64,000 bases of DNA from Gemmatimonadota bacterium. GTDB taxonomy: Bacteria; JAAXHH01. The first letter of the stretch is position 1. Each line of letters starts with the position of its first letter. The notes under the pieces were generated by a model. The model searched no databases, was not told the DNA's origin, and was given only the letters and a program-made list of their open reading frames with translations. The stretch is from contig JAPPBT010000083.1 of assembly GCA_026702745.1 (NCBI GenBank), positions 62,001 through 126,000 on the forward strand, in the 5' to 3' direction. Positions 1-64,000 of the stretch are shown here, in pieces. Both the position numbers and the translations under genes were made by a program.

Positions 1-1
1 C

Positions 2-2227
2 AAGGGGATACAGGACGCCCTGATCGCCGGGGATCAGTTCCTCAGGATCCACGTGGCGGCCTGCGGCAGCAAATCCGCCGCCGATCGATTCTACGCGTCC
101 TTCGGCTGCCCGGAACACCATCTCGCGGTGGGCGACCTGGCGCCGGACTACTTCCAGTTCAACAATCCGTCCAGCGCGTGCCGGACCTGTCTCGGACTGG
201 GCACGTACATGGTCGTGCACCGGGATCTGCTGGTGCCGGACAAATCGCTGAGCATCCGGGACGGTTGCTTCGTCAAGGACGCCTTCAACTACAACCCGGA
301 TACCTGGTCCGGTCGGGTCATGTACAGCCTATCGGTGTACATGGGATTCAGCCTCGATACACCCTTCCGTGCATTACCACCACCTGTCCAGGACGTGCTG
401 TTCGACGGCACGCCGGACAAGTTTCCCCTGCTGGCGCCGCCCGACGCGAAGGAACCCGATCACAAGCTGCTCGGTAAGCCATGGGGATTCGGCGGCATCG
501 GCAAGGGGATCGAGCGGAACTACAAGCGGTACCGGCAGAAGCAGGTGGCCAGTTCAGGTATGGAGGCCTGGCTCGAAAAGGTCATGGTGGAGCGGGTGTG
601 TCCCGACTGCGAGGGATCCCGGCTCAAGGAGACACGGCACAGGTTCCGGATCAACGGCCGCACGGTCCACGATTTCGGGGAGATCAACTTCGACGAGCTT
701 CGCGCCGAGTTGGATGACATCGAACCCGCGGGACGCCAGGAATTGGCCGGCCGGCAGGTGATCCGGGAGATTACCGGCCGGCTCGACCTGCTGTTGGGCA
801 TCGGCCTGGACTACCTCAACTTCAACCGCCGCGCCGGCACCCTTTCGGGCGGCGAAGCGCAGCGCATCCGGCTCTCCACGCAGATCGGATCGGGCCTCAT
901 GGGCATGCTGTACGTGCTGGACGAACCGAGCATTGGGCTGCATCCCCGCGACAACGTGAAGATGATCCGCACGCTCAGGCAACTGCGCGATCTCGGCAAT
1001 ACGGTCATCGTGGTGGAGCACGACGAGGAGACCATCCGGGCGGCCGACCACATCGTGGAAATGGGGCCGGGACCGGGCGTGCACGGTGGAGAGGTCGTGG
1101 TGCAGGGCGATCTCGACGATATCCTGCACTGTGCCGGGTCGCCTACCGGCCAGTATCTATCGGGTGCGCGGACCATCGAGACCCCGCACGTACGGCGCGG
1201 CCCGACCGGAAAGACGCTGCGCATCCTGGGCGCGCGGGAGAACAACCTCAACGACATCGACGTCGAGATCCCCCTTGGACAGTTCGTCTGCGTGACCGGT
1301 GCATCCGGATCCGGGAAGAGTACACTGATCAACGAAGTGTTATACAAAAAGCTGTACAACCAGCTGTACGACAGCCGGGTGCTCGCGGGAGACCACGACC
1401 GGCTCGAAGGCGTCGAGCACATCAAGCACGTCATCAACATAGACCAGTCGCCCATCGGCCGGAACGCCCGTTCGAACCCGGCCACCTACATCGGGTTCTA
1501 CGACCAGATCAGAACGCTCTTCTCGAAGACCGACGAGGCGGTATCGCGTGGCTACCGGCCAGGTCGGTTCAGCTTCAACGTGGCCGAGGGACGCTGTGCC
1601 GAATGTAATGGGGAGGGTACGATCACTACCCAGCTCTACTTCATGCCGGACGTGGAGGTGCCGTGCGAAGCCTGCAAGGGGGCCAGGTACAACCCGGAGA
1701 CGCTGGAAGTGACCTATCGGGGGAAGACCATCGCCGACGTGCTGAACATGTCCGTCGAAGAGGGGGTCACCTTCTTCGAGGAAAGGCCCACCATCGCAAA
1801 GAAGATCGGGACACTCGACCAGTTGGGTCTGGGCTACCTCACACTGGGCCAGTCCGCCACCACCCTCTCCGGGGGCGAGGCCCAGCGCATCAAGCTGGCG
1901 AGCGAACTGGGAAAGCTGCGCCGGGGCAGCCATATCCTGTACATCCTGGACGAGCCCACCACCGGGCTGCACCTGGCCGACATCGTCCACCTGCTGTCCA
2001 GCCTGAACCGGCTGATCGAAGCCGGTCACAGCGTCGTGGTGATCGAACACCATCTCGACGTGATCAAAACGGCCGACCACATCATCGACCTGGGTCCCGA
2101 AGGCGGCCACAGCGGCGGGGAAGTCATTGCCACCGGCACGCCCGAGGAAGTGGCGGGGGTCGACGCGTCCTACACCGGCCGGTTTCTCCGAGACCATTTG
2201 AGCCATGTCCAACGCGCTACCGCATAG
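2..2227 (+). CDS. uvrA: UvrA-family excinuclease subunit A paralogue (5' end beyond window)
   Basis: The reading frame is open from the window edge, so the start and the first Walker A lie outside. Visible parts in order are an N-terminal zinc-finger-like region ending CRTCLG near base 180, the first ABC signature ([10 protein letters not shown], about 844) with Walker B ([10 protein letters not shown]), the second Walker A (GASGSGKST, about 1300), a CxxC...CxxC zinc module (CAECNGEG to CEACKG, about 1600-1680), and the second signature and Walker B (about 1867-1970). This order is diagnostic of UvrA, the damage-recognising ATPase of nucleotide excision repair. The first zinc knuckle reads CPEH instead of CPxC, and the region after it differs from housekeeping UvrA as I know it, so a paralogue is likely. 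It overlaps polB by 23 bases, suggesting co-transcription of two repair genes. Confidence 0.9.
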
Positions 2228-4808
2228 CAACGCCGGCGGGGCAGCATCCGCGCCCGGCGGTGCGGCATCCGCGCCCGGCGGTGCGGCATCCGCGCCCGGC
2301 AGGACAGCATCCGCTCCCGCCAGGGAAACCGCTGCGGAAGACGTGGGATACCTGCTTCACGTCTTCCATCGGGCGGAGCACGGCCGGGACGTGATCTGCG
2401 GGGTCGGGAAACTAAAGAACGGCCAGACCTTCCAGTTCATGGACGACCGGGTCTCGCCCACGCTCTACGTCCGGGTCTCGGAACAACCGGAGGCCGACGC
2501 CCTGATCCGTTCCGAAGGGGTTTCTGCCCGGGTGGTGCCAGCGGAATACACCACGATGGACGGCGAGCCCGTTGCGGGCATCGAGTTTGAGCGCGTGCGC
2601 GACCAGCGCAACCTGGTCAAAAGCCTGGAGGCCCAGCAGACCCGGACCTACGAAGGCGATATCCCCTTCGGCAGGCAATACCTGATCGGACGAGGACTTC
2701 GGGGCGGGGTGAGGATCAGCGGCGCCTGGACCGCTGGCGACCGGGTCGACCGGGTCTATGCCAACCCCGAACTAAAACCGGAGTACTGGGAACCCGTCTT
2801 CAGCGTGCTGGCCCTGGATATCGAAACGGATCCCGATGCGACCACCATCTATGCCGTGGGCCTGGTCCTGTCGGAATCAGGCGGCGGCATCGACTCCGAA
2901 GAAATACACATGGTCGGTGAGCCGGCCGCAGGGGACCCCCCGCACCTGGTCTGCTGGCCCGACGAGGCGTCGATGCTGCGCGCCCTGTCGTCCCGCATGC
3001 TCGAAATGGATCCCGACCTGATTACGGGATGGAACCTGGTCGACTTCGACCTGCAAGTCCTGCAGCGACGCTTCAGGGACCTGAACGTGCCGTTTCAACT
3101 CGGGCGGACCGATGACACGTCCTGGTACCGGTCCGGGGAGGTCTGGGGCGGCAGCACCATGGTGATCCACGGCCGGCAGATCCTGGACGCCCTGCACCTG
3201 CTTCGCGGCACGTTGCAGCGGTTCGAGGACTACCGCCTGGACACCGTGGCCAACGCCATCCTGGGCAGGGGCAAGCTGCTGGAGGAGGATGGGGGAAGTT
3301 CCCGGGCGGAAAAGATCACGGAGGTCTATCGCGAGGACCGGGCGACCTTCTGCGCCTACTGTCTCGAGGACGCGAGGCTGGTACTCGACATCCTGGAGGC
3401 GGAAGGACTGATCAACCTGACCCTGCGCAGAGGCCTGCTGACAGGCCTGCCGCTGGAAAGGGCGTGGGTCAGCGTTGCCGCCTTCGACAACATCTACATC
3501 AACGCCCTGCACCAACGGGGCATGGTGGCGCCGACGACCGGCGTGGACCGCACCCCGGGCGCCGGCGCGCCAGGCGGATTGATCATACCCGCGAAAGCCG
3601 GGCTCTACCGAAATGTCTTCGTCTTCGACTTCAAAAGCCTTTACCCGTCCATCATCCGCACCTTCAACATCGATCCACTGGCACATATCGAGGCCCAGGA
3701 TTCGGCATCGGACGAGACGGGCGCGGTTCCCGGCCGCGTGTCCGACGGCGACCGGAAAGGGGAATTCCTCGAGGCCCCCAACGGCGGGCGGTTTTCCCGC
3801 ACCCCGGGCATTCTGCCTTCCATGCTGGAACAGTTTTTCAAGCGCCGGGAGGAGGCCAGGACCACCGGGGACGAACTTGCCTCCTTTACCTACAAGATCG
3901 TCATGAATTCCTTCTACGGCGTCCTGGCATCCGCTTCCTGCCGCTTCGCCGCACCTCAACTGGCCGGTGCGATCACGGAATTCGGACACTACATCCTGAA
4001 GTGGTGCCGGGATGAGTTGGAGAAAGACGGTTACAAAGTGCTTTACGGGGACACGGATTCGGTGTTCGTTGATCTCGACCCGGTGGAAAGGCCGGAATCG
4101 GGTCAGGCCATGGATATGGGTCGGAAAGTATGCGACCGGATCAATGCCCGGTTAGCCGCGCACGTGAGGGAACGGTACGGCGTGGCGTCTTTCCTCGAAC
4201 TGGAACTCGAGAAGTGCTACCACCGGTTCCTGCTGCCTTCCATGCGGAGTGACGTCGAGCGCGGCAGGGCCAAGGGTTACGCGGGCCTGCGTCGCGGGAC
4301 CGATGGCGACCGCGTGGAAATCGTGGGCATGGAAGCCGTGCGGCGGGACTGGACCGACCTGGCTCACCGGCTGCAGGGCGTGCTGCTCGACCGGGTGTTT
4401 CACGACGTGCCCGGCGCCGAGATCGAAGAAGAAATCTACCACTGGGTCCAGGAGGTCCGCACCGGTCGCCGGGACGAATTGCTCGTCTACCGGAAGAACT
4501 TGCGCAAGCCCGTCGAATCCTATACCCGTTCGGTGCCTCCTCACGTCAAGGCAGCCCGGCTCATGGAAAACCCGACGGGTGTCATCCGGTACGTGATCAC
4601 GCTCGACGGGCCCCAACCGGAGGGCCGGATCACGGCCCCCATAGACTACGGGCACTACATCGAGAAACAGATCCGGCCCATCGTTACGACCGTCGCCCAC
4701 GCGTACGAACTGGATGTGGAGGCCGCCCTGTCCGGCCGGCTCAGTCTCTTCGGAAACGCCCTGAACGCCCCGCAGTTCCAGTCGGGATCGTCTGAGGTCC
4801 CGCCCTAG
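2205..4808 (+). CDS. polB: DNA polymerase II (family B DNA polymerase)
   Basis: This 867-residue family B polymerase has a 3'-5' exonuclease domain: ExoI ALDIETD about residue 203, Exo[11 protein letters not shown] about 275, Exo[14 protein letters not shown] about 385. The polymerase motifs are all present: motif [11 protein letters not shown] about 476, motif [10 protein letters not shown] about 564, and motif [11 protein letters not shown] about 614 with both catalytic Asp. E. coli Pol II, a damage-inducible translesion and replication-restart polymerase, has about 783 residues. The extra length here includes a low-complexity N-terminus (residues 11-38) made of four GGAASAP-type heptads. 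The start overlaps the upstream UvrA-like gene by 23 bases, so translational coupling is likely. No inactivating change is seen. Confidence 0.95.
2235..2318 (+). repeat. In-frame 21-bp tandem repeat at the polB N-terminus
   Basis: Four consecutive 21-base units encode Gly-Gly-Ala-Ala-Ser-Ala-Pro heptads. Units two and three are identical and the outer two have diverged slightly. The array lies wholly inside the coding sequence just after the start codon, ahead of the first conserved polymerase block, so it probably forms a flexible tail. Confidence 0.9.
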
Positions 4809-4833
4809 GCCGAATTCATGGAAAGGATGGATC

Positions 4834-5427
4834 GTGCAACGGTATAAATCGGTTGAAGATTACCTGGATGGCCACGTGGAATGGCGGCCCCTGCTGGAGA
4901 GACTATGCAACATCATGAACGCATGCGAGGTCGAAGAGACCGTCAAGTGGGGTCAGCCCTGCTATACCCATGCAGGCAAGAACGTGGTGGGCATCGGGGC
5001 GTTCAAGGAGTTCGTGAGCGTCTGGTTTTTCCAGGGCGCGTTGCTGCGCGACGAACACGGCGTCCTGGTCAATGCGCAGGAAGGCAGGACCCGGGCTATG
5101 CGGCAGTGGCGGTTTCAGGCGGTCGAAGAGATCGACGAACCGCTGTTGCGCGCCTACGTGGACGAGTCCATTGAGAACCAGCGGCTGGGCAAGGAGATCA
5201 AGGCGGAAAGGAAGAAGCCGGTGGAGGTTCCGGATGAACTGGCCGGCGCACTGGCGGATGACCGCGACGCCGGCGAGCGGTTCAGCTCGCTTACGCCGGG
5301 GAAGCAGCGCGAGTACACCGAATACATCGCCGAGGCCAAGCGGACGGAAACCAGGACAAAGCGCCTAGAGAAGATCCTGCCCATGATCCGGTCCGGCCAG
5401 GGGCTCAATGATAAATACAAGCGTTAG
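4834..5427 (+). CDS. YdeI/DUF1801-family protein
   Basis: This 197-residue protein has an N-terminal DUF1801-like domain (EETVKWGQPCYTH, then a KEFVSVWFF strand, residues about 30-70) and a C-terminal YdeI/OmdA-type segment (FSSLTPGKQREYTEYIAEAK, about residues 150-170) that is characteristic of the YdeI family. The biochemical role of this family is poorly defined. The GTG start is chosen because a GGAAAGG ribosome-binding site lies just upstream. It stands between polB and a VOC-domain gene with short gaps on the same strand. No catalytic residues can be assigned. Confidence 0.75.
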   Translation: MQRYKSVEDYLDGHVEWRPLLERLCNIMNACEVEETVKWGQPCYTHAGKNVVGIGAFKEFVSVWFFQGALLRDEHGVLVNAQEGRTRAMRQWRFQAVEEIDEPLLRAYVDESIENQRLGKEIKAERKKPVEVPDELAGALADDRDAGERFSSLTPGKQREYTEYIAEAKRTETRTKRLEKILPMIRSGQGLNDKYKR

Positions 5428-5505
5428 CATGGACCACAAAGTAGCATGAACCGTAAATCAGGATGAACCGCAGCAACACGTACCACAACCAGAGAGGAGC
5501 GCGCA

Positions 5506-5859
5506 ATGGCGAATCCCGTCATGCATTTCGAGATCGGTTGCAAGAACAGAGAAGAATCCCAGGCCTTCTACGCCGGCCTGTTCGGTTGGAACATGGAGTC
5601 CCATGAACATGCTTCCATGATCGACACCGGGGGAGATGAAGGGATCAACGGACACATTTCCGCTCTCGGTCACGAGCCGCACAACTACACGCTGGTCTAT
5701 GTGCAGGTCGACGATTTGGACGCCTACGTCGCAAAGGCCGAGGAACTGGGCGGAGCGTCCATCGTACCTCCAACCGAAGTCCCGGGCATGGGCCACTTCG
5801 CGTGGATTGCGGATAACGAGGGTACGTTCGTCGGGTTGTGGAAGCCCCTGGGATCGTAA
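5506..5859 (+). CDS. VOC-family (glyoxalase-fold) protein
   Basis: A single-domain vicinal oxygen chelate protein of 117 residues. It starts MHFEIGCKNREES and contains the typical LFGW, V-D-DLDAYVAKAEELGG and G-HFAWIADNEGTFVGLW blocks, the last carrying the family's usual Glu in its final strand. VOC proteins are metal-dependent lyases, dioxygenases or resistance proteins, and the sequence alone does not give the substrate. An AGAGAGGAG ribosome-binding site precedes the ATG. The 3' end overlaps the start of the glycosylase gene. Confidence 0.85.
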   Translation: MANPVMHFEIGCKNREESQAFYAGLFGWNMESHEHASMIDTGGDEGINGHISALGHEPHNYTLVYVQVDDLDAYVAKAEELGGASIVPPTEVPGMGHFAWIADNEGTFVGLWKPLGS

Positions 5860-6842
5860 CCGTGGCCTGTACCGTGGCGGACCGCGGTACGATCATCGAC
5901 TTCGAGGCCACCCTCGACCGGTACCGGCGGTATGGCACCGACCTTGCCAACCGGTTCGAAGCGGGCGTTTTCAGCAAGGTGATCCGTACAGCCGGTGGAC
6001 CGTGCCTTCTGTCCCTGTACCGCTCCGAAGACCGGATCGAAATGCGCCTGACGCCCCGGGACGGAACCGCCCGGGCGGAATCCCCGGCGATCGACGCGGC
6101 AGCAGACGCGGCGACCGGCGAGGTGCTCGATGCGGCAACCGGCGAGGTATCCGACGAGATGCTCGACGAGGCGATCGCGGCAGCCGGGAAGATCCTGGGC
6201 CTGTCCTTCCCGCTGCAGGCCTTCTACGCGTTCGCGGCCGGAGACCCTGTACTTTCCGCCGCGGTGGCAAACCACCACGGCCTGCGTCCCAATCTGCAGG
6301 TCGACCCCTTCGAGATGATCGTGTCCTCGATCACGGCCCAGCAGATCAACCTGGGGTTTGCCTATACCGTGCGGAGCAGGCTCGTAGCCGAATACGGCGA
6401 ACCCCACGTGTTCGGCGGCGAAACCCACTATGCCTTTCCGACGCCCGGCCGGATGGCGGAAGCGGGACCCGGCGATCTGCTGCCGCTTCAGTTCTCGAGA
6501 CAGAAGGAACGGTACATACTCAACCTGGCACGGGCAGTTCGGGAAGGTGAACTAGACCTGTACGGGCTCGCGGAGAAGGACGACGCGTCAGTTGAACGGG
6601 AATTGACGGCCCTGGTGGGGATAGGGCGGTGGACGGCGGACTGGTTTCGCGCGCGTTACCTGGGCCGGGGCAGCGTCATTGCCGCCGCCGATCTCGCGGT
6701 CAAACGGTCCATCGAGCGGCATTACTTCAACGGAGAACGCGTTTCCGAGGAGCGGATCCGGGATTTCGCGGACCGGTGGGGAGAATACACGAACCTGGCT
6801 GTACAGTACCTCCTGGCCGATTACGGCTCCGGCGGGACCTGA
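5838..6842 (+). CDS. AlkA-type DNA-3-methyladenine glycosylase (HhH-GPD family)
   Basis: This 334-residue base-excision enzyme removes alkylated purines from DNA. The core HhH-GPD domain begins at about residue 155 (DPFEMIVSSITAQQINL). The helix-hairpin-helix is LVGIGRWTADWF at about residue 258, and the catalytic Asp follows in AAADLAV at about residue 284. The N-terminal 110 residues match the AlkA-like N-terminal domain in position. Between them is a low-complexity acidic stretch with two copies of DAATGEV (about residues 86-100), apparently a small internal repeat expansion. It overlaps the VOC gene by 22 bases, and polB and the UvrA paralogue lie upstream, so this is a loose DNA-repair neighbourhood. 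Confidence 0.88.
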   Translation: MEAPGIVTVACTVADRGTIIDFEATLDRYRRYGTDLANRFEAGVFSKVIRTAGGPCLLSLYRSEDRIEMRLTPRDGTARAESPAIDAAADAATGEVLDAATGEVSDEMLDEAIAAAGKILGLSFPLQAFYAFAAGDPVLSAAVANHHGLRPNLQVDPFEMIVSSITAQQINLGFAYTVRSRLVAEYGEPHVFGGETHYAFPTPGRMAEAGPGDLLPLQFSRQKERYILNLARAVREGELDLYGLAEKDDASVERELTALVGIGRWTADWFRARYLGRGSVIAAADLAVKRSIERHYFNGERVSEERIRDFADRWGEYTNLAVQYLLADYGSGGT

Positions 6843-6861
6843 TCAACCGAGCACAGAATGC

Positions 6862-7233
6862 TCAGTCCGCATCCTGGGCGATGTGCCAGAGCACGCCGGC
6901 AGGATCGATCAGATTGATCTCGCGAAGCCCCCAGGGGTAGACCTTGGGCGCCGCGGCGCGGACGCCTTCGTACCGCGCCACAAGGTCCTTTCCCACGATG
7001 TGCTCCCACCAGGCGTCCAGATCCGCCACTTTCAACTGCATCATGAAGTTGTCCGCCCACTCCTTCTGATAGTAGTTCTGAAGGAAGAAACTGAATCCCT
7101 CGATGCGCATCTCCGTTACGTCGTGTCCCGACCAGACGGTTTCAAATCCCAGGTCCTCGTAGAACCGGATCGAAACGTCGTGATCTATTGACGGGACGAA
7201 AACCCGGAGCGCGTTCACTTTCAGGTTTTGCAT
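6862..7233 (-). CDS. VOC-family (glyoxalase-like) protein
   Basis: A VOC-fold protein of 123 residues with the typical start LKVNALRVFVPSIDHDV, the LGFETVW helix-strand and a C-terminal DPAGVLWHIAQ block carrying His rather than the more usual Glu. The longer open frame reaches 7335, but the ATG at 7233 directly follows a strong GGAGGG ribosome-binding site and matches the family's N-terminus, so it is preferred. It runs opposite to its neighbours. Substrate unknown. Confidence 0.82.
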   Translation of the reverse strand: MQNLKVNALRVFVPSIDHDVSIRFYEDLGFETVWSGHDVTEMRIEGFSFFLQNYYQKEWADNFMMQLKVADLDAWWEHIVGKDLVARYEGVRAAAPKVYPWGLREINLIDPAGVLWHIAQDAD

Positions 7234-7359
7234 GGAGGGTCCCTCCTCTTGCACGATAATCCAAACGACATGGTAACACCTGACCCCTGTGAATGACACT
7301 ATGGTAATGGGGAATGGGCGGAAGGCGCAAGGCACCGGTTACCGTTACGTCGGTTCGAT

Positions 7360-9606
7360 ATGACCAACGACCTCAAACAACACATTCGGATTTCAGCCGA
7401 CCGATCTTTGCCTCATGCGGAACGCTGTACCGCTTTCGGCGAGGTGGTGGCCAACTACCAGGACATGGCCTTCGGCTACGCGCTGGGACTTCTGGGTGAA
7501 CGGCACCAGGCTGAAGATGCCGCGCAGGAAGGATTCATCGCCGCCTGGCAGCACATCGAATCGCTCCGCGAGCCGGATTCGTTCCCAGCCTGGCTGAGGC
7601 GGATCATAAAGTGGCAGTGTTTCCGGTTCAAGAGACGAAACAGTCACCATTTCGTACCCATGGATGGCGACATCGAGGCGGCAGATGAAAGTCCCCTGGA
7701 CCGGGCGGCGCGCAGGGACATGAGCGAGAAAGTCCGCGCCGCGGTGGAAGCATTGCCGGAAACACTGAGAGAAGTCACGGTACTTCGGTATATTGGAGAC
7801 TATTCAGCACCCGAAATCGCAAACTTCATGGGATTGAAAGCGGGCACGGTGCGCAAAAGGCTGTTCGAAGCGCGGAGTAAGTTGAAGCCGAGTCTGCTTC
7901 GCACTTTGTCAAGCGAACTGAACGGTCACGCGCCGTCTGCAAATGATCACTTTGGAGACCGAGTTATGCGTTGGATACGACCCGATTTCACGAGCGAGCA
8001 AGGCCATTTCATGGATGGCAAGCCGAACCTTGTCTGGGACATGCTGCTGGCCTCGGTGGAAGGCGATCTTGCCAGGATCAGGTCGCTGCTGCGGGAGGAC
8101 CCCGGCCTGGCCAACTGCAACTGGGCGTACTACCAGCCTCTGCACTTCGCAGTCCGGGAAGGGCACACGGAGGCGGTCCGCCTGTTGCTCGAACACGGAG
8201 CGGATCCTTCGTCGGCATCGGGACTCGATTATCACGTGCCGCCGCTCGAACGGGCCAGGGATCGCGGCTTTGACGAGATCGCCGGGCTCTTGACGGACGC
8301 CATCGCTTCCAGGTACAGCGCGCCGCCCGTGGGCGAACGTGCCTGCGAAGTGGTCCGGCAGGGCGACGTTGCAGCAGCCCGGGCGTTGTTCGAGGCTTCT
8401 CCCGAGATGATCGACGCCTCGGACGAACGCGGCAACCGTCCCCTCCACGAGGCCGTTGCAGCACACAACCTTGAAATGGCGGCCCTGCTGCTGGACAAGG
8501 GGGCCGAACCGGATCCGGTCCGGTGGGATGGATGCAAACCGCTGCACGTGGCCGTGTTCCGCGCGCGCAAGTCCCGGGGAGGCCTGGATCCGCTGCTGAC
8601 CGGATACCTGATCGCAAGAGGAGCGCATTACAGCATGACGGTCGCGTGCGCCCTTGGAGACGAACGACGGGTGAGAGATCTCCTGGCAACAAACCGGAAC
8701 CTGGCCAACGACCAGGATACCTGTGGACACTCCCCGCTGTTCAGTGCGGCAGGACAGGGATACACCGACATCGTGCAGCTCCTGCTGGACCACGGCGCCG
8801 ACCCCAACGCCCCGGAACACAACGCGCCCCGGGGACACGCGCTGTACGAAGCCGTGGCCGGCAATCACCTGGAAACAGCGAAACTTCTGCTCGATCACGG
8901 CGCCGATCCCAACGCCCCGGTGGAGTCCAGCGGCGTGCCCCTTTCACAGGCCCTGGGCCAGGGGAAAAACGAGGAGATGATCAACCTGCTATACCGGCAC
9001 GGGGCGACGGCCGACATCAGCATGTACGTGCTGCTGGACAACATCCCCGTGGTCGGCGAGCTCCTCGGCGCGGATCCCGGCCTGGCCAACTATGGCGGCG
9101 ACTACGGTGTGCTCTGCATGGCGGCGGGTTTCGCGCGCAGGGAGATCATCGAAATGCTGCTCCGGGCAGGTGCGGAGCTGAACCGGCCCTGGTACGCCAA
9201 CAACTACATGGGGTACGCGTTCCGGCGACGCAAGGGCTGGCACCTGGACGGGCGCGCCCTGACCCCCAACGACGATATCCTCGACATGCTGAACCTGTTC
9301 TTCGACCACGGCGCCGATCCCAATAACGCGAACTGGCACGGCGTCACTTACCTGCACAAACTGGCGGTGATCGGCGACGTGGATAAATCCGCCCTGCTGC
9401 TTGACAGAGGTGCTTCCATCGAGGCCGTGGACGACGAGTGGCGCTCTACCCCGCTGGGATGGGCCGCACGCTGGGGACACCGGGACCTGGCGGCGTTCCT
9501 GCTGGAGCGGGGCGCGGATCCCCGGGGCGGCGGCGCGGAGTGGGCGACGCCCCTGGCGCGGGCGGAGAAAGGCGGGCACCAGGATATCGTCGAGCTGTTG
9601 AAATAG
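7360..9606 (+). CDS. ECF sigma factor fused to a long ankyrin-repeat domain
   Basis: This 748-residue two-part protein has sigma-70 region 2 at residues about 26-66 (the AEDAAQEGFIAAWQ helix) and region 4 at about 131-174 (LPETLREVTVLRYIGDYS, then a helix-turn-helix APEIANFMGLKAGTVRKRL). The rest, from about residue 225, is a string of ankyrin repeats (HFAVREGHTEAVRLLLEHGADP and similar). The ankyrin part probably binds protein partners and could act as a built-in regulator of the sigma module; this is inference. No anti-sigma gene is evident next to it. A second ankyrin gene follows 29 bases downstream. Confidence 0.9.
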   Translation: MTNDLKQHIRISADRSLPHAERCTAFGEVVANYQDMAFGYALGLLGERHQAEDAAQEGFIAAWQHIESLREPDSFPAWLRRIIKWQCFRFKRRNSHHFVPMDGDIEAADESPLDRAARRDMSEKVRAAVEALPETLREVTVLRYIGDYSAPEIANFMGLKAGTVRKRLFEARSKLKPSLLRTLSSELNGHAPSANDHFGDRVMRWIRPDFTSEQGHFMDGKPNLVWDMLLASVEGDLARIRSLLREDPGLANCNWAYYQPLHFAVREGHTEAVRLLLEHGADPSSASGLDYHVPPLERARDRGFDEIAGLLTDAIASRYSAPPVGERACEVVRQGDVAAARALFEASPEMIDASDERGNRPLHEAVAAHNLEMAALLLDKGAEPDPVRWDGCKPLHVAVFRARKSRGGLDPLLTGYLIARGAHYSMTVACALGDERRVRDLLATNRNLANDQDTCGHSPLFSAAGQGYTDIVQLLLDHGADPNAPEHNAPRGHALYEAVAGNHLETAKLLLDHGADPNAPVESSGVPLSQALGQGKNEEMINLLYRHGATADISMYVLLDNIPVVGELLGADPGLANYGGDYGVLCMAAGFARREIIEMLLRAGAELNRPWYANNYMGYAFRRRKGWHLDGRALTPNDDILDMLNLFFDHGADPNNANWHGVTYLHKLAVIGDVDKSALLLDRGASIEAVDDEWRSTPLGWAARWGHRDLAAFLLERGADPRGGGAEWATPLARAEKGGHQDIVELLK

Positions 9607-9635
9607 AACAGAATGCCAACGAATTGTAATCGATC

Positions 9636-10610
9636 ATGCCGCAAACCGAATGCCTGGCCGGAGATCACGCACTGGGCGAGGCGATTGTGCGCAACGACCA
9701 TGCCGCCTTCGAATCCGTAATGGCCGCCAGGCCCGAACTGGTGGAAACGCCCTGCAGGTGGATCGATCGCCGAGGCAGGGAACGACCGGTCAAGCCCCTG
9801 GTACTGGCAGACATGCTGGCGCGGGTTGACCTGACGAAGCGACTGTTACGGGGCGGCGCCGACGTCCATGATCTGGACGCCTCGCTCTTCGGCTGTTGCG
9901 AGGGTCACGACCTGGAACACCTGCGGCGGTTACTGGCCGTCGGCGTCGACCTGAACGACGCGCGAAACGAAGGGTGGGACTGCGACGTGCTGTACGGTTT
10001 CCTGCAGACCTACACCCGGTCGACCCCCGATCATCTCCACACCTGTATCAACCTGCTGATCGACCATGGCGCCGCCTATGAAGACGGTCCGGTCATGGAC
10101 ATTCACCGGGGAGACCTGGATGCCCTGGCGGCCCGCCTCGAAACGGACGCCGGACTCGTTACGGCGCGTTTTACGCTCGACTACGGAAGTAACCTCACCC
10201 TGCGGGGGAGCACGCTGCTCCACGTGGCCGTGGAGTTTCATGAACTGGACGCGATTGCGCTGCTGCTGGAACGCGGGGCCGATCTGAACGCGCGGTCGTC
10301 TATCGGGCGGAACGGCGTGGGAGGACAGACGCCCCTGTACCATGCTATCGGTACGAACCAGGGGACGGGTTTTCACGTGTTCGAACACCTGCTGGACCTG
10401 AAGCCCGACCTGGCTGTGGAGGCCAGGATCCAGACGAATCCGGGCGACAACGACCTGGTCATGGACTGTATCCACAAGGGTAACGACCACTTCTTCGAGG
10501 AAGTGCTGGAACTGACGCCCCTGGGATACGCAAAGCGGTTCTCTGAAGGTCCGGTCTGGAGAGAATCGAGCAGGGAGTTGGCGGTCCTCGAGAAGCTCAG
10601 CGCGGCATAA
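9636..10610 (+). CDS. Ankyrin-repeat protein
   Basis: A 324-residue protein built from ankyrin repeats, for example VDLTKRLLRGGADVHDLD (about residue 66) and ELDAIALLLERGADLNARS (about residue 205). No signal peptide or membrane segment is visible, so it is probably cytoplasmic. It lies directly after the sigma-ankyrin fusion on the same strand and resembles its repeat region, suggesting either a partner or a product of duplication. No catalytic domain is recognisable. Confidence 0.85.
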   Translation: MPQTECLAGDHALGEAIVRNDHAAFESVMAARPELVETPCRWIDRRGRERPVKPLVLADMLARVDLTKRLLRGGADVHDLDASLFGCCEGHDLEHLRRLLAVGVDLNDARNEGWDCDVLYGFLQTYTRSTPDHLHTCINLLIDHGAAYEDGPVMDIHRGDLDALAARLETDAGLVTARFTLDYGSNLTLRGSTLLHVAVEFHELDAIALLLERGADLNARSSIGRNGVGGQTPLYHAIGTNQGTGFHVFEHLLDLKPDLAVEARIQTNPGDNDLVMDCIHKGNDHFFEEVLELTPLGYAKRFSEGPVWRESSRELAVLEKLSAA

Positions 10611-10633
10611 AAGTTCGGCGCGTCTTGACGCCG

Positions 10634-10936
10634 CTACCCGCCGGCCACCGAACCCACGATCCGGTAGGGTTCCTCGCCTTGCGCGATGGCTTCCGGGACC
10701 GGCGTGTCGGGCGATTCGAGGGAAAGGTCCCGCCCGCAGCCAAAGAACCGTACGAGGGGCCGGCGGCAGCCCGATCCGTAGTCCCGGACCGTTCCGCCAA
10801 GCTGCGGAAACCGCGCTTCCAGCGCATCCAGGATCTTGCGCTGGGTCACGACCCCGCCGGCGACCTCCAGGATGACTTCCTTGTCCCGGCAACCCGCCAG
10901 GTTCCGCAGGTGATAGGGCAGCATGACGCGTATCAT
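10634..10936 (-). CDS. MoaD/ThiS-like ubiquitin-fold protein
   Basis: This 100-residue protein has a beta-grasp pattern ([14 protein letters not shown], then [12 protein letters not shown]) and the exposed C-terminal Gly-Gly (SVAGG) that MoaD, ThiS and related sulfur carriers need for adenylation and thiocarboxylation. The start ATGA overlaps the stop of the upstream BNR-repeat gene, so the two form a tight operon. No MoeB- or ThiF-type activating enzyme or pathway partner is visible nearby, so the pathway served cannot be named. Confidence 0.75.
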
Positions 10937-12048
10937 GGGAGGGTCTGGACTTCGACGGACATCACCGGCGGGAGATTCTCCACGATGGCGGTCCAGTGGT
11001 CGCCGCCGTCTGGGGATACATAGACCGCGCCACCCGAAGTCCCGAAGTAGATCCCGCAGTCATCGAGGGTATCCACGTCCATGGCGTCCCGCAGGACGTT
11101 GACGTAGCAGTCTTTCTGCGGCAGTCCCGAGGACAGCGGTTCCCATTCGTTCCCGCCGGTCCGGCTCCGGTAGACGCGCAGGTGGCCCTCGTCCGGGTAG
11201 TGCTCGGAGTCGCCCTTCATTGGGACGACGTAGATCGTTTCGGGCTCGTGGGCGTGCACGCTGATCGGAAAGCCGAAGTCGCTGGGCAGGTTGCCGCTTA
11301 CGTTGGTCCAGGAATCTCCCCCGTTGTCGCTGCGCATGATGTTTCGGTGGCTTTGCATGAACAGCGCGTCCGGATGGGATGGATGCATGGCGAGTCGATG
11401 GACGCAGTGGCCCACTTCGGCCTCGGGTTCGGGCATGTAGTCGGAATGCAGGCCCTTGTTGATCGCCTGCCAGGATGCTCCACCGTCCAGGGACCGGAAC
11501 GCACCTGCCACGGAAATGGCGACGATTATCCGGTTCGGGTCGCCCTCGTCCAGCAGGATGGTATGCAGGCAGAGCCCGCCCGCGCCCGGATGCCAGCCCG
11601 AGCTCGAAGGGTGGTTTCTCAGGCCGGCCAGTTCGTGCCAGGACCGGCCCCCGTCTGTGGAGCGGAAGAGTGCCGCGTCCTCGACGCCCGCGTATACCGT
11701 ATCCGGATCGGAGAGCGATGGCTCGAGGTGCCAGACCCTGTTGAACGCCCATGGACACGGGTTGTCGTCGAAATCGAGGTGGGTGCCCACTTCGCCTTCG
11801 AAAGTGAATTCGTTGCTCACCGGATCCCAGCTCTTTCCACCGTCGTCCGATTTCTGCACCAGCTGCCCGAACCAGCCCGTGCCCTGGGCTGCATACAGGC
11901 GATCGGGATCGACGCTGGAGCCCTTGAGGTGGTAGACCTCCCAACCCCCGAAATGCGGGCCGTCGATGTCCCAGTCTGTTCGGACGCCGTCCGATGACAG
12001 TATAAACGCCCCTTTCCGCGTGCCCACCAGTACCCTGACCGTACCCAT
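10933..12048 (-). CDS. BNR/Asp-box repeat beta-propeller protein (sialidase-like fold)
   Basis: A 371-residue protein with at least six Asp-box motifs: [40 protein letters not shown] and SPDGGDHW. These mark a VPS10/sialidase-type propeller. It begins [17 protein letters not shown] without a signal peptide, so it is predicted to be cytoplasmic and is unlikely to be a secreted sialidase. The ATG at 12048 is chosen because a CAGGAG ribosome-binding site precedes it; an upstream extension to 12078 lacks one. It is coupled by an ATGA overlap to the MoaD-like gene. Confidence 0.85.
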
Positions 12049-12383
12049 AATCGCTCCTGTTCCTTGTCTGCATTCCACCTGGACACCTGGTTTTCAATCC
12101 TGCAATCCGTCTGAATACCAGGCCCCGGTATATGGTATGATAATGTAGGTATGGGACCGGTATGTGTCAACATCCCACCTGCCGATCCGGCAGGGCGAGT
12201 AGAGCCGAAACCTGTGGCGTCATACCCGTGCCATTCGTACATTAACCTGGTTTAGGGAAATGCATCCTATCCAACGCGAGGGGTCGACTTTAGTGCCTGA
12301 AACGCGGATAGAAGCGCTCGCAAGTACATGGCATCATAAAGTAAAAAGCATTACTGAACGATGCGGATTAATGGAGGAAGAAA
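12049..12383. other. Divergent intergenic region
   Basis: About 335 bases between the oppositely oriented BNR-repeat gene and VOC gene. It should hold promoters for both directions. A TATGATAAT stretch near 12133 could be a -10 element, but no convincing -35 partner is seen. No gene or RNA is recognised. Confidence 0.4.
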
Positions 12384-12788
12384 ATGCGAATCGAAATGAC
12401 GGGCGTCTTCGTGAACGACCCCATCGAAGCGCACGAGTTTTACACGAAGATACTGGGCTTCAAGGAGATCATGTTCGTGCCGGAGGCCAGTCTCGCCATC
12501 GTAGCTTCTCCCGAGGAACCCGAAGGCACAACCCTCCTGCTGGAACCGAAGGGTACCGAATGGTCCCAGGTCTACCACAGGGAGCTTTATGATTCGGGGA
12601 TGCCGTCCATCGTGTTCTCGGTGGACGATATCGCTTCCGAGTACGAACGGCTGAAGAAGCTGGGCGTCCGGTTCAGCGTGGACCCGACGAAACAGGACTT
12701 CGGCATCCAGGCCATTTTCGACGATTCCTGCGGCAACTTTATTGCGCTCGTGGAACTGAATGAAGGCGCCTGGCAGACCACACCCTGA
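12384..12788 (+). CDS. VOC-family protein
   Basis: A 134-residue glyoxalase-fold protein: it starts MTGVFVNDPIEAHEFY, has LGFKEIMFVPEA, and ends with IFDDSCGNFIALVEL, where the final-strand Glu is a typical metal ligand of the family. A GGAGG ribosome-binding site lies seven bases before the ATG. The DinB-like gene follows 11 bases downstream, so these two probably form an operon. Substrate unknown. Confidence 0.85.
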   Translation: MRIEMTGVFVNDPIEAHEFYTKILGFKEIMFVPEASLAIVASPEEPEGTTLLLEPKGTEWSQVYHRELYDSGMPSIVFSVDDIASEYERLKKLGVRFSVDPTKQDFGIQAIFDDSCGNFIALVELNEGAWQTTP

Positions 12789-12799
12789 AAGGAGAAAAC

Positions 12800-13360
12800 G
12801 TGAACTGGACCGAAATACTGACTCGTGAACTGCATTACTCCTACCTGGCGGCAGACGGATTGATGGACCTCGTCGAGGATGAGGATCTCGACTGGAAACC
12901 GTCGTCGGGCGACAACTGGATGACGACGGGCCAACTGCTTTTTCACGTGGGCGAAGCTTGCGGTATGGCGATAAAGGGTTTCGTGACCGGCGACTTCGGT
13001 CTGCCCGAAGGCGTCAGCGTGGACGACATGGGATCCGGGGATATGTTGCCTCCGGCCGAAGCGATGGCCACGGTCGCCTCGGTGGCGGAAGCAAAGGAAA
13101 AGCTTGCGGCGGACCGGGACCTGGCCTTCGAAATGCTCAAGCTGGCCGGCGAGGAAAGAATGCAGAACGAACCCGCCCCCGCGCCGTGGGACCCTTCCAC
13201 GCCCGTACTCGGCCATCGCATGCTTGAGATGGTGCAGCACCTGGTTCAGCACAAGGGGCAGTTGTTCTACTACCTGAAACTACAGGGCAAGCCGGTCAAC
13301 ACCATGCACCTGTGGGGCGGGGAGCTCGCCGAAGACCGCGATGCGGAGCGTAAGGAGTAG
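12800..13360 (+). CDS. DinB-family (YfiT-like) four-helix protein
   Basis: A 186-residue protein of the DinB/YfiT superfamily. Visible are the helix patterns with potential metal-binding His: one in LLFHVGEACG (about residue 50) and a second cluster in MLEMVQHLVQHKGQLFYYL (about residues 144-162), as in thiol-dependent transferase-like or metal-binding DinB proteins. The GTG start follows an AAAGGAG ribosome-binding site. Co-directional with the VOC gene just upstream; such pairs often appear in detoxification contexts, but the substrate is unknown. Confidence 0.8.
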   Translation: MNWTEILTRELHYSYLAADGLMDLVEDEDLDWKPSSGDNWMTTGQLLFHVGEACGMAIKGFVTGDFGLPEGVSVDDMGSGDMLPPAEAMATVASVAEAKEKLAADRDLAFEMLKLAGEERMQNEPAPAPWDPSTPVLGHRMLEMVQHLVQHKGQLFYYLKLQGKPVNTMHLWGGELAEDRDAERKE

Positions 13361-13419
13361 CGAGGAGTAGCAAGGAACAGCTCGGTATAGCGGTCCGGCT
13401 GTTGCCGCGCGGTTGCCCG

Positions 13420-14262
13420 CTAGATTTTGCCTTCCTTTTCCCACCGGGCGAAGAGTTCCTGGCGATAGCGTTCGGCCTTCTCTTCGTCCTTCCTGGCTCT
13501 GGCCGCGAAGTAAACCAGGCCCAGTGCGGCGCGTCGTCGGTCGGACCGGTTCGCGTCCGCCCGGTGTATGATCATGCTGTGATGGGCGAATACGTCGCCC
13601 GGGCTGGCGCGCATGGCCACTTCCCGTTCCCGGTCCTCGTCGGAAAAATCGGGTATCCCCTGTGTATTCCCTGTTGTTCGTCTAAGTCCTACGAGCAAGC
13701 CAGGTTACACGATCCGGCGTTATGCCTGTACCAACAAACAGCCCACACCCTGTGAAAACCCGAGTACGTTGGACGTCCGGTGGGGACGCATGCCCCGCCG
13801 GTGCGATCCCCGCACGTAACGCATGCATCCGTTTTCCTCGTCGATTTCATCCAGGGCGATCCACAGGGTCACGGCCTCGTTGGGTTCCAGCATGAAATAG
13901 AAGCCGTCCTGGTGGGGCGGGGTGACGTCGCCCACTCTGGCTGGCTTGTTGAACCACTGCGGATTCTTGGGAAGCACGCCGTCCGCGAGCAGGAATCCGG
14001 CCAGTTCGGCAAAACCGTAGGACCCGAACAGCTCGTCGAAGTACGGGTCCAGTTCCGCCATGTTCTGCAGCCGCTTGATGGACGACGGGTCCTCCTTGAC
14101 TTCGTAGAAGGCCGTCGTATCGGGCGCCTTCGGAAGCACCTCTTCGATGAACCGGTCGATGTTACCGTTGATCTCGGCCGCTTCCTCCGAAGACAGGTAC
14201 CCCTTGAGCAGCACGAAGCCGTCACGGTCGAAATCCTGCTTTACACGGTCGTTAAACTCCAT
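13420..14262 (-). pseudogene. Phytanoyl-CoA dioxygenase family gene interrupted by a 90-bp insertion
   Basis: Two open segments in the same frame (14262-13720 and 13698-13420) together make a PhyH-type Fe(II)/2-oxoglutarate oxygenase. The N-terminal part carries the HxD iron ligands (PPHQDGFYF, about residue 118). The C-terminal part carries the distal His and the 2-oxoglutarate-binding Arg region (HHSMIIHRADANRSDRR). The family sequence would run from NVLGFSQG directly into GIPDFSDEDRE. Instead 90 bases are inserted there, bringing a TAA stop at 13720. The insert is a multiple of three and the C-terminal part has stayed intact, so the disruption is probably recent. A shortened N-terminal product would lack the second iron His and should be inactive. 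Confidence 0.85.
13658..13754. mobile_element. 90-bp insertion flanked by 7-bp direct repeats, MITE-like
   Basis: The 7-base sequence CCCTGTG occurs at 13658-13664 and again at 13748-13754, exactly 90 bases apart, bounding the extra segment in the dioxygenase gene. Near its ends the insert contains CTGTTGTTCG and a roughly complementary CAACAAACAG, so imperfect terminal inverted repeats are possible. Size, direct repeats and internal stop fit a very small non-autonomous element. A replication-slippage product is an alternative. No other copy was noticed in this window. Confidence 0.6.
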
Positions 14263-14333
14263 TTATTCTTCTCCTCTTCTTGGGCCGCGCGTCCTGGTTT
14301 AACCATAATGATTCACTTTCGCTATCTGTCATA

Positions 14334-15137
14334 CTAAAAAGTCACGGCCAGGCCGTTCTCCAGCACCGTATCCAGCTTGCTGACGCCTTCCGGCGGTCGG
14401 CTGTCGTAGCGCATGACGAAATTCAGGGCCAGCACGAGCGGTCCGGCCAGGTCGATCTCCAGGTTGAATTCGCCAAGGACGCGGGTGTCGCCGATCTCGT
14501 TCCACAGCGGTTGGAAATAAACCGTGCAAGTGGACACGACGCGGTCATTGACGGCGATTCGGGAGGACAGGTAGTGGCTCCAGCGCACGACGGTCGCGTT
14601 GTCGGGGTGGTCATCAGCCGGATTCAATTCGCTCAGTCTCTCGTGTTCCACGAAGGCGGAAACGCCTTCCCACAGCTGGAAACCCTCGGACTCGACCAGG
14701 TGGAATCGAAGCCCACCACCGGCCAGCATACGGGCATCGAGCCGATAGGTTGTATCATAGTTGTACTGGGTGAACGCCTCGATGCCGACCCGTCCATGCA
14801 GGGGGTAGTGCTGGCGGAGGTGGATCAGTCCTTCATCGGCGAAACGCTCGCTCTGTTCCCATCCGAAGTCGTTACGGGCCAGCATGAACGTGTTCACCCT
14901 GGGGTGGTCGAAGTCCAGCCGTCCTTCCAGACCGATTTCCTTCAGATCCGTATTCCCCGTATGCATCTCCAGGTTGAGCGCCAGGGCGCCGGAGAATCCC
15001 GTAGCACCTGCGTCGCCGCGCAGCGCTTCGATGTTCACCTGGGCCGCCGAATGACCGGTCGCCAGCGCCAGCGGCAGGAAGACGAGCAGGTAAAGGTATC
15101 TCAAGCCGGAGTCTCCGGAATACTTAGTGCTTGCCAT
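14334..15137 (-). CDS. DUF481-like outer-membrane beta-barrel protein
   Basis: A 267-residue protein with an N-terminal signal peptide (hydrophobic stretch LYLLVFLPLALATG ending AAQ at about residue 33). It is followed by alternating amphipathic strands (ALALNLEMHTGNTDLKEIGL and similar) and ends with Phe (NGLAVTF), as outer-membrane barrels do. The GNTD pattern after the first strand is typical of DUF481 proteins, whose function is unknown. It lies divergent to the oxidoreductase at 15224. Confidence 0.7.
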   Translation of the reverse strand: MASTKYSGDSGLRYLYLLVFLPLALATGHSAAQVNIEALRGDAGATGFSGALALNLEMHTGNTDLKEIGLEGRLDFDHPRVNTFMLARNDFGWEQSERFADEGLIHLRQHYPLHGRVGIEAFTQYNYDTTYRLDARMLAGGGLRFHLVESEGFQLWEGVSAFVEHERLSELNPADDHPDNATVVRWSHYLSSRIAVNDRVVSTCTVYFQPLWNEIGDTRVLGEFNLEIDLAGPLVLALNFVMRYDSRPPEGVSKLDTVLENGLAVTF

Positions 15138-15223
15138 ACCGATCCGCGGCGGTTTTCATTGTCGTAATATACTTCGGTTCTGGCCTGCAGTGAAACGATA
15201 AGTAATCCTGCGAAAGACATATC

Positions 15224-16228
15224 ATGTCCAACATACGCGTCGGGCTGATCGGATACGGCGGGTGGACCCGGATAGCCTTCGTGCCTGCCCTGCGGCAGCA
15301 CGACCGGGTGAAGATCGTTTCCGCCGCGGCGTTCAGCGAAGCGTCTCAGGGTCGCATACGCGAGGAGCTGGGTCCGGATGTGCGTGTCTATGGCGGTTTC
15401 GATGAATTACTGAGCGGTCCCGAAATCGACGCTGTCATGATGGCCATCCCCGACGCCATCCACGAGACGGCCATGGACGCCGTGCTCGATACAGGGATCG
15501 CCGTCTACTACGAACCACCGCTCGCCGACCATCCCAGCGGCATACGAAGGATGCTGAAACGGCTGGTCGCGGCCGGCCAGGTTACCCACGGCGATCTCGA
15601 AATCGGCTACGCTTCGGTCGTCCTCCGTACGGCGGAACTGTTAAGATCGGGGACGATCGGCACCCCGCAGACCGTCCATTTGAATCTGCGGTGCAATTGG
15701 GCGGGGTACGATGGCCCCGACCTGAGCCTTGCCCACCATCTGGGGCCCTGGTACGTGGACGGACTGAACAGCATCATCGGCCGGTCGCCTCGACGGGTGC
15801 TCGTCATGGACGGCCACGGGCAGGTGGGCCGGCGACAGTTTCACAGTCTGGTCAATTTCGACTACGATGGCCTCTGGGGCACGATCCACCTGAACATCGA
15901 CTCGGTCGATACGCTGGAGACCACGATCGAGGTGACCGGTGACGAAGGCGACTTACACGTAGACTATTTTCGCAACACAATAAGATTGCGCACGAAGACA
16001 GATCCCGAAGTCAAGGAAATCAGCGTGGAGCCCGCGAAGCCGGTCGTCGGTGGCTGGCCCGGCGAGGCGGAAAGCGTCGCCGACTTCCTGGACGCCGTGG
16101 AAAAGGGCATGCCGAACCGCACCTATGCCCGGATGGCCGCGGGGCTCTACCTCACGGGACTGGCCATTGAGCGGTCGAAAGAATCCGGCGGCTGGGTAGA
16201 AATCGAGGAGGTGGCCGGACTGGCTTGA
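15224..16228 (+). CDS. Gfo/Idh/MocA-family NAD(P)-dependent oxidoreductase
   Basis: A 334-residue protein with an N-terminal dinucleotide-binding fold (VGLIGYGGWTRIAFVPAL, a variant of GxGxxA), the family's AIPDAIHETAMDA block near residue 73, and a C-terminal alpha/beta domain (GDEGDLHVDYFRNTIRL). The catalytic Lys of the usual EKP motif is replaced: the position reads YYEPPLADH. Either chemistry or substrate therefore differs, or the protein has another role. Members usually oxidise or reduce sugars, inositols or their derivatives. It starts a run of co-directional catabolic genes. Confidence 0.85.
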   Translation: MSNIRVGLIGYGGWTRIAFVPALRQHDRVKIVSAAAFSEASQGRIREELGPDVRVYGGFDELLSGPEIDAVMMAIPDAIHETAMDAVLDTGIAVYYEPPLADHPSGIRRMLKRLVAAGQVTHGDLEIGYASVVLRTAELLRSGTIGTPQTVHLNLRCNWAGYDGPDLSLAHHLGPWYVDGLNSIIGRSPRRVLVMDGHGQVGRRQFHSLVNFDYDGLWGTIHLNIDSVDTLETTIEVTGDEGDLHVDYFRNTIRLRTKTDPEVKEISVEPAKPVVGGWPGEAESVADFLDAVEKGMPNRTYARMAAGLYLTGLAIERSKESGGWVEIEEVAGLA

Positions 16229-16341
16229 TATGCGGACTGGTATTGAATTCCTGTCCGGCAAGATATACAGACCGGCCCGAAATCCGGACCGACCAGATAT
16301 CAAAAGAAGCGGGAGAGAGGCATGAAAGGCGGGGGTGCGCC

Positions 16342-17088
16342 ATGAAAGGTGTTCGAGTAGATCCGGAACGGCGTGAAACGCGGATGCTCAGACGGCACGT
16401 GCCGTTCGCCGGTGCGCGCGTCCTCGACATCGGTTGCGGCGACGGCCGGTTGTCGAACCGGATCCGGGGATGGATCGAATCGATTGCCGGGGTCGATCTG
16501 ACCGGGCAAGACGTCGCACGCGCCCATGCCCGGAAGCGACTGGACGGCATCGCTCGCTTCGCCGTGGCCGATGCGTCCCGCTTGCCGTTCCAGGACCGGA
16601 GTTTCGACCTGGCTATGTTCTCGTGGTCGTTGTGATGAGTGCGACATGAGGGCATGGGGCATGCCCTTCACGAAGCCTGTCGTGTACTGAAACCCGGTGG
16701 CCGCGTCGTCGACATCCGTCCGTACTTCCCTGCACACCTGGGCAAACGCCGGCACGCGAGGCAGCAGGTGTACTGCAAGGTCGCCCACGAAGCGAATCGG
16801 GTGGCCACGCTGGCCCGTGAATACGTCGACTTTCACTTCGCGGACCGGGTGGTGGCCGAGGCGATCGCCGGCCACAAGCTCGAATTGAGTACGTACATTG
16901 ATTTCGTTTTCCGGCACTACTTCGACAGCCTGGAGCTGTTCGACCGGTGCCGGGCCCTGTGGTGGGACAAAGCGCACATTCCCGTCTCGGACCGGCGCCT
17001 CCTCGAACGAACCTTGAGGCGTCAACCCTCGACTGTAATTCGTGTAGATACACCAGTTCAACTACAGGTACTGACGAAGATTAAATAG
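16342..17088 (+). pseudogene. Class I SAM-dependent methyltransferase interrupted by tandem TGA codons
   Basis: The SAM-binding motif I (VLDIGCGDGRLS) lies about 30 residues after the ATG at 16342, which has a GGGGG ribosome-binding sequence. The frame reads through DASRLPFQDRSFDLAMFSWSL and then meets TGA TGA at 16633-16638. It continues in the same frame with HALHEACRVLKPGGRVVDIRP, the typical post-motif III strand, to 17088. Both halves belong to one methyltransferase domain, so this looks like a gene inactivated by point changes or small compensating indels. A sequencing error is possible. An upstream in-frame ATG at 16225 is not needed. Confidence 0.75.
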
Positions 17089-17106
17089 AAGAGGGAGCGT
17101 TCCGTC

Positions 17107-17832
17107 ATGGTCAAACCCATCTCGCTGAAACACCGCATCCGTGGCGGCGAAATCGTGACCGGCCTGGGCGTATCCATGGATTCCGGCCGGGAAGACCTGG
17201 AACGGTATCTTCAACAGGGCACGATCGATTTCTTCAACGTGGACTGCCAGCACGGCCCCCAGAGCGAGGACCGGATCGTTTCCTTCTGCGCCGCTGCCGA
17301 GGCGTTGGGCGTGCCGGTGATCCTGCGCATCAAGCATACCCGGCACACCTACCTGATCGGGAACTACCTGGACCTGGGCCCCGCGGGTATCCTCGTTCCC
17401 GAGGTCAGGGAGGAAGCCACGGTGCGTGAGGCGGTCCATTTCTTCTACTATCCACAGTTCGGCAGCAGAAGCTGGGGAGGTAACGCGCGCCACGGAATCG
17501 CCGGTCGTGCCGACCGCCTCGAGTATGCGGCCTGGTGGAACGACACGGGCGTCCTGTGGCTGCAGCTCGAATCGGTCGACGCCGTACTCAATTGCCGGAA
17601 GCTGGCGCTGGAGGGCGTAGACGTCCTCACTTTCGGTCCCAACGATCTCTTGTTCGATATCGAACGGTACCAAAACCCGCCGTTCCGGACGGTGGACGAC
17701 TGCGTCCGCCACGTTGCCGGGGAGATGGAGGGTACATCCGTCGCCGTCAGCCTGGCGCTCCTGGACCCCTCCGATCGCCAGAAGTACATCGACATGGGCC
17801 TGACCGTACTCCAGACGCCCATGGTGGTCTGA
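17107..17832 (+). CDS. HpcH/HpaI aldolase-family protein
   Basis: A 241-residue TIM-barrel protein of the HpcH/HpaI class II aldolase family, which cleaves 2-keto-3-deoxy acids to pyruvate or malonate-type products. Visible are the DFFNVDCQHGPQ block (about residue 39), AGILVPEV near residue 95 and RSWGGNARHG near 120, as in the GPRG region of the family. The terminal GPNDL motif carries acidic residues in the metal-binding position. It probably acts in breakdown of sugar acids together with the neighbouring oxidoreductases. An AGAGGGAG ribosome-binding site precedes the ATG. Confidence 0.8.
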   Translation: MVKPISLKHRIRGGEIVTGLGVSMDSGREDLERYLQQGTIDFFNVDCQHGPQSEDRIVSFCAAAEALGVPVILRIKHTRHTYLIGNYLDLGPAGILVPEVREEATVREAVHFFYYPQFGSRSWGGNARHGIAGRADRLEYAAWWNDTGVLWLQLESVDAVLNCRKLALEGVDVLTFGPNDLLFDIERYQNPPFRTVDDCVRHVAGEMEGTSVAVSLALLDPSDRQKYIDMGLTVLQTPMVV

Positions 17833-17920
17833 GCCGGGTCCGTACGCCTGGTTCTCGCCAGTTCACAAAGGCCATTTCCACCAACGTGTGGATTCCGTAA
17901 CAACCCCAAAGGAACCATTG

Positions 17921-18934
17921 ATGAATCGTCCGCCGGAAGCTTACATCCATGTCGATGAAACATCCCTGCTGGCCTTCACGACGGCCTGTTTCGAGAAGGT
18001 AGGCCTGTCCGGCCACCATGCTTCGATCATCAGCCGGCTGCTGGTAAACTCCGACCTCAGAGGCGTTCGCAGCCACGGGGTCCGCGCGGCATCCGGCTAT
18101 ACGCGGTCCTTCGCCGAGGGGCATCACAATCCACGGCCCAGTGTGCGGATCATCGCTGAATCGCCCACCTCCGTCATCGTGGACGGCGACGGGACGCTCG
18201 GGTACTGGCCCATGGTGGATGCGACGGAAGGCGCCATCGCAAAGGCCCGTGAAACCGGACTGGGCATGGGATTGGCCCGGCATATCGGGCATTATGGATC
18301 GGCGGGCCACTACACCCGCATGTGCATGGAGTCGGGCTGCATCGGATTCTCGGTCCAGGGTTACCGCAACATGGGGGATGCCCGCGGCCAGGATCCGAAG
18401 CCGCAGATCGGTTACTTCGGCAATCCACCGCTCTGCTTCGGCATGCCGGCCGGCGATGAACCGCCCATCGTGCAGGACGTGGCCACGCGCATCCTGGCCG
18501 ACTATCAGCATTCGCCCGAATTCGACGATCTCCTGTCCCGCATACCAGCCGCCTTCTTCAAGAGCATCGGTTACGGAGCGGTCGCCACGGTCCTGGGATG
18601 TGCGCTGGCCGGCGCCGCGTTGCCGGAGGCTGACGAAGTGCAGGCGCGGTGGCCCGGTGCAAGTCACGGCGGCATGGTTCTGGCAATACACATCGAGACG
18701 GTGATTCCCGAGGGGGATTTCAAGAAGGAAGTAGACCGTTTCGTAAAGGATGTGAGAGAAACCTACGAGCCCATGCCGGGATATGACGAGGCCTTGCTGC
18801 CCGGCGCGATCGAAGAAACGCGCGCGGCACTCCACCGGGAGCAGGGCATCCGGTTCGGCGAGATCGAACAGCGCACTGTACGGGAGATGGGCGAGCGGCT
18901 GGATGTACCGCTGCCCTGGAGTGATCAGGACTAA
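17921..18934 (+). CDS. Malate/L-lactate dehydrogenase family (Ldh2) oxidoreductase
   Basis: This 337-residue member of the Ldh2/MDH2 family of NAD(P)-dependent 2-hydroxyacid dehydrogenases has no Rossmann fold. Diagnostic blocks are DLRGVRSHGV (catalytic His, about residue 50), HIGHYGSAGHYTRM (about 123) and GNPPLCFGMPA (about 167). The start at 17921 is preferred because an AAAGGAACC site precedes it and family homologues begin here; the frame extends upstream to 17888. It is co-directional with the aldolase and oxidoreductases, consistent with catabolism of hydroxy acids. Confidence 0.88.
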   Translation: MNRPPEAYIHVDETSLLAFTTACFEKVGLSGHHASIISRLLVNSDLRGVRSHGVRAASGYTRSFAEGHHNPRPSVRIIAESPTSVIVDGDGTLGYWPMVDATEGAIAKARETGLGMGLARHIGHYGSAGHYTRMCMESGCIGFSVQGYRNMGDARGQDPKPQIGYFGNPPLCFGMPAGDEPPIVQDVATRILADYQHSPEFDDLLSRIPAAFFKSIGYGAVATVLGCALAGAALPEADEVQARWPGASHGGMVLAIHIETVIPEGDFKKEVDRFVKDVRETYEPMPGYDEALLPGAIEETRAALHREQGIRFGEIEQRTVREMGERLDVPLPWSDQD

Positions 18935-19015
18935 CCGGGCTAACCAGACTAACCAGTAGGTCCCCCAAAGCCGCTCTTAGCACTGTATCTTCATTCAGTC
19001 GAGAGGAGAAACAAC

Positions 19016-20110
19016 GTGGCAAAGTACCGGGCAGGACTTATCGGACTCGGCTGGATGGGCATGCTTTACGATCTCGCGCAGAGGACGGGCGTGTGGGACG
19101 TGGACGACATCGATCGCCCGACGCCCGAATTAAACATCCACCGGCGCTTCCACTACCACGAGAACCCGGGCACGGAGGGCCTGCCCTCTTCCTACGCCGA
19201 AGCATTGTGGGACCGCCCGGACGTCGAACTGGTCGCGGCAGCGGAGCGGGATGTGAAACGGCTGCGCGCCTTCCGGGAACGGTACGGTGTCGTGTCCCTT
19301 TATGATGACGCCGGGGATATGCTCGCCATAGAAAGGCCGGACATCGTGGCCGTGGCGACGAACACCAAGCATCGCGCCGATTTCACCTGCCTCGCCGTCC
19401 ATCATGGCGCGAAGGGAATTTTCACCGAGAAGCCCATGGCCCATACGCTGGAAGAAGCGGACCGGATGGTGCGCACCTGCGCGGAAGCGGGCGTGCCGCT
19501 TAGCTGCGGCGCGATCGCCACCACCCATCCATCCTTCGCCCGTGCCGGCACCCTGGTGCGCGACGGCGGCATCGGGGAGTTGCTGTCGATTGAAGCACCG
19601 GGACCCTTCGCCCAACACCAGAACTGGTCCTATTTCGTGGACAGCGTACCGGCCTGGGTAATCGGAACCGGCGACGAACCGCGGCGGGAATCGGGAAGCG
19701 ACGAATTCACGGGTCAGGGCCTGATGGTGACCGAAAGCGGCCTCGTGGTCCATTTTCGCAAGGGCGCACCCGGCGTGCGCCTGCACGGCAGCAAAGGCGA
19801 CCTGGCCTACGATTTCCCCACGGGCTGGCAGCGATGGGAGGCCATGGAGGTGAAAGGCCGGCCCTACCGGGTGGAAGTGCCCTGGCCGGGCCCCCAGTTC
19901 GTGCCGCCCTATGGCGGGGTGTATTCGCTGAACGACGTGATGGACTGCCTGGCGGGGAAGCTGGACGAGCCCAAGAACTCCGGCCGCAGGGTCGCCATGG
20001 CGCTGGAAGTGGAGATCGCCCTGAAACGTTCCTCCGCGCTGGGCGGCGTGCGCGTCGACCTGCCCCTGGAAGACCGTTCGCTGGGTCTCAACTACGACTG
20101 GTTTCGGTAG
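19016..20110 (+). CDS. Gfo/Idh/MocA-family oxidoreductase
   Basis: A 364-residue protein. The N-terminal nucleotide-binding turn is GLIGLGWMGMLY, followed by the strand DIVAVATNTKHRADFTCLAV and then an intact catalytic EKPMAHTLEEAD motif (about residue 139). The second half is the family's substrate-binding domain (IGELLSIEAPGPF). Unlike the paralogue at 15224, the EKP Lys is present. A GAGAGGAG ribosome-binding site precedes the GTG start. Substrate not predictable; sugar or inositol derivatives are usual. Confidence 0.88.
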   Translation: MAKYRAGLIGLGWMGMLYDLAQRTGVWDVDDIDRPTPELNIHRRFHYHENPGTEGLPSSYAEALWDRPDVELVAAAERDVKRLRAFRERYGVVSLYDDAGDMLAIERPDIVAVATNTKHRADFTCLAVHHGAKGIFTEKPMAHTLEEADRMVRTCAEAGVPLSCGAIATTHPSFARAGTLVRDGGIGELLSIEAPGPFAQHQNWSYFVDSVPAWVIGTGDEPRRESGSDEFTGQGLMVTESGLVVHFRKGAPGVRLHGSKGDLAYDFPTGWQRWEAMEVKGRPYRVEVPWPGPQFVPPYGGVYSLNDVMDCLAGKLDEPKNSGRRVAMALEVEIALKRSSALGGVRVDLPLEDRSLGLNYDWFR

Positions 20111-20145
20111 GGGAGTTGTTCCGGAGGCCCAGTCCGGGCCTGGAT

Positions 20146-21318
20146 CTACGAATCCAGCCCCTCTCGCTGCACCCTCCGGATCCCCGACGTCAACCGCTCC
20201 AGGTCCTCGTCCGAATTGAACACGTGGGTCGAAACACGGGTGCTTTCCGCCGCGAATTCGAGCGGGGAGACCAGCACTTTCTCATGCTGCTGAAGGCTTT
20301 CCGACAGAGGGCCCGCCTCCAGGCCCGGTACGTGGAACGTAACGATGCCCGATGAATCGCCGTAGGACGCCGGCGTTTCCAGCACCAGTCCCGGGACCTC
20401 GAGCAATGCGGCCTTCATCCGGTCGGTATACGCCGCGATGCCGGCGAAAATCTCCTCCCACCCCAGCCCGTCCCAGATATCCAGTGCCTTGCCGAAACCC
20501 GCCTGGTCCGGCACGCTCCGCGTGGCGAACTCGAACCGCCGGGCTTCGTCGTGCAGGGCCATGTTTCCTTCCTGGTCGAAGGTTTTCTGAGAGTGGGACC
20601 CGATCCAGCTCGGCTTGAGCCAATCGATCCGGTCCCGGCGGATGAACAGGCCCCCGGTGCCCTGCGGCGCCATGGTGTACTTGTGCCCGCAGAAGCTGTA
20701 GAAGTCGCAGTCCAGCGCCCGCACGTCGATCGGTATGGCCCCGAAGGACTGGGCGCCGTCGAAAAGGACGGGCGTGTCTTTCCCATGGGCCAGGTCGCAG
20801 ACCGCCCGGCCGGGCAGGCGCAGGCCGGTGCGTCTCGAGACGTGACTGACGCTGACGAGACGCGTGCGGCTGTCGATCAGGCGGTCCATCTCCTCGAGCG
20901 TTCTGCCAAGGTCGTTGTACATCGGCGCGAACCGCAGTTCCACGTCGTACCGCCCGGTCAGGTTGTACCAGGTCAACCGGTTGCCCGGGTGCTCGTGGTC
21001 GGTTAGCAGTACGTTGTCGCCCGGTTTCCAGTCGATGCCGTTCGCCACGATGTTGATGCCGATCGTGGTATTCTCCGTCATGACGATCTCTTCGGGCGTG
21101 GCGTTGACGGTACGGGCGACCTTACCCCGGATGTCCCGTTTCTGTTCCTCGATCCGCTCGGAGACAAAGGGCAGGGCGGGGCCCCGGCTCTGGAACTTCA
21201 GCCAGTGGACGACTTCATCGACGACGGGGTTCAGTTTGGGAGAAAACCCGCTGGTCTGGAAATACGCGTATCCGTCCAGATCGGGCAGCATGGCCCGTAC
21301 GTTTGCGGTCAGTGACAT
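20146..21318 (-). CDS. PLP-dependent class V aminotransferase / cysteine desulfurase-like protein
   Basis: A 390-residue fold-type I PLP enzyme. TENTTIGINIVANG is the cofactor phosphate-binding block, VLFDGAQSFGA includes the Asp that pairs with the pyridine nitrogen, and the Schiff-base Lys is in FCGHKYTMAPQGTGG (about residue 216). Family activities include cysteine desulfurase, isopenicillin N epimerase-like and kynureninase-like reactions; no SufE or Isc partner is adjacent. It resembles the second class V enzyme at 23563 but lacks the Tat leader. Confidence 0.85.
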   Translation of the reverse strand: MSLTANVRAMLPDLDGYAYFQTSGFSPKLNPVVDEVVHWLKFQSRGPALPFVSERIEEQKRDIRGKVARTVNATPEEIVMTENTTIGINIVANGIDWKPGDNVLLTDHEHPGNRLTWYNLTGRYDVELRFAPMYNDLGRTLEEMDRLIDSRTRLVSVSHVSRRTGLRLPGRAVCDLAHGKDTPVLFDGAQSFGAIPIDVRALDCDFYSFCGHKYTMAPQGTGGLFIRRDRIDWLKPSWIGSHSQKTFDQEGNMALHDEARRFEFATRSVPDQAGFGKALDIWDGLGWEEIFAGIAAYTDRMKAALLEVPGLVLETPASYGDSSGIVTFHVPGLEAGPLSESLQQHEKVLVSPLEFAAESTRVSTHVFNSDEDLERLTSGIRRVQREGLDS

Positions 21319-21354
21319 GGACCTGATTCCTTGTGGATTCGGGTGGCATTTCGT

Positions 21355-21425
21355 GGTCCGGCCTCATCCTGGCCGGTGTCGTCCAGACCGGTCTCATCCT
21401 GGCCGGTCTCGTCCTGGTCGGAATG
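21355..21425. repeat. Degenerate 15-bp tandem repeats upstream of the aminotransferase
   Basis: Roughly four to five imperfect copies of a CATCCTGGCCGGTCT-like unit lie just upstream of the minus-strand aminotransferase start. They form a small minisatellite in what should be its promoter and leader region. No regulatory role can be read from it. Confidence 0.6.
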
Positions 21426-21596
21426 ATGGATGGACATTGCAGCATCCAGCCTTGCTCGACGTGAAATGGTAGGGTTGTCCGGGAGAACTGTCAATTGAAA
21501 TGGACTTGACGCCGGCGACCGGTGTGTTAATATGCCCGCACCTCCTTGCTTCATCGATATCCAGAGCCGGAATACCCTTGCCAGGGAGTACCCGAC

Positions 21597-22538
21597 GTGT
21601 TCAGACTCGAGGGCCACCGCATCGGAGATGCCTGGTATTTTACCGATGGTGCTACCGTCCATGCATGGTTTCTCGCCATGCCCCTAGATCATAAAACAGG
21701 ATGGAGAATCGACCACTGCGTTTCGGATGACCTGGCGCACTGGGAATACCAGGGGACGGCACTCGAACCGGGCTCACCGGACGCGTGGGACGGCAAGTCC
21801 CTGGCGACCGGCAGCGTTATCCGGCGCGACGGGCGGTACTGGATGGCCTATACCGGCCACAAGCACGAGGCCGCCTTTGTCCAGCGCACGGGAATGGCGG
21901 TCTCAGACGACCTGGCAACCTGGTGCAAACTTTCCGAAAACCCGACCTCGGTGGCCGATCCCGCGTTCTATGAGATCGAATCGACCGGCCAGCGGCAGCT
22001 CACCCACTGGCGGGACCCCTTCCTCCTGGACACGGGAGGCCGGGTCCAACAGTACGTCTGCGCGCGGCGCACTGACGGGGACGTGGCCGAACGGGGCAGC
22101 GTCGGTATCGCCCGGTCGGTTGACATGATCCACTGGGAATGCCTCCCGCCGCCGGAACACGATCGGATGACCGAGGAAATGGAAGTGCCCCAGGTATACT
22201 TCATCGAAGGCCGTTGGTATCTCGTTTTCTGCACCCATGAATTCTGGCTGGCGTCCTCCTTCAGGGACCGTTTCCCCGGTCATCCCTTCAGAAGCACCGA
22301 CTACGCCATGGTGGGTGATTCGCCACTGGGTCCGTTCCGGATTCACGGCACGGGCGAGATCATGCCCGAAGCGCCGGCGCATCGCTTCTATGCCAGCCAG
22401 CTCGTAGAGCACGGCGGTGAATGGTTCCTGCTGGGTACCGAGGGTCTGGATGCGGAGAGCGGCCTTTCGGACCCATTGCCGGTCGATGCGGACGAAACGG
22501 GCATTCACGTGAAGCAGAGCCTGTTGACGAGAAGTTGA
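21597..22538 (+). CDS. GH43/GH32-like five-bladed beta-propeller protein
   Basis: A 313-residue protein resembling the GH-F/GH-J superfamily. It shows repeated blade patterns such as DHCVSDDLAHWEYQG, GRYWMAYTGHK, AVSDDLATW, HWRDPFLL (the WRDP block is typical of the second acidic catalytic position) and VPQVYFIEGRWYLVFC. It has no signal peptide, so it is probably cytoplasmic or acts on imported oligosaccharides. GTG at 21597 is preferred because an AGGGAG site lies eight bases upstream; the frame opens earlier at 21546. It is followed at once by a sugar kinase gene, consistent with a hydrolase-kinase pair. Confidence 0.75.
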   Translation: MFRLEGHRIGDAWYFTDGATVHAWFLAMPLDHKTGWRIDHCVSDDLAHWEYQGTALEPGSPDAWDGKSLATGSVIRRDGRYWMAYTGHKHEAAFVQRTGMAVSDDLATWCKLSENPTSVADPAFYEIESTGQRQLTHWRDPFLLDTGGRVQQYVCARRTDGDVAERGSVGIARSVDMIHWECLPPPEHDRMTEEMEVPQVYFIEGRWYLVFCTHEFWLASSFRDRFPGHPFRSTDYAMVGDSPLGPFRIHGTGEIMPEAPAHRFYASQLVEHGGEWFLLGTEGLDAESGLSDPLPVDADETGIHVKQSLLTRS

Positions 22539-22539
22539 A

Positions 22540-23484
22540 ATGAGGAACCGGATGATGACTCATGACGTCGTCGGCCTTGGATGCGCCTGCCTGGACTTTC
22601 TGGGTATCGTGCCCCACCTGCCGGACCAGGATGACCAGGTCTGGATGAGCGCCTCGACCCAGCAGGGCGGTGGGATGGTCTCCACCGCGCTGGTCACGCT
22701 TTCCAGGCTGGGGGTGTCCACCGCCTTCGCGGGCAAAGTCGGGGGCGACATGGCGGGCCGTGCCGTGAAGGAGGAATTCGACCTCTTTGGTGTCGACTCG
22801 GAACATTTGATCGTGGAGCCCGGTGCTACGACCCCCGTCAGCATGATTCTCGTCGATGAATCGACCGGGCAGCGCACCATCATGGCCGGTGGGACGACCG
22901 TGGATATGTCCCCTTCGGAGATACCAGCTGGAATGATCGCCGACGCTAAGTACGTGCATCTGGACACTACGGGCCGGCAGGCCGCGCTGGCTGCCGCGGA
23001 AATCGCGGACGCAGCGGGCGTGCCCGTGGTCCTGGACGCGGACAGCCTGTCCCGCCCGCAGGATATCGAGGATCTGCTTCGGGCGACGGACTACCTTATC
23101 GCTTCACAGGTGTTCGCCGAAGCGCTGACCGGCCGGGCCGATCCGGCGGCTGCCGCGAAGTCTCTGGCTGGTTACGGATCGTCCGTCACAGTCGTAACGC
23201 TCGGTGAAGAAGGCAGTTACACGCTGGCATCCGGCAGGTCATTCCACACGCCGGCGTTTCCCGTAGAGGTTGTCGATACGACTGGCGCGGGCGACGTTTA
23301 CCACGGCGCTTACATTTTCGGCCTGCTGCAGGAATGGAGTCTTGAGAAGAAGGCTGTGTTTGCCTCGGCTGTCGCCGCCCTGAGCTGCACCCGGCTCGGA
23401 GGACGAACCGGGATTCCGGATTTACGCTGTACGTTGGATTTCCTGCGGGATCGTGGGTCGGAGCACTTCAACGACGGGGACTAG
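22540..23484 (+). CDS. PfkB-family carbohydrate kinase
   Basis: A 314-residue ribokinase-like kinase that phosphorylates a sugar or nucleoside using ATP. The N-terminal signature is GGGMVSTALVTLSRLG with FAGKVGGDMAG (about residues 44-70). The C-terminal PfkB signature DTTGAGDVYHGAYIFGLL (about residue 247) contains the catalytic Asp and the anion-hole Gly-Ala-Gly. It starts two bases after the stop of the propeller gene, so the two are translationally coupled. The substrate is not predictable from sequence. Confidence 0.9.
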   Translation: MRNRMMTHDVVGLGCACLDFLGIVPHLPDQDDQVWMSASTQQGGGMVSTALVTLSRLGVSTAFAGKVGGDMAGRAVKEEFDLFGVDSEHLIVEPGATTPVSMILVDESTGQRTIMAGGTTVDMSPSEIPAGMIADAKYVHLDTTGRQAALAAAEIADAAGVPVVLDADSLSRPQDIEDLLRATDYLIASQVFAEALTGRADPAAAAKSLAGYGSSVTVVTLGEEGSYTLASGRSFHTPAFPVEVVDTTGAGDVYHGAYIFGLLQEWSLEKKAVFASAVAALSCTRLGGRTGIPDLRCTLDFLRDRGSEHFNDGD

Positions 23485-23562
23485 GTGCGTCGAAAAAGCG
23501 GTTCAAGGCTGGACCAGCGACACAAACGGCGGAATATGACCCCACCGGTTTCCGGCCGGCCA

Positions 23563-24930
23563 CTACATGATTTCCCTCATCACCTCGAGCAGTCGATCGA
23601 TCTCCGCCGGCGTGTTGTAGAAGTGGGTGGATACCCGGATCATATCGTGAGACCGTCTCTGGTCCCGGCTCACGATAATGCCGGCCTTTCCACGGAGGAT
23701 CCCCCGAAGAAGCGAGGTGTCCCATCCCTCGACGCCGAAGGAGGTGATGCCCGGACTCGACAGCGCATGGTCCGTGGAGGTTCCCAGGCTGATTCCGGGC
23801 ATCTCCATGAGCTGTTCCTTCAGATAGTCGGACAACATGCGGTCGCGGGCGTATATCGCGTCCATTCCTATGGAATCGAGAAAGTCGAGCGCGGGTTTTA
23901 TCGCAGCCCGGATGGGTCTTTCGTACGTGCCGTGGGGGCCAACGCGCCAGAGTTGCTGTTCCCGGTCGTCCCACGGGCCGTTGCCGTCGGACGTGGGCCA
24001 GAAGGTCTCCTGGAATCCCTCCCGGACATACAGACAACCGGTGCCGGATGGGGTCAGCGCCCACTTGTGGAGGCTCGTGGCGAAGAGATCGCACCCCATC
24101 TCATGCAAGTTGACGGGGGTCATTCCGGGCGTCTGGGCGCCGTCTACGGCTGACACGATACCCTTCTCGCGGGCCATGTCGCACAGTTCTTTGACGGGGT
24201 AGAGCAGTCCTGGACCGCGGGTGACGTGGCAGAAGAAAACCACTTTAGTCCTCGGGGTCAGCGCCTGTTCGAACAGGTCCACCACTTCCTGTTTGCTCTT
24301 CGGAGGACTGGGAATGTGAACCTGGTTCACCTGTATGCCGAATCGCCGGGCACGCCGCGTCCAAGGCTGGATGCCCGCGATGTGCTCATCCGAAGTCATG
24401 AGCACTTCGTCCCCGGGTTCCATCCGAATCCCGTTCGCGATGACGCTCAGTCCTTGCGTTGCATTCCGAGTCAGTACCATTTCTCTCTCGTCCGCCCCCA
24501 GAAACCGGGCGGCGGCCTTCCGGCTTGCTTCCACTTCGTCCCAGAGTTGGGACCTGCCTTCGCTGCCGGTTTCCGCGAGATACACGTACCCGTCGTAGAC
24601 TGCCCGTGTGACCGGTTTCGGACACAGCCCGAGGGTCCCGTTGTTCAGATAGATGGTATCGGGGTTCAGGTGGAACTGCGCGCGGACCTTCTCCCAGTAG
24701 GCTTCGTCGTCGATCCTGGCGGGCGGACCGGGCGGACCGGGAGGAGCCGCTACATTTTCCTGTGCCAACGCCGCTGTCGCGTCCCACATCGAGGTCGCCG
24801 CGACACCGGCCGCCGCCGCGAGACTTCCTTTGAGAAACTGGCGGCGGCTACCGGGTTCATGGGACGCTTCGCCGTCCGGCTCGGGCCGACCGTGCGGTAT
24901 TTCGTCTGCAAGGTCTGTATCGCGATTCAT
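23563..24930 (-). CDS. Tat-exported PLP-dependent class V aminotransferase-like protein
   Basis: A 455-residue fold-type I PLP enzyme with a twin-arginine signal (SRRQFLKGSLAAAAGVAATS, residues about 28-47), so it should be exported folded with cofactor. The PLP motifs are present: TRNATQGLSVIANG, AVDGAQTPG and the Lys in FATSLHKWALTPSGTG (about residue 290). It is related to isopenicillin N epimerase-like proteins, for which periplasmic members with Tat signals are known. It is downstream of and co-directional with the LamG gene (4-base gap), suggesting a shared envelope function. Confidence 0.87.
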   Translation of the reverse strand: MNRDTDLADEIPHGRPEPDGEASHEPGSRRQFLKGSLAAAAGVAATSMWDATAALAQENVAAPPGPPGPPARIDDEAYWEKVRAQFHLNPDTIYLNNGTLGLCPKPVTRAVYDGYVYLAETGSEGRSQLWDEVEASRKAAARFLGADEREMVLTRNATQGLSVIANGIRMEPGDEVLMTSDEHIAGIQPWTRRARRFGIQVNQVHIPSPPKSKQEVVDLFEQALTPRTKVVFFCHVTRGPGLLYPVKELCDMAREKGIVSAVDGAQTPGMTPVNLHEMGCDLFATSLHKWALTPSGTGCLYVREGFQETFWPTSDGNGPWDDREQQLWRVGPHGTYERPIRAAIKPALDFLDSIGMDAIYARDRMLSDYLKEQLMEMPGISLGTSTDHALSSPGITSFGVEGWDTSLLRGILRGKAGIIVSRDQRRSHDMIRVSTHFYNTPAEIDRLLEVMREIM

Positions 24931-24934
24931 GCGG

Positions 24935-26347
24935 TTACTCCTGTGCCTCTTCGAATAGGGATTCGATCTCCCGGTGATTCAGCGGGCGGTTATACAGTCT
25001 GACGTCGTCCAGGTCCAGGCGCGACAGGTTCCATCCGCTCCCGAAGGTAGCGAAGGTCAGCCACATGCGGCCCAGTTCGATATACCGGTAGGGATTCGGC
25101 GTCACCTGTTCCGCTGAAAGTATACCATTGACGTAGATTTTCTGATCCATGAGTCCGTCAGGCCGGGTATTCAGGGTCGCTGCCACGAACGTCCACGCGT
25201 CGGATGCGGGCTTCGATTCGGTCATCACTTCCCATTGCGTCGCCACGTCGTCCACGCGAAACCCGACTTTCCCTGTTTGTATCGACATCGAATAGGGGTC
25301 CTGTCCCCAGGCGCCGTCACCGTACCAGAGCACCTGGCTGTACTCGGTTTCTGTATCGAACCCTCTTATCCAGCACGTAATGGTCAGGTAATGGAGGAGA
25401 TCGAGTGCCGGGTTTTTTACCACCGCCCAGTCCTCGCTGCCATCGAACCGCAGCGCTCTGTCCTTTCGACCTTCAATGGTCTCCGGCTGTCCCATCACGA
25501 TGGATTTCAGCCCACTGCCCGACACGTCGCGCATTTCGGCGGTCTCCATCGGCCAGTGGGCCACCAGGGCTTCTTCGAGCGATGACTTCGGCGGATCCGG
25601 CACTTCGATGCCCGGCAGGGGCGGAGGCTGCCATCCATTCTCCCGTGTCAGGGCCAGGATGGCCTCCGGAGAGAGCGTTTCCGTGTAGATACGCACGTCG
25701 TCGATCACGCCCTTGAAATAGAAATCCGGTTCGCCCGAACCCTTGCGTCCTACGTAGACAGGTTCCTGCGGGTGCGGCGGGAAGGGCGCTTCGGCTTGAT
25801 CATGCAGTACACCGTCCATGTAAAATCGGTGTACCTTCCCGTCGTGGGTAGCGACCAGGTGCCGCCAGACGGAGGTCCCGACAGGACGGGTAATCAGGGG
25901 ATCGCGGCCCCTGCCCATGATGTGCCACGTGGGCAAGGGGCCGAATGCGCTGAGTTGGAAGACGCGTCGTTCGCCGGATCCGCCGCTGTCCTGCGTGATG
26001 ACACCGTTGGTCCAGTACCGGGAGAATGCGTCATCGTCGTATTTTACCCAGACCGAGAGTGTAAACGCCTCGGCGGAAAGCCGCGGCGGCGGTGCGATGC
26101 GGATATGGTCGTTCCGGCCGTCGAAGGCGTACGCGGCGTCGGTCTGTCCGAAGCGGTCAGACGTAAGCACCGGACCGAACACCTCGCCGTGATGCCCGTT
26201 TCCGCTCGTATCGCGGGCGTCGCCGTCGAACAGCAGCTCGAGCACCAGGTCGGATTGGTCGACCGTTTGCGATTGGGCCGCAGTTACGACCGGATGCGTG
26301 AGGAGAATGGACAAGGCGGACATCATCAAAACGACGCGACTGATCAT
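24935..26347 (-). CDS. Secreted protein with two LamG/concanavalin A-like domains
   Basis: A 470-residue protein with a cleavable signal peptide (VLMMSALSILLTHPVVTAAQ, residues about 6-25). It has two LamG-type jelly-roll domains, about residues 30-230 (LVLELLFDGDARDTSGNGHH, VDDVRIYTETLSPEAI) and 260-465 (WPMETAEMRDVSGSG, LDDVRLYNRPLNHREIESL). Such domains bind carbohydrates or act as generic adhesive modules. No catalytic domain is attached. It is transcribed ahead of the Tat-exported aminotransferase with almost no gap. Confidence 0.85.
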   Translation of the reverse strand: MISRVVLMMSALSILLTHPVVTAAQSQTVDQSDLVLELLFDGDARDTSGNGHHGEVFGPVLTSDRFGQTDAAYAFDGRNDHIRIAPPPRLSAEAFTLSVWVKYDDDAFSRYWTNGVITQDSGGSGERRVFQLSAFGPLPTWHIMGRGRDPLITRPVGTSVWRHLVATHDGKVHRFYMDGVLHDQAEAPFPPHPQEPVYVGRKGSGEPDFYFKGVIDDVRIYTETLSPEAILALTRENGWQPPPLPGIEVPDPPKSSLEEALVAHWPMETAEMRDVSGSGLKSIVMGQPETIEGRKDRALRFDGSEDWAVVKNPALDLLHYLTITCWIRGFDTETEYSQVLWYGDGAWGQDPYSMSIQTGKVGFRVDDVATQWEVMTESKPASDAWTFVAATLNTRPDGLMDQKIYVNGILSAEQVTPNPYRYIELGRMWLTFATFGSGWNLSRLDLDDVRLYNRPLNHREIESLFEEAQE

Positions 26348-26746
26348 ACGGCCATTCCTTTCAATCAGGCTGAACCCGAGTCAGGCAAGTGAGACCCGAG
26401 CCAGACAGGCAGGACCCCAGGTCACCGGCACGACGGCATTTCTACAGGTACACGGACAGGGATGCACGACGACAGAAAACGCGATTCGAGTGGTCCTGGC
26501 ACAGCACCTCAGACTCGGCCACGATCCGCTTGACGATAGATGATTGAAGCCCTATCTTCCTGTCGATCATCCAAACGGATCGAGAACGTAAATGCAGTAC
26601 GTTCAATAAAATAGCCTGCCGTCTGGAACGACAGGCCCGGTTCCGGGTCCCTATCCGGAAGCGTACAGCGAACCCTGATTATCGTTACTACTTTTACAAT
26701 AGTCAACACCATAACATTCATTCTTGATTGAACGTCAGGATCCTTC
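26348..26746. other. Intergenic region, no gene recognised
   Basis: About 400 bases between divergent genes, locally more AT-rich near 26680-26730. It presumably contains promoters for the LamG operon on the minus strand and the gene at 26747 on the plus strand. I see no RNA gene, no confident promoter pair and no long inverted repeat. Confidence 0.4.
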
Positions 26747-28495
26747 ATGCCTTCACGCATCAATATGGACATCGACACCCCCATGGCCCCGCCCCAGTGG
26801 GCCTTGCTGGAGCGAGCGCTCATCCGCTCCATGTCCCAGGCGCTCGAACTCTTCTACGACAAGTACTTCGACGAGAAAGGCTACCTGGAATGCGTGCCCC
26901 GCTGGGGCGCCCTCGACGGTCCGGACGATGCCATCGAAAACCTGGCGAACTGGCCCGTCGTCTACCTGCTCGGCGGGGGTGACCGTATTCTGGACATGTG
27001 CAAGACAGCGCAGGATGGCCATATCCGCCAGTACACCGAGGCGAAGACCGTCGACGTGCCCTTTGCCAGGGACGGCATGTACTACAAGGAATTCCCGGTA
27101 CACAGCGACTGGGCCCATCACGCCGAGGGCCTGGTGGTGTTCAACCTGCTGGGCAACTGCGATCCGGACGACGAAAACCATATCCGCCGGGTGAGAAGGT
27201 TCGCAGGGTTCTACATGGACGAGGATCCCCAGGCGAAGAACTACGACCCGGAACGCCGGTTGATACGGAGCATGTTCAACGGCAGCCGGGGGCCGATGCT
27301 GCGAAAGACCACCGCCCTGGACTGGGTCGGCGACCCGTTGGAAGACGGCCGGTTCGACCTGTTGCACGGGCAGCGCGATTACGCGGAGATGTGCGAGCGT
27401 TTCGAGACCTACAACGACGTGGCGGGCGACCACCCGCTGAACCTGACGAGCACGGGACTGGCCTTCAACGCCTATGCGCTCACCGACGAAACGAAGTACC
27501 GGGACTGGATCCTCGAGTATGCGGACGCGTGGGTGGACCGCACCTATGCCAACGGGGGCGTGATCCCCTCGAACGTGGGGCTGGACGGCGTCATCGGCAG
27601 CGCCTGCGAGGGCCGGTGGTGGGGCGGCGTCTACGGATGGGACCACAAGGTGTTCGCCCATCGCCACGGCCGGCTGGACAATTTTACGCTGAATGCCGTC
27701 GCCCACGCCGTTGACGGGTTCGGCAACGCTCTGCTGCTCACCGGCGACCAGAAGTACGTGGACGTCTGGCGCACCGTCCTCGAATCGGTCAATGCCAACC
27801 AGAAGGCCGTGGACGGCGTCACCATGTATCCGCACATGCACGGAGACGACGGCTGGTACGATTACGCGCCCGAACCCTATGACCGGGGCGCGGTCGAGGT
27901 CTACGACTGGTCCATGAACCCGGACGACCGCGCGCTGGCCGGCGACCAACCCTGGCTGGATTTCCTGGACGGATCGAATCCCGGTTTTCCCGTGGACGTG
28001 TTGAAGCAGGACTTCGAGGATCTGCGGGGGCAGGTGGAGAAGATCCGCAACGATACGTCGACGCCGGACACGCGCCTGTCGGACAATCCCAATCCCTTCA
28101 ACCCGGCGCGGATCGAGACCCTCGTGAATCTCATGACCGGGGGGCCGAGGCCGGCCTACGCCCGTCCGATGCACTGCCGGCTCTGGTACTTCGATCCCGA
28201 TCGGGGCCGGCCCGGCGTCCCGGCGGACGTGGCCGCCCTGGTCGACCGGATGGATCCCGATGGGCTGGACGTGCACCTGGTGAACGTCAACCCGGTCGAT
28301 GCACGTACCGTGACCGTCCAGGGCGGCGCCTACGGCGAGCACCGGGTGAGCACGGTCGAATTCAACGGGCGAAGTGTTACCGTTGACGATACCGATTTCA
28401 CCGTACGCCTGGCGCCCGGATGCGGCGCGCGGCTGACATTAGGCCTGCGCCGCTACGTCAACCAGCCGACCGCCCGGTTTCCGTGGGACCGGTAG
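26747..28495 (+). CDS. Uncharacterised protein, probable (alpha/alpha)6-barrel glycoside-active enzyme
   Basis: A 582-residue protein with no signal peptide. Repeated helix patterns with aromatic and acidic residues ([75 protein letters not shown]) resemble alpha/alpha-toroid polysaccharide lyases and glycosidases. The C-terminal 90 residues look like a small beta domain ([18 protein letters not shown]). I cannot assign a CAZy family or a catalytic residue. It ends 14 bases before the ABC transporter operon on the same strand. Confidence 0.6.
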
Positions 28496-28509
28496 AAGGA
28501 GCATCTACC

Positions 28510-29229
28510 ATGACCGTCGACCAGGCGAGTCCGGTGTTCCGGGCCCGGCGCATTTCCAAGGTCTACCGCATGGGCGAGGTGGACGTGTCCGCCCTCCGGG
28601 GGGTCGACCTGGACCTGTACGCGGGCGAGCTGGCCGTCTTCCTGGGGGCGTCGGGAAGCGGCAAATCGACGCTGCTCAACATCCTCGGCGGGCTCGATGT
28701 GCCCACGGACGGCCAGGTTTACTACCGCGAAAGGGAACTGACTGCGGCGGACGAGCGCGAACGGACGGATTTCCGCCGGAAGTCCGTGGGTTTCGTCTTC
28801 CAGTTTTACAACCTGATCCCCAGCCTCACGGCGCTGGAGAACGTGGAACTGGTCACCGAAATCGCCGACCGGCCCATGCCTGCGGAGGAAGCCCTTCGCC
28901 TGGTGGAACTCGAATCGCGCATGCACCACTTCCCAGCCCAGATGTCGGGCGGAGAGCAGCAGCGCGTGGCCATTGCCCGGGCCATCGCGAAACGCCCGGA
29001 AGTGCTCCTGTGCGACGAACCCACGGGCGCCCTGGACTACGCGACCGGCAAACGGGTGCTGGAAGTGATCGAGAAGGTCAACAGCACGCTGGGCACCACG
29101 ACCGCGGTCATCACCCACAATGCGGCGATCGCAGACATGGCCGACCGGGTCATTCGCCTGCGCAGCGGCGAGATCGTCGAAGTTTACGCCAATGAGGCGA
29201 AGAAACGCCCGGACGAATTGAGCTGGTAG
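28510..29229 (+). CDS. ABC transporter ATP-binding protein (MacB/LolD type)
   Basis: A 239-residue ATPase with Walker [10 protein letters not shown] (about residue 51), Q-loop [20 protein letters not shown] typical of the MacB/LolD/FtsE group, signature [14 protein letters not shown] (about 149) and Walker [16 protein letters not shown] at 28510 follows an AAGGAG site; the frame runs back into the upstream gene. It energises the FtsX-type permease 20 bases downstream, with the adaptor protein at 31630 completing a three-gene export system. Confidence 0.92.
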
Positions 29230-29249
29230 GCTGCCGGATCGAGCAAACC

Positions 29250-31616
29250 ATGACCATCCTGAACCGCAAGGTATTCCGCGAACTGGCGCGCATGCGAGGC
29301 CAGGTCATCGCCATCACGCTGGTGATGGCCTGCGGGATCATGGTCTACGTTTCGTCGCGCCACACCTATATCGCCCTGCTGGAGTCGCAGGAATCCTACT
29401 ATACCAAGTACCGTTTCGCCGACGTGTTCGCCGGCATCAAGCGTGCGCCGGCGCCTGTCGCGGAGCGCATCGGCCGGATACCGGGGGTTTCGAGCGTCCG
29501 CACCCGAATCGTGATGGACGTGAACCTGGATGTGCCCGGCCTGAATGAACCCGCGATCGGCCGACTGGTTTCCATGCCCGAAGTGCGCAGGCCCGTGCTC
29601 AACGACCTGGCGATCCAGGAGGGCCGCTACCCGGCGATCGGCCGGCCCGAAGAGGTGATCATCAGCGAAGCCTTCGCCCTGGCCAACGGCCTGGCGCCGG
29701 ACGACTGGATCGGGGCGGTCATAAACGGTCGGAGGAAGGCGTTGCGCGTCGTGGGCATCGGCCTGTCGCCCGAATACGTCTACGAAGTGCAGGGATCCGG
29801 TTCCATCTTCCCGGACAACCTGCGCTTCGGCGTGATCTGGATGAGCCGGGACGCCCTCGGCGCCGCCTTCGACATGGAGGGCGGGTTCAACGATCTCTCG
29901 GTCGCCCTTTCGCCGGAGGCGCGCGAGCGGGACGTGATCGACCGCATGGACCTCATTCTCGAACCCTATGGGAGTGCGGGCGCCATCGGCCGGGGCAGCC
30001 AGATCTCCCACAAGTTCCTTTCGGACGAGATCCTGGGCCTGAGCGTATCCAGCAACGTCACGCCGGCCATCTTCCTAGGGATCGCGGCGATTCTGCTGCA
30101 CATCGTGTTCTCCCGCATGGTGCGGGCCCAGCGGGACCAGATCGCCATCATGAAGGCCTTCGGCTACCGCAACCTGTCGATCGGATGGCACTATCTGAAA
30201 TTCGCCTTCCTGGCCGTATCCGGCGGGACCCTTCTCGGCATCGTGGGCGGCTTCTGGATCGGCCGGCCGCTCACCGGCATGTACCAGGCATATTACCGTT
30301 TCCCCGACCTGGTCTACGAGCTGCACGCCGACGTCATCACCCTTTCCGCGGTGATCAGTGTTTCCGCCGCGTTGGCGGGCACCCTGCACGCCCTCCGCGC
30401 GGCCATGGCCCTGCCACCCGCAGAAGCGATGCGGCCGGAGTCTCCACCCCACTTCAGGCCGCTCGCAATGGAACGCATGGGCCTGCACCGGATGCTCTCG
30501 CCGGTCTGGCGGATGATCTTCCGCAACATGGAACGGAGGCCGGCCAGAACGATGCTCTCCGCCTTCGGCATCGCCATGTCGGTGGCGATCCTGGTCATGG
30601 GGCGTTTTACCTTCGACTCCATTGAATACATGATCGACTACCAGTTCCGCACGGTACAGCGCGATGACGCGGCCGTCGTCTTCGCGGGTCCCCGTCCCGC
30701 GAGTGCCCGGTTCGAACTGGCCCATCTGCCCGGTGTCGTCCGCTCCGAGCCGTACCGCGCAGTGCCCGTCCGGCTTCGTGCCGGTCATCTGGTGAAGCAG
30801 ACCGCCATAACGGGACTAGATCCGGCCGGAGAACTGAGGCAGCTGATCGACCGGGACGGCCGGGTGCAGTCCCTGCCGCCGGAGGGTATCGTGCTGAACA
30901 AAACGCTGGCAGACCTCCTGGCGGTTCGTGAGGGCGATATGCTCGCCGTGGAAGTCCAGGAAGGGTCGAGAATGCAGGGCAGCCTGCCGGTAACCCTGAT
31001 CGTCGACGAGTTGATCGGCACCACCGCGTACATGGACAGCCGCGCACTGAACCGGTTCCTGGGCGAAGGCCGCACGATCTCCGGCGCCTATCTCTCCGTG
31101 GACCCGCTCCGGGCGGCCGAGTTGTACAGCACATTGAAAGAGACACCGGCCGTGGCGGGTGTCGCCGTCCGCGAGGCCGTGATCAAGGGCTTCGAAGATA
31201 CCATCGCCGAAAGCACAAACGCCACCACGTTCACGCTGACCATTTTCGCGTGCGTCATCGCCTGCGGCATGGTCTACAACGGCGCCCGCATCGCCCTGGC
31301 GGAACGAAATCGGGAAATGGCCAGCCTGCGGGTGCTCGGGTTCACCGAGCGGGAGATATCGGTCGTCCTCCTGGGTGAGCAGGCCATCATCACCCTTTTT
31401 TCGATACCGATTGGATTTCTGATCGGTTGGGCATTATGTTATCTTGCCGTGGACGCCACCGCCCAGGAGCTCTTCCGGATGCCGTTGGTCATCACCGGAA
31501 AGACCTACGCGTTTGCCTTCCTGGTCGTCACCGCCGCGGCCGTGGCGTCCGCGTACATCGTCCACCGGAAACTGCGATACCTGGATCTGGTCGGAGTGCT
31601 CAAGACCCAGGAATAA
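29250..31616 (+). CDS. ABC transporter permease, FtsX/MacB (DevC-like) type
   Basis: A 788-residue membrane protein. It has an N-terminal membrane helix (GQVIAITLVMACGIMVYVSS), a periplasmic domain (residues about 45-265), an FtsX segment with three helices (ending near residue 395), a second periplasmic domain after MERRPARTMLSAFGIAMS, and a final three-helix FtsX segment (about 665-780). This duplicated layout occurs in mechanotransmission-type ABC systems that move substrates from membrane or periplasm to adaptor and outer-membrane channels. It lies between its ATPase and an HlyD-type adaptor. Confidence 0.9.
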   Translation: MTILNRKVFRELARMRGQVIAITLVMACGIMVYVSSRHTYIALLESQESYYTKYRFADVFAGIKRAPAPVAERIGRIPGVSSVRTRIVMDVNLDVPGLNEPAIGRLVSMPEVRRPVLNDLAIQEGRYPAIGRPEEVIISEAFALANGLAPDDWIGAVINGRRKALRVVGIGLSPEYVYEVQGSGSIFPDNLRFGVIWMSRDALGAAFDMEGGFNDLSVALSPEARERDVIDRMDLILEPYGSAGAIGRGSQISHKFLSDEILGLSVSSNVTPAIFLGIAAILLHIVFSRMVRAQRDQIAIMKAFGYRNLSIGWHYLKFAFLAVSGGTLLGIVGGFWIGRPLTGMYQAYYRFPDLVYELHADVITLSAVISVSAALAGTLHALRAAMALPPAEAMRPESPPHFRPLAMERMGLHRMLSPVWRMIFRNMERRPARTMLSAFGIAMSVAILVMGRFTFDSIEYMIDYQFRTVQRDDAAVVFAGPRPASARFELAHLPGVVRSEPYRAVPVRLRAGHLVKQTAITGLDPAGELRQLIDRDGRVQSLPPEGIVLNKTLADLLAVREGDMLAVEVQEGSRMQGSLPVTLIVDELIGTTAYMDSRALNRFLGEGRTISGAYLSVDPLRAAELYSTLKETPAVAGVAVREAVIKGFEDTIAESTNATTFTLTIFACVIACGMVYNGARIALAERNREMASLRVLGFTEREISVVLLGEQAIITLFSIPIGFLIGWALCYLAVDATAQELFRMPLVITGKTYAFAFLVVTAAAVASAYIVHRKLRYLDLVGVLKTQE

Positions 31617-31629
31617 CTGTGAGACCGTC

Positions 31630-32811
31630 ATGAAAATACGTCGCAAGCACATCATCTCCTTCGTGGTCCTCGCCATCGTCCTGGTCCTCCTCGTCCGCGC
31701 GTTCATGCCGGCGCCGGTCCTGGTCGACTCGGCCACCGCAGAGATAGGCCCCCTGCGGGTGACGATCAGCGAGGAAGGCAGGACCCGCGTAAGGCAGCGC
31801 TACCTGATCACGGCCCCGGCGTCCGGCCGGCTGGCGCGACCGGCGCTGAATGAAGGGGACCGGGTCGGCCAGGGCGATGAACTGGCGCGCATCACGCCTA
31901 CACCCCTCGGTTCCCGCGAGTCCGCGGAGGCCCGCGCCCGGATCGAGACGGCCCAGGCACTGGTCCGCGAGGCCGAGGCGAATGTCGCCCGTGCGCGGGT
32001 GGAACAGGAAGAAGCGGCCCGCGGCCGGGACAGAGCGGAACAGCTCGCCGCGAGCGGAAGCATCTCGAGGGAACGCCTGGAGCGCGCGGTGCACGAGGCA
32101 ACGGTTGCCGAACGGTCCCTGGAGTCCTCCCTCTTCCGCCACCGGGCGGCCGTCTCCGAACACGAGGTCGCCCAGGCGGCGCTTCTTGCGCTGCAGGAGG
32201 AGCGCGGCGACGCCAGGGCCATTCTCTCCATCGCGGCGCCGGTCGGCGGCCGGGTGCTGCGCCTGTTCGAAGAAAGCGAACGGGTCGTCGCCGCGGGTAC
32301 GCCCCTGCTGGAAGTGGGCGATCCGGGCGACATGGAGGTTACGATCGATGTGTTGTCCACCGACGCCGTAAGGGTCGCCGTCGGGCAGACGGTTCTGATC
32401 GAAGAGTGGGGCGGCCCCGATCCCCTCTCCGGCAAGGTGAGCCGTGTCGAGCCGGCCGCGTTCACGCGCGTGTCCGCGCTGGGCGTGGACGAACAGCGAG
32501 TCAACGTCATCGTGGACCTGGACGAAACGCCGGTGGAAATGGGCGATGGGTACCGCGTCACGGGACGGATCGTCGTCTGGGAGAATGAGGACGTGCTCAA
32601 GATCCCTTCCAGCGCCCTGTTCAGAATAGGCGAAAGCTGGGGGGTCTTCGTCATCGAAGAAAGCGTCGCGATGTCGCGGGAAGTATCGGTGGGACAGCGT
32701 AACGGGATCGAGGCCGAGATCCTGGATGGCCTGTCGGCCGGCGACCCCGTCATTCTGCATCCCAACCCCCGCATCGCGGACGGGGTCGGTGTCGAGACCC
32801 GGACGGACTGA
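31630..32811 (+). CDS. HlyD/RND-type periplasmic adaptor subunit
   Basis: A 393-residue membrane fusion protein. It has an N-terminal anchor (IISFVVLAIVLVLLVRAFM), a lipoyl half-motif (ITAPASGRLARPALNEGDRV), a coiled-coil hairpin rich in Ala, Glu and Arg (about residues 95-200), the second lipoyl half (ILSIAAPVGGRVLRLFEES) and beta-barrel domains at the C-terminus. The start at 31630 is chosen because it overlaps the end of the upstream operon properly and begins with a membrane anchor. It should link the ABC permease to an outer-membrane channel; no TolC gene is in this window. Confidence 0.9.
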   Translation: MKIRRKHIISFVVLAIVLVLLVRAFMPAPVLVDSATAEIGPLRVTISEEGRTRVRQRYLITAPASGRLARPALNEGDRVGQGDELARITPTPLGSRESAEARARIETAQALVREAEANVARARVEQEEAARGRDRAEQLAASGSISRERLERAVHEATVAERSLESSLFRHRAAVSEHEVAQAALLALQEERGDARAILSIAAPVGGRVLRLFEESERVVAAGTPLLEVGDPGDMEVTIDVLSTDAVRVAVGQTVLIEEWGGPDPLSGKVSRVEPAAFTRVSALGVDEQRVNVIVDLDETPVEMGDGYRVTGRIVVWENEDVLKIPSSALFRIGESWGVFVIEESVAMSREVSVGQRNGIEAEILDGLSAGDPVILHPNPRIADGVGVETRTD

Positions 32812-32841
32812 AGCCGTGGAGAGGAATCACGGGAATTGGAG

Positions 32842-33726
32842 ATGGAGAAGCGCACCGGCTTCGTCGAGGCAAACGACGGCGTTCGACTCTACTATGAAGA
32901 CACAGGAATCGGGAAGCCCGTCATCCTGATCCACGGCGGCGGGTTGAGCCTGGGTTGGTGGCGCAAACAGGTTCCGGCCCTCAGCCAACGATTCCGGGTC
33001 ATTGCCGCCGACACCCGGGGCAACGGCCGGTCCGACAAGACCCCGTGGGGCCACCGCACGGCCCGGTACGCCATGGACGTGCGCCAGATCATCGAGACGC
33101 TCGATCTCGATGAAGTTACCCTCGTGGGATGGTCCATCGGTGCCCGGACCGTCCTTTCCTACATCGAACTCTTCCGTAATTACCGGCTCAATGGTGTTGT
33201 GCTGGTGGACGAAGTACCCAGCATCGAAGTCCATAGTCCGCCTGATCCGCCCGATGCCGACGCCGAGCCCGATGCCGACGCCGAGCCCGATGCCGACGCC
33301 GAGCCCGACGCCGAACCCGAAACCAGACCTGGATCCGTGACCGACGCTCCGCCTGAGGACGAGACCGAGCGCAAGCGCCGGCAACTTCGGGATATGTTCG
33401 TCTCCCTGGACGTCCCGGACGCCGAACTGGACGTGCTGCTGGAGGAAAGCAGGGAGAACACGCCAGCCCAGGGAGTCACCCTCGGCCCCGATTACCAGGC
33501 GCAGGACTGGCGTCCCATGCTGCCATCCATCGACCTCCCGGTCCTGATCACCACGGGCGGCAAAAGCGGTGCTTACCCGGGCTGCAAGTACATGAACGAA
33601 CACATCCCGGGTGCGCGCATGGAAGTCTTCGAGGACAGCGGCCACGCGCTGTTCTACGAGGAACCCGACCGGTTTAACGCCGTCGTCACAGCGTTCGTGG
33701 ACGGGCTGCATCCGGACGCGACCTGA
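32842..33726 (+). CDS. Alpha/beta hydrolase with acidic repeat insertion
   Basis: A 294-residue alpha/beta-hydrolase. The oxyanion region is VILIHGGGLSLGWW, the nucleophile elbow GWSIGAR (Ser about residue 100), and the catalytic His lies in SGHALFYEEPDRF near the C-terminus. Between core and cap is an unusual run of Asp-Ala-Asp-Ala-Glu-Pro repeats (about residues 138-160) encoded by an 18-bp tandem repeat. The insert sits in the cap region where length varies in this family, so the enzyme may remain active. Substrate unknown. Confidence 0.85.
   Translation: MEKRTGFVEANDGVRLYYEDTGIGKPVILIHGGGLSLGWWRKQVPALSQRFRVIAADTRGNGRSDKTPWGHRTARYAMDVRQIIETLDLDEVTLVGWSIGARTVLSYIELFRNYRLNGVVLVDEVPSIEVHSPPDPPDADAEPDADAEPDADAEPDAEPETRPGSVTDAPPEDETERKRRQLRDMFVSLDVPDAELDVLLEESRENTPAQGVTLGPDYQAQDWRPMLPSIDLPVLITTGGKSGAYPGCKYMNEHIPGARMEVFEDSGHALFYEEPDRFNAVVTAFVDGLHPDAT
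33253..33318 (+). repeat. 18-bp coding tandem repeat in the hydrolase cap
   Basis: Three perfect 18-base units (GATGCCGACGCCGAGCCC) followed by a partial diverged unit, in frame inside the hydrolase gene and encoding DADAEP. Perfect identity between units indicates recent expansion by slippage. Confidence 0.95.
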
Positions 33727-33778
33727 TCCGGTCGGATGCGCATGACGCATCCCCAGCCCGCCGACTGTACTCACCCGT

Positions 33779-34966
33779 TTATGCCTTGCGCGTTTCGGGG
33801 ATGAACCGCCATATGATGAACCCCATGGCAAGCATGCCCGTACCTCCGATCACAGAACTGAGCACGTAACCGACCTCGGTATAGACGACGCCCGCGACCG
33901 CGCTGCACAATCCCATGGCCAGTTGGCCGGTGGCGATACTCAGGCTCATCAGCGAACCGCGCCGCTGCGCCGGCACGATCTCGGACAGCAGCGCCTGGAG
34001 GGGACCCATGCGGCCCGACACGAGTACCATGATGGCGAAAAAGAGCGGGTAGGCGATCCAGAAATCCGTCATGATGGCCGTCGTAAGGGTCATGAGGACG
34101 AAGAGCCCCAGGCAGCCGCCCACGACCAGCACTTTCCGGCCGATCCGGTCCGAAAGGCGTCCGGCCCAGGGTCCCACGATGACGCTGGCGATGCCGGCGA
34201 CCACGAACAGTGAAGCCACCTCGTCGTTCGTCACTCCGAAAGTCTCCTTGATCCATACGACCAGGTAGATCACGTAGAAGGCGATCCCCGAGAACATCAC
34301 ACTGTAGGCGCCGACTGCCGCCGCGGTCGACGGCGTCGTGAACAGGGACGCGTAGTGCCTGACGACTGATCCGATCGAAGACAGGCGCGCCCGGGCCACG
34401 GCCGGCTGCAGGGCCAGCCTCCAGACCAGGACAAATGAAAGCACCATGGGCGCCGCGAAACAAACGAAAGGCGCGGCAAAGCCGAATCGGTCGGCCAGGA
34501 TCGTTCCACCCGGAATGCCCACGATCTGTCCCACGGCTACGGCGGTCATGACCACGCCGTTGGCCCAGCCCCGCCGCTCCGGCGGAAAATGATCCCCGAT
34601 ATAGGCCGGCGCGACGCCGCTGAGGATGCCGGCGGCCATGCCGGACAATGACCGGATAAGCAACAGGGAAGCAAAGTCCGTAACGAAGCTGTGCATGAAA
34701 AGGGTCACGCACATGGCCCCGGTGCCGATCATGAGGATACGTCTCCTGCCCATCGCGTCCGAAAGCGGACCGGTGACCAGCGCGCACAGCCCGAGCATGA
34801 CCGAATAGACCGAGACCAGTGCGCCGAGGTATTCCCTGGGCACGTCGAACTGCTCCTCCACGATGGGCAGTATCGGCGTCATGATGATCGTCTGGCTGCT
34901 CGCGGCGAACATCATGAACCAGAGCGCCAGCAGGATGCTAATGTCGGCGAAAGTACTCGGTCGCAT
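33779..34966 (-). CDS. Major facilitator superfamily transporter
   Basis: A 395-residue protein with about 12 membrane helices. The loop 2-3 motif A is variant (GPLSDAMGRRRIL, about residue 62) and is echoed in the second half (GRLSDRIGRKVLV, about 270), both typical of drug:H+ antiporter-like MFS proteins. The start of the first helix (LLALWFMMFAASSQTIIMTPILP) fits the DHA1 group. No substrate can be inferred. It is the last high-GC gene before the AT-rich island. Confidence 0.88.
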   Translation of the reverse strand: MRPSTFADISILLALWFMMFAASSQTIIMTPILPIVEEQFDVPREYLGALVSVYSVMLGLCALVTGPLSDAMGRRRILMIGTGAMCVTLFMHSFVTDFASLLLIRSLSGMAAGILSGVAPAYIGDHFPPERRGWANGVVMTAVAVGQIVGIPGGTILADRFGFAAPFVCFAAPMVLSFVLVWRLALQPAVARARLSSIGSVVRHYASLFTTPSTAAAVGAYSVMFSGIAFYVIYLVVWIKETFGVTNDEVASLFVVAGIASVIVGPWAGRLSDRIGRKVLVVGGCLGLFVLMTLTTAIMTDFWIAYPLFFAIMVLVSGRMGPLQALLSEIVPAQRRGSLMSLSIATGQLAMGLCSAVAGVVYTEVGYVLSSVIGGTGMLAMGFIIWRFIPETRKA

Positions 34967-35938
34967 TGGGCCAAAGTCGGTGCCTTCCTGAGCGCATGAT
35001 ATTATGGTTAGGAGTTTAAGTTGTTATAATATAATTCTTAAAGTAGTTACCTTGCTTGCTCACTAGTTGCTCTGTCGTTGCCCAGGAAAGCGCGGTTATC
35101 CTGATGCCAAAGCCGATTACGCCTGTAGTGGATTAGCGTGGGATGGATGTATCGTTCACGGGCTAACTGACAGACAGGTTTGCCTGTATCGGCTTCCTGT
35201 AGAACCTAAAGCATGAATCGCGAGAAAACTGACGACGGCTCGAAAACTGACGACGGCTCGAAAACTGACGACGGCTCAATGTACTGGCGTGCCTCGTAGA
35301 TCAGAAAGAAACCAAACTCTGAGTCCCGCTCAAGGGTGCGGTACAGGAACGAAACTTCACGAAGTCTATGTATATTCTAGACTACGTTGCAAATTCCATA
35401 TTCACCTAACGGTAAGCCTGTTCATTCTGAGATCAATCAGAAGTAAACAGTTTAATCTGATATATTTGCAATCAGTTAGCAATTGAGAGGCGGGCCTTGC
35501 GTTCCGGTTCGCAGCTCGTTGGCATGTAATTTGCGAAATGTGGATGTTGTACGCAATGGTGTAGTCCCCTTCTAGTACAAATTGCAATGAAGAAGGCTTC
35601 TCGGTACATTGGGTGAGTGTATCTTCGATAATGAACGTGCTCTTTATTGCACGGACCCTTATGATGAAGTAAGTATCTACCACGCAAGGCAAGAAAAAGC
35701 GGGCATCTACCCGTTTGTCGAATGAAGTCGAACGCATGTTCAACACGGGATCTGGATATGCGTCTTTCGCTGACCTGGGTGTATATTTTGATCGGTTTAG
35801 ACCGTTGGGCGAAGTGCTTAAAACGCAGTAGCGGCTCGTAGCGGTGCGCGGTAGGGCCCGCAAGGAAGACTACAGCAAATTGGCCGGGATCTTGGAAAGC
35901 GACCAGGTTCGTGTTGGACCTCGTCTGACCTGGTCATA
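34967..35938. other. Island left border: non-coding, decayed sequence
   Basis: Nearly 1 kb without a convincing gene. Base composition drops in GC here compared with the preceding genes. The open frames on both strands are short, lack ribosome-binding sites and show no family features. A TTATAATATAATTC stretch near 35021 could serve as a promoter. From about 35690 the plus strand has gene-like fragments broken by stops, leading into the transposase relic that follows. Confidence 0.5.
35224..35277. repeat. 18-bp intergenic tandem repeat, three copies
   Basis: Three identical consecutive units of GAAAACTGACGACGGCTC in the non-coding border region. No gene or known regulatory site is associated. 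Confidence 0.95.
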
Positions 35939-36370
35939 GACAGCAAGTTCTTCAAGGGGAAACAGATACTCGTCTGCCTAGATCTCACTTTCGATAAGCA
36001 AAGGATTTCCATAGGTTTCGAGCAATCGGAAACGGAGAATGAAGGGGTCGCCTAGCAGCAACTTGGCAAGCTTGTAGAGTGCGGCACGCACGTAGAGTGC
36101 GGCACGCACTTAGATCAGGGCGCCTGCGCCGCCTCGGATCCCTCCGTGGCAACAGCCTTGGACGGTGGCCTCGAAGAAACACTCACCGTGTATGGTTTGG
36201 GCATGAGGACCTTTCTCAAACACGGCCTCATAACTACCAACGGCATCGAATCTATAAACAGTTCGTTCGTCAAGAGGACCCAAAACGTCATTTACGATGG
36301 ACCACTGCAACCACAGTCGTCGCTGAAATAGCCGCCGGCTTCACGGACATAGACCCCCACACTCAGCGAG
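35939..36370 (+). pseudogene. IS256-family transposase relic
   Basis: Plus-strand pieces match successive parts of IS256/mutator-type transposases in the correct order but in different frames. They are DSKFFKGKQILVCLDL with GFEQSETENEG (the catalytic-core strand followed by the TEN block), then GGLEETLTVYGLG, then TTNGIESINSSFVKRT, and after a frame change RWTTATTVVAEIAAGF. Stops and frameshifts separate the blocks, and an 18-bp direct duplication occurs at about 36075-36110. The element is dead; its terminal inverted repeats were not identified. Confidence 0.8.
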
Positions 36371-36527
36371 GTCATACACCGTGAACTCGAGATCGTTCCG
36401 AGGTGATGAACGCATAGCCTCGCTCAGCACGGGAGTCAGTTTAGTTTCATCTGGAAACGAGGCTTGACCCGTTTATAGCAAACCGTCGTTGCGCACTGTA
36501 ACAACTTTTATGAAAGGCGTATTTAAA

Positions 36528-36770
36528 ATGAGAAAAACCTATTTTTTCACTCGGTGGTTGCCCGCCATCTTGTTGATTGGCAGCCTCGCTTTCGCCGGAT
36601 ATACTGTGATCATTTGGTTGCTCTGGCCGTGGGTTGTACCCGATCTGTTTCCCGGAGCTGTGAGTAGCGGACTTATTGCTGCGTCATTGTCTTGGACAAC
36701 TGCTATGAAAACCGCTGTTACTTTTGCCATATTGACGATGGTTTTTAGGAACGTGCATAACCGCCAGTGA
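36528..36770 (+). CDS. Small two-helix membrane protein, function unknown
   Basis: An 80-residue open frame starting MRKTYFFTRWLPAIL with two predicted membrane helices (WLPAILLIGSLAFAGYTVII and a second segment around AVTFAILTMVF). The ATG at 36528 is preferred over 36489 because an AAAGG sequence lies upstream. It sits alone between two transposase relics, so it could be a cargo gene or chance; I do not recognise a family. Confidence 0.4.
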   Translation: MRKTYFFTRWLPAILLIGSLAFAGYTVIIWLLWPWVVPDLFPGAVSSGLIAASLSWTTAMKTAVTFAILTMVFRNVHNRQ

Positions 36771-36892
36771 TATGTAAGATCAGGAGGATTAACCAGCGTT
36801 AATAGAGAATGAATTTCTATAGAACAGATCGATGTTTGGAATATGACTGAAAAGGTGGATTACGAAATATTTTCCGAGACAAGGTACACTTA

Positions 36893-37530
36893 ATGGTAGA
36901 TCTCGTTCGCTCCAGATGCAGTCCTGAAGCACTGGCCAAAGAGTTCCCGCTCAAACCATCCGCAACTGGTTTAGGCGACACGATCTGGATCAAGGCCGGC
37001 GAACCGATGGCCTGACTACCGGAGAATGGGCCGAACTGCCTCGCCCGCGCTGTGATAACAGGCAATTCAGGGTGCAACCGGAGATTCTAGCAATAGCCAC
37101 TGCCTGGTTGGTCCGGCAAACCGAGACTCGCCCGAGTCTTCTTGTTAATTGAGGCAAGCAAGCTAAACCTTCTATTCCGTTCGCCGGTTGTGTAAGGCTG
37201 TTGGACGTCTCCTTCATCGGCTACAACGGCTGGCTGGCTCATGAGGCCTGTGCCTTGAATAGGGCCGAGACGGTTTCATGGCTTCTATGCCGGATCCGCT
37301 TGATCCACCAACGCCTTCATGGTGCCTATTATGCGCCGCGTATCAATGCGAAATTCCGCGAGTTGGCATACATGTAGGACGTAAACGCATGGCCCACCTG
37401 ATTCGCAAGGCCGCTTTCAGCGCAAATAACGTCACAGCGCCATGCACACCACCTGACGTTCGCAGGCATCACCTTCGCTCATGCGCCGTAAGGTGCAAGA
37501 GCGAACGCGCCGTAACGCGCCGCTAGGTGT
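36893..37530 (+). pseudogene. IS3-family transposase relic (OrfA and start of OrfB)
   Basis: The first piece, MVDLVRSRCSPEALAKEF, matches the OrfA helix-turn-helix. After a frame change the sequence continues NWFRRHDLDQGRRTDGLTTG and EILAIATAWLVRQT, matching the rest of OrfA. Further on, RIRLIHQRLHGAYYAPRINA and, in another frame, GRKRMAHLIRKA match the N-terminal OrfB region (the helix-turn-helix before the DDE core). The catalytic core is missing. Multiple frameshifts and stops show long decay. Confidence 0.78.
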
Positions 37531-38835
37531 GCAGGCGGACCCTCACCAAGTGGCGTGGACGTTTTCTCCGTCAGGAGTTTTTCAGATTTTGCGTCTGCGA
37601 CGAGTCCAGACCTAGCCAGCTGCGTAAGCACGGGGACTAAAGGGTGAGGGTCGTGGTTGATGCGACGCTTCATCGCAAACAGCAATACAAATCGCACTGG
37701 AGCGCGAACTCACGCAGAGGAGGTGTCCGTGCCGTGTCACTTCCTCCTTCGGGTATGAAGGCCATCGGCATCAAGCCCTAATCAGTCCAGACTTTCAAGC
37801 TTTCTTTGAAACCCCGCTTCATCAGGGACGGTGCAGGAAATCGTAGGCTAGTACATGAACCCGCCGAATACGACCGTGGTTTCGTGTACGGACAAGAAGA
37901 GTCCGATTTAGGCCTTGGACCGCCCCGCCCTTCCTTTCCGATGATCTTCGGCTTTCCCGAGACCCTCACCCATGACTTCAAACGATTCAGCACGTCAGTT
38001 TACGCCGCCCTGACCCATTCATCAGTTGCGCACGGCGTGTATCGGCCTGTGTCGTCGATGGATGCTTGAAAGTGGGGAACTTAACGATCTGCTAGCTGTC
38101 GACGAGTGCTTCGTGCACGGTGTTGTAGGGTCAATCCAGGAAATCCGCCCTGGTTTCCGCCTTGTAGTATCTGACAGGCTCGACGGGTGCATATCCAAGC
38201 ATCTCGGAGAAGCCGTTGGGAATACGTGCGTGCAGGTACAGCAGCCGCTGCCCGACACCGGGGTTTGGAACTGAAGACATAATGATTTCTTGCTATTCGC
38301 AGGTGTAATTTTCAGTCGTGCGATCAAGCTCTGAAGGCAGCAGACTTCGTTTTATTCGTCTTACCTACTTTCATTCCGTATAATCCATGATATTGATTAT
38401 TAACATATGATAAAAATATCCACTTGACTGTTGTAATCACAGACATACAGATTATCGAATTTTGGGATGTAGTGCGTGCATGTCATTTTAAAAGCGCGTA
38501 TGTAATCACGTTATCCCTGTAGAAACTGACACGTTCGAATAGACCTGGTATGTAGTCATGCTTGCAAGACTGCCCATTCGTCGATCTATTGATGGTAGAT
38601 CAGTACCTGAGTTTCCCATCCCGCCAGTGTACACCTCTCCGTCTCGAAGTACACACAGGCCGGCGCAAGCGCATTTTCTTCTCAATCCAGCGGCCGAATT
38701 CTCAACCCTGTTTAGCCATTGGCTCTACATATGTCAGATATTCACGATCACCTGACCAACGCCGGTTATTACTCGGTCGTTACAAGTAAATTGTTGTTAC
38801 AAGCGTTCGAGGCCGGACCATACACGGGAGGTTGC
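37531..38835. other. Degenerate non-coding stretch upstream of the sigma-54 activator
   Basis: About 1.3 kb with only short, overlapping open frames on both strands and no recognisable family. A 49-codon minus-strand frame near 38130-38280 (beginning MSSVPNPGVGQRLLYLHARI) looks like a gene fragment but I cannot name it. The last few hundred bases (from about 38340) are strongly AT-rich and probably contain the promoter of the regulator gene. Confidence 0.45.
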
Positions 38836-39858
38836 ATGGGATCATCTGGAGAGTATCGCAACAGTTCATCCGAGCAATTCGGGAGTTATCACGAGCATTC
38901 CGCCTTTGAACCGATTATTCACAAGAGCAACGTTATGAAACGTATCTGTTCGATGACCTTACAGTATGCTCAAACGGATTTGCCGGTGTTAATAACAGGT
39001 GAAACTGGTACTGGGAAGGAACTGATCGCCAGGGCGCTTCATGCGGCAAGCCGTCGCGCCGACCAAGCCTTTGTGGTCGTGGACTGTGCCGCGCTGCCCG
39101 AAACGCTGGCTGGGAATGAGCTTTTCGGTCACGAACGGGGCGCCTATACGGGAGCCGACAGAAAACAGCCAGGTCTTTTCGCCGCTGCGAATAAAGGTAC
39201 CATCTTCCTCGACGAAATCGGTGAACTGCCTCCAAGTGCGCAGGCTGTATTACTGCGGGTACTACAGGATGGATCGTATCGACCCTATGGCAGTGTCCGA
39301 CAAATGTATACGGATGTTCGAGTAATCGCAGCAACCAATCGAGATCTGAAGGAGGCCGCAGTTCAAAAATCCTTCCGATTGGATCTCTACCATCGGATCG
39401 GGAGCGCGGTGCTCCAGTTGCCTCCGCTACGGTCACGATTGGCCGACTTACCGTTACTTGTCCGTCACTTCATGAGGAGAACGACTTCTTTCGGTGCTCA
39501 GCCATTGGAAATTTCGCCGGCTGTGATGTCTAGGTTACTTCGACATAAGTGGGAGGGCAACGTAAGAGAGCTCGAAAACAGACTCAGATCGGGGACTGCA
39601 CTGGCGTCTAGCGGTCGGGTTACCGTCGAGGATATCTTCCCTGAAGAAGGTGAGGGAATAGACCGAAATCACGAGATCCCATCACTTCGAGCCGTTAGAA
39701 CCGGTGTATCAAGAGATACTGAAGGGCAATACCTGGAGGGGATTTTAAGGGAAACAAATGGCAACGTTTCGAAGGCTGCGGATATCGCTGGAGTACATCG
39801 TACCCATCTATATAACCTGTTATGTAAATATGAGATAGATCCGTCAGATTACCGGTGA
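38836..39858 (+). CDS. Sigma-54-dependent transcriptional activator without sensory domain (PspF-like)
   Basis: A 340-residue AAA+ enhancer-binding protein. Walker A is GETGTGKE (about residue 55), the sigma-54 contact loop is ERGAYTGA (about 100), Walker B is GTIFLDEIG (about 121), and the second-region-of-homology block VIAATNRDL follows. The C-terminus has a Fis-type helix-turn-helix (NVSKAADIAGVHRTHLYNLL). ATG at 38836 is chosen because GGGAGG precedes it; the frame opens at 38719 without a ribosome-binding site. With this start only about 30 residues precede the AAA+ domain, so there is no receiver or ligand domain and control may come from a partner protein. It probably drives the RiPP operon from the candidate sigma-54 promoter near 40330. 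Confidence 0.88.
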   Translation: MGSSGEYRNSSSEQFGSYHEHSAFEPIIHKSNVMKRICSMTLQYAQTDLPVLITGETGTGKELIARALHAASRRADQAFVVVDCAALPETLAGNELFGHERGAYTGADRKQPGLFAAANKGTIFLDEIGELPPSAQAVLLRVLQDGSYRPYGSVRQMYTDVRVIAATNRDLKEAAVQKSFRLDLYHRIGSAVLQLPPLRSRLADLPLLVRHFMRRTTSFGAQPLEISPAVMSRLLRHKWEGNVRELENRLRSGTALASSGRVTVEDIFPEEGEGIDRNHEIPSLRAVRTGVSRDTEGQYLEGILRETNGNVSKAADIAGVHRTHLYNLLCKYEIDPSDYR

Positions 39859-40320
39859 GCGCCTGAACACACTTTCAGGTCATCCTTAGTGTCACGCGAC
39901 GCTGGAATATGACTTGACGTAAACCGTGGCCGCACCTCTACAGACAAAGTACAAATAGTATCCAATCCCAAAATACCGGCTCGGTGCAACAGTTGCTGTT
40001 TCATTCCTACTGTACGTAGGAACTGTAACAATAGCATACTAGTCCACTTGCACTGGAAGTGATTACTTAGACCAAGCACACCCGTGTCGTGTAGAGTACC
40101 GACTACATAACTTAAGCTGCTGAAATTGTTTCACTTGTTCTCTGTAATTTAGTTTGTGCTGTAGTTTGGATTTTACAGTGAGCATGTTCGCGTTTCCAAA
40201 ATCTGGAGCGTCCGTGTTGACGTCGGGCTTCCAAGAAACAGAATTAAGTCGTAATACTATAACAACTTACGGCCTACAGGCAGTCGTCGGGATAAGGTGT
40301 GGTATTTGGTCAGGTACGCA

Positions 40321-40338
40321 TTGGTATGACTTTTGCTA
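40321..40338 (+). promoter_or_regulatory. Candidate sigma-54 (-24/-12) promoter for the RiPP operon
   Basis: The sequence TTGGTATGACTTTTGCTA has GG and GC spaced by exactly ten bases and a TTGCT -12 block, close to the sigma-54 consensus. It lies about 420 bases before the first operon gene and about 460 bases after the sigma-54 activator gene, which fits a locally encoded activator. Its distance from the first start codon implies a long leader. No experimental support. Confidence 0.5.
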
Positions 40339-40706
40339 CTTAACAATTCGTAGGATGTTAAATTCATCTTTTTTGGATGGTTTCTGCACGCCAATCAAAC
40401 TCAAGCCTGTTCCTCCTATCGGAATCGCCAGGTTAGTACTGCTGCGGAGGTAAGCAATATAAATGCCAATCCACCGCTGTTAACATGACGCAACCCCCGT
40501 TCAATTTGGGAACCTCAGATTGACCTTTCTAAAAAAAGTTGGTTTGAGAACAGTCATGTAGAATCCGCGGTCGAATTGGGTACCTGCGAGGCGATTACAG
40601 ACCCGGAAAGGTCTGTTTACGGGTAGTTTTACCGGGTGATGTCCCGTCTGGACGCAACGATTCCTAAGCGACGGCCAGTGTCCACCTCGCCATAATAGGA
40701 ATTGAT

Positions 40707-40729
40707 CCCGTTGCAGTTATTGTAACGGG
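40707..40729. promoter_or_regulatory. Inverted repeat just upstream of the first RiPP gene
   Basis: CCCGTTGCA and TGTAACGGG form a nine-base inverted repeat with one mismatch around a five-base spacer, ending about 27 bases before the ATG at 40756. It could be an operator or an RNA hairpin in the leader near the ribosome-binding site. Confidence 0.4.
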
Positions 40730-40755
40730 CATAATACCCCGATGTTGGAGATGTA

Positions 40756-41079
40756 ATGAAGAAATGGTTTCAGATTGGAAAAACCTCCTACATGGATGCA
40801 GGCTGTAAACTACTACCTCGTAAGTTCGCTAGAATCGTTAAGACGGAAGACGGAGCTATCGCTTTATCCATTAATACATTTCGGTATTACTATTTGAACG
40901 AGATGGCTTACGACATCTGGCAATTGTTATTGCAGGAAGACAGTCCAATCAAGGCATATGAAAGACTGTTGACCGAATACGATGACATTCCCCAAGAAGA
41001 CATGTACAACGATTTCAGTGGAGTGTGTCAGTTCTTTTTAGATAACAAGCTATGGTATATCAGGCGTTCTTGGAGTTAA
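40756..41079 (+). CDS. PqqD-like RiPP precursor recognition element (RRE) protein
   Basis: A 107-residue PqqD-fold protein. It shows the winged-helix pattern ALSINTFRYYYLNEMAYDIW (a strand followed by the first helix), then EDSPIKAYERLLTEYDD and a final helix with FFLDNKLWY. PqqD-type proteins bind leader peptides and present them to modifying enzymes. Because it directly precedes two radical SAM/SPASM genes, it probably serves those. A second, different RRE protein lies at 47967 beside the precursors. A GGAG site precedes the ATG. Codon use is AT-rich like the rest of the island. Confidence 0.82.
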   Translation: MKKWFQIGKTSYMDAGCKLLPRKFARIVKTEDGAIALSINTFRYYYLNEMAYDIWQLLLQEDSPIKAYERLLTEYDDIPQEDMYNDFSGVCQFFLDNKLWYIRRSWS

Positions 41080-41105
41080 CTACAAAATTCCGTCAGGAGT
41101 AACTA

Positions 41106-42170
41106 GTGGAAAACTCTCCGTGTCATGATCTGTTCGTGGAACTTACTTCAAAATGCAATTTGAGATGTATCCATTGTTACAACTCATCCGGAATTGAACG
41201 CCATAAACTGAAGTTGGATCTGATAAAGAAAACCCTGGCCGACTCACAAGAACTGGGCACAAATGTGGTTCAGTTCACTGGCGGTGAAACAATGTTATAT
41301 CAAGGACTTATTGAGCTTCTGGAGCTCGCAAACGAATTAGGTTATGCCGAAACTTGGATTATAACAAATGGAACGGTTTTCAAGAAAGAAATCCTAGAAA
41401 AGTGCAGAGATCTTTCGGTTAAGTTACAAATAAGTCTTGATGGCGGCACTGCGGAAACAAACGACGAGCTACGAGGTAAGGGTGTGTTTAATCGGGTATT
41501 GAACTTCCTTGAATTGCTTAACGAGTTTGACCTGAACAGATCTGCACAGATTCGTTGCACGGTTTCTCGTAACAATCTGGACTCGACTGAGCATCTGATT
41601 CAGGTTGGTCTACGCTACGATATTCCTAAGATTCATTTTTCGTGGGCGAAATACGAAGGTCGTGCAAGAGACGATAACACATATTCGGATATTCAATTTG
41701 CACCAACTGAAGTTCAACACGCCATCAATCATACGGCTGAATTAATGACAAAATACCAGAACGAAATCGAAGTATCACGGCTTCGTGCACATAGGAACCA
41801 ATGTCCGATTTACAGGGATGCCGTCCCCTGTGGTAGCTTGAGGATTGCCTATGACGGTCGAGTGTTTCCATGTCAGGGATTGGTTAAGGAAGGACATGAA
41901 CTGGGTGATCTAAACCATGAGGACCTTCCTGATATAGTTACAGATTCTCGCCTTAAAGCCCTAAGCAATAAACTGAACGCTGAATTTCAAGCGTGCCGGC
42001 GTTGCGCTTTTAAGAGTATTTGCCCAGGTGGTTGCCCGTCACTTGGCGAATACATTATCGAAGAACAGCCGGAGAACTTCGACGCATTTTGCACGGCACG
42101 AAGGATATCGTTCCGAGATGATCTTTTCAGGTCTCGTGGACTGCCTGAACCCCAGATGGCCGTTCAATAA
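41106..42170 (+). CDS. Radical SAM/SPASM peptide-modifying enzyme 1
   Basis: This 354-residue radical SAM enzyme has the 4Fe-4S/SAM motif CNLRCIHC at Cys 17, 21 and 24 and a GGE motif (FTGGETMLY, about residue 58). The C-terminal SPASM domain has Cys at about 233, 242 and 256 and the cluster CRRCAFKSICPGGC (about 297-310), which should bind auxiliary clusters. Such enzymes use a 5'-deoxyadenosyl radical to install thioether, carbon-carbon or epimerised linkages in RiPPs or to mature quinoproteins. The GTG start follows a CAGGAG site. It lies between an RRE gene and a second radical SAM gene; its substrate is inferred to be the lasso-type precursors at 47018 and 47580. Confidence 0.9.
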   Translation: MENSPCHDLFVELTSKCNLRCIHCYNSSGIERHKLKLDLIKKTLADSQELGTNVVQFTGGETMLYQGLIELLELANELGYAETWIITNGTVFKKEILEKCRDLSVKLQISLDGGTAETNDELRGKGVFNRVLNFLELLNEFDLNRSAQIRCTVSRNNLDSTEHLIQVGLRYDIPKIHFSWAKYEGRARDDNTYSDIQFAPTEVQHAINHTAELMTKYQNEIEVSRLRAHRNQCPIYRDAVPCGSLRIAYDGRVFPCQGLVKEGHELGDLNHEDLPDIVTDSRLKALSNKLNAEFQACRRCAFKSICPGGCPSLGEYIIEEQPENFDAFCTARRISFRDDLFRSRGLPEPQMAVQ

Positions 42171-42229
42171 AACTCCACCGCACCGTGTAGGGTAGCGGAC
42201 AACGCCAAGTAGATAAGAGGGTATTTATC

Positions 42230-43513
42230 ATGACCGAACTGTTAGCAATAGAGACCGCGTGGTCTCCACCAGATAACATCATTACCGCAGCAAGAGAAAG
42301 AATGCTTCAAGAGAAATACAAAACTGAAGGAGAAGAGATTCGAGGTTTAGTCATAGTAATGAAACTCACCGGCGCATGTAACATCAAATGTTCGTATTGC
42401 TATGCAACACCCGAACTTATCGGTGGGAACACGTCTACTGATCTTGCCATAAACACCATCGCCCATGCCGCATATAGTCATTCCGGCCCGATCGTCATCG
42501 ACCTACACGGCGGCGAGCCACTATTGATGTTCGACCGAATCAAGACGATTGTAGAGGATACCGAACAACGACCGTATGCTTGGCGGGTGAGATTCAACAT
42601 ACAAACAAATGCATTGTTACTTAATCGGCATATAGCGAGATACCTCCATACACACAACATTAGCATCGGCATCAGTCTTGACGGTCGTGGAGATGTTAAC
42701 GATATCCTACGCAAAGATCACGACGGGAAGGGTACATTTGACCGTGCTATGAAAGCCATAGAAATGTTGCGTGAGGAAAACATCCCCTTTGGTGTTATCT
42801 CAATCTTAACCAAGGTGAATCATGATAAGGTTATTGAAATGTTCGAGTTTTACAAGGAACTGAATCTAACCGTAGTCATGTGTAATGCACTTTCCCTTTC
42901 AGGTAGAGGGAACGGCAAGATACATCTACTGCCGAGCCCTATTGAGTACTTTGAATCGAGCAAACGCATTCTTGATTGGATGATTGAGCACAATTCAACC
43001 AATGAGACACCTATGTATGAATGGGACCTGTCTTTAATGGTACAACGAGTTGCGGGAATACTCAATCCCGCCGAAACAGTATGTCATAACTCTCCATGCG
43101 GAATTGGAAAGGAAACCATCTCTGTAACACCTGATGGTAGTGTCTATCCATGCGACTGGCTTGTTGGGCTAAACGAATACAATATGGGGAACATCAAAGA
43201 GCAATCGTTAAACGACATAATGAGGAACAACGGGGTTCTAGATCAATTAAGGATCCCTCATACCGAACGTGTTTTGGAATGCCGTGAGTGTGAATTGAAT
43301 ACGATCTGCAACGGAGGCTGTCTGGCCAGAAACATACTGGCCTATGGGCGAGAAGGCATTACTAGAGTTGCCGGAATGTGTGCGTATTACATGCAGATTT
43401 TGCCATACATAAAATCACTATTGGAGCAAGGTGTTGAGCTAAGTCACATTTCGTATCCCAAGGACGGTATCCAACCACCGTTCGATTCAGAAGATGGCTG
43501 TTTTGTAGACTAA
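42230..43513 (+). CDS. Radical SAM/SPASM peptide-modifying enzyme 2
   Basis: A 427-residue protein with radical SAM motif CNIKCSYC (Cys 50, 54, 57), LHGGEPLLMF (about residue 84) and a SPASM domain that includes CHNSPCGIG, SVYPCDWL and CRECELNTICNGGC (about residues 285-365). The HGGEPL form and overall length resemble the anaerobic sulfatase-maturase-like and cyclophane-forming groups. It differs greatly in sequence from enzyme 1, so the two probably perform different or successive reactions. The tail ends in an acidic region with a Cys (DSEDGCFVD). Eleven bases separate it from the kinase-like gene. Confidence 0.9.
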   Translation: MTELLAIETAWSPPDNIITAARERMLQEKYKTEGEEIRGLVIVMKLTGACNIKCSYCYATPELIGGNTSTDLAINTIAHAAYSHSGPIVIDLHGGEPLLMFDRIKTIVEDTEQRPYAWRVRFNIQTNALLLNRHIARYLHTHNISIGISLDGRGDVNDILRKDHDGKGTFDRAMKAIEMLREENIPFGVISILTKVNHDKVIEMFEFYKELNLTVVMCNALSLSGRGNGKIHLLPSPIEYFESSKRILDWMIEHNSTNETPMYEWDLSLMVQRVAGILNPAETVCHNSPCGIGKETISVTPDGSVYPCDWLVGLNEYNMGNIKEQSLNDIMRNNGVLDQLRIPHTERVLECRECELNTICNGGCLARNILAYGREGITRVAGMCAYYMQILPYIKSLLEQGVELSHISYPKDGIQPPFDSEDGCFVD

Positions 43514-43524
43514 GGAACAATCAA

Positions 43525-44529
43525 ATGCGATTCTACCGTGCGTTCGGGAATTCAATCGCGAGTTCCATACCACTACCGTTAATAGAAACACAACAGCGCA
43601 CTTCCCCTGATTTAGTCTTTACGGTGGAGTACGATCAAATTGATTTCAGTGACACTGATTTCACGGGATTCGAGAGGAAGAACTCAGCCGGTCGATCTTT
43701 CGGTGATCGGTCACCCGTGGCGTTTTTTTATGATTCGCGACGAGTTGTCCTCTATCCGGGAGAAGCATGCTATACAATCACGTTAGGCCAACCAGTTAGT
43801 ATCCACTGTAGGGTATCATCCGGAACCGTACTCGACATAGTGGCGGATACATTCGTCGATGATATAGTGAGTTTGGTTACTCTAATGCAAGGCGGAATCG
43901 CACTACATGCCGGATGTGTCGAAGTAAATGGGTTTAGGTTTTGCATCTTTGGAGACTCTGGATTTGGAAAAAGCACGACAGTTACTTCACTAACCAGGCT
44001 TGGTTGTGATTTTCTAAGTGATGATGTAACCACCGGGCGCATCGTAAACGACCAATTCGAGGTGCATTCGAGTTTTCCTTATGTCAGGCTTTGGGATTCA
44101 TCTGCCGACCGAGTGATCCCCAAGTATGAAGGAATATCAATTGCAGGTAAACCAGGAAAGAAAAGGTATCGTGTAACTGACTGGACTTCGGAAAAGCAGA
44201 CCTGGCGAAGACTAGATTTGGCCTACTTAATGAGACCATTCCCGTCACTGGAAGCAGAATCTGTTACGAATGGTTCAAAGATGGGCATGTATATAACGTT
44301 AATCAAATCCATCATGATGGGCTTCGCTCTAACTGCTAGGGAATGGGAAATAGTACAACAGACATGTTACCATATTTCAAGCTGGACAAGGTTTCATTTG
44401 GTCTCTTACGCTATTAAGATTGAGCGTGCAGAGAAGGTAGCTGAGTTAATCATGCGTCATGTAGCCCAAACTCAAACAGAATCGAACAACATGAGAGGTA
44501 GCCATGAGCTTTGTTTGCGGTCTGTTTGA
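43525..44529 (+). CDS. HPr-kinase-like protein (lasso-cluster kinase type)
   Basis: A 334-residue protein related to HPr kinase C-terminal domains. The P-loop is GDSGFGKST (residues 143-151), preceded by the GIALHAGCVEVNG block and followed by LGCDFLSDDVT, which carries the paired Asp. Such kinases occur in lasso peptide clusters of Firmicutes and related bacteria, where the characterised ones phosphorylate the C-terminal Ser of the precursor. The precursors here end in Asn, so the target must be another residue or the role different. It overlaps the cyclase gene by 26 bases. Confidence 0.82.
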   Translation: MRFYRAFGNSIASSIPLPLIETQQRTSPDLVFTVEYDQIDFSDTDFTGFERKNSAGRSFGDRSPVAFFYDSRRVVLYPGEACYTITLGQPVSIHCRVSSGTVLDIVADTFVDDIVSLVTLMQGGIALHAGCVEVNGFRFCIFGDSGFGKSTTVTSLTRLGCDFLSDDVTTGRIVNDQFEVHSSFPYVRLWDSSADRVIPKYEGISIAGKPGKKRYRVTDWTSEKQTWRRLDLAYLMRPFPSLEAESVTNGSKMGMYITLIKSIMMGFALTAREWEIVQQTCYHISSWTRFHLVSYAIKIERAEKVAELIMRHVAQTQTESNNMRGSHELCLRSV

Positions 44530-46399
44530 ACGAAATGGTAGACGGGCTGATGAGTGCGATTTAGATAAAATGATCGAGGCTGGACTTACACTAAATGAGG
44601 AGAGCATCAGCCACCTCCTGTCTCCACCTTGCGTGAAGCAATTGGACAATGCCATTGCAGGTGTCACAACTTGGCCACACAGTCGTGGAACGCAACTCGG
44701 CAGCCCGGTTCACCTTGAAGGTAATCTACTTACTTGGACCGGTCGACTGGATAACCGAGACGAGTTGGTCGGAGAGCTGAACGAAAGGGGCACCTCTCTC
44801 ACTCAAACCGTCAAGGACGATGAAATCGTCGCTTGGGGAGTTTACTTGTTCGGCGGTGAGGTTTATGTCAAGAAAATGATCGGTGATTATGCTTTTGCTG
44901 TCGTAGAAAGCAATAAAAACGAAGTCTTTTTAGCAAGGTCACCATTCGGCGTAAGAGAGTTGTACTATCTTGTTTCGGCATCGCGTACAGCATGGGCATC
45001 AAATCTAGCTCAGATTATACCGATACTAACAGACACGATCGACGAAAAACACTTAAAGGTTTATATAGCAGAATACCTTTGCTGTACGGCCAAAGGTCGT
45101 ATGGCGCATACCCCGTATAGGAACGTGTACAAGTTACTTCCTGGCAGGTTTCTTCGGATTTCAACTGGCGGACTTACATCCGGTGAGATATGGTCACCTG
45201 ACGAAACAAAAGCAGAACGTTATTCTACGAATGAAGAATATGAGGAACGCTTTCGTCAACTCTTGTCGACTGCGATTCGTAGAAGATTAGCCTCTTGTGG
45301 AAGCAACGGGATTCAGATCAGTCTGAGTGGTGGCTTGGACTCATCAACTGTTGCTAGTATGATTGGCCATATGCGTGAAAATGGTGAGTCGCTGCCAAGA
45401 ATCCAGCTTTTTACAAACGTTTATCCAGGGCAAGGAGATGAAAGCGAGTACGCACGTACTGTAGCCAAACAAACTACATTTCCCTTAGAGATCGCGAGAT
45501 CGTTCGAAAAAAACTGGTTGCTTAAAGGCTGTGATTCTCTACAGAGGCTACCAGAGCCTCAGGAGTCAATTCTTGAGAACCGAATTGGACTTGAAGAAGA
45601 ACTCAAACAAGGCTCACTGACGCCCTATATGTCCGGTTTAGGAGGTGATCAAATCCTAACCGGTAATCTTATCTATCTAGCAGGCTACCTTAAGAAATGG
45701 AAGATGGCCACGTTTTTTAATCAAATACGTCAACTTTCTCAAAAATCAAAACAATCTGTAGTCAGTTTAGCTGTTCAATATGGCTTAAAGCCTGTCTTGG
45801 ATCGTAGTCAGTTTCAGTTCAGAAGGCGTGGTATAGCTTTTAGTATAACAACAGAAACCTTTCGAAAACAGTACTCACTTAAAGAGCGGCTCGAATCTCG
45901 CTATCTACCTGTTGCTTACTCGGATCCTTCTGCCCAGGACGACTACGAAAGTCTTCTCTCATTGCACCAATGGTCTTGCCCTGGATTTAGCATTTTGGAT
46001 ATGAGAACACCGTACTTGGATACTGATTTGGTTGAGTTTTGTCTGACACTTCCAGGTAAACTACGAAATGATGGATTGCATGACCGAGTAATCATGCGGC
46101 GGGCAATGAAGGACATACTGCCCCCAAAAATTCTGCACAGAAGATCACAGGGAAGTACAGAAGACAGTATCACCTTTGGATTAAACAAAGAATGGCATCG
46201 AATCGAATCACGTTTAGGGAATTTCTATCTGGCACAACTAGATATTATCTCTAACGAGAACTTGGAAATCCTGCTAAGACGCGCAAGGGCTGGAGCATTG
46301 AGATATGATGTGTTATCCGGAATACAGATTCTTACGCTAGAGTTCTGGTTAGAAACAATACTGGGTCATGAATCAAATCCTATATTTCACAGACCTTGA
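44504..46399 (+). CDS. Asparagine synthetase-like lasso peptide cyclase (C protein)
   Basis: This 631-residue protein has an N-terminal class II glutaminase-like domain (SFVCGLFERNG; LTWTGRLDNRDELVGEL; DYAFAVV). The synthetase domain follows with the PPi loop SLSGGLDSSTVASM (about residue 273) and LGGDQILTGN (about 378). In lasso biosynthesis this enzyme adenylates the Asp/Glu side chain at core position 7-9 and closes the macrolactam with the N-terminal amine. Here the expected acceptor is Glu 8 of both cores. It overlaps the kinase gene and is followed by the B2 peptidase gene. Confidence 0.9.
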   Translation: MSFVCGLFERNGRRADECDLDKMIEAGLTLNEESISHLLSPPCVKQLDNAIAGVTTWPHSRGTQLGSPVHLEGNLLTWTGRLDNRDELVGELNERGTSLTQTVKDDEIVAWGVYLFGGEVYVKKMIGDYAFAVVESNKNEVFLARSPFGVRELYYLVSASRTAWASNLAQIIPILTDTIDEKHLKVYIAEYLCCTAKGRMAHTPYRNVYKLLPGRFLRISTGGLTSGEIWSPDETKAERYSTNEEYEERFRQLLSTAIRRRLASCGSNGIQISLSGGLDSSTVASMIGHMRENGESLPRIQLFTNVYPGQGDESEYARTVAKQTTFPLEIARSFEKNWLLKGCDSLQRLPEPQESILENRIGLEEELKQGSLTPYMSGLGGDQILTGNLIYLAGYLKKWKMATFFNQIRQLSQKSKQSVVSLAVQYGLKPVLDRSQFQFRRRGIAFSITTETFRKQYSLKERLESRYLPVAYSDPSAQDDYESLLSLHQWSCPGFSILDMRTPYLDTDLVEFCLTLPGKLRNDGLHDRVIMRRAMKDILPPKILHRRSQGSTEDSITFGLNKEWHRIESRLGNFYLAQLDIISNENLEILLRRARAGALRYDVLSGIQILTLEFWLETILGHESNPIFHRP

Positions 46400-46452
46400 A
46401 TGTAATAGATCGTCGAACCTTTAATTAACTCAATATAAGGAAAAGGAGTATT

Positions 46453-46827
46453 ATGAGATTCGAGGCGATTATCCTCATAGGTCTAGTGAGGGCCGTAATT
46501 CGATTTTCAGGTTTTTGGCTGATTTACACCGCCATCGGCCTAGTCTGGAGAGTGAACCGGTTACACGCCAATAAACAAAGAGAAATCGACATGCGCACTG
46601 TACAGCAAGTATTCGCAACAATTGATGCGGTGCTACAAACGGAAGTGTTCCCTTCTCAGTGCCTTTATCGTTCATGCGTTGCGCATATTATGCTGTTCTA
46701 TCGAGGAATACCCTCACGGTTCAGGATAGGTGTAAAATCCAACCCGTTTTCAGCACATGCATGGTTGGAATGGAATGAAACACCGCTCATGGAATCAGAA
46801 TCTTGTGGTTTGCATGTTATCCTGTAA
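46453..46827 (+). CDS. Transglutaminase-like lasso leader peptidase (B2 protein)
   Basis: A 124-residue member of the McjB C-terminal / lasso B2 family, a papain-like protease that cuts the leader off before the Gly of the core. The catalytic Cys is Cys 70 in PSQCLYRSCVAH and the His is His 102 in FSAHAWLEW. An N-terminal hydrophobic segment (FSGFWLIYTAIGLVW) is typical of B2 proteins. It is slightly short at the C-terminus, so the third catalytic residue is not obvious. The 3' 211 bases of this gene are repeated exactly at 47176-47387. Downstream come the two precursor genes. Confidence 0.87.
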   Translation: MRFEAIILIGLVRAVIRFSGFWLIYTAIGLVWRVNRLHANKQREIDMRTVQQVFATIDAVLQTEVFPSQCLYRSCVAHIMLFYRGIPSRFRIGVKSNPFSAHAWLEWNETPLMESESCGLHVIL

Positions 46828-47173
46828 CGCCCTACGGGAACTTACCGTCTGACAAACTACACATATTCACATTTACCAAGGAGGTGATGTCCATAGCAAA
46901 TTAGATATTTTAGTAGTTAGTTTGAGTCGATTTTGTCTGGGACTTCTGAGTTACGATCTTGATTCAAGAATAAACTCAGTGTCTTCGTTCAACTTCCCAA
47001 GATTGGGGGGAAAGTAAATGGCTAGCGAGAAGAAACAGTACTCGAAACCGGTGGTACTTGATCTCGGTGACGCCGCTGAACTTACAGCTGGGTTCAGTTC
47101 TGGCGGTTCGGAAACTATCGGAGTTTGTTTGTTCGGCTATCTTTATTGGGAGAACTCGGTTGAGCAACGGTTT
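46616..47173. repeat. Tandem duplication, unit 1 (B2 3' end, spacer, precursor A1)
   Basis: The first copy of a direct duplication of about 560 bp. It runs from codon 55 of the B2 gene through the intergenic spacer to the antepenultimate codons of the first precursor. It is identical to unit 2 over its first 358 bases (46616-46973); all differences lie in the last 200 bases. Confidence 0.97.
46878..46888 (+). promoter_or_regulatory. Perfect Shine-Dalgarno sequence without a matching gene, copy 1
   Basis: AAGGAGGTGAT is a full complement to the 3' end of bacterial 16S rRNA. It lies about 130 bases before the A1 start. The only nearby frame is a five-codon one (ATG at 46887, ending TAG). It could be the initiation site of a tiny leader peptide or a remnant of a lost gene start. 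The second copy is at 47438. Confidence 0.7.
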
Positions 47174-47185
47174 AACAACAATTGA
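47018..47185 (+). CDS. Lasso-type precursor peptide A1
   Basis: A 55-codon gene with a GGGGGG ribosome-binding stretch seven bases before the ATG. The leader (residues 1-24) contains Tyr 8, Pro 11, Gly 17 and Thr 23 at exactly the spacing of the lasso leader motif Y-x2-P-x-L-x3-G-x5-T-x-G, with Val in place of Leu at residue 13. The predicted core starts at Gly 25 (GFSSGGSE, then TIGVCLFGYLYW, then ENSVEQRFNNN). Gly 1 and Glu 8 of the core allow an eight-residue macrolactam ring with a 23-residue tail containing bulky aromatic plugs and a single Cys. The C-terminal NNN is created by the duplication junction. It follows the B2 gene. Confidence 0.85.
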   Translation: MASEKKQYSKPVVLDLGDAAELTAGFSSGGSETIGVCLFGYLYWENSVEQRFNNN

Positions 47186-47387
47186 TGCGGTGCTACAAAC
47201 GGAAGTGTTCCCTTCTCAGTGCCTTTATCGTTCATGCGTTGCGCATATTATGCTGTTCTATCGAGGAATACCCTCACGGTTCAGGATAGGTGTAAAATCC
47301 AACCCGTTTTCAGCACATGCATGGTTGGAATGGAATGAAACACCGCTCATGGAATCAGAATCTTGTGGTTTGCATGTTATCCTGTAA
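47176..47387 (+). pseudogene. Duplicated 3' fragment of the B2 leader peptidase gene
   Basis: An exact copy of the last 70 codons of the B2 gene, from TIDAVLQTEV to the stop, retaining the catalytic Cys and His codons but without its own start or ribosome-binding site. The frame is open upstream only through out-of-frame precursor sequence (from about 47058), so translation as a functional B2 is unlikely. It is a passenger of the tandem duplication. Confidence 0.88.
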
Positions 47388-47437
47388 CGCCCTACGGGAA
47401 CTTACCGTCTGACAAACTACACATATTCACATTTACC

Positions 47438-47448
47438 AAGGAGGTGAT
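47438..47448 (+). promoter_or_regulatory. Perfect Shine-Dalgarno sequence without a matching gene, copy 2
   Basis: This is the duplicated copy of the site at 46878, about 130 bases before the A2 start, again followed only by a five-codon frame. Confidence 0.7.
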
Positions 47449-47579
47449 GTCCATAGCAAATTAGATATTTTAGTAGTTAGTTTGAGTCGATTTTGTCTGG
47501 GACTTCTGAGTTACGATCTTGATTCAAGAATAAGCTCAGTGTCTTCGTTCAACTTCCCAAGATTAGAGGGGGAAAGTAA

Positions 47580-47744
47580 ATGGCTAGCGAGAAGAAACAG
47601 TACTCGAAACCGGTGGTACTCGATCTTGGTGACGCCGCTGAACTTACAGCTGGGTACAAATCTGGCGGTTCGGAAACTTTCGGAGTCTGTTTGTACGGCT
47701 TTATTTATTGGGAGAACTCGGTTGAGCAACGGTTTGGTAACTGA
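47580..47744 (+). CDS. Lasso-type precursor peptide A2
   Basis: A 54-codon paralogue of A1. The leader is identical in protein sequence (two synonymous changes). The core reads GYKSGGSE, TFGVCLYGFIYW, then ENSVEQRFGN. It differs from A1 at core positions 2, 3, 10, 15, 17 and 18 and at the end, while Gly 1, the SGGSE ring half, Cys 13 and YWENSVEQRF are unchanged. The ribosome-binding site GAGGGGG is closer to consensus than that of A1, so A2 may be the better expressed. It is followed by a strong hairpin at 47851 and then the RRE gene. Confidence 0.87.
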   Translation: MASEKKQYSKPVVLDLGDAAELTAGYKSGGSETFGVCLYGFIYWENSVEQRFGN

Positions 47745-47850
47745 ACGAGACTATGTCAAGTGTTTATAAGCGTTCTGTCCACACAAACGTCTCCCGCGAG
47801 TAGGGAATCTTTATAGGTGCCAGGACAATTCGTTTGTGAACAGGTTGCCT

Positions 47851-47889
47851 GTTTTCCGGGCCAGGATTTCAACATTCTGCCCGGAAAAC
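47851..47889 (+). terminator. Strong hairpin between the precursors and the downstream operon genes
   Basis: GTTTTCCGGGC and GCCCGGAAAAC form a perfect 11-bp stem around a 17-base loop. No long T-run follows directly, so it may be a partial terminator or an mRNA-stabilising processing hairpin. It would let the precursors be made in excess over the B1 and transporter genes, a common arrangement in RiPP operons. Confidence 0.65.
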
Positions 47890-47966
47890 ACCGTTTATTC
47901 ACGTCTCTGACGTCAGTTAAGTTACCTCCTATGCCTGCCTTCTCAAACAAGTAGGGGATAGTTCCG

Positions 47967-48275
47967 ATGAAAGCAAATCAACTGCTGGATAAACCGGCAG
48001 ATGTCATTGCCCATAGATTTGAAGATGGCATGGTTGTTTATGTAGGCGACAATGATCGTTTTCTCGGCTTAGACAGTATGGGTGCGGTTATCTGGGATTA
48101 TCTGTGCTCACACGGTAGTGTAAACACTGTTGTAGAGACAATGCTTCTCGAATACGACATCGACGAACATACACTACGTGAAGACGTTGAATCGTTATGT
48201 CGACAAATGATTGAGTGTGGTGCGCTAAAACCCAAGCACGACGGAGAGAAAGGTAAAAAAGAAATTGGAATTTAG
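47967..48275 (+). CDS. PqqD-like RRE protein (lasso B1 protein)
   Basis: A 102-residue PqqD-fold protein with the blocks FEDGMVVYVGDNDRFLGLDSMGAVIWDYL, here described as a strand pair followed by a helix, then SVNTVVETMLLEYDID and a last helix ESLCRQMIECGAL. In lasso clusters with split B proteins, B1 binds the leader through its conserved Tyr and Pro and delivers it to B2. Adjacent B2, precursor and C genes support this role. Its C-terminus overlaps the exporter gene by 11 bases. It is clearly different from the RRE protein at 40756. Confidence 0.85.
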   Translation: MKANQLLDKPADVIAHRFEDGMVVYVGDNDRFLGLDSMGAVIWDYLCSHGSVNTVVETMLLEYDIDEHTLREDVESLCRQMIECGALKPKHDGEKGKKEIGI

Positions 48276-50094
48276 AGAATTCAAGAGACTACCCAGGTGG
48301 TTTAAAGAAGGATACAGAGCCAATCCGGTGGTGTTCTTTGTTTTCACTTTTGCTACCTGCATTCAAGGACCACTTTTAGCCATTGCCGTGCTTTGGTCTG
48401 GTAAATTGGTCGATCAAGTACCTGGTTTCATCGAAGGAAATGTAACGAATGTACAGGTACTGTTAACGTCATTGGTTATACTAGGCATCGGACTCTTAGT
48501 TACTTCCGGTGTTTTTGTACAGATGATAGCAAAAGGTCGTTTACAAGACAGCATTGCGTACAAAATCAAACGTCAACTCCTGCAAGCATCACTCGAAACG
48601 GACTATCTGGCATTCCTTAAATCAGAAAAGCAAAACCGTTTGGATCGCATCTTAAGAGGGTTTGATATGGATCTGACGTTATTGCTTATGGATTCAGTTT
48701 CTTGCCTGGGAACGACATGGACAATCGTTTCATATCTTGGCATCATCGGATTCACATCTAGCTGGTATGTAGCAATTGCTGGGCTACTTTTTTTTGTGCC
48801 GATAACTTTCATAAACCTGAAGTTAGTACAAAAGGAGTTCAAATTCGACCAGAAGGTTTCTTCCGACGATAGACGTATAAAATACACTGAATACGTCCTT
48901 ACTGGATCGAACACGGCAAAAGAGATCAAGTTGTTTGGCTTGGGAGGGTATTTATCAAGAATTTGGGAGGCTAGATACAGAAAACTGAAATCAGGTAGAT
49001 CTCGAATTGAAATACACCAACATATTTGGAAGGCCAGCACCCAGATTATGGCTTTGGCTATATCAGCTGGTTTGTTGTTTCTGGTTTTAGGTCGAGGCGG
49101 TGTTTCACCCGGAGAGTTCCTGGTCATCCTAACAGCATTGACATTCATTCAAAGTGGTTTGGTCGAAATTAGCAAGACAACGGCTACATTGGTTCTACGC
49201 TTGGAAAGACTGGAAGAGATTGATACTTATTTACGGGAAAAAGACCCATTAGAGTACTACCAAATCAACGAGCAAAAAGTACTACCTGTGAACTCCAACC
49301 ACACGAGGCCTGCCATCGTGATTGAAAATGTATCTTTCTCTTACGATACGGGAAAAAACTGGGCACTTAAGAATATAGATCTGACAATAAACCCTGGTAA
49401 GAAGATCGCTCTTGTCGGAATGAATGGTGCGGGTAAATCTACTATTATCCATCTTCTACTGGGGCTTTATCGACCATTGACCGGCAGAATTCTGATCAAT
49501 GGCTATCAACCGTATGGTATGGATTCTAAAACCCGTCACAAAATGATCTCTGCAGTATTTCAACAGTTTGGCAGATATCATGGCTTAACATTGTGGGAGA
49601 ACATCTCATTAAGTTCGTTCGATCCTGCCTTCAGCCCAGGTGACCTTCTAGTAGGCGGTTCTGAGTTGTTCCCGACTCTTGAAGACAAAATGGGTTTAGT
49701 TGTGGGTAAGGAATTCGATGGAACTGAACTGTCAGGAGGGGAGTGGCAACGAATTGCATTAGCCCGTGCCATGATGTTGAATACCCCTATCGTCATTCTT
49801 GATGAACCTACTGCGGCTTTGGATCCGTTGGGCGAAGCAGGTTTGTTTAACGAATTTATGGGTTTACTTCACAAAAAGACAGTTATCGTTGTTACACACC
49901 GTTTAGGATCAATAAAAGAGGCTGATGAAATCATTGTACTCAAGGACGGTCAAGTTGAGGAAATAGGTAATCATGACGAACTGATAAATCGTCAAGGTCA
50001 CTATTGGCAAATGTTTGAGGCACAAGCGGAATGGTACAGGGAACCCGCTGCAGAAATACACTCCACTTCACTTCAAGAGTCCAATCAGAACTGA
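48265..50094 (+). CDS. ABC exporter half-transporter 1 (lasso D-type)
   Basis: A 609-residue fused membrane and ATPase protein. The first about 320 residues contain five to six membrane helices. The ATPase has Walker A GMNGAGKST (about residue 385), signature LSGGEWQRIALARA (about 489) and Walker B VILDEPTAALD. There is no N-terminal C39 peptidase domain, in keeping with leader removal by B2. Start is TTG overlapping the B1 gene. It probably pairs with half-transporter 2 as a heterodimer for peptide export and self-immunity. Confidence 0.9.
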   Translation: MEFREFKRLPRWFKEGYRANPVVFFVFTFATCIQGPLLAIAVLWSGKLVDQVPGFIEGNVTNVQVLLTSLVILGIGLLVTSGVFVQMIAKGRLQDSIAYKIKRQLLQASLETDYLAFLKSEKQNRLDRILRGFDMDLTLLLMDSVSCLGTTWTIVSYLGIIGFTSSWYVAIAGLLFFVPITFINLKLVQKEFKFDQKVSSDDRRIKYTEYVLTGSNTAKEIKLFGLGGYLSRIWEARYRKLKSGRSRIEIHQHIWKASTQIMALAISAGLLFLVLGRGGVSPGEFLVILTALTFIQSGLVEISKTTATLVLRLERLEEIDTYLREKDPLEYYQINEQKVLPVNSNHTRPAIVIENVSFSYDTGKNWALKNIDLTINPGKKIALVGMNGAGKSTIIHLLLGLYRPLTGRILINGYQPYGMDSKTRHKMISAVFQQFGRYHGLTLWENISLSSFDPAFSPGDLLVGGSELFPTLEDKMGLVVGKEFDGTELSGGEWQRIALARAMMLNTPIVILDEPTAALDPLGEAGLFNEFMGLLHKKTVIVVTHRLGSIKEADEIIVLKDGQVEEIGNHDELINRQGHYWQMFEAQAEWYREPAAEIHSTSLQESNQN

Positions 50095-50118
50095 GTTGTA
50101 AGCCCTAAGGGGGTATTT

Positions 50119-50376
50119 ATGCTATGGAATATGGTTGCCGGCTTCACAAACAGTATTATTGATTTTTCACTCTTAAATACCGGGACTGTCTGGCTAGGAT
50201 TGACTGTCATTGGGATCTGTATCTTCGTTATTATTGTATTCTGGACATATAGAGACGCCCGACAACGAATAGACTGTCCTTTCTTGGCAGCGTTGATGGT
50301 GTTTTTTGCGGGACCCGTCGGACTGTTAATTTGGTTAGTGTTTCGACCTAGAAAACCAGACGCTAATCATCGTTAG
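50119..50376 (+). CDS. Small two-helix membrane protein (PLDc N-terminal-like)
   Basis: An 85-residue protein with two membrane helices: WLGLTVIGICIFVIIVFWTY, and ALMVFFAGPVGLLIWLVF separated from it by a short YRDARQRIDC loop. The pattern of second helix with GPxGxxxW resembles PLDc_N-type small membrane proteins. It lies between the two exporter genes and could be an accessory or immunity factor. A GGGGG ribosome-binding run precedes the ATG. Confidence 0.7.
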   Translation: MLWNMVAGFTNSIIDFSLLNTGTVWLGLTVIGICIFVIIVFWTYRDARQRIDCPFLAALMVFFAGPVGLLIWLVFRPRKPDANHR

Positions 50377-50392
50377 TCTATAGTAACACTGC

Positions 50393-52201
50393 GTGGATGT
50401 TCGAGGGTCAACTGGTTCACCCGGAGCTAATAGCGTGTTAAAAGAGTTGATTGAGAAGTCATATCTGTTGCGAATGATGTTACTACTTACGTCGCTTGAC
50501 AGATTTCGGGTCATTCCGCTATTGGGGCTTGCCGTTCTTCGTGGAGTACTACCGACAATTGATCTCTGGATAATCGCTCAACTTGTAGACGCTCTGGTCT
50601 CGTGGGAAGGAAATCTTCTGTCAACCTTTGGATTCTGGCTAAGTACCCTGATTGGATTGCGTATCGTTGGAGAAGTAATCTCCCTGGGGATGTCGTATAT
50701 AGGTGTGAAAATACGAGATCGTGTAGATATACACCTTAAACGTACGTTGTTTGCTCACATCAACGAAATCGGATTGCTGGAAAGGGAATCATCCAATTAC
50801 GCGGATCGTGTATCTCGTGCGAATTCAGCGACGAATCCAACAAGAATAACCATATTGTTGGAGAGCGTTCCGAAAACCATATCTGAATTTGCCGGAATGA
50901 TCTCATTGATGGTACTATTGTTTAGTATTTTTTGGCTTATTCCTGTTTTAAACATTGTTCTTCTTAGTCTCTGCATTTTCGCACAGGCCAAAGCCAGTGT
51001 CGTGTTCTTTTCGCAGTTTTATAGTCAGACTCAAGAACAACGTCTACTAGAGACCTACGAGCATGCCTTGTTCAGTAAAGATCAAGCTGGTGAGGTTAGG
51101 TTTTTCGGTTTTGGAAAGTGGCTCTTGGCAAAATGGGAGAGGTTATTCGTCACGTTTTCTAAACAACGCAGGAAAACAGTCAATAAACAGGCAAGAACCG
51201 GTAGGATCTCAGAGTGGGTTATGATCTCATTCCTTCCTACTACATCCGCTTTAGTTTTAATTTTTGGAGTTCAGGAAGTCACCGCAGGAAGTGTTATCAT
51301 CGCACTTCAGTCTACGCAACATCTGTCTTCAAAACTCTACTTTATTTTGAATCAATTTCAGTCTTTTGTTGAATCCCGGCAAATGCTTAAAGAGTTCTTT
51401 TCATTCCTGGACGAAGTACCACAGGATGGGAATTCAGTTGAACCCCTTGTAGCAAAAGGGTTGAGTATTCAATGTTCTAATATGGGATTTACATATCCAA
51501 ATCAGAAAGAACCTGTCCTTGAGGATGTAAACTTGAATATCGCTCCAGGGGAGCATATTGCCATAGTGGGTGAGAATGGTTCTGGTAAATCTACACTTGT
51601 TAAATTACTAATGGGATTATACTTACCTACCGAGGGTCAAGTTACACTGTCGTCCAACAACAAAACAGGAACCTGTGCTAACAACAATTACCGAATATCC
51701 GCTTTATTTCAGGATTACGTCAAGTACAATTACAAATTGCGTGAGAATATCGGCTTTGGCGATTATCGATTCATAGATGATCAGCAACGACTAAGCGCGG
51801 CAGCTAGAAAATCTGAGTGCCTTGAGATTGTGAACGAAGCTGGACTCGACATACAGATTGGTAGAGAATTCGAAGGCATCGAATTCTCAGAAGGCGAATG
51901 GCAACGGATAGCCCTCTCGCGGACACTATTCAGGGAAGATTGCGGTCTCATTACCCTGGATGAACCCACCGCCGCTCTTGATGCCATTAGTGAAGCTAAG
52001 ATATTGAGAGGATTTCTTCAAATAGACCGTGAAAGAACCTGTCTGTTTGTTTCTCATCGGCTTGCTTCTATCCGTCTTGCTGATCGCATTTTGGTATTAA
52101 AGGAAGGACGGATTGTCGAGCAAGGTTCACATCAGGAACTTATGGAAAATTGTGGAGAATACAGTCGTCTGTTTAATACTCAAGTTAGTGCGTATTCTTG
52201 A
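50393..52201 (+). CDS. ABC exporter half-transporter 2 with degenerate signature motif
   Basis: A 602-residue membrane-ATPase fusion. It has Walker A GENGSGKST (about residue 395), Walker B GLITLDEPTAALD and an H-loop FVSHRLAS. The ABC signature reads FSEGEWQRIALSR, with Glu replacing the first Gly of LSGGE. Such degenerate signatures are usual in one half of heterodimeric exporters, supporting pairing with half-transporter 1. It lacks a peptidase domain. The GTG start is 16 bases after the small membrane protein. This is the last gene of the contiguous operon. Confidence 0.9.
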   Translation: MDVRGSTGSPGANSVLKELIEKSYLLRMMLLLTSLDRFRVIPLLGLAVLRGVLPTIDLWIIAQLVDALVSWEGNLLSTFGFWLSTLIGLRIVGEVISLGMSYIGVKIRDRVDIHLKRTLFAHINEIGLLERESSNYADRVSRANSATNPTRITILLESVPKTISEFAGMISLMVLLFSIFWLIPVLNIVLLSLCIFAQAKASVVFFSQFYSQTQEQRLLETYEHALFSKDQAGEVRFFGFGKWLLAKWERLFVTFSKQRRKTVNKQARTGRISEWVMISFLPTTSALVLIFGVQEVTAGSVIIALQSTQHLSSKLYFILNQFQSFVESRQMLKEFFSFLDEVPQDGNSVEPLVAKGLSIQCSNMGFTYPNQKEPVLEDVNLNIAPGEHIAIVGENGSGKSTLVKLLMGLYLPTEGQVTLSSNNKTGTCANNNYRISALFQDYVKYNYKLRENIGFGDYRFIDDQQRLSAAARKSECLEIVNEAGLDIQIGREFEGIEFSEGEWQRIALSRTLFREDCGLITLDEPTAALDAISEAKILRGFLQIDRERTCLFVSHRLASIRLADRILVLKEGRIVEQGSHQELMENCGEYSRLFNTQVSAYS

Positions 52202-52532
52202 CAAACGCAGGAGTGCCTTGGTCAATCAATTTGGTGCAGTGTTTACCCAATGGGAGCACCGGTTAAGCTTTTGTTTACTCACGTGAAATCATTCAATCAA
52301 ACTCGGTGGGTGGTCAGTTGTTCGGTCTGAGCACAAGCGATTACGATTGTAGAGCTTGTCGATGCAGTAGATGAGACGTGATCGGCCTTCTTCCACGGTT
52401 TCATTCTCTCGTAGTGATTGACCAGTTGGAATTCAAAGTTTCTGATGAATAACTAAAGATATTGGCCTTTCGAGTTAAGGGAAAACCAAAAGCAATTGTT
52501 GACTAGATAAACCTTGGAAATGGAATGGGACA
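52202..52532. other. Gap after the operon
   Basis: About 330 bases without an intact gene. It contains the fragment of an IS3-type transposase described separately (minus strand, 52289-52410). No clear terminator hairpin with a T-run was found after the exporter gene. Confidence 0.5.
52289..52410 (-). pseudogene. IS3-family OrfB 3'-end relic
   Basis: The minus strand encodes ETVEEGRSRLIYCIDKLYNR followed by a diverged LCSDRTTDHPPSLIE and a stop. This matches the C-terminal end of IS3-family OrfB, where EEAR...I..YI..FYN.RRRHSALGYLSP is typical. Upstream catalytic parts are absent. Together with the relic at 36893 it brackets the RiPP operon, on the opposite strand. Confidence 0.6.
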
Positions 52533-54878
52533 ATGATCAGCAACTACCTGAAAACAGCCCTAAGAAACATCATACGGAGCAAAGGACACAGCGTCATCAA
52601 CGTATTCGGCCTTTCAGTAGCTATGGCCTTGTGCATCCTGATTTTCCTGCTCGTTCGACAGGAGTTAAGTTACGATGACTTCCATGAAAAGGGCGCCAAC
52701 GTCTTTCGTGTCTCGAAAACGGCCTTCATGGGAGAGTATCGGACGATTGGGATGACGCCAGTACCCCTTGCTCCGGCGCTGGACGACGCGTATGCGGGTA
52801 TAGTCCGAACCGTTCGATATGCTAATACCGAACCGGTTCTGGTGAGTTCTGGAGACGTGACCGTCCGTGAAGAAACGGTTTTCTATGCCGACCCAGGGTT
52901 TTTTGATTTATTTACCTTTCAGGCCGTTTCCGGCTTTCTCGAGGGTGCCCTTGAAAGCAGATCCCGTGTAATACTAAACGAACAAATTGCAGAGAAGTAC
53001 TTTGGAGACGCCGACCCCGTCGGAGAATGGTTGACTATGGACGACCGGAAACACCAGGTGGCCGGCGTAGTCCGGGTACCCGCCAATACCATCTTTCAGT
53101 TCGACTTTCTGATTTCAATGAAGATCCTGACAGAGGCTGGCAACAGCAGGAATAAGAGCTGGGCGTGGGATGTTGCTGCGACCTTTGTGGAACTGACCGG
53201 TCCTGAAGTCGCCGGAACCCTGGAGTCCCAGTTTCCAGAATTCGTTGAAAAGCACTTCATTAGGTTTCGGGGGACAGATGCCAGCGTAATGCGACTTCAG
53301 CCGCTAGCCGACATCTATCTGGATTCTTCGATATTGTTCGACCTTTTCCCAAAGAGCGACATTGTCGTTTCATATGTGCTGGGAACACTCGGCTTCCTCC
53401 TTCTATTCATCGCGTGTATCAACTTCATCAACGTGACACTAGGCAGATCGGTTCTACGCGGAAAGGAAGTCGGCGTACGCAAAACGCTGGGCGGAACCCG
53501 TCCTCAGATAATGAAACAGTTCTGGGGGGAGGCGTTGCTGGTGGGCGTTGCAGCGCTTATACTGGGTTTGTCGTTAGCACATCTGCTGCTTCCCGGATTC
53601 AACAGCCTGTTCGCCAAAGACCTCCGGATCGATTACTTCGAAAGTGGATCGACACTCCTCGCGCTGATCGGCCTTACGGGTCTAGTCGTCCTTATATCCG
53701 GAAGCTATCCCGCGCTCTACATGTCCCGCCTCGATCCCACCTCCATCCTTACGCATCATGTAAAGGCCGGAGCATTGACGATCTTAAGCAAAGTGCTAAT
53801 CACCATGCAGTTCACGCTTTCGATCTTCCTGATGATCTGCCTGTTTACCATACTTCGTCAGCTTCAGTATTTTGCCTCCCAGGATCTTGGCTTCGATACG
53901 TCGAATGTGCTTGTTGTAAGCATGCCCGAATCCGGAATGCTCGAGCCCTTAAAAGAGGCGTTAGACGATTACCCTCAGATCACCTATATCTCCGCGGCGT
54001 CGAGCTCATTCGGTCCGATGAGGGGTTTGGGGCAGATAGGTCACACCGACGAGTCGGGCAAGCAGTTTTCAGCCTACGAATACCACGTGGATTATGACTA
54101 TCTGCCCGCGCTGGGCATCGCGTTGGTGGAAGGACGCGACTTTTCGAGAACATACGCCACGGATGAGACCGAAGGTTTGATCGTAAATGAAGCGCTGGTT
54201 AGGGAAATGGGATGGGAAAATCCGATCGGAGAGGCTATACCTGGTGGCAATGCCCGTGTGATCGGCGTGACGGAAGATTACCATTACCGATCATTACAAT
54301 ACGACCTGGAACCGGTGGTACTGCGTCTTGCTCCTGACAGGATCCGGTTTCTTCTGATCAGAACGCGGCCGGAAGGAATTCCGCAGACCCTATCAACTGT
54401 CAAATCGGTCTGGGAGCGTATCTCAGCAGGTTTGCCGTTTGAATACTACTACCTTGAGGATGATATCGGCCGGTTCTATCAAAGAGAACGGTTGCTGGGA
54501 GATATAGCGCTATACATCGCTATAATCACGCTTTTGATTGCCCTGCTGGGCGTATACAGCCTGAGCTTGTTAAACATCAACAGGAGAACGAAGGAAATCG
54601 GTATCCGAAGAGTGCTAGGCGCATCAACGTTTAACACGACGGCTTTGATCGGAAGGCAGTTTGCGCTGCCACTGGCCATCGCAATCATGCTGGCTTGCCC
54701 GCCTGGCTATCTATTGCTGAACTTCTGGCTTAGTATGTACGAGTTCAACGCCGCATTGGGTATCGGCGAGTTCGTATTGGCTGGTATGGCGGCTCTGGTA
54801 CTCGTGCTGGCCACGGTGGCCTTTCAGGTTTGGAGAAAAAACGCGAATCCCCTGGTCGAGTCGTTGGTGTACGAATGA
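52533..54878 (+). CDS. ABC transporter permease, FtsX/MacB type
   Basis: A 781-residue permease with an N-terminal helix (SVINVFGLSVAMALCILIFLLV), a MacB-type periplasmic core domain, a three-helix FtsX unit (residues about 275-430), a second periplasmic domain and a last FtsX unit (about 655-775) with NINRRTKEIGIRRVLGAS, a strongly conserved cytoplasmic loop. Its GC content is intermediate between island and host genes. Its likely ATPase is the high-GC gene at 57362, with the nucleotidyltransferase gene lying between. It could export another substrate and be unrelated to the lasso peptide. Confidence 0.88.
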   Translation: MISNYLKTALRNIIRSKGHSVINVFGLSVAMALCILIFLLVRQELSYDDFHEKGANVFRVSKTAFMGEYRTIGMTPVPLAPALDDAYAGIVRTVRYANTEPVLVSSGDVTVREETVFYADPGFFDLFTFQAVSGFLEGALESRSRVILNEQIAEKYFGDADPVGEWLTMDDRKHQVAGVVRVPANTIFQFDFLISMKILTEAGNSRNKSWAWDVAATFVELTGPEVAGTLESQFPEFVEKHFIRFRGTDASVMRLQPLADIYLDSSILFDLFPKSDIVVSYVLGTLGFLLLFIACINFINVTLGRSVLRGKEVGVRKTLGGTRPQIMKQFWGEALLVGVAALILGLSLAHLLLPGFNSLFAKDLRIDYFESGSTLLALIGLTGLVVLISGSYPALYMSRLDPTSILTHHVKAGALTILSKVLITMQFTLSIFLMICLFTILRQLQYFASQDLGFDTSNVLVVSMPESGMLEPLKEALDDYPQITYISAASSSFGPMRGLGQIGHTDESGKQFSAYEYHVDYDYLPALGIALVEGRDFSRTYATDETEGLIVNEALVREMGWENPIGEAIPGGNARVIGVTEDYHYRSLQYDLEPVVLRLAPDRIRFLLIRTRPEGIPQTLSTVKSVWERISAGLPFEYYYLEDDIGRFYQRERLLGDIALYIAIITLLIALLGVYSLSLLNINRRTKEIGIRRVLGASTFNTTALIGRQFALPLAIAIMLACPPGYLLLNFWLSMYEFNAALGIGEFVLAGMAALVLVLATVAFQVWRKNANPLVESLVYE

Positions 54879-55137
54879 CGTCAAGATTTGTTGCATCAGC
54901 CTTTGTATCCGGGTTCGGGAGAAAACTTGTCACACACCAGTGATCGCTGCAACTAAGTAGCCGACTTTCTCTTGACACCCTAACTCTCCTTACTCAAGCA
55001 TGGCCTGCCCTGGCCTGATTCTCATTCTCAAGTCGCTGGTAACTCTGACCTTCAAGACAGTTGCTTGAATTGTACAATCTGTGGCCCAAACTATAGGACA
55101 AGTTTACGGCGTCATGAGATGCCTGCTAAATTAGAAA

Positions 55138-57078
55138 ATGCATACGTTAAAACCTGAAGACAATGCGCTCCTACTTCTGGCTAGACCCAGTTTAGACGAT
55201 GATCACGTTGATCTTATCGAAAGGTACATTGGAAGTACTTTTAACTGGGGTAACTTTTTGAAACAGGCAATGCACCAGAAAACGATTCCATTTTGTCGTT
55301 ATCATCTGTTGAATCCGAATTTTCCATTTAAGCAGGCAGTACCATTATCAATTAAACAGCAGTTGGTGATTGGGCATGAGTCCATAATACAAATTAACAC
55401 GCTGATGTTAAAAGAGTTACGGCGTATCTTGGAAGTAATGGATAAGAATAAAATCAATATACTCTCATTAAAAGGACCCGTACTTGGCCATCAGTTATAC
55501 CAGGACATTAGTTTAAAAACAGCGAGTGATATAGATTTACTGGCCCACCCGGAACAGGTGAATGAGACTATTGCTGCCCTGTATGATGCAGACTACTCTC
55601 AGTCTCTTTACGACTTAGTAAGAAAAGATCAGTTCCAACCTCCCCAAACCTACACATTTCACTGGCATTACAGAGACCCTAACAATCATCTCTTCCCCTT
55701 TACACGGACACCCGAAAGGTTCGGACCTGTACATGAGGTAGTCCCTCAATTGTTGTCAGAGTACGAATCTTACTTAATGTCCAATCCTCTCGCCAAAGAG
55801 TATGAACTAACTCATTCTCAAAGATCTCTTATATGGAATATGTGTCTGAGAAGACTCTATAAAACCCCTTACCTGACTGTTTTGGATCTACATTATCATA
55901 TCTGTTATCCCTCAGAACCTTTAGTCGTAGACTTGAAAGATTGGTTCGATACAGCGACTACATGCCAGGTTTCTGGGGACTGCGCGATTCCAGTTTTCAA
56001 TATCGTGAATCAGCTTATATACCTTTCAAGGCATCTGTTTTTTGAAGCAACGTTCTACAGACGTATACTCAAGAACGAGGAAGTTAAGTTAGACAAGTTT
56101 CAAGATGTGTTCCAGATAATCAAACTGCACGATTCTCCTGCCTTTCGTCGTGCATTAGTTAAAAGGGCTAATGAACTTAGAGCTATAGAACCTGTTTACT
56201 ATACCCTGTTTTATCTGGACAGATTATATGATTCTTCGTCGATTAACGATATATTGGGCAGGTTTGAGCGACCGCGTCGTAGTTTACCAGATGAGTTCTA
56301 CGGAGAGCACAATGGTACAACAACTTTCTTCTGGGATACACCTTTCCTAGATAGGCTTTTTAACAAAAATTCTGCAAAGGCAGCCACCGAAGTTGTTAAA
56401 AAGGCAACCTCCTCGGAACCAGGCATCCGTTGTTACAAAATACAATCGTCAATGCTCGATGATTTGGGTTTTCTTGACCCTGATGTTTCCGATCCGCAGA
56501 TACGAATACCAGAAAGTTTCAACAAATCGGGGCATAGATCGGAAACCCACCTTCAGGTTGGAGAAATTCCAAAATCAAATTCTGATCTTAGTGCAAAGTG
56601 CTGGATAGGATGGAACGAGTCTTACTTTTACTTGGCGGTGCATGTAATTGATGACTTTGTGATTCCTGGCCAGTCTTGCATGCGTGGGTTTCTGTACGAT
56701 CAAGATGCAGTACGTATCTACTTCCAAGGACAAAGTGGTATCCAATCTCTGTTCATAGTACTAAAGCCTGACCATCAGGACGGTGCAGTATGTTTAACCC
56801 AAGAGATAATACACGAAGTACTGTTTGCCTCCAAAGTCACAGAGAGTTCTAGAGTGTTAGCTAGCAAGTCGAGTAACGGATATCAATTTAGTGCTCGTAT
56901 TCCCTGGGCAGCTGTTGATTTAGATCCGAGAGTTGGAGATACCATCTATTTCGACATCGAATTGTATGACTGTGATAACCGACTTGATGGAGTTAAAACT
57001 GTCCTGGCTTGGTCTGGTCGTGAGCGGCGAAATGAATATGACACTTCGGTACTTGGCTCGATCATTCTTTCTGAATAG
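55138..57078 (+). CDS. Nucleotidyltransferase-family protein fused to a CBM9-like domain
   Basis: A 646-residue two-domain protein. The N-terminal part (about 1-390) matches the NTP_transf_5-type uncharacterised nucleotidyltransferase family, with ILSLKGPVLGHQLYQD and the metal-binding pair in ASDIDLLAHP (about residue 131). Members accompany lasso clusters, where one is reported to add sugars to phosphorylated peptide. The C-terminal part (about 420-646) has the pattern of a family 9 carbohydrate-binding or DOMON-like domain (CWIGWNESYFYLAVHVIDD; YQFSARIPWAAVDLDP). AT-rich like the lasso operon, but separated from it by the FtsX permease. Possible promoter TTGTAC/TATAGG about 55 bases upstream. 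Confidence 0.8.
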   Translation: MHTLKPEDNALLLLARPSLDDDHVDLIERYIGSTFNWGNFLKQAMHQKTIPFCRYHLLNPNFPFKQAVPLSIKQQLVIGHESIIQINTLMLKELRRILEVMDKNKINILSLKGPVLGHQLYQDISLKTASDIDLLAHPEQVNETIAALYDADYSQSLYDLVRKDQFQPPQTYTFHWHYRDPNNHLFPFTRTPERFGPVHEVVPQLLSEYESYLMSNPLAKEYELTHSQRSLIWNMCLRRLYKTPYLTVLDLHYHICYPSEPLVVDLKDWFDTATTCQVSGDCAIPVFNIVNQLIYLSRHLFFEATFYRRILKNEEVKLDKFQDVFQIIKLHDSPAFRRALVKRANELRAIEPVYYTLFYLDRLYDSSSINDILGRFERPRRSLPDEFYGEHNGTTTFFWDTPFLDRLFNKNSAKAATEVVKKATSSEPGIRCYKIQSSMLDDLGFLDPDVSDPQIRIPESFNKSGHRSETHLQVGEIPKSNSDLSAKCWIGWNESYFYLAVHVIDDFVIPGQSCMRGFLYDQDAVRIYFQGQSGIQSLFIVLKPDHQDGAVCLTQEIIHEVLFASKVTESSRVLASKSSNGYQFSARIPWAAVDLDPRVGDTIYFDIELYDCDNRLDGVKTVLAWSGRERRNEYDTSVLGSIILSE

Positions 57079-57361
57079 TATTATATGGTATTGGCTTTAT
57101 GTATTGGGTATCTCCGGCGAGATCGCTATGTGTCGTGCGATACGGCTCGGATGGTAGAACAGCTAGTGCCTTGAGGTCCTCAAGGATCTAAGGTAGGGCA
57201 AGACGGGTCATCGTGCCGATGTAAAACAACTTCGGTGATAGGGAAGGGCTGGTGTTGCTGTAGAAGGCACGAACTTTACTATGATCAATGCCGGGACGCG
57301 GCAAAGAATTTGGAAATACATCGAGCCCGTCCGGTGAATCAGCATAAGACGGGAGCCCAAC

Positions 57362-58036
57362 ATGATTCAGACGCAAAACTTAAAAAAACTCTACACAACC
57401 GAAGAGGTGGAGACCACCGCGCTCAACGACGTGACCATGACCGTGGACGAAGGCGAGTTCGTGGCGGTCATGGGACCCTCTGGCTGCGGCAAGTCCACCC
57501 TCCTCAACATCCTCGGCCTCCTCGACAACCCCACGGGTGGAGAATACCACTTCGTCGGCGAGGAAGTGTCCTCTCACTCCGAGCGACAGCGCGCCAACCT
57601 GCGCAAGGCCAACATCGGTTTCGTCTTCCAGAGCTTCAACCTGATCGACGAACTCACAGTCTACGAGAACATCGAGCTGCCGCTGATCTACCTGGGCACG
57701 TCCAAGGCGGAGCGCAAGCAGCGGGTGGAAGCGGCCATGGAGCACATGCAGATCCCGCACCGGCGGAACCACTTCCCGCAGCAGCTCTCGGGAGGCCAGC
57801 AACAGCGTGTGGCCGTGGCGCGGGCGGTCATCGGCAACCCCAAGCTGATCCTAGCGGACGAGCCGACCGGAAACCTGGACTCGGCCAACGGCGCCGAGGT
57901 GATGGAACTGCTGACCGGCCTGAACGAAGCGGGGACGACCATCATCATGGTGACCCACGACCAAGCGCTGGCCGACCACGCCCACCGGACCATCCGGCTC
58001 TTCGACGGACGCATCCTGCAGGAAGCCGCGGCGTAG
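57362..58036 (+). CDS. ABC transporter ATP-binding protein (LolD/MacB type)
   Basis: A 224-residue ATPase with Walker A GPSGCGKST (about residue 38), the MacB-group Q-loop FVFQSFNLIDELTVYENIEL, signature LSGGQQQRVAVARA (about 140) and Walker B LILADEPTGNLD. It is GC-rich again, so the island's right border lies between 57078 and this gene. It most likely energises an FtsX permease such as the one at 52533; normally these genes are adjacent. A GGGAG site precedes the ATG. Confidence 0.92.
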   Translation: MIQTQNLKKLYTTEEVETTALNDVTMTVDEGEFVAVMGPSGCGKSTLLNILGLLDNPTGGEYHFVGEEVSSHSERQRANLRKANIGFVFQSFNLIDELTVYENIELPLIYLGTSKAERKQRVEAAMEHMQIPHRRNHFPQQLSGGQQQRVAVARAVIGNPKLILADEPTGNLDSANGAEVMELLTGLNEAGTTIIMVTHDQALADHAHRTIRLFDGRILQEAAA

Positions 58037-58349
58037 ACTGCGAATAGAATCAGCCTTGATTGGCCTCTAAAACCAATTTGTTAAACAGCGCACTAAATGG
58101 ACTGGGAACCTTATACTTGAGAAATATCTGCCATCAGAATGTGGCAAACGGAGGGAGTGAGATACGTACATAAGAACAAATGTCCTGCCTTGCCACTTCT
58201 GGGTTTGATTCAGGGGTTCCCGACCTGAGCAACCCGTATGCCGCTAACGATCTTTACGCCCGCCTAGCCTGCCAACTGTTTATCGACTCTGTGTAATCTA
58301 TCCGCCTTGCTTTTCAGCGCAATCAGTCAATCCGTACGGAGTAGATTTG
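58037..58349. other. Intergenic region before the IS1595 relic
   Basis: About 310 bases with no gene, RNA or clear hairpin recognised. It is somewhat AT-rich and may include lost ends of the adjacent transposase relic. Confidence 0.4.
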
Positions 58350-58546
58350 AGTGATCAACATAGCAAGAAGAGGTCGATGAACAATGAGAAGATAGACAGG
58401 GAGCAACTTACAATTTGGCAATTTTTCGAGATGTTTCCAGAGGATGCACCGGCAGAGAAAAGGTTCATCAAAACGCGATGGCCGGTTGGAATACGTTGTC
58501 CACACTGTGAAAGCGACGGTATACTCGGTATTCGAAAAAAAGTGTG
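58350..58546 (+). pseudogene. IS1595-family transposase N-terminal relic
   Basis: The plus strand encodes LTIWQFFEMFPEDAPAEKRF and then IKTRWPVGIRCPHCESDGI, the typical N-terminal helix and first zinc-knuckle CPxC of IS1595/ISSpo3-type transposases. The frame ends at once after the first knuckle (GIRKKV, TGA at 58544). The second knuckle and the DDE-like catalytic domain are absent, so the element is dead. Confidence 0.75.
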
Positions 58547-58661
58547 ACGGACCACACATCAGCATGAAGGCGCTATCGAGACATGTGAAATTTAGAAGGG
58601 CGTGTCATACACGCTGACACTGTCGAACGCATCCCGGTCAAGGTTGCGGTACGGCGGTACC

Positions 58662-59699
58662 CTAATGCATCTCAATGGAAAGCACGTAGCTCAGAATCGT
58701 CACAAAGAGCCACGCGGAGACCAGCACGACCCCCAGGGGACGTTTCAAAAATCCGACAGACAGGTGGATACCGAATCGGAAAACGATGAGTACGAACAGC
58801 ATCGCGGGGAACAGAAACTGGAAGAACTGTCCATCTGCCTGCAGACCGCCTGGCGTTACGGAAGCGGAGACCCCCGCAACGAAAAGCACGTTCAGGATAT
58901 CCGCACCGATGACATTTCCGACGACCAGCTCACCGTGATTGCGTCGCACCGCCGCGATGGCCGTCACCAGTTCCGGGACCGACGTGCCGAAGGCGACAAG
59001 GGTCGCCGAGATGATGTGTTTCGGTACGCCGATGCGTTCTGCCATGATACTCACGGCCGGGATCAGGATCTGCGCGGAGATTACGATGATCGCGATCGCT
59101 CCGATGAGTTTGAGGAGCGTTCCGAATGTGCCTGTTCCCGCTTTAAATGTTTCTACGGTGTTTTCTGCATCTGGCGGTGTCGAGCCCGCCCATCGGATGG
59201 ACTGCCAGATATACAACGCGAGTAGCACAACGAAGACGACACCGGCCAGTTGAGGCAGGACGCCGCCAGCGCTGAAAGCGCTCGCCGGAGAGGACCACGG
59301 CAGACAAACAGCTACCAGGAGAATCCCGGCCCCCAGCTGCACGTTGCATAACCGCGAAGCCAGCATACGGTCGAATGGGAGCGGGGCAATCAGGGCCGCC
59401 AATCCGAGTATCAGGCCGGTATCGCAGATAATCGATCCGACCGCGTTGCCGAGCGCAAGTCCCGGCTCCCCCTGTTGCGCCGAGAGTACAGAGACCGCGG
59501 CCTCGGGGGTCGTCGTGCCGATGCTGACGATCGTTGCACCGATAACCGCTTTGCTCAAGCCCCATTGGCTCGATAGAATGACCGCTTCATGAACCAGCCA
59601 GTCCGCGCCTTTGCCGAGTGTACCGAGCATTACGGCAATGACCAGCAGAAGCCCTAAACTCGGCAATCCGACCAGAAGATGTTCAATCCATTGTTCCAT
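58662..59699 (-). CDS. Calcium/sodium antiporter (CaCA family, YrbG-like)
   Basis: A 345-residue integral membrane protein with about ten helices and two alpha repeats: repeat 1 GATIVSIGTTTPEAAVSVLS (about residue 54) and repeat 2 SATLVAFGTSVPELVTAIAA (about 230). Each carries the acidic residue (Glu) that binds the cation. A long acidic-poor cytoplasmic loop joins the halves. It should exchange Ca2+ for Na+ or H+ at the inner membrane. It is transcribed away from smpB, with tRNA-Leu just upstream on the same strand. Confidence 0.9.
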   Translation of the reverse strand: MEQWIEHLLVGLPSLGLLLVIAVMLGTLGKGADWLVHEAVILSSQWGLSKAVIGATIVSIGTTTPEAAVSVLSAQQGEPGLALGNAVGSIICDTGLILGLAALIAPLPFDRMLASRLCNVQLGAGILLVAVCLPWSSPASAFSAGGVLPQLAGVVFVVLLALYIWQSIRWAGSTPPDAENTVETFKAGTGTFGTLLKLIGAIAIIVISAQILIPAVSIMAERIGVPKHIISATLVAFGTSVPELVTAIAAVRRNHGELVVGNVIGADILNVLFVAGVSASVTPGGLQADGQFFQFLFPAMLFVLIVFRFGIHLSVGFLKRPLGVVLVSAWLFVTILSYVLSIEMH

Positions 59700-59742
59700 G
59701 AAGACTCAGGAAACCAGGTAGTGTACCTAAAGTCGTATCCCA

Positions 59743-59772
59743 ACAAAAAACCCACATGAATCATGCGGGTCC
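59743..59772 (-). terminator. Rho-independent terminator downstream of tRNA-Leu
   Basis: On the minus strand, ACCCGCATGA and TTCATGTGGGT form a stem with one G-T pair and a tiny loop, followed by a run of six T. It lies 12 bases past the tRNA 3' end and should end its transcript before the antiporter gene. Confidence 0.85.
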
Positions 59773-59783
59773 ACCGACCAGAA

Positions 59784-59867
59784 TGCCGAAGGAGAGATTC
59801 GAACTCTCACGGGCGAAAGCCCACTGCGCCCTGAACACAGCGTGTCTACCAGTTCCACCACTTCGGC
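59784..59867 (-). tRNA. tRNA-Leu (anticodon CAG)
   Basis: An 84-base tRNA on the minus strand. The acceptor arms GCCGAAG and CTTCGGC pair, with discriminator A. The anticodon stem CTGTG/CGCAG encloses loop TTCAGGG with anticodon CAG. The long variable arm (GGGC...GCCC) is typical of Leu, and the T loop is GTTCGAATC. CCA is not encoded. A terminator follows. Confidence 0.95.
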
Positions 59868-59978
59868 ATCACATACCATTTGTCATAAAACCGCACACAT
59901 AATATATTCCGGTAGCCGCCGATTGTCAAGCAGGGCGGGCAGTGAAAGCCGGATAATCTATGCCGATTCGAGGCAGAT

Positions 59979-60476
59979 ATGGCCAGCGCATCAGATCGTC
60001 ACATCGCCGAGTCCAACGGGGCCGATGACATCAAGATCATCGTAACCAATCGGAAGGCGCGTCACGACTACCATTTCCTGGAGACCTGGGAGGCGGGGAT
60101 CGTCCTGACCGGCACGGAAGTGAAGTCGCTGCGGGCGGGAAAGATCAACCTGACCGACAGCTACGCCGCGGTCGATAACGGCGAGATCTACCTGTACAAC
60201 GTACACGTCTCGCGTTATGAGCAGGGTAGCACCTACAACCACGAACCGAACCGCCGGCGCAAGCTGCTCCTGCATCGTTCGGAAATCCGCAAGCTGATCG
60301 GCCGGGTCGTGGAGAAAGGGCTCACCCTGATCCCCACTAGAGTCTATTTCAAACGGGGACGCGCCAAGGTGGAGATCGCCCTGGCCAAAGGGAAGAGAGA
60401 CTACGATCGGAGACGGACCATCATGGAACGGGACGCCCAGCGGGACATGGAACGTACGTTGAAGGGGCGTCCATGA
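59979..60476 (+). CDS. smpB: SsrA-binding protein SmpB
   Basis: A 165-residue tmRNA partner for trans-translation rescue of stalled ribosomes. Typical blocks are NRKARHDYHFLETWEAGIVL, GTEVKSLRAGKINLTDSYA (about residue 45) and the basic C-terminal tail GKRDYDRRRTIMERDAQRD that follows the mRNA channel. The ATG at 59979 gives the usual length. It overlaps the next gene by four bases (ATGA). The tmRNA gene itself is not in this window. Confidence 0.96.
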   Translation: MASASDRHIAESNGADDIKIIVTNRKARHDYHFLETWEAGIVLTGTEVKSLRAGKINLTDSYAAVDNGEIYLYNVHVSRYEQGSTYNHEPNRRRKLLLHRSEIRKLIGRVVEKGLTLIPTRVYFKRGRAKVEIALAKGKRDYDRRRTIMERDAQRDMERTLKGRP

Positions 60477-61030
60477 AGGAGCGAACGCGGAAGACACCAG
60501 GCAGACTGCTCTCCATCATCGGTCTGGCCTGGGGCTTTTCCTTCATCTGTGCGGTCCTGCTTTACGCCATCGTCCGGCTGTTCTCAGTCTCGGTCGACGC
60601 GTACAGCAATTTCCCGTTCTACTGGTACCACTGGGTGGCGTTGGCCGCCGTGGTGGTGTTCATGGCCCATTCGGAGGGGTACCAGGGTTTTCAACGAAAC
60701 TTTTCTCCGCGTGTCGTCGCCCGGGCCTGGTACCTCTATCATCATCCGCGTCCCGTGCTGATTGGGCTGGCGCCGCTGTTCCTCGCCGGCTACATACATA
60801 TCAACCCGGGCCGCCGGAAAAATATCCTGGCGCTGACCATCGGGATCGTGATCCTGATCTTCCTGATCCGGTACCTGCCCCAGCCCTGGCGCGGCATCGT
60901 CGACGCGGGCGTGGTCGTCGGACTCACCTGGGGGCTGGTCTCCATGGCTGTCTACGGCATCCGGATGCTGGGATCGCGCCCCTTCGCCTACTCTCCCGAA
61001 ATCCCAGGGGAAAGCGAGGTGATACAATGA
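60473..61030 (+). CDS. Multi-pass membrane protein, function unknown
   Basis: A 185-residue protein with about five membrane helices (for example IIGLAWGFSFICAVLLYAIV, FYWYHWVALAAVVVFMAH and ILALTIGIVILIFLI). It is linked by four-base overlaps to smpB upstream and the lipoprotein gene downstream, so the three are translated together. I do not recognise a named family; neither a catalytic motif nor a transporter signature is visible. Confidence 0.75.
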   Translation: MKERTRKTPGRLLSIIGLAWGFSFICAVLLYAIVRLFSVSVDAYSNFPFYWYHWVALAAVVVFMAHSEGYQGFQRNFSPRVVARAWYLYHHPRPVLIGLAPLFLAGYIHINPGRRKNILALTIGIVILIFLIRYLPQPWRGIVDAGVVVGLTWGLVSMAVYGIRMLGSRPFAYSPEIPGESEVIQ

Positions 61031-61974
61031 AACGGAACCTGTTGAGACTGCTGGTTGGCGTGATGGCCGCGCTGTGCGTATACATCGGGCTGACCGGTGG
61101 ATGCGGACTTGTCGGGGACGGCACGGACGCCGACCGGGACGCGCCCGTCACGTTCGGCGACTACTGGTACCAGGGCAAGGCGGAGATTACGAGCTATACG
61201 CTCAAGCAGGCCCGGTACGGCGAACTCCACGACGGCGACGCGGTGCTCATATTCGTAACGGAGGATTTCTCGGCGCAGAAGCAGGTCAAGCTGGACCGGC
61301 CCGAGGAGGCCGGGGACGACGCCGTCAAGGTCCTCAAGCTGAACGCCCTGCGCGAGTTCAATACGGGGGTGTATCCCTACACGGTCATGACGTCGGCTTT
61401 CACCCCGGTGTACCGGGACCTCCATCCGAAGACGCTGAAGATCACGACGTCCGTGCAGGAATGGTGCGGCCACGCCTTCGTCCAGCTGAACCTGCAGGAC
61501 GACCGGTACCGCGTGCGCCAGTACTCCTATTTCGAAAGCGAAGGCGACCGGGTCGCCGAACTCGAAAACGCCATCCCCGAGGACGAGATCTGGACGACCA
61601 TCCGCCTGAATCCGGACGCCCTTCCTTCCGGAGAGGTGTCCATGATCCCGGGTACCCTGTACCAGCGATTCGACCATACGGCCTGGCGGACCGTCAACGC
61701 CACCGCCATCCTGATGCCCGACGCCCGGGAGCCCGAGATCATGGTCTACAACCTGGTCTATTACCCGGAACTCAACCGGACCCTGACCATACGGTTCAAG
61801 CGGGACTTCCCCCACGAGATCGAATCCTGGGAGGAGGTCGAGATCGCGGCGGACGGAACGACGAAGGAACTCGTCACGACGGCGGTGCGCAATAAGCGGA
61901 TCATGCTGGACTACTGGACGAAGAACAGCGTAATGGACGTGGGACTGCGCGCGGAGCTTGGACTGGATGAATGA
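61027..61974 (+). CDS. Putative lipoprotein of unknown function
   Basis: A 315-residue protein with an N-terminal hydrophobic signal (LLRLLVGVMAALCVYIGLTG) ending in a lipobox-like TGGC at about residues 23-26. It is then a soluble domain with DYWYQGKAEITSYTLKQARY, LNALREFNTGVYPYTVMTSA and TSVQEWCGHAFVQLNL. The same arrangement is known in uncharacterised bacterial lipoproteins. It overlaps the membrane protein gene by four bases and the cupin gene downstream by eight. Confidence 0.75.
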   Translation: MKRNLLRLLVGVMAALCVYIGLTGGCGLVGDGTDADRDAPVTFGDYWYQGKAEITSYTLKQARYGELHDGDAVLIFVTEDFSAQKQVKLDRPEEAGDDAVKVLKLNALREFNTGVYPYTVMTSAFTPVYRDLHPKTLKITTSVQEWCGHAFVQLNLQDDRYRVRQYSYFESEGDRVAELENAIPEDEIWTTIRLNPDALPSGEVSMIPGTLYQRFDHTAWRTVNATAILMPDAREPEIMVYNLVYYPELNRTLTIRFKRDFPHEIESWEEVEIAADGTTKELVTTAVRNKRIMLDYWTKNSVMDVGLRAELGLDE

Positions 61975-62443
61975 CGATTCGAAATGGCGTGATGACGGGG
62001 TGATGGTCATCCCCGGCGACCGCCTTGATTCGAACACGCCACAGACACCGGGCATGTCACGGGCGGCGGCGATAAACCACGCCCGGACCGGGGCGAGCAA
62101 GATCTGGGCGGGCACGGTGACGATCCACCCGAACGCGAAAACCGGCGCGCACCATCACGGCGAACTGGAAAGCGTGATCTACGTGGTGAAGGGAAGGGCA
62201 AGGATGCGCTGGGGCGAGCGCCTGGAATTCGTGGCGGAAGCGGGACCGGGCGACTTCATCTACGTGCCGCCCTTCGTGCCCCACCAGGAGATCAACGCCC
62301 GGACCGACGAACCCCTGGAATGCGTGCTGTGCAGAAGCGGCATGGACCCGGTCGTGGTCAACCTGGACATCGAACCGGTGGAGAAGCCGGAGAACGTGTA
62401 CTGGGTCGATTCGATCCACCCGGAGCCTGACCCCGAAAGCTGA
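61967..62443 (+). CDS. Cupin-domain protein
   Basis: A 158-residue single-domain cupin. Motif 1 is GAHHHGELESVIYVVKGRARMRWG, shown here by its metal ligands HHHxxxxE (about residues 63-70), and motif 2 is PGDFIYVPPFVPHQEIN with the His near residue 106. Function is not predictable: cupins include isomerases, dioxygenases and sugar-binding regulators. The ATG at 61967 overlaps the lipoprotein stop; the frame opens nine bases earlier at a TTG. Confidence 0.82.
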   Translation: MNDDSKWRDDGVMVIPGDRLDSNTPQTPGMSRAAAINHARTGASKIWAGTVTIHPNAKTGAHHHGELESVIYVVKGRARMRWGERLEFVAEAGPGDFIYVPPFVPHQEINARTDEPLECVLCRSGMDPVVVNLDIEPVEKPENVYWVDSIHPEPDPES

Positions 62444-62513
62444 CGGACTCCGCTTTCATGCTGGCCGGCCACCGCAAAAACGTTCCTGGCTGCCGCCGCT
62501 AACTATTAAGGCG

Positions 62514-63485
62514 CTACCCTCCCTCCCGGTAGACCGCCTCTCTCAACCCCCTGATATAACCGACTGCGTAGAGCCGGCAAAGGGCCGAGTACCCCGGGTG
62601 GTCGTTGTCTTCGCCGGAGAGGGTCGGCACGTGGTCCGGGCGCAGCACGCCTTCAAACCCGATATCGCGGTACGCGCGCAGGCATTCCATCATGTCCGTC
62701 GGACCGTCGTCGTGAAAGGTCTCCACGTAGTTCTCCACGTCCCCCCGCACATCCCGGAAATGGACGAAGAAGATCTTGCGCTGCGCGCCGAAGTGGCGGA
62801 TGGCCGCGGGCTGGTCGTTGGTCATGAGGGCGAAGTTTCCCTGGCAGAAGGTGACCCCGTTCATGGGACTCGGCACCAGGTCCAGGAGCTTCTGGTAATT
62901 GTCCAGAGACCTCATGATGCGTCCGATTCCCCGTAGCGGCGAGAGGGGGGGATCATCGGGGTGCATGGCCATCTCCACGCCGTACTGTTCCGCGACGGGC
63001 GTCACCCGCTCGAGGAAGTCGTGCAGCGTCTCCCAGAGCTGGTTTTCGGAGACCTCGCCCGCCTCGGTCAACGGCGCGTTTTTCATCATGGCGTGGTCGT
63101 AGCCGGTGACGACGGCGCCGCCCCGGGACGGGACCGTGGAAGACGTGCGAGTCCAGTTCAGGATGGCCATCCAGTTGTAGCACCAGGTCTTGATGCCGAC
63201 GCGGCCCATGCTCTCGATGAAGGTGCAGACGTTGTCCAGCTCCTCCTCCCGGCCTTCCACCCCCAGCTTGATGCGGTGCATGGGCGGTGCGCTTTCGATG
63301 ACGGCCACGTCGAAGCCGGCGTCGTTGAAGTTGTTCTTCATCCGCAGCAAGGGCATGTACTCCCAGCCCTTCTCATTGCCCACCGCCGGCGGCATGCTGG
63401 TGACCACGTGATCCACACCGATCTGTTTTACCTGGTCCCAGAGCGTGTTGCGGCCCGTGCTGAGAATCTCCGCGATCTTGATCAT
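62514..63485 (-). CDS. uxuA: Mannonate dehydratase
   Basis: A 323-residue TIM-barrel enzyme converting D-mannonate to 2-keto-3-deoxygluconate in hexuronate breakdown. Family marks are EMAMHPDDPPLSPLRGIGRI (about residue 172, with the metal-binding His and Asp), GVTFCQGNFAL (about 216), FVHFRDVRG (about 245) and VLRPDHVPTLSGE (about 290). Length fits the shorter UxuA form (about 320-395). It lies 3' of an enolase-superfamily gene on the same strand, which may be a sugar-acid dehydratase of the same pathway. Confidence 0.92.
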   Translation of the reverse strand: MIKIAEILSTGRNTLWDQVKQIGVDHVVTSMPPAVGNEKGWEYMPLLRMKNNFNDAGFDVAVIESAPPMHRIKLGVEGREEELDNVCTFIESMGRVGIKTWCYNWMAILNWTRTSSTVPSRGGAVVTGYDHAMMKNAPLTEAGEVSENQLWETLHDFLERVTPVAEQYGVEMAMHPDDPPLSPLRGIGRIMRSLDNYQKLLDLVPSPMNGVTFCQGNFALMTNDQPAAIRHFGAQRKIFFVHFRDVRGDVENYVETFHDDGPTDMMECLRAYRDIGFEGVLRPDHVPTLSGEDNDHPGYSALCRLYAVGYIRGLREAVYREGG

Positions 63486-63509
63486 GAATTGCCGTCTCCT
63501 GTAGTTACA

Positions 63510-63608
63510 CCCCGGCTGCGCACCGGATGTTCGATATCAGATCTCGCCCCGGCTGCGCACCGGATGTTCGGTATCAGATCTCGCCCCGACTGCGCACCGG
63601 ATGTTCGA
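63510..63608. repeat. 37-bp tandem repeat at the end of the enolase-superfamily gene
   Basis: Two full units of 37 bases and most of a third (starting at 63510, 63547 and 63584). The unit closest to the gene encodes its last residues (EHPVRSRGEI and stop); the other two lie in the spacer before uxuA and repeat that coding end plus stop. Units differ by only a few bases, so the expansion is recent. Confidence 0.92.
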
Positions 63609-64000
63609 GAACCCTTTCGTAGAGATCCTGCCATTCCTTCGAACCGTCGTCCCGCAGGATCTCGAGACATACCCCGTCCGCGTGGGCCGGACCGTTGCCC
63701 TGGATGTAATAGCCGTATCCCCGGCCCATAGGCGCGATATGAATGCGGGTACCGTCGGGATAGACCACCGAATTGACGATCCGAGGTTCGGGCTTGGCGT
63801 ACCGTTCGCCCTTTTCTTTCAACGCTTGCACGGTATCTTCCGGAACTTTCCACCTCTCCACGGCTTCCTCGTCCACGGTCACGCCCAGACCCGGATCCTC
63901 GGGAACCCGGTGAAAGCCGCCCACGACCTCTATGGGTTGCGTCAGCAGGTGGTGGCTGTAGAGGTTGATGCACGTGATAGCCGGCCAGGTGGCGTGGGTC
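63574..64000 (-). CDS. Mandelate racemase/muconate-lactonising enzyme family, C-terminal part
   Basis: The minus-strand frame is open from the window edge to the stop at 63574, so the start lies outside. About 141 residues are visible, including SHHLLTQPIEVVGGFHRVPED and DPGLGVTVDEEAVERW, the typical C-terminal end of enolase-superfamily sugar-acid dehydratases, where the protein returns to its capping domain. The final 70 residues (DGTRIHIAPMGRGYGYYIQG) form an extra domain I do not recognise. It is upstream of uxuA on the same strand. Confidence 0.75.
   Translation of the reverse strand, partial: THATWPAITCINLYSHHLLTQPIEVVGGFHRVPEDPGLGVTVDEEAVERWKVPEDTVQALKEKGERYAKPEPRIVNSVVYPDGTRIHIAPMGRGYGYYIQGNGPAHADGVCLEILRDDGSKEWQDLYERVLEHPVRSRGEI

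Follow-up and report, generated by a model that had tools for sequence, protein, structure and literature searches.

A lasso peptide-type operon with two radical SAM/SPASM enzymes in a genomic island of a Gemmatimonadota bacterium

The known tailoring of lasso peptides comprises phosphorylation, glycosylation, methylation, acetylation, hydroxylation, epimerisation and citrullination, as listed in PMC9266682; the passages of this review that were consulted mention radical SAM enzymes only for other RiPPs. Among the closest described counterparts of the locus presented here are the Firmicute-type systems of paeninodin and pseudomycoidin, with a kinase and a nucleotidyltransferase; these share with it B1, B2, C, a kinase K with His-Lys-Asp-Asp residues, an NTP_transf_5 protein and an ABC exporter (PMC9266682). 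Unlike these systems, our locus encodes two radical SAM/SPASM enzymes, a second RRE and two ABC halves, and its precursors end in NNN and GN, without the C-terminal Ser on which the PadeK/PsmK-type kinases act. A further point of comparison is provided by the cyclophane and cross-link maturases of the DynA, DarE and XncB/OscB types, in that the second of the two radical SAM enzymes matches DynA best and the precursor cores hold an aromatic-x-Asn motif as in triceptides (PMC11002830); unlike those maturases, this enzyme lies far below the family cut-offs. A search of the literature, key subscription papers excepted, brought up no characterised lasso system that has radical SAM enzymes, and to that extent the statement of a preliminary description of this DNA that no characterised lasso system is known to use two of them stands. 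Oxidative cross-linking of side chains is not foreign to lasso peptides, as Saad et al. 2023 reportedly described biaryl-linked examples, but the enzyme there is said to be a P450 and not a radical SAM enzyme.

Organization of the operon and its enzymes

ORF listing and family scans reveal a compact, co-directional operon at positions 40756-52201 of the window, which is the whole 64,000-nucleotide stretch of DNA analysed (Table 1). The preliminary description had read a colinear run here, from an RRE and two radical SAM enzymes through a kinase, a cyclase, a B2 peptidase and two precursors to B1 and the exporter genes, and this is borne out: every gene named was found, in one direction and at the positions tabulated. 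The spacing is tight, at 26, 59, 11, -26 and 53 nt between successive genes from RRE 1 through radical SAM 1, radical SAM 2, K and C to B2, with the K and C genes overlapping by 26 nt. A gap of 331 nt precedes the gene for the MacB/FtsX-type permease. The operon probably extends to the NTP_transf_5 + CBM9 gene, ending at 57078, and NTP_transf_5 homologues are recurrent near the B2/K loci surveyed. On the upstream side, position 40321 has a box resembling a -24/-12 element (TTGGTATGACTTTTGCT), with a score of 11 of 13 where each shuffle is expected to give about 0.3 sites of 10 or more, and the sigma-54 dependent activator encoded beyond it is a possible regulator of the operon.

Table 1. Features of the operon and neighbouring genes (positions in the window).
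Feature	Position	Strand	Evidence and remarks
Sigma-54 dependent activator (AAA+ / HTH_8)	38719..39858	+	PF00158 2.1e-62
RRE 1, PqqD-like	40756..41079	+	PF05402 2e-8; 26 nt upstream of radical SAM 1
Radical SAM/SPASM enzyme 1, 354 aa	41106..42170	+	PF04055 5.6e-22, PF13186 1.2e-8
Radical SAM/SPASM enzyme 2, 427 aa	42230..43513	+	PF04055 1.3e-18, PF13186 8.3e-12
HprK-like kinase (K)	43525..44529	+	PF07475 (Hpr_kinase_C) 2.8e-5, under Pfam cut-off
Lasso cyclase C, asparagine synthetase-like	44504..46399	+	NF033535 2.8e-63; SGGxDS motif
B2 leader peptidase	46453..46827	+	NF033537 58.6 bits, cut-off 33; Cys70 + His102
Precursor A1	47018..47185	+	NF033521 lasso leader model 23.1 bits, cut-off 19
Duplicated 3′ half of B2, probable relic	47183..47387	+	300 bp identical to 46616-46915
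Precursor A2	47580..47744	+	NF033521 21.6 bits, cut-off 19
B1, PqqD-type RRE	47967..48275	+	PF05402 7.1e-11; NF033530 4e-9
ABC exporter half 1	48265..50094	+	PF00005 3e-29, PF00664 3.9e-6
Small membrane protein, 85 aa	50119..50376	+	ORF + hydrophobic sequence
ABC exporter half 2	50393..52201	+	PF00005 5.2e-26
MacB/FtsX-type permease, membership uncertain	52533..54878	+	PF12704 6.2e-32, PF02687 1e-22
NTP_transf_5 + CBM9 protein, probable tailoring enzyme	55138..57078	+	PF14907 1e-32, PF06452 4.1e-12

Family models and motifs place B2, C, B1 and both precursors in a lasso peptide gene cluster. For C the best model is NF033535, yet the score falls below NCBI's strict cut-off and the protein is distant from every solved enzyme; a homologue on a Priestia plasmid adjoins PqqD and B2. 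There is one full-length B2 in the operon, the second copy being headless, and the two RREs (RRE 1 and B1) are 27% identical. K carries H128, K149, D166 and D167 in the conserved columns, and His-Lys-Asp-Asp residues are known from lasso kinases (PMC9266682).

Both radical SAM enzymes have intact radical SAM and SPASM domains that score above the Pfam cut-offs, and the motifs CX3CX2C and SPASM CX2CX5CX3C, together with flanking cysteines, can be read in their sequences. Neither reaches the family cut-off of DynA, StsB, PapB, CbpB or ScmE. Radical SAM 1, which attains no NCBIfam equivalog cut-off, is nearest to StsB, PapB and ScmE (123 bits for StsB, with a cut-off of 625), and radical SAM 2 is nearest to DynA and CbpB, also under their cut-offs (the best being DynA, 174.9 of 450 bits), with 5wgg as its nearest solved chain. 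A SynChlorMet cassette, considered from matches to ScmC, ScmD, ScmE and ScmF, was dropped because every match was well under its cut-off. In a quick tree of radical SAM proteins, radical SAM 2 is joined with two Bacillota proteins (SH-aLRT 95), which are its two best relatives among the matches listed and come from loci with a PqqD-like sequence nearby (L010 and L022). Radical SAM 1 has a long branch without firm placement in the same tree, grouping weakly with the radical SAM-B2 loci described below, and radical SAM 2 does not group with these.

Precursor peptides and their duplication

The leaders of A1 and A2 are identical (MASEKKQYSKPVVLDLGDAAELTA, ending in ...YSKPVVLDLGDAAELTA). The sequence predicts a core that starts at Gly, as set by the Thr at position -2, with the cut after LTA, giving the predicted cores GFSSGGSETIGVCLFGYLYWENSVEQRFNNN for A1 and GYKSGGSETFGVCLYGFIYWENSVEQRFGN for A2, each with G1 and E8. 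Lasso peptides normally have an acceptor Asp or Glu at core positions 7-9, so that Glu at position 8 is a normal acceptor, and the combination of Thr at -2, G1 and E8 is as expected for lasso closure; the core length of 30-31 aa is long by lasso peptide standards.

The second precursor exists because of a tandem duplication of 560-562 bp (46616-47175 and 47176-47737), which spans the 3′ half of B2 and the precursor. The copied part of B2 shows no differences over 300 bp and, having neither a start nor the N-terminal half, is probably a relic. In contrast, A1 and A2 differ in six core residues, with three synonymous changes and a rewritten C-terminal tail, the tail of A1 having been rewritten by the duplication junction, which lies inside the last codons and leaves the frame almost intact. 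Set against the unchanged 300 bp of copied B2 sequence, the core changes give p of about 6e-7, and such a concentration in the core would be expected if selection acts on the core as the product. The differences could have originated either through selection on the core after duplication or through recombination of two alleles. Unchanged in both cores are G1, E8, C13 and the run Y19-W20-E21-N22-S23 (YWENS).

No third precursor was found, either among the short ORFs of the plus strand that have a ribosome site, looked for in every gap, or in a six-frame scan for YxxP-like leaders; in the operon, no ORF besides A1 and A2 is precursor-like and has a good ribosome site. As there is no rival precursor ORF in the operon, A1 and A2 are the sole candidate substrates there for both machineries. 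A peptide belonging to the radical SAM block itself was considered and rejected for this operon, both strands of all gaps having been scanned.

Related gene sets and the genomic island

The search for lasso B2 proteins covered 384 diverse genomes, together with about 300 from the phylum of a Chloroflexi bin and about 300 from that of Magnetospirillum; the surroundings of 107 B2 loci were scored with local home-made profiles, and partners were counted if they lay on the B2 strand at a distance of up to 6 kb. C was present at 50 of these loci, a radical SAM gene at 11 and both at a single locus (L148), rates that are approximate since the home-made profiles may miss divergent cyclases, chiefly in the Magnetospirillum phylum. 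A radical SAM gene accompanies B2 without C at 10 of the 107. The radical SAM-B2 loci L135-L138, L142 and L144-L147 share a radical SAM enzyme and B2 with our operon and differ in having no C and one radical SAM; most of them carry PqqD and an HprK-like kinase, and some of the precursors have a YxxPxL leader, such as that of L136 (YTKPTLTKHKPLRDITA). The presence of B2 and radical SAM genes without C, in some cases with a YxxP leader, indicates that this leader system can accommodate the substrates of radical SAM enzymes. Lasso cyclases and radical SAM enzymes seem to have the B1/B2/K module in common, with both kinds of enzyme present in this operon, and such a shared B2/RRE/kinase module suggests how the hybrid could have originated.

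Locus L148 (in genome G165) is one run of K, RRE, radical SAM, ABC, B2, B1 and C, all of which it shares with our operon. It differs in that there is one radical SAM enzyme, which has its own non-lasso peptide (MMKNQDRKSPIGRKPYKKPELVYSKMVEALAIVCDSSRSPGFTCRTVGNASCVKTRD) encoded between it and the ABC gene; the lasso precursors of L148 overlap the cyclase genes at their 3′ ends. (The phylum of G165 comprised two genomes in the search.)

The preliminary description had proposed a genome-neighbourhood search as the check on whether the gene set is conserved, and it yielded no evidence of conservation. No second genome with the same operon was found among those surveyed. The best 80 relatives of radical SAM 2 among the matches listed (L010 and L022 included) have no lasso genes beside them, one brief and questionable match to C at L020 excepted, and the relatives of radical SAM 1 on plasmids have none either. 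C, B2 and a radical SAM enzyme occur together at one other locus, L148, where the radical SAM enzyme has a separate precursor. Among the 50 sets of lasso genes that were surveyed, the pairing with radical SAM genes recurs at most once, and that case involves a separate peptide. Single-protein scans for relatives of C found none in genome or viral contigs. Searches with C in the Streptococcus phylum (399 genomes) and in one tiny phylum gave distant single matches only.

The operon appears to have been acquired horizontally. The cluster has a GC content of 42-46% in a contig of 61-65%, with values of 42-50% over about 38-58 kb, and the AT-rich segment at 34970-58660 (23.7 kb) is an insertion that is absent from six congeners. 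The distance from the MFS gene (homologous region 33779-34966) to the antiporter gene (homologous region 58662-59699) is approximately 0.4-0.5 kb, on one contig, in six of the seven congeners tested, but 23.7 kb here; since the flanks adjoin in the congeners, the segment was inserted in this species. The genes flanking the island are 81-97% identical to those of congeners, none of the eleven further genomes of the genus has cyclase C, and the left flank of the island is degenerate. Misbinning was ruled out, as the island is located on a 195-kb contig with genus-conserved genes on both sides.

A proposed pathway and its alternatives

We consider it likely that the operon makes two related peptides of the lasso type, whose cores the two radical SAM enzymes oxidise before the leader is cut off and the tail is threaded; this judgement applies to the common substrate of both machineries and not to the chemistry. 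With one operon, tight gaps, intact motifs and no other precursor, it is the most economical reading. A hybrid pathway of this kind was suggested in the preliminary description, and it provides the best fit to the gene anatomy of the operon in this one genome, whereas the conservation test lends it no support.

We infer the common substrate, the order of steps and the chemistry as follows. The leader (YxxP...LTA) would be bound by RRE 1, and the linear precursor would be presented to radical SAM 1 and radical SAM 2, which would oxidise side chains of the core, most plausibly by cross-linking; candidate sites in both cores are W20-E21-N22 (aromatic-x-Asn) and C13. K, and perhaps also the NTP_transf_5 protein, may decorate a hydroxyl. 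B1 would pass the leader to B2, which would cut after LTA, C would join the Gly1 amine to Glu8 and thread the tail, and the paired ABC halves would export the product. The radical SAM enzymes are more likely to act ahead of B2 and C than after them, since the linear precursor is the substrate of known lasso tailoring by phosphorylation, methylation, hydroxylation and epimerisation (PMC9266682).

The enzymes that form three-residue cyclophanes link Trp to Cβ of the Asn or Asp at position i+2 (PMC11002830). A W20-N22 cyclophane, or chemistry at C13, is nonetheless a guess here, because the radical SAM enzymes reach no characterised family cut-off. We offer only tentatively, and with some doubt, the fuller version in which the two radical SAM/SPASM enzymes, recruited by a second RRE on the shared leader, cross-link the tail of the linear precursor (e.g. 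W20-N22) before ring closure and threading by B2 and C, to yield a doubly constrained knotted peptide. If both machineries act on one peptide, threading would be combined with the formation of C-C or C-S bonds by radical chemistry, the system would show whether B2 and C tolerate a pre-installed cross-link, and it would provide enzymes for more rigid lasso scaffolds.

It seems unlikely that two pathways simply lie side by side, with the RRE 1/radical SAM block serving another precursor, located elsewhere or hard to recognise, and the lasso genes making an ordinary lasso peptide. L148 offers a precedent, since a K-RRE-radical SAM set that has a precursor of its own adjoins lasso genes there, and the location of the radical SAM 2 relatives, among the matches listed, away from lasso genes points the same way, as do the two RREs of the operon, which are only 27% identical. 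However, no such precursor is present in any gap of the operon, and the radical SAM, K and C genes follow one another closely, all transcribed the same way. Still less probable is a radical SAM peptide with no lasso fold, the cyclase-like enzyme making an unthreaded lactam or other amide and the radical SAM enzymes setting the main architecture. The ten B2 loci with a radical SAM enzyme and no C favour this reading, together with the position of C under the NCBI lasso cut-off and far from solved enzymes; nonetheless, C is closest to NF033535, its Priestia relative is found with PqqD and B2, and the Thr at -2, G1 and E8 are all kept.

The least probable of these readings is that of a decaying or silent island whose parts make no product. 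The AT-rich insert is present in one species among those compared, with a degenerate left flank and a partial B2 duplicate, all of which is consistent with decay, but the main genes are open with their motifs intact, and the changes between A1 and A2 are concentrated in the core with the reading frame kept.

Putative regulation and genomic setting

Two sequence features ahead of the PqqD-like RRE 1 gene suggest that the operon is under sigma-54 control: a -24/-12-like box and a gene for a sigma-54 activator (see table). An AT-rich insertion of 23.7 kb separates two genes, one encoding an MFS protein and the other an antiporter, whose spacing is about 0.4–0.5 kb in six congeners. On the left side of this island, short ORFs recognized by eye represent a candidate IS256-type transposase remnant. 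The cluster probably ends with an NTP_transf_5 protein to which a CBM9-like domain is fused.

Coordinates of features within the window
Feature	Window position	Location
AT-rich insertion	34970-58660	between MFS and antiporter genes
Candidate transposase remnant	36079-36384	left side of island
Sigma-54 activator gene	38719-39858	upstream of RRE 1
-24/-12-like box	40321	upstream of RRE 1
Tandem duplication	46616-47744	
NTP_transf_5/CBM9-like protein	55138-57078	cluster end

Precursor duplication

The precursor region contains a tandem duplication in which the 300 bp B2 half is identical between the copies but the precursor core has six amino acid changes, a pattern that points either to diversification of the core or to recombination between alleles.

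Radical SAM genes at other B2 loci

Among the surveyed B2 loci, L135–L138, L142 and L144–L147 have a radical SAM gene and a lasso-type B2 without a lasso cyclase. Most also encode a PqqD protein and an HprK-like kinase, YxxPxL-type leader peptides are present at some (L136, L142 and L145), and the lasso leader peptidase may thus serve, at these loci, a kind of radical SAM peptide that recurs. Locus L148 (G165:C5:127500-146500) has four lasso cyclase genes, two of which are overlapped at their 3′ ends by lasso precursors; adjoining them is a kinase–RRE–radical SAM set, which has a separate peptide of its own that contains Cys.

Follow-up and report, generated by a model that had tools for sequence, protein, structure and literature searches.

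Gene content of the lasso-peptide operon

The stretch of DNA analysed here (the window), 64,000 nucleotides of a Gemmatimonadota genome, contains a lasso-peptide operon to which twin precursor genes, A1 and A2, belong. The gene order is C, B2, A1, B2 fragment, A2, B1, exporter D, and second exporter, all on the plus strand. The genes C, B2, and B1 were each identified by profile matches above cut-off: the lasso macrolactam synthetase C (44504-46399), which has an asparagine-synthetase fold, by PF00733 (92.6 bits); the lasso leader protease B2, a full-length ORF of 124 aa (46453-46827), by NF033537 (58.6 bits, cut-off 33) and PF13471 (68.9 bits), with profile positions 6-119 of 132 matched; and the PqqD-type recognition element B1 (47967-48275) by PF05402 (42.7 bits, cut-off 23.4). 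The lasso-specific models for C, NF033535 (214.5 bits, cut-off 525) and NF033561, matched below their cut-offs. Between A1 and A2 lies a 3' fragment of B2 (47176-47387), a non-functional copy that lacks a B2 start of its own, is identical to 46616-46827, and matches NF033537 at profile positions 68-121 only. The ABC exporter D (48265-50094; PF00005, 102.8 bits) and the second ABC exporter (50393-52201; PF00005, 92.3 bits) follow B1.

The B2 reading frame ends at a stop at 46827, at profile position 119 of 132, while another frame is open to 46904 (46803-46904). A frameshift at the B2 C-terminus was considered and rejected, as reading through into the joined frame brought no gain in score over the ORF itself with either profile (57.4 versus 58.6 bits and 66.9 versus 68.9 bits).

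Preceding C is a gene for an HprK-like protein (43525-44529, plus strand), a possible tailoring kinase whose match to PF07475 (24.1 bits) falls below the cut-off of 33.3. An extra PqqD gene (40756-41079) and two radical SAM/SPASM genes (41106-42170 and 42230-43513), also on the plus strand, form one gene run with the lasso genes, and the best NCBIfam matches of the radical SAM/SPASM genes were StsB and DynA, below cut-off. A search for a separate precursor serving these PqqD and radical SAM genes (40756-43513) found none. Passages of a review of lasso post-translational modification mention radical SAM for other peptide classes only (PMC9266682).

The gap between A2 and B1 (47745-47966) is predicted to fold into an RNA structure more stable than its shuffled counterparts (z -3.6, with 1 of 200 shuffles as good), and a long GC-rich hairpin lies near 47850-47895; it is possibly a partial terminator or a processing site that would favour precursor transcripts.

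The genomic island and its relatives

The operon lies within a low-GC island (34970-58659, no strand assigned), the operon stretch having a GC content of 42-55% and the surrounding genome region one of 58-66%. The same genomic place was fetched from seven congeners (L030-L036). In six of them (L030-L035), the sequences flanking the island (window coordinates 34.97 and 58.66 kb) are only 0.37-0.49 kb apart, and the 23.7-kb block is therefore absent. The island is species-specific. At the empty site of L030 there is a short gene that, by eye, we take to be inorganic-pyrophosphatase-like. The seventh and more distant congener, L036, holds relatives of both ABC exporters at the site (53% and 62% identity), and no lasso biosynthetic genes were detected there; alongside the exporter relatives (1540-5620) is an ORF that, again by eye, is presumably pyrophosphatase-like. 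The L036 exporter locus may be a remnant, or it may belong to another peptide system. The island of the window also encodes a fusion of a PF14907 nucleotidyltransferase with a CBM9 domain (55138-57078); genes of the PF14907 type are found with some lasso clusters.

Wider searches retrieved few relatives of the operon. At E 1e-30, no cyclase turned up in any of 190 other genomes, lasso B2 was present in only 1 of 15 other genomes of the phylum, and neither the cyclase nor B2 had a match in viral contigs. For exporter D, the set genome_contigs yielded only ABC relatives at 26-33% identity. The precursors had no match in genome_contigs and none in plasmids, and a search of 191 genomes returned, outside their own genome, only weak matches (E 0.006-0.08). 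A genome from another family of the same order (G015) has two lasso B2 loci (L013 and L015) with PqqD neighbours, which at L015 are accompanied by a cyclase-like ORF and by a candidate precursor (1119-1280, minus strand).

Two intact precursor genes

A1 (47018-47185) encodes a lasso precursor of 55 aa with its core starting at Gly25, and A2 (47580-47744) one of 54 aa; both lie on the plus strand, both reading frames are intact, and both products match the leader model NF033521 (lasso_leader_L3) above its cut-off of 19, at 23.1 and 21.6 bits. In a motif scan, both copies showed YSKP, an instance of [YW]xxP, and Thr23, at position -2, preceding Ala24 and Gly25, and cleavage is predicted before Gly25, after Thr-Ala. 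In lasso cores, Gly1 and an acidic residue at position 7-9 form the ring. Both cores here have Gly25 and Glu32, from which an eight-residue ring, Gly1-Glu8, is predicted. The [YW]xxP motif with Thr at position -2 is described for lasso precursor leaders in passages of two papers (PMC13381572; PMC10368454). When the island was searched for other precursors with [YW]xxP, A1 and A2 were the only good candidates; the remaining ORFs with the motif (nested frames ending at 36770 and a minus-strand ORF at 35472-35687) look unrelated by eye and were set aside.

A 560-bp tandem repeat with an identical flank and a diverged tract

A1 and A2 each stand at the end of a 560-bp direct repeat, composed of the 3' part of B2, a spacer, and a precursor gene, that occurs twice in tandem at 46616-47735 with a unit-to-unit spacing of 560. 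Unit 1 (46616-47175) holds the 3' part of the full-length B2, the spacer, and A1, with 47174-47175 falling outside both matched blocks, and unit 2 (47176-47735) holds the B2 fragment, its spacer, and A2; both are on the plus strand. These are the only two copies in the genome assembly. The first 358 bases of the units match exactly (46616-46973 and 47176-47533). The rest, comprising the end of the spacer, the ribosome-binding region, and the precursor gene (46974-47173 against 47534-47735), differs by 12 substitutions and one 2-base indel in 202 columns. When 12 substitutions were scattered uniformly across 560 columns, at least 358 consecutive columns stayed identical with a frequency of 6.5e-5, making the identical run unlikely by chance.

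An earlier note on this DNA had described 358 identical bases, ten differences between the A segments with three of them synonymous, and changes to six codons confined to the core, and exact comparison bore out every one of these counts. The A copies (47018-47173) differ at 10 positions, three of them silent (codons 14 and 16 in the leader and codon 36 in the core) and seven altering six codons: 26 (F/Y), 27 (S/K), 34 (I/F), 39 (F/Y), 41 (Y/F), and 42 (L/I). All six lie in the core, which begins at residue 25. Five of the six replacements exchange hydrophobic or aromatic residues like for like; half are F/Y swaps, with codons 39 and 41 exchanged in opposite directions, and one is L/I. The note had overlooked a substitution at 46974 (A/G), the 2-base indel and single G/A change directly upstream of the A start codon (around 47003-47005), and a difference at the junction codon 53, where copy 1 has AAC and copy 2 has GGT. 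The C-termini accordingly read RFNNN in one copy and RFGN in the other, A1 having one additional Asn codon and a different stop; its TGA is B2-derived sequence, out of frame.

As the repeat exceeds the common short-read length and the assembly consists of 102 contigs, we asked whether the assembler had joined the A alleles of two strains through the 358-bp repeat, since a short-read assembly could misphase the A alleles of a strain mixture. We regard such an artefact as improbable. The junction of A1 to B2 is a specific sequence that requires real reads, and since A1 leads into this junction and A2 into B1, their order would be fixed in the assembly graph if those reads are real. Real junction reads would mean a true duplication in at least one genome, leaving in doubt only the phasing of the A alleles or the presence of extra, collapsed A1 units.

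Silent changes and the case for selection on the cores

The repeat is a mosaic. Silent or untranslated substitutions number five in approximately 83 silent sites of the diverged tract and zero in the 358 bases of the flank (Fisher 2.1e-4), and a conservative count, which treats only one B2-coding site in four as silent, gives five in approximately 83 against zero in 199 (Fisher 2.0e-3). A purely noncoding comparison is borderline (two in 44 nt against zero in 146 nt, p 0.053). The numbers are small, with five silent substitutions in all, and the changes at 46974 and 47003-47005 lie near the ribosome-binding site and may be non-neutral. Since silent and untranslated changes cluster in the tract and are absent from the flank, the history of the tract appears to be older than that of the flank.

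The confinement of amino-acid changes to the core could instead be read as the result of strong diversifying selection that acted on the cores alone after a recent duplication, an option that the earlier note had also raised. In its favour, the chance of all six changed codons falling within core codons is 0.0185, and nonsynonymous changes number zero in the leader and seven in the core (Fisher 0.015). Selection on the cores fails as the sole cause, however, because the silent and untranslated changes are likewise limited to the A tract and avoid the 358-base flank. In addition, the core pN of 0.110 does not differ significantly from the whole-gene pS of 0.081 (ratio approximately 1.4, p 0.74), and the replacements include the three F/Y swaps and the L/I exchange. 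A constrained leader and a permissive core fit the contrast between leader and core and suffice to account for it, and we consider diversifying selection as the only cause very unlikely.

All seven nonsynonymous differences have an A in one of the copies, as would be expected if a diversity-generating retroelement had mutated adenines in the core. No reverse transcriptase (PF00078) was found in the genome assembly, from which a few per cent of the genome is missing, nor was a template repeat: there is no third template-like copy, and the next best DNA matches extend over at most 20 bases. The same tract also carries silent C/T changes. A retroelement is thus an extremely unlikely source of the differences.

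Origin of the twin precursors

The reading that we prefer, with a probability of roughly 0.6, is a recent tandem duplication, joined at a microhomology, in which recombination has brought two alleles of A into the copies. The lasso-peptide operon would have undergone a very recent 560-bp tandem duplication in which the 3' end of the precursor gene was joined into the middle of B2 at a microhomology of 3-4 bases (AAC or CAAC). At the breakpoint, copy 1 ends in GGTTTAACAAC followed directly by AATTGATG, copy 2 ends in GGTTTGGTAACTGA, and B2 reads GCAACAATTGATG, and the shared 3-4 bases are the likely joining point. The duplication is probably young, since the B2 fragment, free to decay, is without any change. 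The event would have left the operon with two precursor cassettes, the new one equipped with a separate spacer and ribosome-binding site and preceded by a dead B2 fragment.

The two A genes would then be alleles that had diverged before they were brought together, and the AAC/GGT difference at codon 53 and the upstream indel look like allelic differences. Two routes could have led to this arrangement: the duplication may have arisen by unequal recombination between two chromosomes that differed in their A allele, or a related strain may later have supplied a short recombination tract (approximately 170-200 bp or more) that overwrote one of the copies. The leader read by B1 and B2 is retained in both, and a single machinery would therefore yield two related lasso peptides.

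The principal competitor is an older duplication in which gene conversion between the copies keeps the 358-bp flank identical but does not reach the A genes, which diverge. Direct repeats this close are able to convert, and the process would yield the same mosaic of identical flank and diverged A genes, silent changes included. Such conversion would, however, have to span the whole flank to the left end of the repeat and yet always halt near the A start, and exchange between direct repeats so close together would often delete a unit. We found no literature on gene conversion with hypervariable precursor peptides. Because it takes more steps than a single allelic exchange, we judge gene conversion the unlikely explanation of the two and prefer the simpler joining of alleles. 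Of the three origins proposed in the earlier note, the recombination of two already different precursors is thus the best supported, given that the silent and untranslated changes cluster with the amino-acid changes, and gene conversion, which predicts the same pattern, ranks below it.

Comparison with known lasso systems

Lasso clusters can carry multiple precursors with divergent cores and identical leader motifs, according to passages of one study (PMC13381572), and caulosegnins I-III are an example of a multi-precursor lasso cluster, as indicated by a title in the reference list of another (PMC8498205). The locus described here shares with these clusters several A genes with a common leader and different cores. 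It differs from them in its fresh 560-bp tandem unit, its retained B2 fragment, its 100% identical flank, and cores that differ by only six residues (seven with codon 53). Lasso clusters with more than one kind of precursor are already known; the present one retains its breakpoint in well-preserved form.

With its split B1 and B2, its HprK-like gene, and a gene for a PF14907 nucleotidyltransferase in the vicinity, the present locus resembles clusters of the paeninodin/pseudomycoidin type, for which passages of PMC9266682 describe the same features. In contrast to paeninodin-like (phosphorylated) lasso peptides, for which passages of PMC13381572 give a WxxP leader motif, the leader here is of the YxxP type in both copies, neither core has a C-terminal Ser, the kinase match is below cut-off, and two radical SAM genes are added.

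Implications for lasso core diversity

It is conceivable, though we hold it to be a long shot, that the operon uses a self-contained cassette of spacer, ribosome-binding site, and precursor that is duplicated and swapped between strains into a library of lasso cores, with products differing mainly by Phe or Tyr at positions modified by the two radical SAM enzymes. If true, the cluster would yield lasso peptides that radical SAM enzymes tailor at sites shifted from one product to the other. More directly, a second lasso precursor gene has apparently been caught soon after it arose, with traces of its origin still in the sequence, namely the breakpoint, the dead B2 fragment, and the captured stop codon. 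This suggests the union of existing alleles, as opposed to mutation after duplication, as a possible source of core diversity.
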